Shown here: one piece after another, positions 1-64,000 of the stretch
Layout of the letters: each line of letters opens with the position of its first letter
Numbering within the stretch: the first letter of the stretch is position 1
Source: Henricia sp. BOLD:AAB3569
Lineage: Eukaryota > Echinodermata > Asteroidea > Spinulosida > Echinasteridae
Assembly: GCA_037783545.1 (NCBI GenBank)
Contig: JBBELK010001393.1
Location: forward strand, 62,001-126,000
Length of the DNA stretch: 64,000 nucleotides
Direction of reading: 5' to 3'
Made by a program: the position numbers and the translations under genes
The notes under the pieces: generated by a model
What the model was told of the DNA's origin: nothing
Seen by the model: only the letters and a program-made list of their open reading frames with translations
Database searches by the model: none

Positions 1-32
1 TCCAGACTGTCTTTCCCATGCAGTACATCCAC
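1..32 (-). CDS. CADPS: CADPS exon 8 (PH domain start, cut by window edge)
   Basis: An acceptor with a long pyrimidine tract (tttcctgcacccag|G) opens an exon that completes the split Gly codon of exon 7. It reads [11 protein letters not shown], matching the GYLWAIGKNVW start of the CAPS PH domain. Only 32 bp are inside the window. Y->W and A->C changes make it the most divergent exon seen here, but phase and position fit. Confidence 0.8.
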   Translation of the reverse strand, partial: MDVLHGKDSL

Positions 33-2497
33 CTGGGTGCAGGAAAGAAAAAGACTGAAATTGTTACAATAGAACTTTTGCACGGCAGCCATCTTAGGGG
101 ACAATCACATTGTCAGTGTCATTGTGTGTCATGCATGAGTAGGAGCTTCGTGGATCCATTGTGACATCATTAAATTAAGAAAAGATGTCTCCTACTATGA
201 TCGCCTCTGTGAAGGATGTACCGTTATGCAGTGCTCTCCACGTTCACCACCTGAGGGCACTCTTCGGTAAAGTGGCAGAGGGGCTATTTCACAATAAGTG
301 GTCATTTGAGTAAATTACAGTATAACCCATCCTGGATAACTTTATCAGTGCAAATACATGTTATGAGTGATTTTATATGATGGGTAATATGAAGGACAAG
401 CTACAGAACTATTTTTACATAATTCTACGAGTTATTCGTTTTGAATTTCTCTATTTACATGTCTCATTTCAAATTTTACATTAGTTTAAGTGGAATCATT
501 TGTTGATGATGCATTATTGTGGTGAATTTGGTGATCAATCATGGATATATAGTGTTCAACAATATTGTGAAACTTGGGTTGGTGTAATTCGGTCGAAAAA
601 TTTTAATTTTATGAACATTTTAAAATAGAGTGGATTTCCCGTTAAATAAAATATGGACAGTAATGTCCTCTCCAGGACAAGGTATTCATGACAATGGAAT
701 AGTTTGGAAATATGTACTCACAAGTATGTTTGTATCATCTACAGGACACATTTGATGGAGTAAATATGACAATTTGATCGTGGGAGAGATTTGAGTAAAT
801 ATTATCAAGATCATATTCAGAGTTGTGGAAAATCCGTTAAAAATTTGTCCTCTCCAGGACAGCAGTTAATTGTAATATAACATGTCAACCATAATTGAAA
901 TATTTTATGTTATGTTTGTAAAATTAACAGTACCATTCCTTCTAACAGGACATTGCATGGCATTACCATTTCAACATTTAGTCTGGCCATTATATTGTGA
1001 TATTCTGTGTTTAACAAAATGTCCTCTCCAGACAACCAATTACAAATCATTATTTCATTGGAAAAAATAAACATGTTAATCATATTGCCACGCTCTGATA
1101 TTTTAGGAATTATTAGTATACATTCTGAAGTTTTTAGATCAACAGAGTTTTTGTGAGTTGGACAAGTTTGAAATTTGACCCCCATTTGCCAGTGAGACTG
1201 AAAGTGTACACTTATTGTGAAATAGCCCAGAGGCAGGCTTGGGGGCACTCAATAGACAGTGTGACTTTTGTTTACATCTAAAGCGCCCTCTATTCAAATC
1301 TTGCCTGTCGTTGTGCGCACTCATCATGCTTTGCATAAATTTGCTTTGGGAATGATGTCAAAAGGTATCCAAACTCAAAGCCGATGTTACTGGCGACCTC
1401 TTTCCTTATCCAAATTTATGCACAGCAAGATGTGTGCGCACAGTGAAAGCCACACCCCCAATGTTTTGATGTCTGCCGTGTCGTCAGAGGTCACACCAAT
1501 CCGAGAGCCAAGGACTCCTTTTCTTTATATCTGCCGTAGCTACATGTAGGTGCTTCAACTGAATGAACTGTATGTTTTTTGCTGTTGCTGAAGTTGCATT
1601 TGTTTACTTTGATCAAGTTGCGCGTCTTTGTAGGATTTTGTACGTCAGGAGGGCGCGTCGCGTGCACGTAAAGGGTGCGCATTGCGTGCATGTAATGAAT
1701 CGCTTTTTGTTCCACAAACACAAAACGCACAATCCATGCAGTGGACGCCCCCAGCTATGGTGGATATACAGGGAAGGAGACCTCAGTTACCGGATTGGTC
1801 AATAGGAAACTTGTGGACTGTACATGTACAACTAATTGCGTTCCACATAAAAATACCACATGCAGTCATACATGTATATGTGACCGACTCTGGCAAAACC
1901 CGACGCTTCTCTGCATTTCCCATTACGTGATATGGACCCACAACCTTAAAAAATGGCCTCTGGGACCAACTTGAAAATTTGGCAGAATCAACATCGAGAT
2001 ACATTCAAGATTTGTTTTGTTGTTTGAACTGTCTCAAAATTCCTCATATTATTGACAACAAATTAAACAATCAAGTAGTTTGTCAAACTTTAAAGACCAA
2101 TAGCTCCATTTCACTTTTTCTGATCTGTCATACTTTAATTGGTCATAACTTCGCCAAAAATTATCAGAATTTCCTCAAACATGTTTTAAAAGATACCTTT
2201 TTGTATGCACACTAAGCTGATACCAAAACTTAAATTTTGAATTTTCATCACAAGTGTTGGGTTTTGCTGGAGCCGGTCACATATTGTACGACATCCATCA
2301 ACGTAATAGTGATATTTGAGCTTTAAAATTTGCATATTTAGTATTTTTGTTATGAAATTGTTTCGTAATGAAGTTGAAACAGTTTCAACTTGCAGGAATG
2401 TTCACCGCAAAAATATATCGCAAAAATATATAGCAAGGCACTCAACCACACTTGCTCCCATTCCTGTAATTGGCGGTCCCTTCGCTGTTGGATGTGG

Positions 2498-2536
<39 letters not shown>

Positions 2537-5500
2537 ATATGACGTCAGATTTAAGTATGATTCGCATTCTTTTTGTGTGATGCGCTGTGTTGGGTCATTT
2601 TAGGATTGGCTGAGCTTACCCACAGTGCTTCATATTCTGCGGTTTGTCCATGCGGATGGCTAGCTTGATTTTGATTGGATCCTGAACCTGTTTGGACGTG
2701 TTCATCTTGTACCATTCGGGCGTCTTGGGGCTGTTAGGGGTTGGTCTTGTTACGATCTGCAAAAAAAGATGAACAGATTTAGCCATTACTGGGGTGCAGT
2801 CAATAGGGAGGTTTAGATCCAGGTATTTCACAAATGTGAACGTAAAATCTTTTAGCACTGGTCATATCATGAGGTGGTCTTAGAACCCAGACTCGAATCT
2901 TGGTTGCAGAAAAAAGATTTCTCTCACCATCAAAATATTCAAACACGTCAAAGCATTTCGCATGTTCAGATTCTCGTTTTACATGCATCTTTAGTGTGTT
3001 TCACATGAATAGCGAATGTTCTGTTGTTGAATTTGAAATTACTACACTGAACAATTCTTTGAAATTTGAAGCAACTTACGAGTAACTTGAAATGTGTGTT
3101 GGTCATGAAAAACATGAATGTCACACCCGTATTTGCACACGACTCAATTTAGTTGACTGTTGGTACTATATGTGAGCCACTCCACCAAAAGTAGGCTCTT
3201 GCATAAAAAAATGAAAATGGAGCTAATGACTTAATCATATAGAGAGTATATTATAAGCTTCACAAAACTACAAACATTGTGTCAATCTGTCAAAAATTGA
3301 CCAAGTTATGACCATTTCCGTGATGACCAAGAGCAAAATTGTTTAAGAAGCGCTTTAGAGAAAAATGGCATAGAAGGTTGTACTCCTGTTAGCAACCATG
3401 CAAATTCTGACTCCAAAAGCCCTATACCTAAATAGGAAAACCTGTGTTCTTCTGGTGTATGGGATATAGTGACAACCCCTGCCGAAGGCAATGAAAATAA
3501 GCATGGAATATCAGTGATTTTCCCATTGTTTTAGCCAAATTAGCCTAGTTTCATGAAGGTATGCTTTAGAAAAACACTGGGAAAAAAAAAATTTTCTGGT
3601 AGTATTTATTCACTTAAACTTCTTTAGGTGATAGATGGATACTTAATAGGTAAATCCTGGTACGATAAACAAATGCCCTACTTGACATACATGCATAAAT
3701 TGGCCATTATCTCATTTCTGGCCTGTGCGACAAGCGCCTACTTTCGGTGAAGCGGCTCACATATTTTGTTACAAATAATGGAGGTTTTTAATTTCTCATT
3801 CAACAGATGGTATTTCTGAGTACTAATGACTCATGAAATTTATAAGTGAAAAATCATGGGATAAAATTGTTTTCAGATGTAACATGGACACCGTGTCCCA
3901 ACTTCATGGAATGACCTAATACTCGTTATTAAACAGCACCTTGCCAAGGAGTGTGTCGTCAATGCTGAGGACCCCGGTATTCTCCGTGTACAGTTTGATC
4001 TTGACTACAGGCAGCGGGTGTGTCGTTGTGAAGTCTCCCTGGGTATCCCACCTAAAAGGACGATCATAAACACAGAAGGATTGAAATAGGATGACTTTGG
4101 ATGGAGGCTGGAGAACTGAGAATCAAACTAAGAAAGGTAGAGAGAAATTGCAAAATAAATATACCGGCAAAAAGATCAAGAAGAAAGCGGAAAGAAAAAA
4201 CAGCAAGAAAAACGGAGTAAAAAAAAAACTGGAACATAAATTTTAAACAAAACAAAAACACATTTGGGTGATTCTATAAATTAGGGTACCAACTTGTGAC
4301 ATGCAATTCATTGAAAAATGATTGGTTTCTCACGTAAGGGGGGGGGGGGGGGGGGACACCAAAATGCCTTTTTCTCATTAGAACCAGTGTAATATTTGTT
4401 TCATACCATTTATGTGTTTATTTTTGAAGATGTACACATGTACCTGTAGTCAATTCCAAGCTAAAAACTCAATTAATTAGTTTGTCAGTGTTTTCATTAC
4501 ACTTTTATGGCACAAAAACAAATGTGTTACGTGTAAGGAGTTTTTGGGGACACCAAAGTTGTTTTGCCTAAATTTTCAAATTCTAAAACAAATTTACCAA
4601 ATGTTTTGTGCCGTTTGTTTAAAAGGCTCCACGAAAATAAATTTCTGCTAGAAAAGCCCTTATGTTAAGCTCGGCAAATATTTTTATAGTAACTGTAAAG
4701 TTTTTAAAGCATTTTCTTTATTGTTACGAAAAAAAAACATACTTTGTATTTTAGACATCGGCAACCCTGTGAAAAACGCCGTTTTTATACGGCTGTTTGT
4801 GCGCCTTGCCATGGGTTGAATTATTGGTTGAAATATTGACAGTAAACGTTGGTTGTTGATCTCTATTTGAAAGCAAATAACTTTTATGTTACATGTATTT
4901 AAAAAGTATCAATTAAAAACACAAAATGTACGAGGTGCCACACCAAAAACGCACGGACAATGTTCAACTATAGCATTAAGATATGGTTAGACTGATGGTC
5001 TGATTGATGTCACGGCACTGTATTCTGACATCTTCTATCAATTAAAATTAATGGCACATATGTTTTAGTTTCATGTATGCCAATATTAATGGTAATAAAA
5101 CCCAGACATTGTATGTGTGTACGATGTACATGTACATGGGTCCTTAGTGGAAACTTTGACCGAACGAGAAGCTGTCTGAAACACTATATTAGAGGGTCAA
5201 CATGTAACTTGAGTTTAATTAAAATAAAACCAAAAACAGTCTCTACACACTGTCTCTCCTTGGCAACCTACACAAACTAGAAATAAACCATTTTTGGTGC
5301 TAAAAATGGTCTATGTACACAGTTTAGACGCAGACTGTTTTTGGTTGAACCAAAATAAACCACTCCAAGTACAGTGTATGGTGTCTGCACATGCCATATG
5401 GTCACTATTTCCCTTTACCATACCTTCCCAACATTGCCGAGTAAAAAATCGGACTGTAGTGAAACTTGCAAAGGTCGAGTTGGTACAACGGTCGAGTATC

Positions 5501-8500
5501 TAGTAAATGTAGCACTGCACCTGTTTTCATGTACACAACACATGCGGGAATCAGGTCAAGTCGACCATTTACCAACTCGACTCAAATACCACTTCGCCTA
5601 GTCCAAGTTGGACGTCGTTGTCTTCATTGCATTACGACCGTCCGCTATGCAGTATGCGGTAAAGAGTCCAACCTGGGCTACACTTCACCCAAGCGGCATC
5701 ACGCGTGGCTTAGTCTTGGTTCATAGACTCCTTTCATGGTGCACGATCCGATTCATCATTCGTGCATTGCGCACGCACGGTATATTATGCGATTCACTAC
5801 GACAGCACTAAGAACAACTTTAATTGGACAGTACTTGTTGTTGTAGCAATAGATTGCCGAAGTGAGTACGTCACCTTTTGTTGGTTGCCTAGGCAATTGG
5901 ATCTAAACTAAAAATCACTCAACCTTGTCCCAGTGCTTTTCTAATGGTACTTTTCCCGACGGCCATGATAGTTTAGATCCAATTGCCATGGCAATGCACG
6001 TCACACTTCGGCTGTCTATATGCCTGGTCGCCGTGCACGGCTGCTGCATGCTATACGCACAGCCAGTGCGGCAGAAACTTGATACCATCGGAGTTGTGCT
6101 TCGCAGTTGGGTTGTTTCTGGTACATTGATACGGTCAGTGGATAAGTGCTAGACTCATGCAGTCAGCGTCGGCCACGCGCAATGCATGGTGAATAGACCA
6201 TAAATTGTGTGTACATGCAGTTCTGTGTACATGCGGTGCAATCAAAAATCAAGGTATTCTCGCTATTTTTTTCTTTCTCTCATGTTTTCAAAAATCGTAC
6301 TGTTCCGATTTTCAACACTTTTAACACCTAAAAATCCGAACAAATACGATTAAATCGGACTAGTTGGCAGGTATGCTTTACAGTCACCTCAGATTTATTA
6401 AATAAATCAAACCCTTTTGACCGCAACAAACGTTTTTTTCAAAGAGTAATCAAAGTTGATTCCTACGCAGGTTTGCTGGCTTCAGCCTGGTCCGTCTGTA
6501 GTTTCTCTCCACCGTCAACCTCCATTGTGCAGTACACAATCCTGTTGGGGGCTAAGAACTTCAGACCTTGTACTTCCATTACTAGCACCTGAGATGAAAA
6601 CATGCACAATTTTAGAAATTAAGATTTATATTTTAGAGACTTTTAGGGCATAAATGCGTCCGAATTCAGGTTGTTTGATTATAAACATGTTTTCTAAACA
6701 TCCTTGATGGAAGTGTACATAATTCTGAAGGAAAAAACATGATTGTACTGCCATTTCCAATAAGCGTGGTACATGTACGTCAAAAATACCTCGGTTTTGG
6801 ACGTATTTAAAGAGCACGTCCGAAACTGAGGATTTAACATATGTTAAATAATTTTTTGTGTAGACAAAAACAATCCACAATGCATTAGGCCTGTGCATCT
6901 TAGGATTAATTTACTAAATAAATTCGAAAAATCGGTTTCATTTTCTAACGAATATTCGATATGTGAATTTTTTTCCTAAAATTTTGACCAAAACGTTTGC
7001 CGTGAAATTAATTGATTTTGGCATATGGGTCTTTCTATAAATTATGTTAAATAATTTTTTGTGTAGACAAAAAAAATCCACAATGCATTAGGCCTGTGCA
7101 TCTTAGGATTAATTTACTAAATAAATTCGAAAAATCGGTTTCATTTTCTAACGAATATTCAATATGTGAATTTTTTTCCTAAAATTTTGACCAAAACGTT
7201 TGCCGTGAAATTAATTGATTTTGGCATATGGGTCTTTCTATAAATTAGGGGTCCAGTGTTGGTGTCCCCCGTTACATTTCACATCTTGTTTTTGTAAATT
7301 CAGGACACATTCTTTAAATACTTTCCATCTCAAAGAGTGAGTACATAAAGTACAATTCATACAAAATGGTTTAAAAGCCATTTTAATGATTTTTGTACGA
7401 AAAATAACACATCAGTGTTACGGGGGACACCAAATGTCACACTTTTGGACCCCTAATTTATAGAAACACCCATATCCGAACTACAGCTCACAGGAACACA
7501 GCAGTCTTTTTATTGCCGACTCTGTGCTCAAATTACATGTACAGACTTCATGTTGTAACTTGCATAGCAGTCTCTCGCCGAAGAGGTTTTTGCAGAAATT
7601 ATCGTCGGCCCTAGTACACTGAACTTGTGGTTGGACGCAAATTATGTGTCTGTTTTCAATACTGGAGAGACCTTTTCCTCCAGGAATATATCTCTGTGCA
7701 ATGTCATACATCTTCTCTCAAAACAAAATAAATATCTTAAGACAGATCTAAGTAGATAACCTCAGCTAAAGAACTGCAACGAATAGTGCCACAACATGTA
7801 TAGTACCTTCCTGAAAGCCCTGTGTGCAAATTTCCAATATACCGTATGTAACAAGGACACTAAAAAATGTCACAAAGTATGTGTCCTATGTTACAGGAAA
7901 TTTGTACACAGGGTTTTCAGAAAGGTATGTTGTTGAACTATTTGTTGCTTAAGTTATCTCCTTAGATCTGTCTTAAGATATTTCTTTTGTTTTGAGAGAA
8001 GATAACTGGCTTTGCACAGAGTTATGATTCTGGTGAAAAAGTCTCTCCAGTATTGAAAACGGACTTAAATATGACATCAAAGCAGCCGTTTTGGCACAGG
8101 AAAAAAAGGTTTTTACTTCTTTCTAGCGGAAAAACACATATATCAATTTTGTAATATGCTATTCGATGGACGACCAATATTTAAATATTTGATTCGTCAG
8201 GCACAGCCTTACAATGTATACCTCGAGTGTAAAAGAAAGGACTACGTCTGACTTCGATAATGTTGGCTCTGAGTCCTCTGTCACTTCCATCATGGAAACC
8301 GCTGTGTTTTGAGCCCTGTAATGAAACAAATTTAAAACAATTAAAGAAATTCACAGAGCCCGGGAAGAGACGAGGTGAAAAATATTGTTATCTTGTTCCC
8401 ACGACTTATTATCTCGTTCCCACGACTTATCTCATTCCCATGACTTATCTCGTGTCGTGAAAATAAATTTATCTTGTGGCTGCCAGATAAGTCTTGGGAA

Positions 8501-11500
8501 CAAGATAAGTCATGGCCACAAGGTAAGTCGTGGGAACAAGATACAAATATTTTTCACGACTTCACTTCCGGGCTCCGTAATTAAATAAATAAGAAGGACC
8601 AAGGAAAATTTTGGAGTGCTTTACACCACTACATGTAGTTTATACGCATATGGGTATTTCCCAAAATTAAGGGTCCAAAAAGTTTGGTGTCCCAGTTACC
8701 ATGGTTACGTGCGACACTCTCTGCTTCAAAAATCACCACTTATGACCACAAATTCTCAGTAATGGACTGTGGCCTGTAATTATAGGGGGCAGCATCATTT
8801 TCTTCAATATTTAGTTTTCTGATTCCTGAAAAATATTCAAAACAAAAAACCATAAAGGCTTATAATTTGTTCCATGGTATTGGATATGAGTTTGGTGTCC
8901 CAGGTTACCTACATGTACGCCAATGAAAATTGGCTGTAGAATGAGTTTGCATTAACCTTGGTGCCATATCTACACACAAACATTAAATTTAAGTGGCATT
9001 TGTTGAAAAAAAAATATTATTTTCTACTGGGAAACCACTTTCAATCATTAAAAACACTTGGAAATCTTAAAAAGCATGTCACACTTTTGGACCCCTAATT
9101 CTGGGAATTACCCATATGCCATGTATACTATGTACATGTATGCTACTACTATCGGTAACTTGCTTCCCCAAAATTCCACATTTTCCTATAATTTAGAGTG
9201 CAGCGGCCTAATTTTGTTAACACGTTGGAGCCATTGCGGAAAAAATGTGTTTGGCTCACATATCAATTCATCATCAATTAATATACAAATAATGAATGTT
9301 TATGAGTGCAATGGGAGGAATAATTTCATGAGGTGAAAGATGGAATGTTCCATTCAACGAGGCGAAGCCGAATGAAAATATTCCTCCCATTGCACGAATT
9401 AAAACATTCTTTATTTGTTTTATATAACGCCCAAGTAGATCCTTGTCATCCTACTTTTTTTTTTACAAATTATTCAGGCTTACCCTTTGAGTTTATTTCA
9501 TTGTCCGTCATACATGTAAGCCCAAAATATACCCAGCACGATGTGGCAAAGGGACTCCCCCCTAATGCCCCCATACCTCAACACACTCTTCCCTTTTGTT
9601 AACGCACCACCTCCCCTAAAAACTGAAAGGAATTCCTTGGAAATTCCTTGTATGTTTGAGACACAATGGGGGAACAATGGTTAGGGGGATGCCCTCTGCC
9701 ACATATCGTGCCGCATATGGTACAAAACCCACTATGTCGCTTGTGAGTTTTTGTGTTCACTGGTCGCGCTCGCGTCATACATTCGACACGCACATAGTCA
9801 TATACATAACTGTACATGCGCACAGTGGGAGCGGGCGCACCATACATGTACAATGGAAAAAACGTATGAAATGTATGGAACGGTTAGTGACGTTGCATTA
9901 AATGGATTAAATATTAAACGACACGTGACCTGCTATCGTCCAATCAGATCACAAGGATCTACTTGGGAGTTATATAATGTTTTCTAAAACATATCACCCT
10001 CGAGCAGAATCCTTGCATTGAACTGTTAAAATCACTTCTACATGTATCTTCCATTTGGATTTAAGGTTTTACTTGTCAAATGGTCGATTAAAATTTTGGG
10101 ACATTATAAATTTTGTATATTAACTTTAAACTGTGAAACTGCAGTATTAAAACAAAAATTTCAAAGCATTCCAGATGGCTTTTCACCTTGTTTTCATGAC
10201 AAAATTTCCAATTGTGTGTAACAGTTTCGATTCGATAAAACAATTAAACATGAATATGAACAGGGGGGAAAAGACAAGCAAAAAAAGAAAGTAAAATGAA
10301 GAAAAAAAGAAAAAAGCAAGCAGCACCTCTTAAGTTTTTGCAGTGAATATTTGGAGTCGGTGTTGCCCTTGGAGACTGGTAAGCTCTCCAGGTTGGCCAT
10401 CAGAAGGTTAACGGCCGCTCTCAGCTCCTCGACGTACATGCTCTCCATCTCCTTGACGATGAACCGAGGACCCTTTTTCGTCTACGTAAACACAATCCAA
10501 AAACGGGGAGGAAAAAACTGTTAAAGGGCAAGACTTGGGATAAAATCATTTGTGGCTGAAGGATCTTGATAATTCTTGGGACCTGCTGCTGTGTCTGGGT
10601 CTTTCCATGAAGCTTAGGTACACAAAATGAGACGTTGATCTCTAAAAAAAAAGTCAAAAAGGGGCCGTACAAAGTTGTCAACATTTTTACAGTTCTAGAG
10701 AGCGTAGTATTTTTCAGGACCCCGCCCTCCCCCCGAAATACTACTTGACATTTTGTTGTCACTACATGAAATGTCAACATTTTACAGTGCATGTGAAGTC
10801 ATACGCAGCCCTCGAGCCCGGTCACCCTTTCCTACCCTTTGTAGAACGGTGAAAATGTTGACAACTTCGGATGGCCCTAAAGCCGGCCGTACACCTTGCG
10901 TTCCAACTCCGTTGTGATTGCACAGACACGCCAAATTTTGAGCATGCCTGAAATTCTGCAAAATCGCCATAGGAACGCATCGCAAAACCCGTACACTGCA
11001 CAACATGCGCTATCGTAATTGGATCACGGACGAAACGCAAAGTGTACGGCCGGCTTAAGTGACCAACATTTCATCATTAATGATGTTCCATAATATGTTA
11101 TCTTTCACTGTTTTGGGATAATTTGGAGTCTTCGTGAAATATGGCGGATATGGACATAAAGGCCAGTTTACACCTGACCCTGCTTAGCCAAATCAAAACC
11201 TGCATTTTCCAAAAAAAAATGCTATTTGAAGCCGATTAGGCACTAAGTGTAAATACAAAAGGTGGAATGAAAAATGCAGCTAAAACTTGTGTCCGATTCA
11301 CCTTTTTTCAGTTACCTTTTAGATAGAGTTGACCTCCACAATTGTCAAGGTCACACGCAACTGTACATGTAAACTCTACCTAAATACAGATTCGGTAATT
11401 TGGGCATCTATGGGGCCGAGATTCTGCAGTAAGTGTGCAGCATGTGGTACATTTAACTGATAAATCCAGCGCCAGTTCTACAACGCAAAACAGCACACAA

Positions 11501-14500
11501 ATGTCCTGCGTGTACAATTAGCAGTGACCTTTGCTTTAGGTAAATGCGGCAAAATTTCAGATTCCCGGTCACAATAAAAATGCCGGGTCTGTATCCACCT
11601 TTGCCGTTTCGAGTGTGAACACAACACGTGTCTTGACTTCAAGGAATGGCACATGTGTGAAAAGTGATAATGTGGACGTTCAGCATTTTTTCCCCCCAAG
11701 GCTATTACTAGTGAAAGCATCAAACAACAGAATGACATACCCTGGCAATGTCTTCAGCCTGCTTGAGTCGTCCATCCAGCTCTCTTCTGATTTGTGCTGC
11801 TTGCTCGTCAGCGTTGTCCAACTGTAAATAAAGACAAACAACTTTAAACTTGAGTGCTAAACTTAGCCGGTTTCTTTTCACAATACACGCTTAGTTTAAC
11901 CCGGAGAATCAGTTACCTGGGCTGTCTCTTACTACAGGGTGTTTAAAAAAAAAAAGGAAACCGAGATTAATTTGTTAATTTCGTGGAGATGGCTAAATAT
12001 TTTGGAAATTGGCAACCACCATCTATTAGCTAATGATGTCCTCTTTCTTATGACACCACAAAATCCATTTTAAAGTCACACATGACTGAGCACGGAGCAG
12101 TGTAATCAACCATGTCAGAACTGGTCTTGCACCAAAGAGATGTTTTCATAATGAACCATGTCTGCCCAGTGCAGGGCTTTTGTTGGGCCTCCAAATTATG
12201 CAAGCCTCAGCCTGTTATTTCATTGCACACTCCTTAAAAGTTGAAAGGTTGTTCATTTTCTCAGACCAGCAAAATGCAGCTTACAACTGAGCAGCGTGTG
12301 TTTGTGGTAACAGAGTGGTTGAGGACTGGAAGCCTCCAGCAAGTAGCAGATGCCTTTGGTCAGCGTTTTCCTGACCGTGCCATTCCCGCCAAGTCGACAA
12401 CCACTCTGTTACCACAAACACACGCTGCTCAATTGTAAGCTGCATTTTGCTGGTCTGAGAAAATGAACAACCTTTCCAACTTTTAAGGAGTGTGCAATGA
12501 AATAACAGGCTGAGGATTGCATAATTTGGAGGCCCAACAAAAGCCCTGCACTGGGCAGACATGGTTCATTATGAAAACATCTTTTTGGTGCAAGACCAGT
12601 TCTGACATGGTTGATTACACTGCTCCGTGCTCAGTCATGTGTGACCGTAAATTGGATTTCGTGGTGTCATATGAAAGAGGACATCATTAGCTAATAGATG
12701 GTGGTTGCCAATTTCCAAAATATTTAGCCATCTCCACAAAATTAACAAATTAATCTTGGTTTCCTTTTTTTTTTAAACACCCTGTATATTGCCATAAAAG
12801 CAATGGTTTTCCTATTGCACATGTGACAGCGCCAGTACAGATGCAGTGGAGCGAGGAAAAACAACCCAACGCGCAGGACTTTGAATGAATACCATGCGTG
12901 TAACAAGATGTAGAAAAATACACAAAATAGCAAAACAGCTACAGTAAGTTACACTGTCAAAGAATTTAAAAAAGTTTTACTGATACACAAGCAGGGGTGA
13001 GACTGGAGGAAAACAAACATTCCGGAAAAAAATAATCGAAAGGGGCTTGGCTTCCTTGGGGGAGGAGACGGGGAGAGACGTAGACTTTTGGGATTGTTTT
13101 AAACACCACCATCGTGCAAATTGCAATGTAACATTTTAACCAGGTATCACAAGAACCCGTTTTGTTTTAAATATTTACCTTGTACAAATGTGGATAATAT
13201 TAAAAATAATCTAGGCAACATCGATCGTTAAAGACGGTGTGAAAGCGGTTCGTTGCCCACTGCTTGCCGCATTGGCGGCATCGCGCTATCCGTGCACTGC
13301 ACACGTGCACGCATCTCACGCTCGTAACCAGGACGGCCTAAAATGTAACACAAGTGTCCGTCCCGGTTACGAGCGTACATATTGGAAAAAATTGTACACA
13401 GGGTTTTCAGAAAGGCATGTTGTCACACTATTTGTAACCCTTTTTGGGCCTAAGTTATCTCTTCAGAACAACTTAAACTTATTTCTTTTATTTAGAGACC
13501 AGACAAAGGTATTACCTCGAAAATATGGTCTGTGTTGCCAAAATGCCCCTTTACTGTGGAAAGATCGTACAGGATAATATCGTAGGTAAAACAGTACATG
13601 TATTTATACACTTAGCAGCACTACATGTACATGTATACAATACATGTAGTGTAAACACAGCATGCTCTCAGATTTACAATCACTACAAAAATCTGCCTCC
13701 ACCTTTGCCATTTCTAGCGTAAACGTGGGCACACATCGTGAGATTCCCTATCCCACCACAGTAACAATCTAAATGCACTTACTGCATTTCCCAGATGACC
13801 ACACAAGGTGTCATGTATCACCACATTTCGACCCATCCTTTTTTCCCCTCTCCGCCTCTCTACAATTTCGTAACCCTGTGTGACTGCCGTTAACAGGGTG
13901 ATGAAATGGATGCATTGGCACATGGCGAGGAGAGGGGAGTGGGAAGGAGGGGGAGGGGAGGGGGCGATACGAGTAGGAGCGATTCTATGAATGGATCTAC
14001 TTTCGTACATCATCGACAATGTTGGTTTGCGAAGCTTTCATTTCAGGATTTGGCGGCATATCAATTGCGAAGGGAATTTCACTGCATGTACATTTGTAAC
14101 TATGTGGTCAGACTGTATGCATGTTTGTGTACATGGATTACTATTGAGTCATACATGTAGGAAATACACATGTCTATCTGCTGTATACAGGGTGTATCAC
14201 AAAAAAGTAGACACTCAAAATTGTAGATAAAATGAAAATTGTATTATATTTAGAATATTGGCTCACAAATATCGGTAGACATACATGTATGGGTCTTTCT
14301 ATAAATTAGGGGTCCAATTTGTGTCCCCCGTTACATTTTACATCTTGTTTTTGTAAATTCAGGACACATTCTTTAAATACACTTTCCATCTCAAAGAGCG
14401 AGTACATAAAGTACAATTCATAAACAATTGTTTAAAAGCCATTTTAATGATTTTTGTACGAAAAATAACACATCGGGTGTAACGGGGGACACTAAATGTC

Positions 14501-17500
14501 ACACTTTTGGACCCCTAATTTATAGAAAGGATCATACCGGTAACTCTGTGCAAAGCCAGTTATCTTCTCTCTCAAAAAAAGATAGATCTTAAGATAGATC
14601 TAAGAAGATAACTTAAGCAACAAATAGTACAACATCGTACCTTTCTGAAAACCCTGTGTACAAATTTCCTATTTAACATATGTAACATAGGTGTACACAT
14701 ACTTTGTGACATTTATTGGTGTCCTTGTTACATACGGTATATTGGAAATTTGGACACAGGGCTTTCAGGGAGGTATGTTGTGACACTATTCGTTGCAGTT
14801 CTTTAGCTGAAGTTATCTCCTTAGATCCATCTTAAGATATTTCTTTTGTTTTGAGAGAGGATGAATGACATTGTACAGAGATATAATCCTGGAGGAAAAG
14901 GTCTCTCTAGTATTGAAAACAGACACATATATGGGTATGAAGTTCCAAAAACAGGGCGTAAAATTTTATAACAAATATTTTCAATATCTTGTGCTGGAAG
15001 CCGGTAATGTGCTAAAAGTCCCACATGTCCTAATCTCTGGGATTGCCAGGTTTAGAAATACTCTACACAGCACTAAACTACATGTATAATCCGAACGAAA
15101 ATGGCGAAAAGTCACGCTAAATTGTGCACAAAACTGCAACAAATACAGACAACCATTCCGCGTACGTACTTTGGTGTCGGCCAAACGGTTAACCGACACT
15201 TGAAAGAATTGCAAACCGGTTTCTGAATTAACCGTAAATTCCCATCCCTAAATCGTACATGTACATGAATTGCATACATGTGCACATTTTGCTTTGCTCT
15301 CAATAAGGAAACTTGGCCCCTGACTACCTACATGTATGGAATTGCATTGATGGAAATGCAATGAAGATTGAGGAAAAACACTAAAAATCTGAAAGTGTTT
15401 AGTGCTTACACATAGCGAGCTCGATATCTGTACTGTGCCAACACGTAGCGTACAGCGAGTCGCGTACCGGGTATGACTTCACAAAAACAACAGAAACCTG
15501 TGATGTATCCGTCACAATTTCCATCAGAGCGCTTGCAAAACCTCTCAAAATCATTTATTTCTAAAAACAACCATTGCAGAATTAAATTTGGGGGTGCACA
15601 TAAGATTGCTAATGTCTAACACACATGACACAAAAGCCATTTCATGAAACATGTGAAATAATTAAGGCCTGTCCGCATTGGACTTTTTTTGGGAAAACTT
15701 ACCGATACGATGGGTACTTTTCCTATTTTAAGTCCAAGGCGGACAGCCTAGGACGTTTTCCTCTCAGTAACTTTTCCTGAGTCCAGCGGTTACTTTTCCT
15801 GGCGAGTCAGTAAAAGCGAACGTCTGGGCCGTGAAGGTCAAACTGCGAAGGGACACTGCTCATGCTCTCCATGGTCTCTGTAAAATTTTACTGTGTCAAA
15901 AAGTCTAAATGCAGACAGCAGTAAAATTTAGCCACTTTTCATTTTATTATCGTCTCGGTAAAACCTCCCAAAAAACAAGTCCAATGCGGACACGGCTTTA
16001 AACGGCATGAAGTCAAAATTTCATGTTGTTTTGAAATATTCCCATTATCGTTGCACAACAGCAGAGCTTACACAGCAGAGATTATTTTCCCCAAAAAAAA
16101 GGTAGACGACAAAAAAGATGTTAGGCAAAAAAACATATTTATGCGGTTCAGATAGGAAAAAGAAGGTTTAAGCCTGGCGCAAACGGGAGGCAAAAAACAC
16201 GAAACACTAAACAAATTTGTTTACCCCCCGTTTCGCGTTTCAGTGTATCCTCCCCGCAAACGGAAAACAGGAATGCCACACAACAAAACACAAATGCCAC
16301 CGAAATGGATATAGCGCCGCCAGCGGCGACAATAAAGCAGTACAGTCACATGATATCTTGATACCACGTGATCCGGATTACGATCGATGATTGGTCATCG
16401 GTTTCTCCAGTATTGAAACAAGTACCGGTACCGCAGACAGTAACCGAAATGTTTGTTTCGATGAAACAAACATGTTTGTTTGGCGAAACGGTGTTTTCTG
16501 TTTTTGGACACAGGAGAATGTCAAAGTCACGAGAAAAATGTTTTTGTTTCACGTTTCGTGTTTTTCGCCTCCCGTTTGCGCCGGGCTTTAGTGAAATCAG
16601 TCCAATGTGCATTTCAAGCCCTAAAAACAGTGACAAACACACCCACTCCTTTCAGTGCAATCCATTTTCTCCATTGAGAATTATGCAAGACAAAATGCAG
16701 ACAATGTTTACAAAGATAACCTGTGGGGCTTATAATTTAATTAAAACACCATTTGTGAGTCCGAAAGGACAATGTCTCTGTGCAGTGGCGTGAGTGCCAG
16801 CAATATTGGTTGATAATAAGAAGTACGCTGCGTGTGTTTCGTACCAGCAACTGTGTTTTTATTACGCAATGATATACATGTAGATGTAGAATACCATGAA
16901 TATTCGCTGGCAGAGTCGTGACGACACATTGCGGGCGCTGGACCGTAACTATGGTTACTGGTTCACGCTCACGTTTTACATCCATTTGTGTTTGCGCACA
17001 GTGTGTTTTATTATTACATGTATTCTTTTATTAGAAAACATTTTAAAATATTTATCATTTGACTTGCAATGGTTTGCTCATACGTCATGTACATGTACCT
17101 ACTCTTATAGCGATACGCTACCATACCCCCTTATTTTGTGATATGTTTGTAACAGAAAAACTCAACAAAAAATGTTCCCCTTGTGGCTCCTGTGCAAAAC
17201 GAATGGAGAAACGCGTTGCCATGCAAGTAGCGTGAACCGTTGTCAAAGAGGTGAGGGCGTCCGCACTGACATTGACGTCACACTCTGCCAACAAATACAT
17301 ACAGATTTGAGGATTTGTATTGCCTACATGTACATATAGATGGGTAATAACAGAAATTCACTGGTTGTTTACTAATAATAAGACCTGTAAACAATTACAG
17401 AAATTCATTTCAGAGGCAGCCGAGGCTGTATACTCCCCAAGGAGCTGCTATGGTATATGGAGTTATTTAATGGAGCCAGGGATAATGATAGTGTAGCCGC

Positions 17501-17665
17501 CTTGTGATGGCGCTTTCCCCAGATAAGTGCGCGGTATACATAGTAAGTCCATATTATCATTAACTTGAAATGCTTCACATAATTGTTCAAGTTGTTTGAT
17601 TGTTTAACATGTCATTCAAGCTTCGTTGATCAGTGGCCAATTGAGGGGGGAGGGAGGGAGAGGGG

Positions 17666-17734
<69 letters not shown>

Positions 17735-20700
17735 GGGAGAGGGGGGAGGGGGGGGGGGGAGGGGGAGGGGGGAGGGGGGAGGGGGATTGAGGGGGTTGCA
17801 ACTCCACCCCACCCCAAACCGCCCCTTGTTGAGTGGCAAACTACATGTACATATGTTTAATTAGGAAATAAATAAAATATTGCATTGAAAATCCCTCCCC
17901 TGAAACCTTTAAAAAATGTGCCATAGATTGCAGGAGAAAGCACCTACTTGTAATTTTAAAAAAATATCTGCACCCCCTAGCAGCAGGGCGTGTTTTCAGC
18001 ACACAGTAGGAGCCACAACCTACCCTTAACCCAAAGCCAAATCCATCCCCGTTGGGAAAAAAACTTATTGTAATGCCATTCACAAGCGTTGTACACATGT
18101 AAATTTAAAAAGAGCGGTTTTTAAAAACCGGGGTTGTTTTTTTTTTAAATACTTTTCTATAATTAAAATAATCATGCAGATATCTTCTTTCTTTTTTTCA
18201 AAATTGTGCCTACCGTACCTAAACAAAAATACAACTGATCATCACCAACCTTTAAAAAAAGAAAACAATTCAGCCCACCGACCACCCCTGATTATTTTAA
18301 TTACCAGAAAACACAGCAATATTTTGTTTGGCCTAATACATGTACCGGTAGTATCACGTATGTTAAGTGATATTGCATGCCACAAAAACAGATTTTCTGA
18401 ACACCACAGAAAACAAAGTTGTTTTAAAGGCCATACAGATGATCTATTTTTGAGCAATTCTGGGAATAAAACCATCAAGGACATCAACAAACTCTGTCAA
18501 ATGTACCACGTTTTTCAAAACATGAAAATCATATGCGTTTTGCCGGTCTTGGCGGGGTGTTTCAAATATTCGTTCTCAATCGGTCGCGTACTCTGTGGCT
18601 CCCGTTATGCATGTACCGGTACATGTACAATTATGTATGCACTCTGTGGCGCACGTCATACAGGGTGTGCGCGCGACCCATAGAAAATGCATCAAGTTTG
18701 AACAGCACACACGCAGTACACAGCGCCCATTTTGGACCGCCCAGATGAGAAATAAATCGTTTCCAAACAATCAGTGACAATCTAAATAATTTAATCTTTA
18801 TAGATTATTTTCTGGTAAAATTATATCATCTCGGGCGGAAACATTTCATTGGATAGTTGCTACCAGTTCAATCTTTACTTTGAGGAAGGTTTTCCCTGTC
18901 AACTCGTTGATTAACTTTTGGGGTCATTGCAAATGATACAGTGCGCCTTTAAAATTAAAAAACATTCATTTGTATTCATAATCTTTACGTGTACATTTTC
19001 ATTAAAATATATGCCAAATTTTAGGGGAAAAAATATGATAATGGTATAGTTTTGATATTTTGTGACATTTTCCAATTTAGTTGTTTGCGTACAGTTTGTT
19101 TTGGGATTTAATTCACAAAATCCAAACATTTTGGCATTTGGTTCCTAGTGGATGCATTAATAGCTATGCTTGTGATTGATTGCCTGGCTATGCGGCCAAA
19201 AAATACTCTGCAATTTTGAGGAGAAAAACCAAAATGGCAATGATAGATCTTTGATATTTGCTGACATTTTCCATTTTTGTTTGTGTGCATTTATTAGATG
19301 GAGTCTAATCATTTGGCCTTTGCTCTGCAGTGGTCATGTATGCATTGGCTAGATTTGTCGTGTGATTGATTGCCTAGTTATGCCAGGAAAAAATACTCTG
19401 CAAATGTTTCGGGGAAAAAGTAACAATTATTTTTAATATTAGGTGACATTTTCATTTTCTCCCATTTGTTTGCTGCAGTGGATATTGGTGACAGTTATCC
19501 TGTTTTTTTAGCCGGTGACCAGGCGACAGGAAAATATAAATTACATTATATATCTCATGCGTAGATTCCTGTCATCTGATTGGTTAAAAGTGGGGGCATT
19601 GAATCGGCTAGACCCGGCGCGTATATGCCCACCGGGCAATAGTTTTTGCCATGTCCCGGGCATAGTCATTTAGCGGGTTCCGGACGCGCGCATTACATGT
19701 GTTAGCATTGCTGTGCACCAACTATGCAGCTGGGCGCTTCACGTAAACATTCATCAGGACGGTAATGGCGGAATCTCGACGTCATTTTGTCGTCTGTCGT
19801 AGATGATGAAGTCCTTAAGACATGTAAGAAAGTAAGAGAAGTACGTGGCCTACAGTGAAAACTGTGTCAGGTGAAATGTGCTACTAAAGTGCCAGGTGAT
19901 TATGCTACAAATGTTTGCTGTAATACAACTTTTCCGCCGTAGACCAGCTTCCGAAATCGAAACTCGAAGGACCACTGTCATGACTGTATGATGTATCGTT
20001 ACATTAACCAACCAGATGACAAAAATCTACACATTCGGTATATAAAACAAATATGGACTGCTGTTTATTCGGGTCATGGTTAAGATTATAGGCCCTCGGT
20101 GATCTCGAAGCCATGACTACCGTATGCCCCTCGGCTTCCGCCTCGGGGCATAGTCATGGCTTCGAGATCACCTTGGGCCTATAATCTTAACCATGCCCCT
20201 CATTGCAGTCAATATTTGTATATTATACCCTAGTACATGTAGTACAAAAAAGTCCCTGCAAGTCCCCGCAAGTCCTCACAAGTCCCTGCAAGTATCATAC
20301 AGCGTGCTGCATTTTATTTAAATTAAAAAAAGCCGAGAAAAGCAGAGAAATCAAAATGCCAGCTGACTTAAAAAGCGAGTACATTATGTGTACTCTGGAC
20401 AATGTTACTGCATGAATCAATACTGCCTCTGATGTAATTGCCATGCATTGATTACTAGCCAAGGTGAATGTATGTGGTCGAGCAGCACGTGTGCATACAC
20501 ACAATGCTACAGCAATGTTCCAGTTAATACATGTAACGGTACCTCTGGGCACGTAACTTAGTACACGTGTGCCTGTGTACATGTACGTGCAATATTGATA
20601 CAGGAGTCCATAGTTACTGGATTCGTCTCTCACGGACGGCCATCTTCATAAAAAAATACAACTGTATATTAAACGTCATCAGGTGCGCGTACGCACATCA

Positions 20701-23700
20701 TGGAAAATGGTATAAACTTAAAGGCAGAACACATGATTGGTAAACCGTTGCAAATGGTTTCATTTCCCTGTGTGATTGAAGATGAGCAAAAACCAGCTCC
20801 GTACTTCGTCTAAAAAGGCTGTACGGTCACTTCGCCCCAAAACCATTTCGCCCTAGTTGTGCGCGCAGTATTTTGGGGCGAAGTGGCATTCGGATGAAGT
20901 GGTGTAAGGACGAAGTGGTTTGGGGGTGGTTCAGGGGTAAGGTGGTGCAGGGCGGAATGGTGCAGGGCGAAATGGTTTTGGGGCGAAGTAAATTTTCGTC
21001 TCATGAGACGAAAAATAATTGTTCTACTCATTTCTCAAAAACTATAGAACTTTAGACAAAACCATTTATGGGGACGTTTACTACCGTTTATATTGTTTAT
21101 GTTTAAATTGTTAACCATTTATATGTTTATATTTCTGATTTTCGAGATTACCAATGATGTGTTCTAGCTTTAAGCATGCGTTGCTCAATATTTGTTTAAA
21201 TACGGCGCAGCTGATGCGTGTCAAAACAATCCTGGTGCACGTGGCACCCTGTAGGAAGGTCCATCAGAGTACTCCAGCATGTACCATTTGTGAATTAATA
21301 TTTCATAATGCACTCGATACCCATTTCTAATCACCAGAATTATTACTCCTCAATTTATCAAATTATACAAGTCAATTCCTCTTCAAGGTTAATTACATGT
21401 ACATCATTTTTTCCTTAGCAGTAATCAACCACTGCATCATCTACATACATACCTGTACATGTACCGTAGTATGCCAATACTGCATCAGAATGAGTAAGAA
21501 TTAATCTGCATGGATGTTTCAGTTATAAGCATAAAGGATTTTTTGAACACCAGGCTATGCACCCGTAGGGCCAATGATTTTCCGTTTCAGAAAAGGGCAA
21601 ATTCCGTTTTTTAAAAAACATGAATTCCGTTTCAGACAAAATAAATTCCATTTCATGTTCTTTAATAGATAAAAGGTTGTTAATGCCCAGGGAGTCGATT
21701 ATAAACAATTTTCTCAATTGTAAAAACTTTCGTTAAACTTTTTAACGGAATTATATTGAGATGCAGATCGTAAATTATTTTTTTTAAATCAACGGCCGAT
21801 TCAGTTCCGGAGTTGGCAATTTCTAAAACGTAATGCACTGACTCACTGACTGATCGCTGCAACAAAAACAAGAAACATGTAACAGCCGTTGCACTGCAGT
21901 ATCATTGCATAACGTCACCGTGTTCTTCTCCTCCACACAGAAACAAATTGTCAGCCATTTTGTTTTCGCTTTGGCGACAAAATGTTGAAAGTTTATGGTT
22001 GATTTTAGACCTTTCCGAGATGAAAAATAAATGTGTGTGTTCATATAGAGCGTAGGTAAGCTAGTTTGAGTATAATTGTTGATAACAGGGAGGGAGAAAA
22101 TGCAATTTGGGTGAAAAAAAATGTAAAGATCGTGCCGTGAATGTGATGATTTTGCCCTCGCGTCTAACGTGTATTCATTTGCAATGTACATGTACATGTA
22201 CATCTGGTCGAGTCAACGGTGAATCTCGTAACTTTTTACGGTCTGATTTCTGATGCTTTTTTAGTTTAACAAAAAGAAGCTTAATAAAGAATGCAGTGTT
22301 AAGTTAGCTTGATCAATTTCAATAGGTTTGGCCTTAATAACATGAAAAAAACCTACGTTTTTGTCACTATATTTACAATTTTGTTTACTTCAAACTCAAA
22401 TCCCGTTTTCCGTTTCAAAGGGCAGATTCCGCGAATTCCGTCCGTTTTCCGCGAACGCGGAAAATCATTGGCCCTACACCCGGACAAAACAGCAGACGTA
22501 TCATTTGCGCCTAAACAAAAATTTGATGCCCGGGCAAAAAACTTGGCCGCCCGGACAAAAATTATTAATTTTCCCCTCTAAAAACCCTTGTACAATGTAC
22601 ATACTGTACACTTGTACGGCTGAGTCATTCCAAAATTAGGTGCAAAGTCACCAAACATGATTTGCTGGCCGCTGGTGTGGTTGTCGTTCACTTACCACGC
22701 ATACACGTACATGTATCTATCGCATCTGCGACCCAATCCACGGCCGATAACACCCGTGACAGTTGCATGCATCCATTTTGAAAAATGCCTTCACGCGGAA
22801 AACAGTTGGTCAGTGTACTGTTAATTATCGACAAGTGGAGAACATTCATGGGTTCTAGTCTAACACGTACGAGCGTGCTATCACTTTTAACGTACGGTAC
22901 CGTATATGTTTCGGGAAAAAGGCAATCAGTATTGTTGTGTAGTGTAAAGTAATAGGACCTATAAACTCCATTTAAAGACTGTACATGTATGGACCAATGC
23001 AATAATTACCTACAGTAATTTCATATTGGAGTCGTCCACTAACAGAATTGAGCCGGCCATTTGGCACCGGCAAGCTTGGCGGTCAAGTGGTTATTACGTC
23101 ACTCTACATGTACAGGTACATGCAGGCAGTCGTGGGTTTGAGTCCCACCTGAACACCCTAGATGAGTGTCTCGGAAAAAGATACTGGTGCTTACCATATT
23201 GCCTAACAGTTTACCCATTGCTATTGGTCGAGAGCATGTACATGTACAAGTACCGTATCACGTGGCCAGTCTTCAAATTTTCAACCAAGTGCCAACCCCA
23301 CTTACATGTACACATCAACCCACTAGATGATTTCCACCCTAAGTTGAACTCAACTCTTTCAGACCAGGGGCCGATTTCACTAACGTGTTGCGATGATCGC
23401 TAATGCCCAAATCAATCACTAAACTCAAAATCCATCGCAACTTTGCGATCAACTTCAAAGAGCGATTTCACAAAAACTAAGCGATGGGGTTGGCCATCGC
23501 TAGTTGATTTTTAGCGATGAATATTTAGCCACGACTAATTTGTCATCGTAAATGGAACATTCATCGCTAAAATACAATTTCGCGTTATTTTCAGTGCGTC
23601 TCGAAATGGCGTTTCAGTTGTTGTACATGAACAATGCAAGAGCATTACAGAGAGGATTTTCAGGGACAGGACAAATCCTCTGGATTCATAGTGACAAAAA

Positions 23701-26700
23701 GATGCACAAATATTATCGGTTTACGCGGAATGGTGTCATGAGAATTATTGACATTTGCAACCGTTGAAGTATTTGTGGCTTTCAGGTTTTACGCTATGCT
23801 GCTTCTATTCCACAACATCCGATCATGGCATATCTGAAGCTAGTGTCTGCAAAATCGTGCATCGAGTCACTGAATTTATGGTTGTTTACGCGTTACTAAG
23901 CGATCGTCCTCGTCCAATAAATTTATTTATAATTAATACTCATCGCTATTGCGACGGCTTTAGTGAAATGCAAAATCCATCGCCATCGCAATAATGATGG
24001 ATTTGAATGAAGCGATCATTCTAACGATGATCGCAAAACAGCGTGTTAGTGAAATCGGCCCCAGGGTTGAAATGTTAAACCTGGGAGTGAAATCCTCCCA
24101 AGGCCTTGCATGACTTCTGACAGTGCATGCAATATTAAACACCACCACAGTTGATGTTGCAACATCACTGATGATTCACAGTGAGTGTGGTTAGAAACAG
24201 CAGCGTCATTGCCACAGATGTATTCAGCGAGTGTGGCATACATCGCTCTGGGCAAGGTACACGCAGTGAGAAATGCTCCCAGGTACATTATGCCAAGAAA
24301 TCAATTGAATTTTTACATACCTTAAATTAATTTCTTGAATTTGTAAGTTGAAGTTGTTAAATAAAACCAGTATAAATTTAATAAGATATCTGTACAGGTT
24401 TTGAACAAGTAGACCTACATGTACATGTACACCCTTTCAGAAGTGACAAGTACAGATACTTTTCAGTAGGGCCATAAAATTGTTTCAGTTAAAGGCCTAG
24501 TGTATCATTTGCAATGACCCCAAAAAGTAATCAACGAGTTTACAGGGGAAAGTTCTGAAAGTAAAGATTGAATTAATAGCAACTACGGTACCCAATGAAA
24601 GGTTTCCGCTCAAAATGATATAATTTTACCAGAAAATAATCCGTAAAGATGAAATTATTTAGATCGTTTGCAAACGATTTACTTATTTTTGGTTCGCATC
24701 TACGCGGTCCAAAATGCATGGGTGCTGTGTACTGCGTGTGCGTGTTCCAACGTGATGCATTTTTATGGATCGCACACACACGCAGTATATGATGTGCGCC
24801 ACAGAGTGCATGACGCAAGCATACCCGATCAACTGAGAACGAATATTTGAAACACCCCACCAAGACCAGGAAAACGCATTTGGATTTTCGGTACCGGTAC
24901 ATTTGACAAAGCTGAAATTTCTTCGGATGAGTTTGTTGAGATCTTTCTTTTGATTTATAATGGTTTTATTCGCAGAATCACTCAAAAACAGATCAATATG
25001 GTACATACATGTACAAAAAAAAGTATGTACAATGTACCAAAAAAGACCAACCAACTGAAATTGGTGTTACGAATGGACACTCTTCAGTTGATACAAAAAG
25101 CATTACACATGCAAACGTGTTTATGTAATTTCTACATTGTAGCACATGCTTAGTAATGCCCAGCACAAGACATTTTAATGAACGTGTGAAATAACTGATA
25201 CACGTGGGTCTTTCCATAAAATCGGAAGCCAAAGTGTGACATTTTGATGCATTTGTAAAAATGCCCATTTCAAGTTAACAAAATTGTTTGTTAAAAAAAA
25301 TTATGTGCAATTTCTAAATAATGTAGAATATTTCAAATAATTTACAAACGGTTAGACCTGTCTTGGTAGCATAGTCTTGAAAATATTCAAGAAAATTGTT
25401 TCACGACGTAAGGGGGGTGGGGGGGGGGTGGGGGGGGGGGGGGGGTACTCCAAGGCGTTTTTTAACTCTTGCGATTACCGGTACATTTCAGGTCTTTTTG
25501 ACCAGTTTATTATTATTATTATTATTATTTCTTTCTGGTATTCATACCAAGGGTTCCTCAATAGTACTCATTGCACTGTCACTCGTAAGCGTGAGGAAAC
25601 CCATGAAGAATTATAATTATAAATGGCCAGAGACACCGGGGAATCCCCTTGCTCTTCACGAAAGAATGCTCTGGGATCTTTAGAGTGCGTTACCAATTAC
25701 CTAACACACTGGACCAACGGCTTTACATCCCTTCCGAAGGATGGAGCAAGTGTGGTTGAGTGCCTTGCCCAAGGGCACAGGTACCGCAGCCGGATTCGAA
25801 CCCGCAACCCCAAGTTTTCACCCATGATTGCGAGTCAATGGCCCTAACCACTCGGCCACGGTACCCCACTGGAAAAGGTAGTTGCTGATTTTACCCAGCT
25901 GTAGAACCTGGACTTTATCGATCCAAAATTACATTATGAGCGAAATTTGTTACATTTTGAGCGAAAGTTTCAAAATGTCACACTTGCATTTAGAAGATCG
26001 CACTAGTTTATTGAATTGTTCTTGTTATATTTTGGTTAAGTACATTGTGTATGTATCAACAGATAAAGGTGGTGTTCGATTCATGAGGCCATATTCTTTA
26101 CATGCCGAGGGTAATCGTTATCTGAAGTCTGTTACAACGAAGTGTCACAAGCGTCACAACGTAACATGCGTAAGGGGGACAGTGACACTGTGTCCCATTT
26201 TCATGGAATGACCCACGTACCAGTACATATACTTGTACTGGTACATGTTTTCTCAGCAGCCTGTTACAGAACATGAATTTGAATTTTCATGTTAAATATT
26301 GAAACACCCCATCTATGTACCGTACCAGTACATTGTAATTTTTGCTCGCTCTGAAATCACAAATTTCTAAGCTAATTACATTACCTGATAAACTGGGACA
26401 CACACACCTTTAAGAGGCTAATCCGGAGGAAGGATGACGTTGCTTAGCAACTGGGGATTAAGGCAACTATAGCAAAGTGAAGGAAGGCATCTCAGGTTAC
26501 TTAGCTAAATTAACTTTTCCAGTCAATTACAAGCAGAGAGAACCAGAATGCGTACATGCATGCATGCATACATGTAGGCCTTGAAATAACCCAAGGCACC
26601 ACGGCAAATTGCCATTGGTGCCGTATGCTTTTGCCGTGTTGCCCCTAAAAAGTTCTAACACAAATTGTCCATTTTCTCATTCAGGTGCCCTTTACCGTGC

Positions 26701-29700
26701 CCTTTTGAAAATGAATTTCGAGGCCTGCATGCATGCGAGGCATCAGTCAATGGGTTGTACGTAGGCCTGTGCATTTTTGAATAATTAACTATTCGAAATT
26801 CGATTAATTTTTTTGATCAAATATTGAACATTCGATCAGCAAACTTCTTCAAAAATTACTGCCCATTTTTTGCAGCATTATCCAAACATAAAGTTGTTCG
26901 TAGTGTACTTCCCACGTGGGTGCTAGGCAGGATGTTTTTTATTCTTTCAGCAGCCTTCTTCGATGCCGAATCAGCCGCCTCGTTGCATGCTCGATTTGCT
27001 TCTAGCCACGAGTCCAGTGTACAAGTTACAACATTGAAGCTATGGTTTGAGCTGGGATTACTTTACAGGAAATACTGAATGGGCGGGATCCGTTATGCAA
27101 ATTAAAATGCGAGGTCTATGGTTGAGGGCAGTACACTTTTTGGCTTTTTGCATAAATTAATGTTGGCTCCACCCTGCACAAACCATAAGTCGCATGTTGT
27201 AACTTGTACACTGGACTGTGGTTGGACACAATGTGACATCAAAGAAAGCGGCCGTTTCAGCAACGAAAAGAGCTACATTGTACATGTACATGTACGTTAT
27301 TCAATAAAAACATCCTGTAATTCACTTTCAAATTGGAGGTGCGGTTGAGAAATTCACAAATTACGCTGTTTGTTTACGTACATGAAGTAAGGAATTATTG
27401 CATCGGTCCAAACAATGTTAAGTGGAAGTAACTTTGCCCATTCATGACGCGGTATGCACTATATACTAAGTTCATTTCACGAGAACACGATATCCTGCAT
27501 ACTGGGCAGATGTCTGCGAAAGATTCGGCATTATTATATAAAATGAAGCTTTTGCGGACACTGTGCATTTCTGTTATTGTGCAGCACAGAGCCCAGATTC
27601 GATGTGCGTGCACGTTGGGCGCACCACGAACACACGCTTACGCGCGCGTCATGGATCGAGGGAATGGATTGCATGCGTGTGCAACGCGCGCCAGAGTACA
27701 GTAACAAAAAATACTGTACAACAGTAACAAAAGCGCATGCATTTGTAAACTGACGTTTTTAACACCAAACAGACAAAAATCACGCGGAAATCTTTCAAAA
27801 CAAAGCTTCATTTTATATAACAATAATAATATTGGATGTCTTTTCGGGTGATATGAGAATATACCGCACTCGTCATGAAAATACCGAACTCGCCTTCGGC
27901 TCGTTCCGTATTTTCATGACTCGTGCGGTATATTCTCATATCACCCTCAAAGCCATCCAATATTATATACCGTAATTTTCGGAATATAAGCCGCCCCGGG
28001 TATAAGCCGCGACGCCCGAAAATTCCAGAAACAAGATTCACCGTCGGCGTATAAGCCGCCCGGCTTATTAGCCGCACCATTTTGTCGGCCACAGATCGAT
28101 CACAAATATATAAAGAACTGCCGCCGTAAGTGCCTCACCGCGGGCCACGTGCGCGCGACCGCGCACTGCACAGTAGTCACACTCTCTGTCGGCACGGCAT
28201 GTCGCCTCAAAGAGAGCTTTGTGGTCCAGGTTGTTTTGATGACAGCACACTCAAGAGAAAACCTTATTGAAATCAAGAAGTGGCTTTATCGGAAAAGGCG
28301 TTACATGTTTATAATAAGTTATATAGCAAGGTGCAATGCACTCAAAGTACGGTAGGCTAATCTTGTTTCAGTTTGTTTTGTAAATAGATAAAGTACATGT
28401 AACTTGACATATTTTAAAAATGCCTTGGAATGTGCATAATAAGAAATCTCCAAAAAATAAAGGAGAGTATATTAGATGCCATCGATGACGATCGAAGGCC
28501 GCAAGCCATCAAGATATTCGCTGGATTCTCCGACGGCGGCCACACGGCAGTGCACCAGGCCGACAGGCCATGCACAAACACGGTAAGTGAAAGCAGGGCT
28601 TCGATCGTTCCAAATACGCGCACATTGTTAAACGTTTGCAACGTTCGCCAACAACATTCCCAGCTTGTACGCATGCACAAAATAAAAGAGCACAACCAGA
28701 GGCGAACGTTGCCAACGTTCGCATGAGTGGAACGCAGCCCACGTGTACAAATTGTACACTGCTTTCGCCCGGGCCCGACGCATATGCTATGCATGTACGA
28801 TAATAGCCGGCCGAGTCTCTCCATTACGCGCACCGCGATTGGCTATTTTCAATGCACATGGTGACTTGGCGATTTTGATCTCGCCGGCCAAAATAAAATA
28901 TGCCAAACGTTTTATGTTTGATTGGTTCCGTATTGTACTGCCACTACATTGCATTTGTCATGCGTTTGGGTCCATCACGATTAAACTAAAAACGCAAAGG
29001 ACATTGTACTGGACCAGATGGACGGGGGTTTAGACCTAAGCTGCAACATCAATAATTGGACGGTTCATGGGGCCTCTCCATTTTTGCAAAAAGAGTTTAT
29101 AAATAAGAAAACCAGCTTCACGGTGGTCCTTGCCTGCACGGCCAGCGGCAAAAAACTGAAGCCGATGGTCATCATCAATGGGCATCTTGAGCGGAGTATA
29201 CCAAGGCTGTGCAAACGCTATGCCTTCTTGTTTTCCGAATTCGGTTATCTCAATAGATCATTCTATGTTGATTCACTATACATCATTCAAAATTACTTGA
29301 AAAAGAACATTGCAACTGACATAAAAGGGGCTTCATGAGGATTGGGTGATTGATATTAATATTTGTAATTCAGCGGAATGCTACATAGATCTATCGTCTT
29401 TTGCTTGGTACCGGTATTCCCGATGATTTCTCGCATTTGCGTCCGCCCCACATTTTTGTGCACGACGCCGCTATAGTTCATTCACCCCCAATGGCGGTGA
29501 ATGAACTATGGCGGCGTCGTGTTCCGAATTTACCTTTGACCTCGCCACCGCGCGCGAGATACCGAAAAGGCTTATTAAAATAGGGGACCGTTTGCCTGCC
29601 TGCGCCTGCGGACGTACGTAAACGTATGCCGCTTGGGCGAAATGGCTTTTGGGCGAAGGGGCTCAAGTTGGGCAAAGCATGGAGGCTTCCTCCATGGGCA

Positions 29701-32700
29701 AAGTGACTGTACATCGTTGGAAAAACATCGTTAATTAAAATTACTTGTAATGATTTTCCCATCTAAAACACACATTTCCACAGACAATGACAAACACAGA
29801 ACTCTTTGGATTTTAAAACAACGCCAACTAAAAGTAAAGAATTGAAGAAAACACGGAAGGAACAGACGCACCAAACGATTTGTTTGGCGTTGGACGAGTA
29901 CTCACGACCGATGGCATGGTCCGATGGCGAACTGGTTGCCTGCGCTTGTGCTGTGTCACATCGATACACTCTGCACCTGGAAAAATTGCACACCTTTTCG
30001 TGCGCGTGCGACGGCCTTCAACATCGTTTTTTGACAATAAAAAATTCCCGTAAAAGATTGATAGAACTATTTAACTACATTACATAATGTATATGAGCAT
30101 ATCATGATTTTTATCTTTAGAGCTCGGCGTATAAGCCGCCCGGTTTATAAGCCGCCGGGAACTTTTTTTTTGGCAAAATCAACGTATAAGCCGCGGCTTA
30201 TATTCCGAAAATTACGGTAAGTCTATGGGTGATGGGAGAGCTGGGCTCTAGTTTTGTTTTTTCCCCTGTCAATTTTTTTTTTTTTGTCATTCCCTCAATT
30301 TACTTGGTTATTCCCACCCACCCTTTCATTCTCCCATAAAAATGACTGTATTTTATATTTAGACAGACATTTCTGCAAGCCTTAACAATTTATCACAGTA
30401 ATTTTAAGTGGCTTCCATTTAATAGAAGAAAGGGTTGCACACTCACATGAGGGTTGGAAACACAGACATTATGATGTGCAACTTATAAGGCCTGTCCGCA
30501 TTGGATTTTTTTGTTAAAACATACCGAGACGATGGGTACAACATGTACATGTACTTTTCCCATTTTTAATCCAGTGCGGACAGTCTAAGAAGTTTTCCTC
30601 CCAGTAACTTTTCCCGAGTCCAGCGGTTACTTTTCCTGGCCAACTGCTGCCCAGAAAAATTGACCAGGTAACTTTTCCCGAGACAATAAATTTAATGCGG
30701 ACATATCGAGTCGGTAAAAGCGCTCTGGAAGCATACATGTACATGTACATCCGGGCCGTGAACTAAGGTCATACTGCATGCTCTTCCACAGTCTCGGTAA
30801 AATGTTCCCGTGTCGAGAACGTACGATACCGCGCGAGACCACTGTTATTTCCGGGCACAAGACCCTATCTCTTCAACGCACGTCGCGAGCGAAATTCTTT
30901 GATTATTTTGTATACGCAGGTTTTTGAAAACGCGTATCCCTAAATACAATCTTGCATTTCAATTGATGAAGTGGGGTATATAATAAATAATAAGCAATCA
31001 AAATGTAAAAATTAACGATCTTTTCTGAGTCGACAAGTCAATCTTTGAAGATCGTAAACTACATGCAGCAAAAGATATGCAACACGCACAGCAGCCGACG
31101 TACAGTGTACATATATACAGACCTCGCTAGCGATAGGTGAAACACCATCTACCAAAAGTAGAGCTCGCAGACTTTTTTTTAGAGTGCCCAAGTTCGAAGC
31201 ATTCATTTTCACATAAATCCACACTTGGGTCATCCATTCCAAATTGGATGAAGAATATGCTAGCAGCAGCTAGCAGGGAAATTTATTCAGGTCACGAAAT
31301 TTTTATAAATTTTTATCGTTTTTAGAGATAATTATGTATTGTAAAAAAACATTTTAGTTACCCGAATCACTTTCGGGTCGGTTGTATACTTAAGATTGGA
31401 CAGACAAATTTATACAAAAAACAAAATCTCGCCCGTGTTATAGGAATAGGCGTTTTAGTCGTGTTGTGCCCGGAAGCTCAGATTTGACCTTTGCCGAGAG
31501 ACTTACATCTAGTCTATTGTCAAGGTCGTTTGTAGTGTAAATGCTACCCGATTCTTGGGGCGGGTGTGGTAGGTTTAAACGACAAATCCACGCATCCGCT
31601 GTGGTCACAAATACAGATACTGTAGCAGTGATTTCTGCAGTTTGTAAACAGTGGTGAAGGCGAATTGAAAGCGAAGTGTAAACGCGACAAATGTTCAGAT
31701 TTGCAGTCGCAATAAAAATGCCCGAATCACTTTCGGGTCGGTTGTATACTTAAGATTGGACAGACAAATTTATACAAAAAACAAAATCTCGCCCGTGTTA
31801 TAGGAATAGGCGTTTTAGTCGTGTTGTGCCCGGAAGCTCAGATTTGACCTTTGCCGCGAGACTTACATCTAGTCTATTGTCAAGGTCGTTTGTAGTGTAA
31901 ATGCTACCCGATTCTTGGGGCGGGTATGGTAGGTTTAAACGACAAATCCACGCATCCGCTGCGGTTACAAATACACATACTGTAGCAATGATTTCTGCTG
32001 TTTGTAAACAGTGGTGAAGGCAAATTGAAAGCCGAATCGAGGTGTAGTGTAAACGCGGCAAATGTTTTTTTTTCTTTAAATAAATTCAACGTTTTCTTGG
32101 GTGTCAGTTTGTGGAAACTAAAACGTGCATTTTGAGTCCAGTGTCCGGAGTGCACACTCGGATGTCAGCTCGTGAAAACTTGTGTCGCCCACTGTCACTG
32201 TGCGGTTTTCACGAACTGTAACAGAAGTGCACTTGGGTGTCACGAATTATAGAGCTGTCATCGATAGTACACGCACACTGCCATTGGCTATTCGATTAAA
32301 TCAGCGTGTTGTCATAGCAACAAAAGCATGACTTTCAGTAGTCAGTTGCCGCAGAAACTGCGGCAGCGAGGAAAATATACCCTGTGGGTACCGGTACATC
32401 CTCACCAGTTGAGACTCAATGCAATAGATCTATGGAGCTTAACAAAACAATTCTAAGTGTTTTCACTGCTAAATTCATGTTTTCTCGAAATTTTTACACT
32501 TTCTGGGGTGTTACAATGTATGTCATATTATGAAGAATTAGTAGCGAGGGTGTATGGTACCGTATTTATACCGACGGTGACACAGCACAGCGCTACACAA
32601 TACACCCATTAGACTCTGTCAGTGTTTTAAATTGTCGCGTATGCGAACTGTTGGATTGCATTTGACTGAGTTTGGGGAGGAAATTATTCCTCTTTTTCCA

Positions 32701-35700
32701 AGGACGTTGTCATATATGTGTACCAGTTATACGAACCTGTAAGCCTAATGTGATAAAAGTGAATAAAGGCATGTGTTTCGCTTCGTGAAGAGACCGTTTG
32801 ATGTCTGTTACGGCACTAGTGTGTGTGTAAGGTTTCCACGCTTTGCCCACTGTGCTTATGTGATGAGGAGCCAGTGTCTGGTATTAATTAGCCAATCAGC
32901 AATAAGCCTACACAACTACAGGGGTTGAAATTAACCTGAATTTCATGCTGGTCAGAGGGACCAATAGATTAGAGAACTCTACTGGTCCTGCTGAAAATTT
33001 GGTCCACTGGTGCTTTTCAAAATGGCACCGAGATACTCTGAAACACTTTCTGGTTTAAGGTAATTGAGTGCATGATGGATGGGATTGCTTTTTGATCCAA
33101 CACTAGGGCATGTCTGGAGAGATCAGAGAAAGAAATGAAGTTATCTGAAAATGATTAAAGCGATCATGAATTGTTTGTGGTAACAAGGAATTTTTCGCAT
33201 TGAGCATGTTGAGTAAGAAATGTTTACTGTGGATTAGGCATCAGGAAATGTTTTCACTGGTCCATCGGACCAGCATTTTTGACAGATCTGTAGTGGTCCT
33301 TCTGATTTTTTACTGGTCTCAGACCACAGGACCAGTGCTAATTTCGACCCCTGCAACTACCGTACATGTAGTATCAACACCTGTTGGGCGAGCATCCCCA
33401 TCAAATCTGGGTACAAGACAAGACAACTAGACCCAAAAGTGCCCAGGAATAAGCCATATTGTTCATTTGAAAATTCATAAGACACAACCTTTTGGTAATT
33501 TTCTCCAGCAATTTCTGCACATAGTCAATAGTGAACCATTAGCAGGACCAACTGCAAAACAAACATTTGCTGGTACTGTAGACACAGTTTGAAGAACTAC
33601 TGGTATGCACAGGGTACCCATGTGTAACTTATGATAGTAATAAATGTTTACTTCTCCCCTTGCATACAATTTACAAATTTTTTATAGATTGTAACTCAAC
33701 TGGATCCACATTTCAAAATTTTACAATGCAATCTGAACACATTAAATGCCCTGCAGGTACATGTACGGTACATGTATACTTTATACACGTACGTTATTAC
33801 TTGAAAATGGTTTTAGCTACAGGCCACACGAATGTCAGAACTGATCTCAAGTGACAAAAAAGAGGGTAGGGCATTACACAGTACTTGTCATCAAATGCTT
33901 TTGATATATTTAGAGCAATGTCCACACAGCAGCAAAACTGGGTCATGTTTTTGTGTACACACTGGTGAATCCAAAAAGTGTCGGGTCCAAAAGGGTTTCA
34001 AGTCAACTCGGTCCCGAGTCAACGCGGTCCCAGGTCAACGCGGTCCCAACGAACTAAGGCCCAGGACAACTCAACCGCACTTAAAAAATGTACAATATTT
34101 CCAAGCAGCCGATCTTTTCCGATTCATTTGACGCAATATGCCAATTTAATTTCACTATCTGATTGTGAATGGCAATTTGACGTTACAGAGCGGCTTTCTT
34201 TTTCGCCTTACAAAAAAACAAAGTGTAGCTACTGTACTTTAGAGCTTGTGCGAAAGCTCGCCGGGCGGTCACACTCGTTTCCTTCCTCCATGTTTTTACT
34301 CAAGGTTTGTGCGATACGCCAAATGCGAGGGCTTGCGAAAGCGAAATTGACGCGAATTTGACAATTTGCGCCACAAATTCGCTCAAGTTCAACTAATTTG
34401 GCGAATGTTCACCGAATGTTTGACGTCAGATTTACGTTTGCGTTTTGTGTCTGATATGGATTACGTTCACTTTCCTTCGCGTGTCACGGCGGGAAATGGC
34501 ACAACCAAGTCAGTTGCACATTGCGGGAATGCGGAAATTTGCGCTCGCTCCTTCGTCACAGGGCGGATTGCATTAAACGGTAAACAAATTGTGGGATGTA
34601 CTCTCGTTTTAAGTATGAACCACGCCGCAAACCTTGATATTTTCTTGGGCCCGATGTCGTGTGGTGTTACTTCTATTGGCGACTACGCCGACTATGATCT
34701 TCAAACTTTTCTGCACGAAGCATACATTTATTTGCCAATGACGGTCGAATTGGGGGCTTAGTTCGTTGGGACCGAGTTGACTCGTGACCGAGTTGACCTG
34801 GGACCGAGTTGACCCGGGCCGAGTTGACTGGGACCGAGTTGACCTGCACCCGCCAAAAGTGTGACATGCTTTTGAAGACTTTCAAGTATTTTTAGTGGTT
34901 GACATTGATTTACTAATAGAAAATATTCATTTTTATTTCCATAAACTCCACTTAAATTTAATTTTCATTGATGTATGTACGGTAATACACAACACCAAAT
35001 TCATATTTAATATCATGGAACAACTTGTGTTACATTTCAGGCTGTCCCGGTTATGAGCGTATATTGGAAATTTGTACATACCGGAAGGGTTTTTCTTTTA
35101 GAAAGGCATGTTGTCACACTATTTGTAACCCTTTTGGGGCCTAAGACCCGCTTCAAACGTCGCACTTATGCCGTGTCGAATTAAATTCAACTTGGCACGA
35201 CGTTGGCACGATGTTAGCACGGCAGTGGTTTCAAACGTCAAACTTAATTGAAAACTCCCAGTCGAGCTTAAATACATCCAACATGGCGGATGAGTATTGT
35301 GCACGTCATGGACATTGTACACGTGTGTTTCCATTCTGTCCATTGTACGTCGCCATTTTATTATTTCGATGCACTTGTTTGTTGGTTATTTCTTTACTCA
35401 CATACATGTACGCGCTGCGAGCATGCGCATTCCTAGTTGTGAACAAAATTGCGGACCAACTTCGAACTGGAATTAAATTCGACACGGCAGAAGCACGACA
35501 TTTGAAGCCAAGCCGTGCTTGTGCCGCACTAAATAGAGTTAGCACGGCAGACCCTGTCGAGCTAAAATCTTCTGCCGTGTCGAACTCATTTTGCATGTAC
35601 TGTACCGGTACTTTCTAAAAATGCATGAAAAACAGGAGGAAAAACAAAACACGTCAAAAATACTGCTGTGTGGAATAATACCATTTTGGAAGGAGGGGTG

Positions 35701-37426
35701 ACCGTACTGTTTCCGAGGTACATCTGTTTAATGTCCTTGTTGTTTTTGTTTCATATACTGGCGGGAAATAAATTTGAATAAATGTTAGTGTCCCATTTAA
35801 TTAAACGGTTTATTTGCGTTCATACTCATTTCATTGGGGTACTAAAAAATAAACTCCTACGCAATCAATGAAACTACCCCTTAATGCTTAATGGTATCTT
35901 CTGAAAGCAAGATGGTCGCCAAGCCCGCTGGTTTACACTAGTTTTGTGTACTCGTCTATGGAAAGCCGAGTACCGGTTGTTGACTGGTTTCAGTACTTTT
36001 GAGCACGCGTCTATGGAAAGCCGGGTACCTGTTGTTGGCCAACGTTGCATGCCGGAGATGTTTTCGCGCCGTGGCTGCATGATATGCATTCGTGATCGAT
36101 CGTATGCGTACGTACGCCCGTCGTCCGGACAGCTCCGGTTGAATTTTTTGAACGGGAAGCACCATCTCCAGCGGCGCCTTTGCCGGGCGTTCGCTTTCGA
36201 TATTCATTTTTGCCGTGTACATTTATATTTTTTATACATATGTCAGTCATATATGTCCGTCAAGATGGTCGTTTTCCAAAGATGGTGCGTCAAAATTTGG
36301 TAGTTTGAAGCGTCATTTGACAAGAATGGTTCGTCACAAAAAGTGACCGAGGTTGCGTCATGTTACCCAAAAAGATGATGCTCCTGTGGACATTGACGCA
36401 TTGGTGCATAACGTCCCAATGTAAAACGTCAGAAAAACACTTAGCCTTCTAAATCGAGTACCAAGTATTAAAGTCTCCATGAAAAAAAAACACCATATTG
36501 TAGGCGTCCAAGTTACTCGGACTACCTCAACCTGTAATAATGTACACAAAGAATAAAAAAGAACATCCTCGAGAATCATATATTAAACTTATTTTATTAG
36601 GATCATGTTGCCTCACCTGACACGCATTGTACAGCAGCTGATGCTCAAATTTCTTGATGCCTAAGATGTTCTGGAACATCTCATACAACTGTTCCTTGCT
36701 CAGAATGAGCTCGGATGCAGCAGCTGTTGACAACCTCTGCGGCTGTTTCCGAGGGTCCTCCTCCCCTCGATAGATGGCATCAAACTTAGCCATCCACGAG
36801 CTGAGGACAGTTTCCTTGCTCAAACCATCAATTTCAGGCAAGCTTCGAACTCGCTTTTCAACGTTGTTTTTGAACACCTCCCGGAAATCGTGGGAAGAGC
36901 AACCTCCACTCATGACCATCTTCAAGACTCGGTCACTCTTGAGGAATACCTGGAAATAGTTTTGGACGGCGTTACAGAACGCCTCGTCGGCCACAATCTG
37001 CGTTTCTCCGTTGATGAAGGCTTGGAATCGTTCCTTAATCGTGGTCAATTGTTGTTTGGTGACTTTAGTCTGCCGCCTGGCCATGTCAGTTGGCTGCTTG
37101 GCATTGAACGGATACGCAATACACCGCATCACGAACACGTACAGTTGCAGGCGTTTCTTGTGTTCTTCCTCCTCCCGTTGCAACCTCTCCGTTTCCTCCC
37201 GTTCTTTCTCACTGATCAGGGATGGACTTGGACTAGCTGGCCGTACCACCGATGCCCTATGCCCGCCAGCCCCCGGCACGGGCACGGTGCCCGTTTGGAG
37301 GCTGTCGGTACTCGAAGCGCTGGTCCGTAAGGTTCCGGTCTGGCTGGGCACGGACAGCCCATCTGGTTCGTCCTGATCGTACGCGTCATTTTCCGATTCT
37401 TCCTCGCTCGAAGACGGGTCTAACAT
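1..37426 (-). CDS. CADPS: Calcium-dependent secretion activator (CAPS), 5' eight exons, partial
   Basis: Joined from eight exons (listed separately) on the minus strand; the rest lies beyond the left edge. The family primes dense-core vesicles for Ca2+-triggered exocytosis, acting at the plasma membrane with SNAREs and PIP2. The product starts [11 protein letters not shown], like vertebrate CAPS1. It has an acidic/Ser-rich head, then conserved blocks such as [39 protein letters not shown] and [20 protein letters not shown] (about residues 95-270). Next come the [14 protein letters not shown] and NLLMANLES blocks, a C2 domain (exons 4-7, about residues 380-490) and the start of the PH domain (exon 8). 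All introns are GT-AG, and the phases (0,0,2,0,2,0,2) join without a stop. About 514 codons are present of a family size near 1,300. Invertebrates usually have one copy, so CADPS versus CADPS2 is not distinguished. Orthology rests on remembered family sequence, not on a search. Confidence 0.95.
664..1035. repeat. Degenerate ~175-bp tandem repeat marked by TGTCCTCTCCAGGACA
   Basis: The near-palindromic word TGTCCTCTCCAGGACA occurs at about 664 and 847 and, lacking one G (TGTCCTCTCCAGACA), at 1019. The spacings are about 183 and 172 bp. Surrounding sequence is AT-rich and only loosely similar between copies, so the unit is old or the word alone is conserved. Confidence 0.45.
1877..2283. mobile_element. 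MITE with TATGTGACCG ends
   Basis: Imperfect terminal inverted repeats: left TATGTGACCGACTCTGGCAA, right end complementary to TATGTGACCGGCTCCAGCAA, about 30 bp in all. The 407-bp element is non-coding. It shares end style (TATGTGASC) and internal phrases (ggtcataact, gaccaagtt) with the 3169-3763 element, so the two may be related. Confidence 0.7.
2433..2539 (+). mobile_element. SINE 3' fragment with (AAAT)n tail
   Basis: GCAAGGCACTCAACCACACT at 2433 matches, in the opposite orientation, the SINE at 25507-25868. A perfect (AAAT)n tract of about 42 bp (2498-2539) forms the tail. The GCAAGGCACTYAACC core resembles a central block shared by several animal SINE families (from memory). The tRNA head is missing. 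Confidence 0.55.
2620..2756 (-). CDS. CADPS: CADPS exon 7 (C2 domain end, linker to PH)
   Basis: 137 bp. The acceptor is tttttttgcag|ATC and the donor TGTGG|gtaagc, phase 2. It encodes [20 protein letters not shown] then [20 protein letters not shown] and NMKHC. The [14 protein letters not shown] block is a CAPS hallmark just before the PH domain. Confidence 0.94.
2757..3939 (-). other. CADPS intron 6
   Basis: Holds a 595-bp MITE (3169-3763). Just before exon 6 (about 3870-3926) there is a fragment ending GTGTCCCAACTTCATGGAAT that matches the right end of the element at 25202-26218. The rest is AT-rich without recognisable content. Confidence 0.85.
3169..3763. mobile_element. MITE with TATGTGAGCC ends
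   Basis: Terminal inverted repeats: TATGTGAGCCACTCCACCAA at the left, and a right end complementary to TATGTGAGCCGCTTCACCGA, continuing to AAAGTAGGC. 595 bp, non-coding. Confidence 0.72.
3940..4051 (-). CDS. CADPS: CADPS exon 6 (C2 domain, middle)
   Basis: 112 bp. The acceptor is ccttttag|GTGG and the donor GGCAAG|gtgctg. It encodes [20 protein letters not shown] then [17 protein letters not shown], aligned to the [20 protein letters not shown] stretch of vertebrate CAPS. Confidence 0.93.
4266..4380. mobile_element. Partial MITE end with G18 run
   Basis: TGGGTGATTCTATAAATTAG at 4266 matches the terminal phrase of the TATGGGT-type MITEs (7227, 14288). A run of 18 G (4338-4355) follows CACGTAA and precedes GACACCAAA, where related copies carry only a short G run. 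No right terminus was found. Confidence 0.45.
5450..5611. mobile_element. Short foldback element
   Basis: The arms share GGTCGAGTTGGTA (left) and its complement TACCAACTCGAC (right), extended by imperfect GGACT...GAAACTTG / GGACT...GAAGTGGT pairing. The arm wording resembles the CTCGGTCCC and TTCGCCC foldbacks elsewhere in this window. Confidence 0.5.
5885..5994. repeat. 110-bp hairpin
   Basis: Arms of about 26 bp: TTGCCTAGGCAATTGGATCT pairs with its near-complement ending at 5994 (one mismatch), flanking a 58-bp loop. Probably a tiny MITE. Confidence 0.6.
6467..6588 (-). CDS. CADPS: CADPS exon 5 (C2 domain, first part)
   Basis: 122 bp. The acceptor is catctcag|GTG and the donor CCTGC|gtagga, phase 2. 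It encodes [20 protein letters not shown] then [20 protein letters not shown], the first half of the C2 domain. The split codon GC|G joins exon 6 to give KPAWDTQGDF. Confidence 0.93.
6841..7246. repeat. 203-bp tandem duplication
   Basis: Two almost identical copies (6841-7043 and 7044-7246), each containing TAGGCCTGTGCATCTTAGGA and ending near the CATATGGGTCTTTCTATAAA phrase. The near identity suggests a recent duplication. Each copy carries the start of the neighbouring MITE terminus. Confidence 0.85.
7227..7474. mobile_element. TATGGGT-family MITE, copy 1
   Basis: 248 bp with inverted ends TATGGGTCTTTCTATAAATT / complementary right end, then GGGGTCCA and GTGTCCCCCGTTAC. Non-coding. The TA at the ends is probably the duplicated target. 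A second close copy is at 14288-14536 and a longer relative at 8649-9116. Confidence 0.8.
7645..8068. mobile_element. Palindromic foldback element, copy 1
   Basis: Long imperfect arms: GTTTTCAATACTGGAGAGAC on the left is complementary to GTCTCTCCAGTATTGAAAAC on the right. The arms run inward through TCTTAAGACAGATCT and ACACAGGG to a centre near 7870. A matching element is at 14540-14930; half copies are at about 13380-13510 and 35045-35150. Confidence 0.75.
8222..8315 (-). CDS. CADPS: CADPS exon 4
   Basis: 94 bp. The acceptor is ttcattacag|GG and the donor CTCGAG|gtatac. With the two bases carried from exon 3 it reads [18 protein letters not shown] then [14 protein letters not shown]. The [10 protein letters not shown] block immediately before the C2 domain identifies it. 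The first half is a variable linker. Confidence 0.9.
8354..8577. mobile_element. Foldback with iterated TCGTTCCCACGACTTATC words
   Basis: Outer inverted ends CAGAGCCCGGGAAG / CTTCCGGGCTCCG flank GTGAAAAATATT / AATATTTTTCAC. Inside, each arm consists of tandem 16-18-bp words of the type TTCCCACGACTTATCTC, inverted in the right arm. 224 bp, non-coding. Confidence 0.75.
8649..9116. mobile_element. TATGGGT-family MITE, longer relative
   Basis: 468 bp. Left TATGGGTATTTCCCAAAATT, right end complementary to TATGGGTAATTCCCAGAATT, followed by AGGGGTCCAAAA. Same terminal grammar as the 7227 copy, with a different interior. A fragment of the right half recurs at about 34850-35040. Confidence 0.75.
9284..9421. 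repeat. Hairpin with GAGGCGAAGCC apex
   Basis: Arms of about 40 bp built around GTGCAATGGGAGGAATA and its complement. The loop contains CGAGGCGAAGCCG. Similar apex wording occurs in the hairpins at 20075 and 27826. Confidence 0.65.
9526..9695. repeat. Dispersed repeat copy (ACCCAGCACGATGTG type)
   Basis: Shares ACCCAGCACGATGTGgCAAA, CTCAACACRCTCTT, CTGAAAGGARTTC and AAATTCCTTG phrases in the same order with 42212-42518. Here it lacks the small MITE found at 42256-42404, so it serves as an empty-site control. Confidence 0.65.
10327..10481 (-). CDS. CADPS: CADPS exon 3
   Basis: 155 bp (51 codons + 2). The acceptor is tttacgtag|ACG and the donor AAGAG|gtgctg. It encodes [20 protein letters not shown] followed by the [18 protein letters not shown] block and SLQKLK. 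The opening TKKGPRFIV differs from the ERKFPKFVS of vertebrates; the rest aligns closely. A short insertion (NTDSKYS) sits where vertebrates have a shorter linker. Confidence 0.92.
10482..11740 (-). other. CADPS intron 2
   Basis: Holds a Harbinger-type MITE (10881-11055). The rest includes phrases such as GGCCAGTTTACACC (about 11161) that look like another MITE end, but I found no partner. Confidence 0.8.
10881..11055. mobile_element. PIF/Harbinger-type MITE with TAA target duplication
   Basis: 175 bp. AGCCGGCCGTACACCTTGCG at the left is complementary to the right end (one mismatch). TAA stands immediately outside both ends (10878-10880 and 11056-11058), the 3-bp TWA duplication expected for PIF/Harbinger. 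Non-coding. Confidence 0.82.
11741..11821 (-). CDS. CADPS: CADPS exon 2
   Basis: 81 bp, phase 0 at both ends. The acceptor is ...tttacag|TTGGAC and the donor AGG|gtatgt. It encodes [20 protein letters not shown] then QAEDIAR, continuing NACQ of exon 1 exactly as in the family. Confidence 0.93.
11935..12784. mobile_element. 850-bp palindromic Tc1/mariner-like element with captured HTH
   Basis: Inverted arms of about 380 bp run from CAGGGTGTTTAAAAAAA to the complementary right end, with TA on both sides (11933-11934, 12785-12786). The loop is near 12325-12395. Each arm encodes the same peptide start [15 protein letters not shown]. On the plus strand it continues to [20 protein letters not shown]. 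This matches the helix-turn-helix (DUF4817 type, from memory) at the N terminus of IS630/Tc1/mariner-group transposases. The catalytic domain is absent. Confidence 0.8.
12268..12405 (+). pseudogene. Transposase N-terminal helix-turn-helix fragment
   Basis: Begins [20 protein letters not shown] and continues [20 protein letters not shown], about 45 codons. The arrangement (EQRVFVV..., then FPDRAIP) is typical of DUF4817 HTH modules. The frame then runs into the reverse copy of its own coding sequence, so no DDE domain follows. Confidence 0.65.
13319..13376. repeat. 58-bp hairpin
   Basis: ACGCTCGTAACCAGGACGG pairs with CCGTCCCGGTTACGAGCGT across a 20-bp loop. It lies directly left of a half copy of the 7645-type foldback (about 13380-13510). 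The phrase GTCCCGGTTA.GAGCGTA also precedes the partial copy at 35045. Confidence 0.6.
14288..14536. mobile_element. TATGGGT-family MITE, copy 2
   Basis: Close to the 7227-7474 copy over its whole length (same GTCCCCCGTTACATTTTACA and TTTGTACGAAAAATAACACA phrases). The right terminus is degraded (AGGATCATA instead of CACCCATA). Confidence 0.78.
14540..14930. mobile_element. Palindromic foldback element, copy 2
   Basis: Same element as 7645-8068 in reverse orientation, again immediately to the right of a TATGGGT-family MITE. Arms carry CTTAAGATAGATCTAAG and CACAGGGCTTTCAG. Confidence 0.75.
15666..15997. mobile_element. MITE with GGCCTGTCCGCATTGG ends, copy 1
   Basis: 332 bp. GGCCTGTCCGCATTGGAC at the left; the right end is complementary to AGCCGTGTCCGCATTGGAC. 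TTAA flanks both sides (15662-15665 and 15998-16001), so the target is TTAA or TAA. A second, degraded copy lies at 30489-30812. Confidence 0.78.
16171..16587. mobile_element. Harbinger-type MITE with TTA target duplication
   Basis: 417 bp. AGCCTGGCGCAAACGGGAGG at the left matches the complement of the right end (AGCCCGGCGCAAACGGGAGG), and the repeat continues through AAAAACACGAAAC. TTA stands at 16168-16170 and 16588-16590. ORFs inside are palindrome shadows. Confidence 0.82.
17645..17786. repeat. G-rich tract with a 65-base G run
   Basis: About 142 bp of G with scattered A; the longest pure run is 17669-17733. Six-frame translations here give poly-Gly or poly-Pro and are not genes. Such a tract could form stacked G-quadruplexes, and its exact length may be an assembly estimate. 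Confidence 0.95.
18424..18953 (+). mobile_element. TTAAAGGC-ended dispersed element, copy 1
   Basis: About 530 bp. Ends are TTAAAGGCCATACAGATGAT and the complement of TTAAAGGCGCACTGTATCAT. A reverse-oriented copy is at about 24489-24990 (shared GGGGTCATTGCAAATGATAC, CGCAGTACACAGC and GTTTCAAATATTCGTTCTCA). The 169-codon ORF overlapping it (18174-18683) is not recognisable protein. Confidence 0.65.
18960..19500. repeat. Degenerate ~185-bp tandem repeat, three units
   Basis: Phrases AAAAAATACTCTGCAA, GGGGAAAAA, TTTGATATT and GTGACATTTTCC recur in order. GACATTTTCC lies near 19073, 19263 and 19445, spaced about 190 and 182 bp. Units have diverged considerably. Confidence 0.6.
20075..20195. repeat. 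121-bp near-perfect hairpin
   Basis: Arms of about 55 bp (CATGGTTAAGATTATAGGCC and its complement at the right end, extending through GATCTCGAAGCCATGACTA). The apex is CCTCGGCTTCCGCCTCGG. Likely a compact MITE. Confidence 0.75.
20717..21174 (-). mobile_element. TTCGCCC foldback element, copy 1
   Basis: Ends CTTAAAGGCAGAACACATGA and the complement of CTTAAAGCTAGAACACATCA. The core carries inverted tandem words such as CACTTCGCCCCAAAACC / GGTTTTGGGGCGAAGTG next to TTTCGTCTCATGAGACGAAA. It is in reverse orientation relative to the copy at 38121-38651. Confidence 0.75.
21566..22476. mobile_element. hAT-like foldback with TAGGGCCAATGATTTTCCG ends
   Basis: TAGGGCCAATGATTTTCCG at the left is exactly complementary to the right end. 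CACCCG occurs immediately outside both termini. Arms near the ends contain iterated ATTCCGTTT words. The interior (911 bp overall) has no recognisable transposase. The hAT assignment is tentative and rests on end style. Confidence 0.6.
23070..23160 (+). mobile_element. tRNA-like SINE head
   Basis: TTGGCGGTCAAGTGGTTA (box A-like) and GGGTTTGAGTCCC (box B-like, 23135-23147) are spaced as in a tRNA-derived polymerase III promoter, with a TACATGTACAGGTACATG insertion between. No acceptor stem pairs well, so it is a SINE or tRNA pseudogene rather than a working tRNA. Confidence 0.45.
23367..24061 (+). mobile_element. PIF/Harbinger-derived element with transposase fragment
   Basis: 695 bp with inverted ends GGGGCCGATTTCACTAACGT / complementary right end (one mismatch), continuing through GATGATCGC. 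Inside is a piece of a HARBI1-like transposase (see 23609-23895). The target duplication is not clear. Confidence 0.75.
23609..23895 (+). pseudogene. HARBI1-like transposase fragment
   Basis: The frame reading [20 protein letters not shown] ends with a stop after ICNR; the next readable stretch is [33 protein letters not shown] is the conserved DNA-binding/linker phrase of Harbinger nucleases (family form GVSKSTV.RIVHRVT, from memory). The catalytic DDE part is deleted. Confidence 0.65.
24489..24990 (-). mobile_element. TTAAAGGC-ended dispersed element, copy 2
   Basis: Reverse-oriented relative of 18424-18953. It starts TTAAAGGCCTAGTGTATCAT and keeps the GTTCTCAGTTGATCGGGT-type and CACGCAGTAtatgatg regions. 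The outer end is ragged. Confidence 0.6.
25202..26218. mobile_element. MITE with ACGTGGGTCTTTCCAT ends, enlarged by a SINE and G tract
   Basis: Left ACGTGGGTCTTTCCATAAAA; right end complementary to ACGTGGGTCATTCCATGAAA. 1,017 bp. It contains a G/T-interrupted G tract (25411-25445) at a position resembling the G run at 4338 (both after ACGTAA), and a nested SINE (25507-25868). Confidence 0.7.
25507..25868 (-). mobile_element. tRNA-derived SINE, apparently full length
   Basis: On the minus strand the head reads GTACCGTGGCCGAGTGGTTA (box A) ... GGGTTCGAATCC (box B), about 85 nt, with a pairing 7-bp acceptor stem. A core follows with CCTTGGGCAAGGCACTCAAC, then a (AAT)n tail (complement of 25507-25530). 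The head resembles tRNA-Ser-type class II tRNAs, but its anticodon stem is broken. The same core occurs at 2433. Confidence 0.75.
26575..26726. mobile_element. Small hAT-type MITE
   Basis: 152 bp, ends TAGGCCTTGAAAT / ATTTCGAGGCCTG (inverted, imperfect). The flanks CATACATG (26567-26574) and CATGCATG (26727-26734) agree at 7 of 8 bases, as for an 8-bp hAT duplication. The flank is itself a CATG-rich microsatellite, which weakens this. Confidence 0.5.
27826..27965. repeat. 140-bp hairpin with CGCCTTCGG apex
   Basis: Arms of about 58 bp run from TAATATTGGATG to its complement, through GGGTGATATGAGAATATACC and CATGAAAATAC. The apex is ACTCGCCTTCGGCTCGTT. It lies immediately left of the pogo-like element. 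Confidence 0.75.
29018..29338 (+). pseudogene. pogo-type DDE transposase fragment
   Basis: The 106-codon frame contains [20 protein letters not shown], the signature following the first catalytic Asp of DDE_1 transposases (typical form [20 protein letters not shown]). QMDGGL just upstream occupies the place of MDQTP. The frame stops after about 106 codons, and the third acidic residue region is not recognisable. Confidence 0.75.
29461..29522. repeat. 62-bp near-perfect palindrome inside the pogo-like element
   Basis: CACGACGCCGCTATAGTTCA followed by TTCACC pairs with GGTGAATGAACTATGGCGGC then GTCGTG around a 10-bp centre. It lies within the former transposase region. Confidence 0.7.
29632..29700. 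repeat. Fragment of GGGCGAAGTGG-type repeat
   Basis: GGGCGAAATGGC, GGGCGAAGGGGC and GGGCAAAGTGAC recur, resembling the arm words of the foldbacks at 20717 and 38121. No inverted partner is present. Confidence 0.4.
30489..30812. mobile_element. MITE with GGCCTGTCCGCATTGG end, copy 2 (degraded)
   Basis: Shares GGCCTGTCCGCATTGGA, GACGATGGGTAC, GTCCAGCGGTTACTTTTCCT and TGCATGCTCT...CTCGGTAAAAT phrases with 15666-15997. It has TACATGTA insertions, and its right terminus is lost. Confidence 0.6.
31361..32062. repeat. 360-bp tandem duplication
   Basis: Two copies (31361-31720, 31721-about 32062) begin CCCGAATCACTTTCGGGTCG, itself a small palindrome. They are nearly identical over 340 bp, implying a recent duplication. 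No coding content. Confidence 0.9.
32920..33352. mobile_element. hAT-type MITE with 8-bp target duplication
   Basis: 433 bp with ends AGGGGTTGAAATTAAC / GCTAATTTCGACCCCT (inverted). Flanks ACAACTAC (32912-32919) and GCAACTAC (33353-33360) match at 7 of 8. The interior has repeated ACTGGTCC / GGACCAGT words. Non-coding. Confidence 0.75.
34000..34845. mobile_element. Foldback with iterated GGGACCGAGTTGACC words
   Basis: The left arm has three GTCAACTCGGTCCC-type words, the right arm five complementary GGGACCGAGTTGAC words. GAACTAAGGCCC / GGGGGCTTAGTTCG pairs inside. The interior (about 660 bp) has no recognised protein. It interrupts a TATGGGT-family MITE, whose right half (CCAAAAGTGTGACATGCTTT) resumes at 34853. 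Confidence 0.72.
34850..35145. repeat. MITE and foldback fragments
   Basis: 34850-35040 matches (reversed) the right half of the 8649-9116 MITE. 35045-35145 matches the half-foldback at about 13380 (AGAAAGGCATGTTGTCACAC, TATTTGTAACCC). Confidence 0.55.
35148..35508. mobile_element. MITE with GCTTCAAACGTCG ends
   Basis: CGCTTCAAACGTCGCACTTA then TGCCGTGTCGAATT at the left; the right end is complementary to GGCTTCAAATGTCGTGCTTC then TGCCGTGTCGAATT. About 360 bp, with GCACGGCA words repeated inside and just outside the right end. Confidence 0.6.
36617..37426 (-). CDS. CADPS: CADPS exon 1 (start codon, N-terminal region)
   Basis: 270 codons from the ATG at 37426-37424 to the donor (CAG|gtgagg). 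The start is chosen because the [11 protein letters not shown] beginning matches the family. Residues 1-75 are low complexity (acidic, Ser/Thr, Gly/Pro) and the least conserved. A charged helix ([20 protein letters not shown]) follows at about residues 74-93. From there to the end the sequence is nearly identical to vertebrate CAPS, ending in LLYNACQ. The open frame runs on into the intron to 36527, but the donor and the homology both stop at 36617. Confidence 0.95.
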
Positions 37427-37700
37427 GGTCCTCCCAGTAATCTACAGTACCCTCACAGTGTACTCAATATCTTGAACTCCTCCCGCGATCCAAATTTTCG
37501 CGCTGTCATGACCGATATCCTGTTAAATTTGGGGTTGTCGACAGACACATCACAGTGCACTTCGCCTAACCGCCATCTTTGACGATGAGATGTTTTCGTT
37601 GAAAAAGCGCATGCGCCCGTTTGCTCCTAATCACAGGACAGGTGGGCGTGGCATTATTATGATAAAATCCATAGAGTTACAACTCTATGATAAAATCAGA
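37427..37700 (-). promoter_or_regulatory. CADPS: Probable CADPS 5' UTR/promoter with YY1-like motif
   Basis: The 270 bp upstream of the start codon contain AAGATGGCGGTTAG on the minus strand (complement of 37566-37579), about 150 bp before the ATG. AAGATGGCGG is the core of the YY1 element found just downstream of start sites in TATA-less animal promoters. I see no convincing TATA box. The transcription start is not determined. Confidence 0.4.
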
Positions 37701-38120
37701 TCATACTGTACACTGTGTTTTAAATATTTAAATATTTTCTTTTCGCAGTATCATTTCCATAACTTTTCATTGTTTTATTTGTTAATTCAAACCGCCCGCG
37801 TATGATAATTAAAGCGACACAGTCTCGTTTGAAGCACAGAAAATGTCATGAAGGAGGGATATATATATATGGCGTTCGAGTATGCTTACACTTACAGCAA
37901 ACTGCAAATTACTCTGGGTTTACTCTTGGAAAGCCTCCAGAAGGTGCAAAACAATCTAGCTCCGAAAAGTAATGCTATTTTACCCAGTGGGAATTTCTCT
38001 ATAATAGACTTTGCTTCGTTTGGCAATTTCACTTAGACTAGCAAGGGTTGGTAATACATTTGTAACGGCCTAATTGAAAGGATTGTTTTGCATTTTGTCC
38101 CGAGCCGCCGGATCATATAA
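37701..38120. other. Intergenic, nothing recognised
   Basis: AT-rich sequence upstream of the CADPS promoter. I see no coding signal or repeat. Confidence 0.6.
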
Positions 38121-38651
38121 CTTAAAGGCAGTATACATCATTGGTAATCTCGAAAATCAGAAATGTTCACAGATTTACGCCTAACCTACACAATATAAAA
38201 ATGATGACCGTAGAAAACTTCCCCTGAAATAGTTTTGTCTGAATTATAGTGCTGTAGTCTTTGAGAAATGAGTAAAACAATTAGTTTTCGTCTCATGAGA
38301 CGAAAATTCAATTCGCCCCAAAACCATTTCGCCCAAGTGCCATTTCGCCCCATACCACTTCGCCCGAGTGCCATTTCGCCCAAAATTACTTCGTCCAAAC
38401 ACTACATCGCCCAAATACCACTTCGCCCCAAAACCACTTCGTGCACAGGCCGTGGTTCGGGGCGAAATGGTTCAGGGCGAAGTGGTTTTGGGGCGAAATG
38501 ACTGCAAACCCTTTTTTGACTGTTTTCTCAAAAGTTAGACGAAGTAGTACGGAGCTGGTTTTTGCTCAGGTTGGTTTTAATCATGCATATCTTCAATCAG
38601 TCAGAGGGATAAAACTATTTGTAACAGTTTACCAATCATGTATACTTTCTT
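38121..38651 (+). mobile_element. TTCGCCC foldback element, copy 2
   Basis: Starts CTTAAAGGCAGTATACATCA. The core from 38308 is a run of about eight (C)CACTTCGCCC-type words, then inverted GGGGCGAAGTGG words to 38500. It ends near ACCAATCATGTATACTTTC, complementary to the start. TTTCGTCTCATGAGACGAAA precedes the core, as in copy 1. Confidence 0.78.
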
Positions 38652-39735
38652 GCATCTATGATTTCTACGAATTTACAGGCGCTCAGTTTGGCGCCCTCTC
38701 TTGTCACAACTCGATGCACGATATTCAACGAAGGAAAAATGCAACAAGTTTATGAGAAACAGCTAGCTCAGCATAGGCGGTTGGGTTGGCTTGTCGGTCC
38801 GATCTTTCCCCGCCTTTGATATGGTGTCCTGTAGTCCGGGAGCCCAGCAGGATTTCATCATAATTTTGAGTGCAAAAGGTTTGAAGTGTGGGATTGGTAG
38901 AAGTAGCTGGGACATCTCCCAAACGGGCTTTCTTAAGTGTCCCGGGTGGTGCGCAATTGGGAGGGGGCAGCCCCCTAAAGTCACCCAAAAATTCGGTTTC
39001 ATCATAATTGAGAGTGCAAACCCAATTTTAGCACGGATCGTCAGGCCAACCTACACTGATTGAGAATTCGTTACTTAAGAAAGATAGATTTGGTGCGTTA
39101 GCCACTTAAGAAAGCGGTTAATTAGCGCTAATTAGACGTTTAATCATAATTCTGAGTGCAAAGACAAAACGTATGTCTATGTGCACCCTACACACGGCTG
39201 AACACAAAAATGCCACTTAAGAAAATTTATGGTGGTGCGAACCCTACTTAAGAAAGGGTCAAAGGTTAATTAGGTCAAAGGTCACCAATATTCAAAATAC
39301 GAAGAGCAAGTTTCTAGCGTGTTTTGATTAAAAGTTTATGACAAATCAATCACTGATTAACCATTTAAGAACAAGATATGTGGTGCTAAGTCTAATTAAG
39401 AAGGCCTTCAATTAGCACTAATTACACCTTTAATCATAATTACGAGTGCATCAATAAAACAAGTGCCAATGTGTTCCTATAACCATACAAAAGCAAAATC
39501 ACCCGCTTAAGAAAATGTTTGGTGGTGCGAACCCTGCTTAAGAACGCCTGGAAATCCTGAAGGTCGGGGTCACGTGTAACAGTAAGCCCCGCCCCCTGCG
39601 TCTTCCCATTCCGCCCTGCACCCCGGCGCACTGCATCCCGGGCGCCCTGCACTGCCGACCCCCACCTCCTGGACCGCATGACCCAGGCGCCATGGTCCCC
39701 GGTTCCCTCTCCCGGTCCTGATCCCCACACCAATC

Positions 39736-39760
39736 CCCTCCCCCCCCCCCCCCCCCCCCC
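39736..39760. repeat. Poly-C expansion in left arm
   Basis: A CCCCTCCCC...CC run where the mirrored right arm (48120-48146) has only short interrupted G runs, so the tract expanded in one arm. Confidence 0.8.
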
Positions 39761-42211
39761 AACCCCTTCCCCAGCCGGTCATGATACCTGCAAGTTACGG
39801 ATATGTGCTGTTGTCAAACACAATTGCCTAATACATATGCCAAATTGAAGAATAATGTCGAGGTGGTTACGATGTAACCTAAGAACAGCATATTACGTGA
39901 TTTGTTCATCATCACGAGTACAAAAGGTCTGAGGCGTGGAATCAATAGGTGGGGCAAGTGTGACCTCCGAATGGCATTTCTTAAGTTGCAGATCCTGTAC
40001 CTAAGGGAGGGGGGAGGCCCCCTTTTGACTCCAAAATCACTTTTATAAACATTTTCGAGTACATCGATTAAACCTTCACCAAACTATCCTCTGGTGAACC
40101 CTAATCAATGATCGGCATTTCTTAAGTTGCAAATCCTGTACTTAGTATGCTTAAGAAAGCCCTTAATTAGCAGTAATTAGCGGTTTAATTATCATATCGA
40201 GTACATCAACCAAACCAACGGTAATAAATTCTCTGGGGTTTCCTGAGTAATGAATGACCTTTCTTAAGTGTCAAATCCTGTACCAAATCCCCTTAAGAAA
40301 AGGTCAGAGGTCATTCATTAGCAGTACACACAACAGCCGTCGGCAAAAAGCCCATTTGTTTTGAACGGGTAGCGCTATGAGCAAACGGCTGTTTTGTGTT
40401 TCATCCGCGGTTTAATCTCCGCTCGTTTTATGCGGACTCAGGCGAAGTTATCTGGCACTGGGGTGGTTGAAATAATTCTGCACTGGCCAAAGAAAGACGT
40501 TCTTAGTTCAGCTTCTGTGGCGATTTCACTCGAGAGAATGTCAGTACCAGGTGAGACTGTATTTTTTAACGCAACCAGTCGAAGGAAAGATTCCGTCTCC
40601 GCTATGGGTTCCGTAGACACATCGCTTTGATGAATTTACCAGATTCTGTTTAGTGCACGTGTAATCAAATTCAAAATTGACAATTGCAATATTTGTCACC
40701 GTCAAAAGCCGCCGATTACATTATGGAGTGCCGAAGTGTTAGGTGTTGCCACGGTAACTGGCTCCAAACATCATGGCTGTCAGATAAAACACCATTCAAA
40801 AGCACAGGGAAACGGTTCAGTGATATTTAGCGTATACCAATTCCCAGCATTGCCTTGAGTGACGTATTTTCCTCGGTTTAGCTCAAATGCATCGCAAAGG
40901 CGACTTTATCACAGGTCAGCAAACAACGGCTAAAGCTGCATGTTTCTTCTTTTTTTTGCCAAATACGTTGTATTAGAGCTAAGCTGTTTCCCCTATATGA
41001 AACGGTCTTAGATGCCCACCGTGCATCCTCAGTCGTTCCGATGTCCGCTTATGCTTTTATAGTTTTATGGTAACACTCCTTATGCGAAATCTGTAGTGTT
41101 CTGCATGCACAAGACGTGATGTGTATCACCACATGTGCTCACCGGAACATGTGCACACCAAGACATGGTGGCTTATGTTAGAGTTGACATGCACTCTTTT
41201 TCTGCATTCCACTATTTAAAAATGGGCACCCGTCAATTCGTGACAGTATGGATTATTTTTTTTCAAATCTCTGTGCGGGTTTATGCATTTTCTGAAACTT
41301 TACATACGCACTTTGTTCACCATAATTAGAAACAAGTTTAGTTGCCAAAAAAATGCCACAAATGGCTGTCTCCGTGCACCGTGCAAGTCATAACATATTA
41401 AAATACATGCTCTACGTCCTTTATTAATGAATCAAAATTTTAATTATTTCAGAGAAATACTACTAAAGATGTTCAAAGCAATGGTAACAAACACGACATC
41501 ATAATTAGTTATAGCTGTAAGTACTTTTTGGTATCTGATAAAAGTGCGATTATACATTTGCATAGATGGGTACTTTAAAAAGCCATACTGATTATGACCA
41601 TAACATTTTATTGAGTTACAATGGCCCTTTATAATTCTATAATGACCTCAGTCTGATTTATTCGATAGGTCATTCATCATTCAGGACACCATTTAACTAT
41701 TTTTGGTTTGGTTGTCGATTGTAAGACAGTTGTCATTTTGATAAGAATTTCATTTGATTATGGAATTATTGGGGACATGGGTAGTCTTGGGGTACCAAAC
41801 GACAGAGTTAGGGAGGAAAGCACATATGTAAACAAATGGTGATGTCATTATGTTTCATGGTCCATTAATTTGGGATTAAAAATCCTGTGTTCACGTCTGG
41901 AAAGCCAAACGGCAGGGAAAACCGTACTTGCACCAACCCGATCGGCGTGATCGAGTGATGACGTTCTGCTGTGTGATGGGCATTTTTTAAAACTATGGAC
42001 CCGGCCACCATTGTTACGTCAGTTGTCAGGGTAATTGGGTCTAAACAGTACTAAAGTAATATCGCGTCATTGTTTGTTGCTAAGGTTACTAGGTCAACAC
42101 TAAAAAAAATCTGGACTTCTTCCATGGGCTAACTTAATAGCTGGATTCACATGGATTTTTTTCCCCATAGATTTTACGAGCGTCGCTTTCAGGGAAAAGG
42201 TCGGGGAAAAA

Positions 42212-42518
42212 ATAAACCCAGCACGATGTGACAAAGGGATTGCCCCACGTCCTCCTATAGACCGTATCGAATAGCCGAATTTTGTGGGGCAGTTTCTTTG
42301 TTCCTTGAGGACATGCATGGTTGCACATATTGTGCTTCCATTGTTGAACGGTTAAAGTAACGAAAGGTGCCCCACGAAATGGCGGCTATTCGATACGGTC
42401 TATATATCTCAACACGCTCTTAACAACACGCCCTAAAACCTGAAAGGAGTTCTTTAAATTCCTTGAATATTTCAAAGACAATAGGGGAAATCACAATGGT
42501 GGGTGAGGGTGGGTATAT
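42212..42518. repeat. Dispersed repeat copy (CCCAGCACGATGTG type), interrupted
   Basis: Second copy of 9526-9695, split by the MITE at 42256-42404. Confidence 0.65.
42256..42404. mobile_element. 149-bp MITE inserted in a dispersed repeat
   Basis: TATAGACCGTATCGAATAGC then CG at the left is exactly complementary to the right end, with imperfect pairing on to TGGGGCA. The uninterrupted copy at 9526-9695 reads ...cccccaTAcctcaacac where this copy has the insert, consistent with a TA target. Confidence 0.8.
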
Positions 42519-42590
42519 ACACTCTGCATAATGAAGGGCCGGTGGATTCACACTGTCGAGGAAAAACGCCAACGCGAAGTGGCTTGAGCA

Positions 42591-42758
42591 CTGCAGCCGA
42601 TTTCACGAAACTTATACGCAGTTGCGTAAGCCCACTTGCACAACATTTTATTGCGTAAGTTGCGCAACATTCTTCCGAAGATAACACACAAGCTATGGGG
42701 CTTGCGCCATTTGTCAAAAGTGCGCAAGTTGCGCAGTGTTTCGTGAAATCGACTGCAG
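42591..42758. mobile_element. 168-bp hairpin MITE (Harbinger-like ends)
   Basis: CTGCAGCCGATTTCACGAAAC is complementary to the right end with one mismatch. Inner arms contain GCGCAAGTTGCGCA-like words. The CCGATTTCACGAAAC wording resembles the end of the Harbinger element at 23367. Confidence 0.7.
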
Positions 42759-43727
42759 GTCATTATCTTTAGGTGTCAGAACCATAAGGCTCGAATTTTG
42801 GTCACCACAAAGGAGTTATCTTGCCACGAAAGTCACATTTATGGATTTGTTTTGTTTTCATCGGTTTTTGATGTCCTTAAAGTAACGACGGAGTGCTCGA
42901 CAAAGCACTTCGCGTTCGCGATTTACGTGCATCTATAAGACCTCCCTATTAGCCTTTTCGCGCGTAAATGCGACGCGCGTCGCTTTGACAAAAAATGTCC
43001 TGGTTGTTGGGTGGGGCGATTTGGAGTGAAACGACGCGTTGAAAACCAAATGTTTCGCGTCACGATCACGTCAAGAGTTTTTTTTAGCCATGCAGAACAT
43101 ACGTCAAAAACGCTGGCGAAAAAAAGGATCGGCGTTTCGTTAATCATGAATGCACATGGACTTGAAATTTACCATGCGTCGCCTGACATACTGCGCGTAC
43201 CGTGCGGATCCGTTCCATACCCAGTGTGGACTACCCAAAATACTATTTTCCCCAAAATACTCTACCCATGGGAATAAAACAATTCCAATCTCCAATTTAG
43301 ATGTGGTAGCAAACAATTTTTTTGGTGCAATCATTGTTCATGGAACCAGATAATAATTTACAGAATGTCTTTTTGAACGACAAGGCCTATACGGATTGAG
43401 AGCGCGAAATTTCAGAATGGTAACGAAAAAATTGAGCACCACGCCACCACCACATGTGGCTACTGGCCACGCTGCTGGGTGGAATACCTGGACGGTCACT
43501 TATGAATACACTCAAACTATAACTTGACAATAACTTTAGAATTTAGGAACTAGTAACGTCCCAAAATTAACGTCCTAAAATTAATGTTAATCAAGATTTA
43601 ATTTACTTCGTCTCGCCATGCCAAGGTATTTGGGGATAACTTTTAATTGTGTATATAGTTATCGTATATAGTTATTACAATTTTTATTTTAATTTAAGTG
43701 TGAATAAGTGATTATTCTTAGGGATTA

Positions 43728-43790
43728 CAAGGGCGTCTGCACAGTGAGCGGAGGGTCCGCGGTTGGAGCCCCGGTGGGGCCGGGTTGCTT
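43728..43790 (+). other. Possible tRNA-like SINE head
   Basis: GGGCGTCTGCACAGTGAGCG and GGTCCGCGGTTGGAGCCCC have loose box A/box B character. Weak on its own; noted because a SINE/LINE tail follows at 44131. Confidence 0.25.
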
Positions 43791-44130
43791 TTCGCTGCTT
43801 CCGGATTTTCCAAACTCATTTGGACACTTGTCAACATTTATTTTAATTTAATTATTAATAAGTTAAATTACCTAGGTCTTCGTGCTTAGCATTTTGGTGT
43901 TATTATAATTTTATACTAGATTTTCTAATACACTTGTTATTATACTTGGTTTGTTTTTTTTGTTTTTCTTTCCCTGTATATGTTGTGTATTTTATTTCAT
44001 TATTGTGCTTAAGTTGGTTTCTAATTGTTTTTATTTTTATACTTATAACCGGTGTTTTATCATAGTTTTATCTTAACCACATTTATACTTAAATTGTTTA
44101 TCTATTGTATCCGTTTTAAACTTATTTTTA

Positions 44131-44212
44131 GGATGCAGGGCCCGAATGGAAACCAGCATTTATGCTGTTTCGGCATACCCTGGGTAAAGAAAGGAATAAT
44201 AATAATAATAAA
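44131..44212 (+). mobile_element. Non-LTR retrotransposon 3' tail
   Basis: GGGCCCGAATGGAAACCAGC ATTT ATGCTGTTTCGGCATACCCT forms a short stem, followed by AAAGAAAGG and (AAT)n. This resembles the hairpin-plus-microsatellite 3' ends of L2/Crack-type LINEs and the SINEs they mobilise (from memory). Confidence 0.5.
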
Positions 44213-45609
44213 AATGCAACGTGTCTATACAGAATCCGTGGCGGAAATTTGCTTTGACTGCTTGCGTTGTCCATAGTCTCATCTGGTAGGCCTATACTGA
44301 AATTTTCTCGATTGAATTCGCTACAGAAGTTGAACTAAGAACGTCTTTCTTTGGCCAGTTTACTCTACAGAATTATTTCAACCACCCCAGTGTCAGAGAA
44401 CTTCGCTTAAGTCCGCATACAACAAGAGGAGATTAAACCGCGGATGAAACACAAAACAGCCGTTTGCTATAAGCGCTAGCCGTTCAAAACAAATGGGCCT
44501 TTTGCCGACGGCTGTTGTGTGTACTGCTAATGAATGACCTTTGACCTTTTCTTAAGGGGATTTGGTACAGGATTTGACACTTAAGAAAGGTCATTCATTA
44601 CTAAGGAAACCCCAGAGAAATTATTAACGTTGGTTTGGTTGATGTACTCGATATGATAATTAAACCGCTAATTACTGCTAATTAAGGGCTTTCTTAAGCA
44701 TACTAAGTACAGGATTTGCAACTTAAGAAATGCCGATCATTGATTAGGGTTCACCAGAGGATAGTTTGGTGAAGGTTTGATCGATGTACTCGAAAATGTT
44801 TATAAAAGGGATTTTGGGGTCAAAAGGGGGCCTCCTCCCTCCCTTAGGTACAGGATCTGCAACTTAAGAAATGCCATTCAGAGGTCACACTTGCCCCACC
44901 TATTGATTCCACGCCTCAGACCCTTTGTACTCGTGATGATGAACAAATCGGTCTGGGCTCCCAGACTATGTATAGTGCGTTAGACAACTTATTTAGCCAA
45001 TTTATTGGTATCAATTAGAGTAATGCGCGCCAACAAGTTCAACACTTGATTCACAAACAAGCTAATGAACCAAATTTCACAAATTACATGTAGGAAGAAT
45101 TATTCCCGGTGACGGATCTAGCCTCATTAAAATACAGGAATACGATGGATTTCAGGGGGTTATTTCCGTCCGTTTTGTGTTTAGGAACTGGTTAAAGATC
45201 GTTAATATTAGCCACCTTTGGTAATGGAGTGCGAATGTTTATGTTTGTGTTGATTTTGGTTAACCTATCCGGACCGGAACTACAAGTCAGACCACATACT
45301 GCGAGCTTCCAGCCTAACCCTCCGACGACTCCAGATCTCTAGCACCCGGTCACACCGAGCTGCCCTAAAAAAAGAGAGAGATAGCCATGCTTCTGACACT
45401 ATCCGCCACTTTTCCAGGATCCAAGCCCTCACCAAGTCATTTAGTAACCACGCCTTGGACCAACCGCCGGCCGTATAAACAGATTAGGACATTTCACAAA
45501 ATGACTCGTACCCACGCGCCCGAGTCCGCCCTAGGCCTAAGCCGGACAATAGAACTGATTTATATCTTAACGTCCGTACAATACCAAGCCCTTCAGGTCC
45601 CAGCCAGCC

Positions 45610-45790
45610 TTGATTAGCCAAACCGTGGTCAACCTCAGCCTGCAGCGACCGCTCTCACGCACAGAAACCAAAGTTCTGTCCCTCGGCATGAACTTTGCCA
45701 TCCCGGTCGAGGACATCATTCAGTCAACAGAACTGGCCTTACAACACCTCAGCAAGACGACCGTAGATGATGATGATAATGGCATATTAT
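45610..45790 (+). pseudogene. Penelope-like element N-terminal coding fragment
   Basis: The frame reads VVNLSLQRPLSRTETKVLSL then GMNFAIPVEDIIQSTELALQ. The pattern VVNLS...L...E..VLS.G.NFA is what I remember upstream of the reverse transcriptase in Penelope-like elements. No RT motifs follow. A mirrored, frame-damaged copy is at 47155-47335. Confidence 0.5.
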
Positions 45791-45829
45791 GTGTTAGTGG
45801 CCTTGCCACAGGGTGATGTGAAGTGTCTA

Positions 45830-46830
45830 GTGCAGTAGTGTTGTTGTATATAGTATTGCACACCCCGCTTTCTACCATCAGCTGCTGCCGCTGGCTAGCC
45901 TCACTCAGGGCGAAAAGGGAGCCGAGCGTGTAAGTCTCCCCTGCCAGTACATAGCCTCTCCACCACCAAGACTCCTGCAGTGCCTCCTCGTGGCAACACA
46001 CGGTAACTGGGGACCTTGCGGCCTCAGGCTGAATCTGTAGGGGATCTCGGAGCAGCAGTGGGCCCCAGAGACATGGTGTGCAGGCCCACCGGCCGACGTG
46101 TGGATACGTCCTGGTACCATGTCAACCACCGCCCCAGCTATGGGTCAAATAGCTCCACTGCCTTGTGGATGTCTTGGGAAAGTCATAGGCTAAGGGAGTA
46201 AACTCCAACAGCAAATCGGGAGTGGAGCCCCCAAGGCGGTTGTATGGCATACTTGTCACCTTCCGGCAACTCCTGCATCCCGGTCCGCCCCCAGCAGTCT
46301 CGACTTTGTCTTGCAACTGGACCCGGCGTATCATGAGGACGAGAGAGTGAGGCCGATGCAGCGCAAGTCTCCCTCACTTTAATCCAAGTCACGCGCATGT
46401 CTTGACATCACCATCAGTCAATCTTCAAGTCCTGTGGCGATGGGGAAACGGCGAAGCAGTAGGTGTGGATACACTGGGAGCTGTAGTCGCGAACCTGCAC
46501 ACAGGCGGCTCAGGACATGTGGTCGTTCTTCACTGGACCGAGGCAGCAGTGGAGTCCGGCAGCCTTCTGGGTGACCGAGCAGCCCAGAGAGCGGAGGAGC
46601 GCCGTTCCCAGCATGCCGAGCAGAAACGCCAGATGCGCAAAGCCAGAGTCACCGGCTCCAAAAGCACAGCGCCTACCCACTTCTGCCCCACCTGTGGGAG
46701 AGGTTTCCTTGCCCGGATTGGCCTCACCAGCCATCTCCGGACTCATCGCAACAGCTCACCATCCAACTGATGCCATGGTCATCTTCGATTTCGAAGGACG
46801 GACAACAACAACAACATATAGCGCACATAT
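45830..46830 (+). mobile_element. LINE 3' fragment with terminal C2H2 motif
   Basis: The open frame to 46770 ends FCPTCGRGFLARIGLTSHLR then THRNS, followed by a short GAAGGACGGACAACAACAAC tail. A C..CGR....RIGL.SH...H finger at the very C terminus is typical of CR1/RTE/Jockey-group LINE ORF2 proteins. The preceding basic RR.QHAEQKRQ.RK stretch fits. RT and endonuclease are absent. Confidence 0.6.
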
Positions 46831-49051
46831 CTATCCTGCAAGATACTCATGGCGCTTTACACATTATGTCCGACTCCAAATCAACCAAGTACTCAAGCAA
46901 GCCAAGCAAACCAGACCTAACTACTCAAGGCAAGAACTGTCAGCACTCCAAGCCCTACGCCAAGACCGATCCATATATACCCATCCTTCCCGTAGACATG
47001 GACAAAGCAGACTACGATTACTGCCATCTTGTCCTGGCTGGTGGAGAGTCGGCAATTGCCTGGACATATTGCGTTCTGTGGCTGGTGTGGGGTCCTTCCA
47101 GAGAGAGTGGTATACTAGGTGGGGGTGGACAAGATGGCAGTAATCTTAGTCTATATAAGATGCCATTATCATCATCATCTATATACAGTCGTCTTGCTGA
47201 AGTGTTGTAAGGCCAGTTCTGTCGACTGAATGATGTCCTCGACCAGGATTGTCTTAAGCGGGATGGCAAAGTTCATGCCGAGGGACAGAACTTTGGTTTA
47301 TGTGCGTGAGAGCGGTCGCTGCAGGCTGAGGTTGACCACGGTTTGACTAATCAAGGCTGGCTGGGACCTAAAGGGCTTGGTATTGTACGGACGTTAGGAT
47401 ATAGATCAGTCCTATTGTCCGGCTCAGGGCGGAGGGCGCGCGGGTATGAGTGATTTTGTGGAATTTCCTGATCTGTTTACGGCCGGCGGGTGGTCCTAGG
47501 CGTGGTTACTAGATGACTTGGTGAGGGCTTGGATCATGGAAAAGTCCTTGGGGAGGACCGCATCTCTTTTTATTAGAGCAGCTCGGTGTGACCGGGTGCT
47601 AGAGATCTGGAGTCGTCGGAGGGCTAGGCTGGAAGCTCGCAGTATGTGGTCTGACTTGGTTCCGGTCCGGATAGGTTAACCAAAATCAACACAAACATAA
47701 AAAATCGCACTCCATTACCAAAGGTGGCTATTATATTACCGATAGTTCCTGAACACAAAACGGACGGAAATAACCCCCTGAAATCCATCGTATTCCTGTA
47801 TTTTAATGAGGCTGGATCCGCCCCTGGGAATATTTCTTCTTAATTTGTGGAATTCTGTTCATTAGCTTATTTGTGAATCAAGTGTTGAACTTGTGGGCAT
47901 TACTCTAATTGATACTAATAAATTGGCTAAATAAGTTATCCTTACGCACTTAATACACGTGATATGCTGTGGATTTTCATGAAAGTGGAACTTCAACTCC
48001 TGACAAGCCCAGATCGTCGGGTTGGGTGATCGGTCTGATGTAGCTCAGCGGGAAAGGGGGAGGGAGCGCAATCGTGTTTGACAACAGCACATATCCGCAA
48101 CTTGCAGGTATCATGACCGGCTGGGGGAGAAGGGGGTGGGGTGATTGGTGCGGGGATCAGGACCGGGAGAGGGAACCGGGGGCCATGGCGCCTGGGTCAT
48201 GCGGTCCGGGAGGTGGGGGTCGGCAGTGCAGGGCACCCGGGATGCAGTGCGCCGGGGTGCAGGGCGGGAATGGGAAGACGCAGGGGGCGGGGCTTACTGT
48301 TACACGTGACCCTAGGCTTTAGGATTTCCAGGCGTTCTTAAGCAGGGTTCGCACCACCAAACATTTTCTTAAGCGGGTGATTTTGCTTTTGTATGGTTAT
48401 AGGAACACATTGGCACTTGTTTTATTGATGCACTCGTAATTATGATTAAAAGTGTAATTAGTGCTACATGTAATTGAAGGCCTTCTTAATTAGACTTAGC
48501 ACCACATATATTGTTCTTAAATGGTTAATCAGTGATTGATTTGTCATAAACTTTCAATCCAAACACGCCAGAAACTTGCTCTTCGTATTTTGAATATTGG
48601 TGACCTTTGACCTAATTAACCTTTGACCCTTTCTTAAGTAGGGTTCGCACCACCATAAATTTTCTTAAGTGGCATTTTTGTGTTCAGCCGTGTGTAAGGT
48701 GCACATAGACATACGTTTTGTCTTTGCACTCAGAATTATGATTAAACGTCTAATTAGCGCTAATTAACCGCTTTCTTAAGTGGCTAACGCACCAAATCTA
48801 TCTTTCTTAAGTAACGAATTCTCAATCAGTGTAGGTTGGCCTTACGATCCGTGCTAAAATTGGGTTTGCACTCTCAATTATGATGAAACCGAATTTTTGG
48901 GTGACTTTAGGGGGCTGCCCCCTCCCAACGCACCACCCGGGACACTTAAGAAAGCCCGTTTGGGAGATGTCCCAGCTACTTCTACCAATCCCACACTTCA
49001 AACCTTTTGCACTCAAAATTATGATAAAATCCTGCTGGGCTCCCGGACTAC

Positions 49052-49335
49052 TGGGTTTGCAACCCCAACTGGACCGCCTGGGTAGGTATCCCCCAGGAGA
49101 TGTCTCTAGGGGATTTCCCCACTTCTAAAACTGCACCTCTTTCCTCGTCATCTCAACTAGGCCCTATATTAAAATACCAAACAAAAGCATAAAGGGGTTT
49201 GTTGCCGAAGATGCCGTAAAATTAATAACAAAATTAATAGCGAGCTAAGCGTGGTTTTCAGCACGTCATCAGGGACGCGAGAAACGGCTGCTATGGAGGG
49301 AAATTGAGCAGGGCCGACAGGGGGGTTTTCAGATA
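49052..49335. other. Spacer, nothing recognised
   Basis: Flank of the large TIR element; no coding signal or repeat that I can identify. Confidence 0.5.
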
Positions 49336-50000
49336 GTCATTTGCACAGGAATTCTGCCAAATTTGCAAGACAAGAGTTGCGTAAGTGGGATATAGTTTCG
49401 GCAGGCAACGTTTGAAGTTTGTCGGGAAATTCCCTGCCTTCTAAAATCACGAGCATATGGGACGACACCTTCGCCATAATAGGACCACGTTTCCTCCAAG
49501 CTGGAGCACGCCTATAATATATTAAAGGACCATACCAGACACTAGAGTACCCGAAGGCCTGGCAAGACCCACGATTATAGTCTGGCCGAGCGATTTGTCT
49601 ACTTTAATCTTTAATATTTTAATTTGGTCGGAATTTCGCTTGTGAGATTAAGTTTCGTTTGGACGTGGGCAAATATTGACGTTCGTCGGGAAATTCCTTG
49701 ACTTCCTTGACTTGACAGTGAGCAAATCCGACACAATTAAACTAGCCCGCGAGGCCTGAGCGGCCGCTCATGCGGTAGGCTAGGCCTATACTATTATTGT
49801 TGAGCAGACTGGCAGAAAAGGTTTGGCTGATTCAAAGTCATAAATATCTCGGCGGCTTTGGTTGGGAATTTGACCAAATTTGCCCGAACAGGGAGGGATC
49901 TATGATTTCGTTTTGGCAAACGAAATTGGAAGGTGTTCGGGAATTTCCTTAGCTTCGAAAATGGCGAGCAGAGACTCAAAGTATGAAAACGCGTGGACGT
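49336..50000. repeat. Three decayed relatives of the 273-bp satellite
   Basis: Phrases aligning with the array unit recur in the same orientation: CGTTTGAAGTTTGTCGGGAA (49409), ATTGACGTTCGTCGGGAAAT (49675) and GGAAGGTGTTCGGGAATTTC (49928), against AATTTGAAGTTCGTTGGAAA in the array. Spacings are about 264 and 250 bp, near the array period. Minus-strand translation at 49.8-50.0 kb (SKLRKFPNTFQFRLPKRN) resembles the array's second frame (WKSRNFPTNFKFCMLQTV). Confidence 0.6.
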
Positions 50001-50266
50001 TTTCAGCACGATCGACCAGAACGTTTGCAGATTGCTTGGGGTTCGCAATATTAAGACCTGCACCACACCATTTCACCCACAATCGGATGGAATGGTGGAG
50101 TGGCTTAACCGCACAGCAACCCAATGTAAAGCTTGTTCGTCGGTAGGACGAGCATCTCCCACGTGAGGATGGCATATCGTTTATCCCGGTGGTAGGCTAC
50201 CGAAGGACGATCAAGACACGACGATCATGATATGACGTGTTAATTGTGACTTTACTAACTGGGTAT

Positions 50267-50445
50267 TAGCCTTGTCCAAGGCTATGAAATTGTGTGAATT
50301 CGTATAGAATTTGCCTGTATGCTATGCAGCGAAAGTGCGCCATCGCGCGGTGAATTGTAGCCAACTGCAAAATAGTCTGGTTACCAAAATATCTTGATCG
50401 AAATCCTGACTTCTCGGGCGCGAGGCTGTATCATAGCCTTGTTCT
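50267..50445 (-). mobile_element. TAGCCTTG element (P), copy 1
   Basis: Begins TAGCCTTGTCCAAGGCTA, a perfect 18-bp palindrome. Body GCGCCATCGCGCGGTGAATT and GGTTACCAAAATATCTTGAT, ending near TATCATAGCCTTG. It is inverted relative to copies 2 and 3. Confidence 0.7.
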
Positions 50446-51049
50446 TTCTGTATTCGATGTGTTTTATGGGCGGGGACTCTTTGTGCAAATTTTTCGAACA
50501 GAGCACCGAGACGCGAAAGCTCATTGGCTAACGGTTGTTTGGACAGAACAATACGGTGCCGTTTGAAAAATAGCAGATTTTCCGTACGTATAGCCTATAC
50601 CCAGTTGGTAAGTTCACAAACACGTCATACCTTTACAGAAAATATGTGAGGGATATCTTCTGGTCTTCGTGAAAGTCATCAATTTGCAATTTGTAGGCTG
50701 CATAATTCAAACTACCGTTGATTTCTTCAGTTGTAACACTACGTGTGATGTCGCCATAATTGCATCAGACAGGCCTACATATACACTACACATAATGGCA
50801 CACAGGGCACTACGTTTGCCATACGTGCCATAATTAACGTACTACAACAACAACAACACTACACATGTACGACGTACGTTTATGCTTGCAAACCGGTCAC
50901 AACGAACCATTTGACCCGAGTAATGAGCTCTGATTGGATGTTATGTAAGATATGAATATTTATAAGCACTCGGGTTTCGCATAAGTAATTGCGTCGGATT
51001 TCGAACGCAGATATAAAGAAACACATAACAAATCGAATACAGAAAGAAC
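50446..51049. other. Spacer between P copies 1 and 2
   Basis: The sequences next to the two copies are also inverted (GTTCTTTCTGTATTCGATGT / complement at about 51020-51046), so the inverted repeat extends some 25 bp past the element. The middle has a (CAA)n bit (about 50847) and nothing recognised. Confidence 0.5.
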
Positions 51050-51179
51050 AAGGCTATGATACAGCCTCGCCCGAGAAGTCCGGATTCAGACCAAGATATT
51101 TTGGTAACCAGACTATTTTGCAGTTGGCTACAATTCACCGCGCGATGGCGCACTTTCGCTGCATAGCATACAGGCAAAT

Positions 51180-51529
51180 AGACTGGTTCCCGTGACACAT
51201 ATTCCACACAGGAGAATATAAGGACAGGTAAAGGGCGCTTCATATTGATCTGTAATTGGTCGTCTTTGCGCGTGCGCATTGTGTTTTTTATATTTAAAAA
51301 TTGGCCAAGTCCTTTGCTTTAGGCAATGTACTTTATTTACATAATTGGATATGTTGGACACGCACGGCCAAGTTACAAATGTCAATTCAAAATCTGCGCA
51401 CTTACTAAAAATATAAAAATAATAATAACCACGTGAAGGGCAGAATTCTCCCCGTAATGGCTGCCCTTTACCGATCCCTATATTTTCGCAATAAGCGAAC
51501 CAATATATAGGGATCGGGAACCAATCTAA
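51180..51529 (+). mobile_element. Q element copy 1 with 9-bp target duplication
   Basis: 350 bp; starts AGACTGGTTCCCGTG and ends ATCGGGAACCAATCTAA (inverted ends). CAGGCAAAT occurs immediately on both sides (51171-51179 and 51530-51538). Contains TTGGTCGTCTTTGCGCGTGC and GGGCAGAATTCT. Non-coding. The 9-bp duplication suits a Mutator-like (or Merlin-like) mechanism. Confidence 0.85.
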
Positions 51530-51573
51530 CAGGCAAATTCTTCACGGATTCACACAATTTCATACATAGCCTT

Positions 51574-51907
51574 AGATTGGTTCCCGATCCCTATAGATTG
51601 GTTCGCTTATTGCGAAAATATAGGGATCGGTAAAGGGCGGCCATGACGGGCAGAATTCTGCCCGTCACGTGGTTATTATTATAAGTGCGCAGATTTTGCG
51701 TTGACATTTGTAACTTGGCCGTGCGTGTCGAACATATCCAATTATGTAAATAAAGTACATTGCCTAAAGCAAAGGGCTTGGCCAATTTTTAAATATAAAA
51801 AACACAATGCGCACGCGCAAAGACGACCAATTACAGATCAAGATGAAGCGCCCTTTACCTGTCCTTATATTCTCCTGTGTGGAATATGTGGACGGGAACC
51901 AGTCTAA
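51574..51907 (-). mobile_element. Q element copy 2 with 9-bp target duplication
   Basis: 334 bp, inverted relative to Q1. Starts AGATTGGTTCCCGATCCC, ends GACGGGAACCAGTCTAA. CATAGCCTT flanks both sides (51565-51573 and 51908-51916). Together with Q1 it forms a roughly 700-bp palindrome whose spacer is the 44-bp P fragment. Confidence 0.85.
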
Positions 51908-51927
51908 CATAGCCTTGGACAAGGCTA

Positions 51928-52092
51928 TAGCCTCGCCCGAGAAGTCAGGATTCAGACCAAGATATTTTGGTAACCAGACTATTTTGCAGTTGGCTACAAT
52001 TCACCGCGCGATGGCGCACTTTCGCTGCATAGCATACAGGCAAATTCTTCACGGATTCACACAATTTCATACATAGCCTTGTCCAAGGCTAA
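51928..52092 (+). mobile_element. P element copy 3
   Basis: Uninterrupted copy, GCCTCGCCCGAGAAGTCAGG to the terminal palindrome TAGCCTTGTCCAAGGCTA (52075-52092). It follows copy 2 in tandem. Confidence 0.75.
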
Positions 52093-52117
52093 TGTGCATA
52101 TAAAAACCATCAGAGCT

Positions 52118-52262
52118 TTACTTGCCTTGACAAATATACATCATTGGTAATCTCAAAAATTACAAATGTTCACAGATTTACGCATAATTTACACAATAAA
52201 AACATGATGGCCGTAGAATACTTCCCCTGAAATGGTTTTGTCTGAAGTGCTATAGTCTTCGT
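52118..52262 (+). mobile_element. TTCGCCC-family element, 5' fragment
   Basis: Matches the first 140 bp of the 38121 copy (ATACATCATTGGTAATCTC, TTCACAGATTTACGC, ACTTCCCCTGAAATGGTTTT). It stops before the TTCGCCC core. Confidence 0.65.
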
Positions 52263-52469
52263 CATGGGTTTTCGATTGGATAACGAGAAAATTGGCTCCG
52301 AAACCAAAACGACAGCAAATATCTTAAAAAAATGTTATCCACGTTTAAACACTATCCTTGAATTTGATATTCCACAACAGACCAGACAGTTTCTGCTGTT
52401 TTTCATTTTTCAGATTGCCCGAGAGCGATAAGCTCTGCGCATGCGCCACGGTGATAGCAGTGTCATATG
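52263..52469. other. Spacer, nothing recognised
   Basis: About 200 bp between the element fragment and the LINE tail. Confidence 0.5.
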
Positions 52470-55400
52470 TTTCATTTCATTTCATTTATTATTTCTCAGG
52501 GCAAACATGAAAGGTACAGTACACACAGATGAATATTGACATAAAACAAAACATTACATGGTAACACCCCTGAAGGATTGCCAAATGTGAACTAAATCAC
52601 AATCGAGTGGCTCTTCAAATGCCGCCATGCCAACACTTAAAATACACATGTACACAATTTAAAAAAATAATACTAGGTAATTATAGGCGTTTTAAATAAA
52701 TAAATAAATACATTCTTGTACAGTTATATATGTTGAAGTATGGTTAAGTTACAAATATATTTGCTTACAGTAAAGGGGCTATGCAGGAGAGGAAGTATAA
52801 ATTAATAAATATGTAGACGGAATTCAAGTACATTTATGAAAAATCTCCTTCTTAAAAAAAACAAAAAACAAACAAACAAACAAACAAAACCAACAACCCA
52901 AAAAACAAACAACCCAACAAACAAACAAACCCCTTTTCACTTTTTATCAGAACCTTTATTCTGAGAACAAGGATTTACAGTAAAAACATAATTACAAAAT
53001 CACGATGAAAATGCGTTTAAATTAAAATGGAGCATAAAAGTAATTAAATAAACCAAACTATCTCATCTTCGATAATCGTAAACAAAGCGTCATTATGGCT
53101 CCATTTGTGAACAAAAGCGGTGTCATTACCTTTGAGTTTGTAGTAGTAGTGATCTATGAGAATTTTGCTTTTGATTCTGTGTGTCCACACGGTAAGTACA
53201 TTCGAGAAAGTAGAACGACAGTAAAGAAAATATATGGTTGCTTTGAGGCTAATAATCAGATAATTAGCAAGGTGCACCGCCTCCTTCGCCCAAGGTTTTT
53301 CCATCGGAAGAAGTGACCAGTAGACATCAAAGTTCTGTTTTAGTTCTGGAAGTAATCGTCGCAGTAGAGTTGTCAGCAGTCGAAGTGCGGGCTGAATGGC
53401 AGGACATTGGACAAACAGGTGGAGAGTTGTACCTTTCGATCCACACCATCCACATTGTGGGGATATTAGGGGGTTAATGTGATGCAATACAGTACAGTTT
53501 GGCAGGATGTTATGTAACAAGCGGAACTGAATGTGTCCCTCCCTCTTGGAGGTAGGCAGACTGTAGATCGCCTTCCAAGGTATTTTCCTGTCCAGGGGGA
53601 TGACTCCTTCTTTATGCCAGTGGGTGAGAACTGAGGACTGAAGAGAGTTTAACTGATCATTGATGATTTTATACAAGGTCTTGGATGGCGCACTGGTCAC
53701 GTTAATATCGGGAGGAACATGAATTTCCAGAGGGAGATCGGAGAGTGGAGGCAGAGGTTGTAGATGCAATGGTGACAGTTTGTATCCGGTAATGCCGAAG
53801 AGGTCAGGGAAGATGAGGCTGATGGCACTCTGCACTCTTTGTAAGTCAGCCTGGATCAATCTTGTCGATATTCGGTGAAGCGTGTTGTCCTTAGTCAGGC
53901 TCTCTGCGCAGTTCCATTGTCCTGTGTCGGCATTGATGAGATGGGCAATAGTTCTTATTCCACAGGAAGTGAGGCGGGAAGAGAGAAGGCGGTCTGCACC
54001 GTTTGCTTTAAGGTAAGCAGATTTAAGCGGCAAATTAAGAATAAAATGGTAGGAGTTTGACGGTACCGCAATTTAAGCTCCCGAAATGATCCAAGCACGT
54101 GCAATACTAGCATAAGAAGCAGGGAGGTGAACCATCGATTTTAGGTCTGGTTCCAAAAGGAAAAACTGATCGTCAAAGTTCAAGTTTTGGTATGAACGGA
54201 GGAAATATCTGAGTAAATCAAAGTATCTATGGGGGGAGCTCATGAGAAATCTCTGGATGGTGGAGAAACGGTAAGTTAAAGCACGTGCATGGAGACAGGT
54301 AAGGCCTATACCACCTCTTTCAAGAGGTTGAAAAAGAATATCTTGTCTGAGCCAGTGTCTTCCATTGGACCATACAAAATTAGTAAGTTTCTTCTGGAGC
54401 TCATCGAGAGTGTTTCCTGGAGGGTTTAGTACTGCAAGAATGTGAAGTATTTTCGATGTCGCAAGCTGATTAGCAACCATGTGCCTTTCCTCTGTAGGAG
54501 AGGAACTTTGACAGTCCAATCCAGCGTGAAAGAACTTTGTCAAGTTTATCTTTGCATTCATTCCAATTTCTGTGCAAAAAACTTAGATTGTTACCAAGAT
54601 AAACTCCGAGAAACATGAGGCCTTGATTATTCCACTCAAAGGGGAGGGGCTTGTCGTCTCTATTAGTCCAAGCTCCGACCCATAGTCCTTGGGATTTAAC
54701 TTCGTTAATACAAGCTGCGGAACAATCAGAATATGATTTAAGTATCGTCTCAACTGTTTTAAAACCGGTGTTATTTGAAAAGAAAATGGTGATATCGTCT
54801 GCATAGGCAGACGTAACAACTGGAACGTTAAAAGTAGGTAACTTTAGGGCAGCAGTAGAAAGTTTGTTTCTGAGAGTGTGTAACAGAGGCAATAGCAATA
54901 CAATACAATAATCCAGATAGAGGGCATCCTTGCCGTATTCCTTTTTGAAAGGAAAATGGAGCAGTAACTGAACCACAAACTTTAATTAAACTTTGATTAT
55001 CAGTGTAAAGAAGTTTAACATAATCTATAAATTTATCACCAAAGTTCATTTTTTTTAGGACTTTAAAAAGATAGTTATGGTCGACATTATCAAATGCCTT
55101 TTTCTGATCCAGATTTATAATGGCCAAAGGCTCGTCAGCAATGTTAGCATACATTATGGAATCCTTAATTAAATTAACATTGTCATGAATAGACCGACCA
55201 GGAATATTATAACTTTGGTCGTGATGAATTACGTCACCTATTACATGTTTAAGTCTGTTAGCCATGACTTTAGCAATAATTTTATAGTCCACATTGAGCA
55301 AGGAAATAGGACGCCAGTTGCCTATTTCAAGTAAGTCACCTTTTTTGGGTAGTAGGGTAATGACACCCCTTCGACATGAAAAGGGAAGAGAATGGTTAAG

Positions 55401-55727
55401 AACAGAAAAATGAAAAACAGAAAGTATGTCATCTTTGAGAATATCCCAGAAGGTCTGGAAAAATTCCGCTGTTAGCCCATCAAGGCCTGGAGACTTATCT
55501 TTATTCAATTGTTTCACAACCAGGTCAAGTTCATCAAAGGTGATCTGTTCGTCACAAGAGCGAGCATCATCCGAAGTAAGAGTAGGAAGATCTTCTGATA
55601 GAAAATCAAAAGATGCATCATTGGTTTGGGCTTGACTGTATAAATTCTTGTAAAAGTTACGGATGTGATTTTTTATTTCCGTAGGATTTTCAGTTAAGAC
55701 ACCCGAAGAAAGTCGTATTTTGTGACA
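52470..55727 (-). mobile_element. 5'-truncated L1/Tx1-like LINE
   Basis: The minus strand carries reverse transcriptase and C-terminal region, a 3' UTR of about 570 bp (with a TTTG-rich stretch, 52855-52932) and a tail ending AAATGAAATGAAATGAAA (52470-52487). The 5' end breaks off exactly where the 273-bp array begins, removing the endonuclease domain. I found no clear target duplication: the sequence left of 52470 is not array sequence. Confidence 0.85.
53044..55727 (-). pseudogene. LINE ORF2 reverse transcriptase, frameshifted
   Basis: Reading from 55727: KNHIRNFYKNLY, then LNKDKSPGLDGLTAEFFQTF and ITLLPKKGD....NWRPISLLN. Next come NLDQKKAFDNVDH (motif A, about 55.1 kb), GIRQGCPLSGLLY (about 54.93 kb) and AYADDITIFF (YADD at 54805-54794). 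A connection domain follows, ending in CGWCGSKGTTLHLFVQCP (zinc knuckle-like, about 53.44 kb), typical of L1/Tx1-clade C termini. There are two frameshifts (near 54.9 and 54.5 kb) and one in-frame stop (about 54072), so it is inactive. Upstream array sequence happens to be open in frame but is unrelated. Confidence 0.88.
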
Positions 55728-56273
55728 GTAACCACGTAGCCGAGCTCCGTTTTCCATAAACTCTGAAATTTCTCGGCCATTTCCCAGCGAAAATCTGTCC
55801 ATTTTGCATGACAAGTGCGGAATATATACAGTTTGGAGCATGCAAAATTTGAAGTTCGTTGGAAAATTCCTTGATTTCCAAACTTGCCGGCATTTGGGAC
55901 ACACTTTGACCAAATTCCCGTCACAATCTGGGGTGATTCAACGGCCGTACAAATGTACACCAGCGCAGCGCAGGGTGTCCCAACAGCCACGGTTAGGAGA
56001 GTAACCACGTAGCCGAGCTCCGTTTTCCCTACATCCTTAAATTTCTCTGCCATTTCCAAGCGAAAATCTGTCAATTTTGCATGACAAGTGCGGAATATAT
56101 ACAGTTTGGAGCATGCAAAATTTGAAGTTCGTTGGAAAATTCCTTGATTTCCAAATTTGCCGGCATTTGGGACACACTTTGACCAAATTCCCGTCACAAT
56201 CTGGGGCGAGTCAACGGCCGTCCAAAGGTACACCTGGGCAGCGCAGGGTGTCCCAACAGCCACGGTTAGGGGA

Positions 56274-57910
56274 GTAACCACGTAGCCGAGCTCCGTATTC
56301 CCTACATCCTTAAATTTCTCCACCATTTCCCAGCGAAAATCTGTCAATCTTGCATGACAAGTGCAGAATATATACAGTTTGGAGCATGCAAAATTTGAAG
56401 TTCGTTCGAAAATTCCTTGATTTCCAAATTTGCCGGCATTTGGGACACACTTTGACCAAATTCCCGTCACAATCTGGGGCGAGTCAACGGCCGTCCAAAG
56501 GTACACCTGCGCAGCGCAGGGTGTCCCAACAGCCACGGTTAGGGGAGTAACCACGTAGCCGAGCTCCGTTTTCCCTACATCCTTAAATTTCTCTGCCATT
56601 TCCCAGCGAAAATCTGTCAATTTTGCATGACAAGTGCGGAATATATACAGTTTGGAGCATGCAAAATTTGAAGTTCGTTGGAAAATTCCTTGATTTCCAA
56701 ATTTGCCGGCATTTGAGACACACTTTGACCAAATTCCCGTCACAACCTGGGGCGAGTCAACGGCCGTCCAAAGGTACACCTGCGCAGCGCAGGGTGTCCC
56801 AACAGCCACGGTTAGGGGAGTAACCACGTAGCCGAGCTCCGTTTTCCCTACATCCTTAAATTTATCTGCCATTTCCCAGCGAAAATCTGTCAATTTTGCA
56901 TGACAAGTGCGGAATATATACAGTTTGGAGCATGCACAATTTGCAGTTCGTTGGAAAATTCCTTGATTTCCAAATTTGCCGGCATTTGGGACACACTTTG
57001 ACCAAATTCCCGTCACAATCTGGGGCGAGTCAACGGCCGTCCAAAGGTACACCTGGGCAGCGCAGGGTGTCCCAACAGCCACGGTTAGGGGAGTAACCAC
57101 GTAGCCGAGCTCCGTTTTCCCTACATCCTTAAATTTCTCTGCCATTTCCCAGCGAAAATCTGTCAATTTTGCATGACAAGTGCAGAATATATACAGTTTG
57201 GAGCATGCAAAATTTGAAGTTCGTTCGAAAATTCCTTGATTTCCAAATTTGCCGGCATTTGGGACACACTTTGACCAAATTCCCGTCACAATCTGGGGCG
57301 AGTCAACGGCCGTCCAAAGGTACACCTGCGCAGCGCAGGGTGTCCCAACAGCCACGGTTAGGGGAGTAACACGTAGCCGAGCTCCGTTTTCCCTACATCC
57401 TTAAATTTCTCTGCCATTTCCCAGCGAAAATCTGTCAATTTTGCATGACAAGTGTGGAATATATACAGTTTGGAGCATGCAAAATTTGAAGTTCGTTGGA
57501 AAATTCCTTGATTTCCAAATTTGCCGGCATTTGAGACACACTTTGACCAAATTCCCGTCACAACCTGGGGCGAGTCAACGGCCGTCCAAAGGTACACCTG
57601 CGCAGCGCAGGGTGTCCCAACAGCCACGGTTAGGGGAGTAACCACGTAGCCGAGCTCCGTTTTCCCTACATCCTTAAATTTCTCTGCCATTTCCCAGCGA
57701 AAATCTGTCAATTTTGCATGACAAGTGCGGAATATATACAGTTTGGAGCATGCACAATTTGCAGTTCGTTGGAAAATTCCTTGATTTCCAAATTTGCCGG
57801 CATTTGGGACACACTTTGACCAAATTCCCGTCACAATCTGGGGTGAGTCAACGGCCGTCCAAAGGTACTCCTGCGCAGCGCAGGGTGTCCCAACAGCCAC
57901 GGTTAGGGGT
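56274..57910. repeat. 819-bp (3-unit) higher-order duplication, left part of array
   Basis: Units at 56274, 56547 and 56820 share private variants with those at 57093, 57366 and 57638 in the same order. First unit: GTTCGTTCGAAAATTCC and AAGTGCAGAATA. Second: GGCATTTGAGACAC and CACAACCTGGGG. Third: CATGCACAATTTGCAGTTCG. Confidence 0.85.
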
Positions 57911-60900
57911 GTAACCACGTAGCCGAGCTCCGTTTTCCCTACATCCTTAAATTTCTCTGCCATTTCCTAGCGAAAATCTGTCAATTTTGCATGACAAGTG
58001 CGGAATATATACAGTTTGGAGCATGCAAAATTTGAAGTTCGTTGGAAAAATTCCTTGATTTCCAAATTTGCCGGCATTTGGGAAACACTTTGACCACATT
58101 CCCGTCACAATCTGGGGCGAGTCAACGGCCGTCCAAAGGTACACCTGCGCAGCGCAGGGTGTCCCAACAGCCACGGTTAGGGGAGTAACCACGTAGCCGA
58201 GCTCCGTTTTCCCTAAACTCTGAAATTTCTCGGCCATTTCCAAGCGAAAATCTGTCAATTTTGCATGACAAGTGCGGAATATATACAGTTTGGAGCATGC
58301 AAAATTTGACGTTCGTTGGAAAATTCCTTGATTTCCAAATTTGCCGGCATTTGGGTCACACTTTGACCAAATTCCCGTCACAATCTGGGGCGAGTCAACG
58401 GCCGTACAAATGTACACCAGCGCAGCGCAGGGTGTCCCAACAGCCACGGTTAGGGGAGTAACCACGTAGCCGAGCTCCGTTTTCCCTAAACTCTGACATT
58501 TCTCGGCCATTTCCCAGCGAAAATCTGTCAATTTTGCATGACAAGTGCGGAATATATACAGTTTGGAGCATGCAAAATTTGAAGTTCGTTGGAAAATTCC
58601 TTGATTTCCAAATTTGCCGGCATTTGGGACACACTTTGACCAAATTCCCGTCACAATCTGGGGCGAGTCAACGGCCGTCCAAAGGTACACCTGCGCAGCG
58701 CAGGGTGTCCCAACAGCCACGGTTAGGGGAGTAACCACGTAGCCGAGCTCCGTTTTCCCTACATCCTTACATTTCTCTGCCATTTCCCAGCGAAAATCTG
58801 TCAATTTTGCATGACAAGTGCGGAATATATACAGTTTGGAGCATGCAAAATTTGAAGTTCGTTGGAAAATTCCTTGATTTCCAAATTTGCCGGCATTTGG
58901 GACACACTTTGACCAAATTCCCGTCACAATCTGGGGCGAGTCAACGGCCGTCCAAAGGTACACCTGCGCAGCGCAGGGTGTCCCAACAGCCACGGTTAGG
59001 GGAGTAACCACGTAGCCGAGCTCCGTTTTCCCTACATCCTTAAATTTCTCTGCCATTTCACAGCGAAAATCTGTCAATTTTGCATGACAAGTGCGGAATA
59101 TATACAGTTTGGAGCTTTCCAAATTTGAAGTTCGTTGGAAAATTCCTTGATTTCCAAATTTGCCGGCATTTGGGTCACACTTTGACCAAATTCCCGTCAC
59201 AATCTGGGGCGAGTCAACGGCCGTACAAATGTACACCAGCGCAGCGCAGGGTGTCCCAACAGCCACGGTTAGGGGAGTAACCACGTAGCCGAGCTCCGTT
59301 TTCCCTAAACTCTGAAATTTCTCGGCCATTTCCCAGCGAAAATCTGTCAATTTTGCATGACAAGTGCGGAATATATACAGTTTGGAGCATGCACAATTTG
59401 AAGTTCGTTGGAAAATTCCTTGATTTCTAAATTTGCCTGCATTTGGGACACACTTTGACCAAATTCCCGTCACAATCTGGGGTGAGTCAACGGCCGTACA
59501 AATGTACACCAGCGCAGCGCAGGGTGTCCCAACAGCCACGGTTAGGGAGTAACCACGTAGCCGAGCTCCGTTTTCCCTAAACTCTGACATTTCTCGGCCA
59601 TTTCCCAGCGAAAATCTGTCAATTTTGCATGACAAGTGCGGAATATATACAGTTTGGAGCATGCAAAATTTGAAGTTCGTTGGAAAATTCCTTGATTTCT
59701 AAATTTGCCTGCATTTGGGACACACTTTGACCAAATTCCCGTCACAATCTGGGGTGAGTCAACGGCCGTACAAATGTACACCAGCGCAGCGCAGGGTGTC
59801 CCAACAGCCACGGTTAGGGGAGTAACCACGTAGCCGAGCTCCGTTTTCCCTAAACTCTGAAATTTCTCGGCCATTTCCCAGCGAAAATCTGTCAATTTTG
59901 CATGACAAGTGCGGAATATATACAGTTTGGAGCATGCAAAATTTGAAGTTCGTTGGAAAATTCCTTGATTTCCAAATTTGCCGGCATTTGGGACACACTT
60001 TGACCAAATTCCCGTCACAATCTGGGGCGAGTCAACGGCCGTCCAAAGGTACACCTGCGCAGCGCAGGGTGTCCCAACAGCCACGGTTAGGGGAGTAACC
60101 ACGTAGCCGAGCTCCGTTTTCCCTACATCCTTAAATTTCTCTGCCATTTCACAGCGAAAATCTGTCAATTTTGCATGACAAGTGCGGAATATATACAGTT
60201 TGGAGCTTTCCAAATTTGAAGTTCGTTGGAAAATTCCTTGATTTCCAAATTTGCCGGCATTTGGGTCACACTTTGACCAAATTCCCGTCACAATCTGGGG
60301 CGAGTCAACGGCCGTACAAATGTACACCAGCGCAGCGCAGGGTGTCCCAACAGCCACGGTTAGGGGAGTAACCACGTAGCCGAGCTCCGTTTTCCCTAAA
60401 CTCTGAAATTTCTCGGCCATTTCCCAGCGAAAATCTGTCAATTTTGCATGACAAGTGCGGAATATATACAGTTTGGAGCATGCAAAATTTGAAGTTCGTT
60501 GGAAAATTCCTTGATTTCCAAATTTGCCGGCATTTGGGACACACTTTGACCAAATTCCCGTCACAATCTGGGGTGAGTCAACGGCCGTCCAAATGTACAC
60601 CTGCGCAGCGCAGGGTGTCCCAACAGCCACGGTTAGGGGAGTAACCACGTAGCCGAGCTCCGTTTTCCCTACATCCTTAAATTTCTCTGCCATTTCGCAG
60701 TGAAAATCTGTCAATTTTGCATGACAAGTGCGGAATATATACAGTTTGGAGCATGCAAAATTTGACGTTCGTTGGAAAATTCCTTGATTTCCAAATTTGC
60801 CGGCATTTGGGTCACACTTTGACCAAATTCCCGTCACAATCTGGGGCGAGTCAACGGCCGTACAAATGTACACCAGCGCAGCGCAGGGTGTCCCAACAGC

Positions 60901-62281
60901 CACGGTTAGGGGAGTAACCACGTAGCCGAGCTCCGTTTTCCCTAAACTCTGACATTTCTCGGCCATTTCCCAGCGAAAATCTGTCAATTTTGCATGACAA
61001 GTGCGGAATATATACAGTTTGGAGCATGCAAAATTTGAAATTCGTTGGAAAATTCCTTGATTTCCAAATTTGCCTGCATTTGGGACACACTTTGACCAAA
61101 TTCCCGTCACAATCTGGGGTGAGTCAACGGCCGTACAAATGTACACCAGCGCAGCGAAGGGTGTCCCAACAGCCACGGTTAGGGGAGTAACCACGTAGCC
61201 GAGCTCCGTTTTCCCTAAACTCTGACATTTCTCGGCCATTTCCCAGCGAAAATCTGTCAATTTTGCATGACAAGTGCGGAATATATACAGTTTGGAGCAT
61301 GCAAAATTTGAAGTTCGTTGGAAAATTCCTTGATTTCCAAATTTGCCGGCATTTGGGACACACTTTGACCAAATTCCCGTCACAATCTGGGACGAGTCAA
61401 CGGCCGTCCAAAGGTACACCTGCGCAGCGCAGGGTGTCCCAACAGCCACGGTTAGGGGAGTAACCACATAGCCGAGCCCCGTTTTCCCTACATCCTTAAA
61501 TTTCTCTGCCATTTCCCAGCGAAAATCTGTCAATTTTGCATGACAAGTGCGGAATATATACAGTTTGGAGCATGCAAAATTTGAAGTTCGTTGGAAAATT
61601 CCTTGATTTCCAAATTTGCCGGCATTTGGGTCACACTTTGACCAAATTCCCGTCACAATCTGGGGCGAGTCAACGGCCGTACAAATGTACACTAGTGCAG
61701 CGCAGGGTGTCCCAACAGCCACGGTTAGGGGAGTAACCACGTAGCCGAGCTCCGTTTTCCCTAAACTCTGAAATTTCTCGGCCATTTCCCAGCGAAAATC
61801 TGTCAATTTTGCATGACAAGTGCGGAATATATACAGTTTATTAGAGCATGCAAAATTTGAAGTCCGTTGGAAAATTCGTTGATTTCAAAATTTGCCGGCA
61901 ATTGGGACACACTTTGACCAAATTCCCGTCACAATCTGGGGCGAGTCAACGGCCGTCCAAAGGTACACTTGCGCAGCGCAGGGTGTCCCAACAGCCACGG
62001 TTAGGGGAGTAACCACATAGCCGAGCTCCGTTTTCCCTACATCCTTACATTTCTCTGCCATTTCCCAGCGAAAATCTGTCAATTTTGCATGACAAGTGCG
62101 GAATATATACAGTTTGGAGCATGCAAAATTTGAAGTCCATTGGAAAATTCGTTGATTTCCAAATTTGCCGGCATTTGGGACACACTTTGACCAAATTCCC
62201 GTCACAATCTGGGGCGAGTCAACGGCCGTCCAAAGGTACACTTGCGCAGCGCAGGGTGTCCCAACAGCCACGGTTAGGGGA

Positions 62282-63888
62282 GTAACCACGTAGCCGAGCT
62301 CCGTTTTCCCTAAACTCTGAAATTTCTCGGCCATTTCCCAGCGAAAATCTGTCAATTTTGCATGACAAGTGCGGAATATATACAGTTTGGAGCATGCAAA
62401 ATTTGAAGTCCATTGGAAAATTCGTTGATTTCCAAATTTGCCGGCATTTGGGACACACTTTGACCAAATTCCCGTCACAATCTGGGGCGAGTCAACGGCC
62501 GTCCAAAGGTACACTTGCGCAGCGCAGGGTGTCCCAACAGCCACGGTTAGGGGAGTAACCACGTAGCCGAGCTCCGTTTTCCCTACATCCTTACATTTCT
62601 CTGCCATTTCCCAGCGAAAATCTGTCAATTTTGCATGACAAGTGCGGAATATATACAGTTTGGAGCATGCAAAATTTGAAGTTCGTTGGAAAATTCCTTG
62701 ATTTCCAAATTTGCCGGCATTTGGGACACACTTTGACCAAATTCCCGTCACAATCTGGGGTGAGTCAACGGCCGTCCAAATGTACACCTGCGCAGCGCAG
62801 GGTGTCCCAACAGCCACGGTTAGGGGAGTAACCACGTAGCCGAGCTCCGTTTTCCCTACATCCTTAAATTTATCTACCATTTCCCAGCGAAAATCTGTCA
62901 ATTTTGCATGACAAGTGCTGAATATATACAGTTTGGAGCATGCAAGATTTGCAGTTCGTTGGAAAATTCCTTGATTTCCAAATTTGCCGGCATTTGGGAC
63001 ACACTTTGACCAAATTCCCGTCACAATCTGGGGCGAGTCAACGGCCGTACAAATGTACACCAGCGCAGCGCAGGGTGTCCCAACAGCCACGGTTAGGGAA
63101 GTAACCACGTAGCCGAGCTCCGTTTTCCCTAAACTCTGAAATTTCTCGGCCATTTCCCAGCGAAAATCTGTCAATTTTGCATGACAAGTGCGGAATATAT
63201 ACAGTTTAGAGCATGCAAAATTTGAAGTCCGTTGGAAAATTCGCTGATTTCCAAATTTGCCGGCATTTGGGACACACTTTGACCAAATTCCCGTCACAAT
63301 CTGGGGCGAGTCAACGGCCGTCCAAAGGTACACTTGCGCAGCGCAGGGTGTCCCAACAGCCACGGTTAGGGGAGTAACCACGTAGCCGAGCTCCGTTTTC
63401 CCTACATCCTTACATTTCTCTGCCATTTCCCAGCGAAAATCTGTCAATTTTGCATGACAAGTGCGGAATATATACAGTTTAGAGCATGCAAAATTTGAAG
63501 TTCGTTGGAAAATTCCTTGATTTCCAAATTTGCCGGCATTTGGGACACACTTTGACCAAATTCCCGTCACAATCTGGGGTGAGTCAACGGCCGTCCAAAT
63601 GTACACCTGCGCAGCGCAGGGTGTCCCAACAGCCACGGTTAGGGGAGTAACCACGTAGCCGAGCTCCGTTTTCCCTACATCCTTAAATTTCTCTGCCATT
63701 TCGCAGCGAAAATCTGTCAATTTTGCATGACAAGTGCGGAATATATACAGTTTGGAGCATGCAAAATTTGAAGTCCGGCATTTGGGTCACACTTTGACCA
63801 AATTCCCGTCACAATCTGGGGCGAGTCAACGGCCGTACAAATGTACACCAGCGCAGCGCAGGGTGTCCCAACAGCCACGGTTAGGGAA
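62282..63888. repeat. 819-bp (3-unit) higher-order pattern, right part of array
   Basis: Scored by the two main variable sites, units at 62282, 62555 and 62828 give the same order of types as 63101, 63374 and 63647. The third unit of each triad also ends in the private GTTAGGGAAGTAACC. The last triad carries a roughly 31-bp deletion. Confidence 0.7.
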
Positions 63889-64000
63889 GTAACCACGTAG
63901 CCGAGCTCCGTTTTCCCTAAACTCTGAAATTTCTCGGCCATTTCCCAGCGAAAATCTGTCAATTTTGCATGACAAGTGCGGAATATATACAGTTTGGAGC

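Follow-up and report, generated by a model that had tools for sequence, protein, structure and literature searches.

Complex satellite families with subfamilies and higher-order repeats show an organization of the alpha-satellite type, and coding macrosatellites of the D4Z4/DUX4 type consist of tandem units with an open frame. Helentrons of the Pacific oyster, Crassostrea gigas, are reported to carry satellite-like arrays (PMC7492417). Here we describe a 273-bp satellite in the genome of Henricia sp. that shares features with each of these systems. It resembles the alpha-satellite type in that its monomers, each some hundreds of bp long, are arranged head-to-tail and homogenized locally, its subfamilies form blocks, one sampled block consists of dimers of 258- and 273-bp units, and its arrays lie at contig ends. 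A CENP-B box (NTTCGNNNNANNCGGGN) is absent among the matches listed, of which the first six on each strand have three or four mismatches. Tandem units with an open frame are shared with D4Z4/DUX4-type macrosatellites (PMC2671837), but the frame described here is unconstrained and is absent from 205- and 296-bp relatives. As with the C. gigas Helentron arrays (PMC7492417), copies of one repeat family are found in arrays as well as in small dispersed clusters; unlike in that system, element ends were not found around three dispersed clusters. A further likeness is to layered centromeric satellite expansion: related subfamily blocks occur in a consistent order where seen, and degenerate copies lie outside an array edge. 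The present case differs in that the order is a composite of four contigs. Among the matches listed, no paper title on 273-bp satellites, satellite ORFs, superfamilies or layered expansion names the 273-bp repeat. We conclude that the array is noncoding satellite DNA, a reading to which we assign a probability of about 0.9.

The window, the whole stretch of 64,000 nucleotides that was analyzed, corresponds to positions 62001-126000 of the 156604-base contig C1393 in a genome of 740.7 Mb and 2104 contigs. The array (plus strand) occupies positions 55727 to 64000 and consists of 273-bp units arranged head-to-tail, with 31 unit starts that represent 29 near-full units, one unit with a 31-bp deletion and one unit cut by the window end. 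TRF reported 29.5 copies of 273 bp with a 96% match between 55727 and 63774; splitting into units, alignment and anchor positions showed that the array goes on to 64000 after the unit with the deletion. Core-to-core intervals in the window are exactly 273 bp in 25 of 30 cases (the rest are 272, 272, 274, 276 and 242 bp), and mean pairwise identity among the first 29 units is 0.960. As an array, this 273-bp repetition is far outside chance. The sequence-only reading, made earlier from the letters of this DNA, had ended the array at 64000; it instead extends along the contig as far as base 156000 or beyond, and in its last bins mean pairwise identity rises to 0.994. The contig also contains 17 units of 279 bp. 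A recent local amplification beyond the window (loci L009-L011; 0.994 identity, 279-bp units) is likely.

A 5′-truncated non-LTR retrotransposon (LINE) on the minus strand (52470..55726) adjoins the left edge of the array. It was recognized by its sequence and its reverse transcriptase (RVT_1, E 2e-28), together with a zf-RVT match (E 2.6e-4) that is under the curated cut-off, and its 3′ end was set by eye. The array edge in contig C919 differs from the window edge in both flank and phase, and the retrotransposon is therefore not part of the satellite repeat. There is a very slight chance that misassembly produced the array or the boundary between array and LINE, given that the arrays reach contig ends, that long tandem arrays often assemble badly and that the left junction has no target-site duplication evident by eye. 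This is countered by the recurrence of the 273-bp unit in six contigs with array-specific variants, and by the edge unit, whose 13 differences from the consensus are the joint highest number among the 31 units.

The array bears the marks of homogenization by unequal exchange or conversion that are expected of a noncoding satellite. Alignment columns 35-51 carry two haplotypes, as do columns 229-242, and all four combinations of these occur. The four-gamete test is failed by 142 of 595 informative site pairs, which corresponds to at least nine exchange events, and units 13 and 17, four units apart, are identical. Consensus states are array-specific among the sampled arrays. These observations fit an array shaped by unequal exchange and local amplification. 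The unit contains an 11-bp inverted repeat, AATTTTGCATG, the arms of which are substituted in some units. A scan of the unit for 10-bp AA/TT periodicity returned nothing notable, a search of the whole window against Rfam at gathering thresholds returned no RNA-gene match, and a 30-base unit pattern had no matches in viral contigs. We make no claim that the core holds a conserved binding box: core and remainder carry 1.29 and 1.47 alleles per site (P 0.066 for sites with zero alleles), in a comparison slightly biased by the selection of units via an anchor located inside the core. The most conserved 20-bp stretch was likewise no better than permutation (P 0.855).

The earlier description of this repeat as a 273-bp satellite with a stop-free minus frame, giving ORFs of 553, 571, 754 and 611 codons, is upheld by TRF and by the unit consensus from the window, in which one minus frame has no stops and the other five frames have 2-4 each. 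All four ORFs are present on the minus strand, at 55694..57355 (553 codons, the last of which reach into the LINE), 57947..59662 (571 codons), 59542..61806 (754 codons) and 61885..63720 (611 codons), and each is a by-product of the stop-free frame. Further minus-strand ORFs are of 201 aa and, running from the first unit into the adjoining retrotransposon, of 361 aa. A second minus frame and a plus frame had also been described as open over 66-82 codons per unit. This is roughly right: in a straight-through reading of the array, in which frames are mixed by indels between units, two plus frames often stay free of stops for 78-90 codons, and minus frames often do so for 57-93 codons. When the circular 273-mer was shuffled 10000 times with its dinucleotides preserved, 1983 shuffles (19.8%) had at least one stop-free frame, and the open frame, unlike the array itself, is not beyond chance.

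The long ORFs exist because the unit is stop-free, its period is divisible by three and the units are homogenized. By chance, a single unit was stop-free in one frame, with a length of 273 that is divisible by three. The 273-bp units have spread and been homogenized within arrays while drifting near-neutrally, and homogenization passes the open frame from unit to unit, each ORF running on to the next point stop or frame-breaking indel. Any role of the array would be exerted via DNA, chromatin or noncoding transcripts and not via protein.

Selection was assessed among the units of the window and across a family sample of 698 unit intervals, cut from eight stretches that lie on six contigs of this genome. 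For the open frame, 406 pairs among 29 window units give a pairwise pN/pS of 0.97, compared with 0.67-1.02 in the other frames. The window contains 64 derived alleles at 57 sites, of which 45 are nonsynonymous (N), 16 synonymous (S) and three stops, while random placement predicts 45.0, 15.3 and 3.7. The observed/expected ratio of (N+stop)/S is 0.95 in the open frame and similar, at 0.85-1.11, in the other five. Across the family, 688 of the 698 intervals were aligned, with ten dropped for lengths outside 250-290 bp. The 375 alleles in these units give an open-frame (N+stop)/S of 0.90 relative to neutral (null 95% range 0.85-1.17), with 20 stop alleles where 21.0 are expected. The ratio is 0.99 for alleles seen at least twice, inside the null 95% range, 0.85 for those seen at least five times (null 0.74-1.39) and 0.82 for those seen at least 20 times (null 0.52-2.10). 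Plus frame 1, which contains three stops, is slightly enriched in synonymous alleles at two of the four thresholds (P 0.049 and 0.029, uncorrected, in 24 tests).

Indels had been called rare, which holds within the window and fails for the family as a whole, where 165 of the 698 intervals differ from 273 bp (five of the 165 are merged double units). Of 155 small net length changes (up to 30 bp), 130 are frame-breaking and 25 are multiples of three, 20 of the latter being the 279-bp units of C1393 and C919. Neither the purifying selection (all ratios fall at 0.82-0.99, inside the null) nor the frame-preserving indels that a repeat gene leads one to expect were found in these data. The sequence-only reading had seen no evident selection on protein and had named beforehand a dN/dS near 1 between units as the mark of a noncoding satellite; the pN/pS of 0.97, together with N/S and stop counts that look like random placement, agrees on both points. 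The open frame drifts close to neutrally and is under no protein constraint, although a coding role too young to leave an N/S signal could still exist.

Interval length is divisible by three in 559 of the 698 intervals, and 420 of these 559 are individually open in the minus frame. The frame is also stop-free in the consensus of all eight stretches (six contigs) and, in homologous position, in the 258-bp unit of a related array. Since the units are alike and the frame tests are neutral, the frame is frequent by homogeneity and not by selection; it is common through unit likeness, not through being kept, and homogeneity and descent account for its presence in the intervals, the eight consensuses and the 258-bp unit. 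This persistence, with ORFs of up to 754 codons, is what would speak for a giant minus-strand protein of 91-aa repeats or a tandemly amplified coding exon, an interpretation that we regard as extremely improbable. The 754-aa ORF even passes Pfam cut-offs for Med14 RM (E 3.1e-16) and Dicty_spore_N (E 1.1e-4). Both identities were rejected as artefacts of repetition: no single stretch of the ORF passes the cut-off alone for either family, a two-unit piece gives four families that are all under cut-off and do not include Med14, and one 91-aa unit gives no Pfam family. A search for a recognizable domain or homologue thus yielded, besides the zero Pfam families of the single unit, a best PDB match of E 0.072 for the 754-aa ORF. 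Neutral N/S and stop counts, frame-breaking indels, open-frame pN/pS of 1.00 and 1.48 between subfamilies, and 205- and 296-bp family members without a frame open through the array all weigh against a protein. Whether the unit is a satellite or derives from an exon had been left undecided; the single-unit Pfam result, the PDB score and the 205- and 296-bp relatives provide no sign of an exon. This array is a worked case of satellites mimicking genes, in which a stop-free unit with a length that is a multiple of three produces ORFs several hundred codons long, and a domain score that looks significant vanishes once one unit is searched alone. Single-unit tests and N/S counts over the units of an array should therefore be part of gene calling and domain scanning.

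The noncoding satellite belongs to a superfamily with a common core of approximately 110-150 bp, a variable remainder and periods of 205, 258, 273 and 296 bp, as determined by TRF and alignment. The 205- and 296-bp periods are not multiples of three, and their consensuses have no frame that is open through the array. In the open frame, core pN/pS is 1.00 for 273 vs 258 and 1.48 for 273 vs 296, while 258 vs 296 has 10 N and 0 S differences; the frame is therefore without constraint between subfamilies. The second minus frame gives core values of 0.16 (273 vs 258; raw Fisher P 0.001), 0.44 (273 vs 296; raw P 0.036) and 0.95 (258 vs 296), and is one of six frames compared. The bias is possibly a trace of old coding descent. 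We consider it very improbable that the core comes from an old coding segment of a transposon or gene in this frame, long dead and now satellite only. The differences between 273 and 258 are indeed mostly synonymous there (5.0 N, 8.0 S), but the bias concerns one of six frames, is lacking in 258 vs 296, and is accompanied by in-frame stops in the 273-, 258- and 296-bp units, with no significant departure among units. Furthermore, no Pfam family exceeds the cut-off (the best is F-box, E 0.064), and a 651-bp degenerate relic in the window has 8-11 stops in each of six frames.

Sampling along contigs, with array continuity between sample points assumed, places the subfamilies in blocks. In C390, 273-bp units were sampled at 120, 160, 185 and 205-245 kb, 258-bp units at 250, 260, 280, 320, 360, 450 and 500 kb, and 296-bp units at 550 and 701 kb, with no satellite match at 0, 60 and 90 kb. 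At 400 kb of the same contig (C390:400001-401500, L037), 258- and 273-bp units alternate as a dimeric higher-order repeat with a consensus of 531 bp. C541 has 273-bp units at 1-30 kb and 258-bp units at 40, 70 and 120 kb. The 205-bp unit was found on the minus strand at 680 kb of C123, which has 273-bp units at 720, 740-770, 785 and 806 kb, and at 1 and 40 kb of C207 (also minus strand), in which 273-bp units follow at 65, 80-100, 110-120, 140, 170-180 and 185 kb and samples at 200, 240, 300, 360 and 429 kb had no satellite match. C919 carries 273-bp units on the minus strand at 1-15755. In all six sampled contigs, which are those among the matches listed, the family extends to a contig end or stops no more than about 600 bases short of one, as expected of large unresolved arrays. 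A double TTAGGG repeat is absent from the sampled loci (L001-L048). The arrays are probably constitutive heterochromatin, (peri)centromeric or of another kind, built up in layers.

The composite block order is 205|273|258|296, pieced together from C390, C541, C123 and C207, none of which contains all four subfamilies. Core distances are 0.104 (273-258), 0.070 (258-296) and 0.174 (273-296), and are thus additive in the order of the blocks along C390. The 205 core, at 0.252 to 273, 0.248 to 258 and 0.294 to 296, lies outside this chain because it is about equally far from 273 and 258. In a separate alignment, unique core states number 14 in 273, nine in 296 and one in 258. When the 205 unit and the window relic are used as outgroups, each indicates that six of the eight usable 296 states are derived; for the 273 states, the 205 unit gives an even result, five to five (of 12), and the relic agrees with 273 in eight of 13. 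The distances and polarized states fit layered growth. We tentatively suggest that the 205-, 273-, 258- and 296-bp blocks could form an ordered, layered centromere domain, in which the 273, 258 and 296 blocks would have been seeded by their neighbours so that order reflects descent, with a 258-like branching point from which 296 arose, and with 205 and the relics as older layers. If this were true, the order of the 273, 258 and 296 blocks along the chromosome would record their descent. The subfamily series provides heterochromatin markers for this genome and may also allow the order in which the arrays grew to be read.

Outside the array edge, the window holds a relic of three degenerate core copies on the plus strand (49348-49479, 49666-49706 and 49865-49969; span 49348..49969), detected in an nhmmer search that used a profile of the core (E 2.3e-17, 8.3e-07 and 7.9e-07), with no match in the reversed window. 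The distance from the first to the third copy is 517 bp, or about 2 x 258. A search of the genome with the relic stretch gave at least 42 matches on at least 28 contigs (40 of 248 candidates scored), the first of which is the stretch itself. Inner loci in C30, C141 and C454 contain eight, two and two degenerate cores, respectively, with irregular spacing. Such multi-copy clusters, together with the one in the window, raise the idea that the repeat originated as tandem copies inside a mobile element, which scattered them in short clusters that were later amplified into arrays; the satellite-like arrays reported from Helentrons of the Pacific oyster offer a precedent (PMC7492417). We regard this origin as rather unlikely. 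Common element ends or flanks were not seen among the C30, C141 and C454 clusters (three loci only). Among the window matches listed for these three dispersed clusters, up to six per locus, none extended from the relic region (49276-49982) into the sequence on either side, other cluster matches falling on unrelated places or on the array itself, and the two array edges are unlike in flank and phase.

Several other features occur in the window. A short stretch at about 50000-50120 (plus strand), adjoining the satellite relic (49348-49969), reads like what we take to be a Ty3/gypsy integrase core. Nested inverted repeats, whose four longest pairs are 111-209 nt long and 95-98% complementary, are found at 50283-52071 and resemble inserted MITEs. 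An ORF on the minus strand (36527-37441) has no Pfam family over cut-off and, searched as the 36.5-37.4 kb ORF by tblastn against plasmids, no match there; it presumably corresponds to a sequence like the N-terminus of the calcium-dependent secretion activator CADPS/CAPS. A plus-strand ORF at 46351-46770 ends in a C2H2-like finger with weak Pfam zinc-finger matches under cut-off, which we assume to be of the kind with which some LINE proteins of invertebrates terminate. There are also two-copy tandem duplications at 6840-7247 (203 bp, 99% TRF match) and 31361-32032 (360 bp, 97%), and a G-rich tract of about 150 bp with scattered A at 17645-17795.
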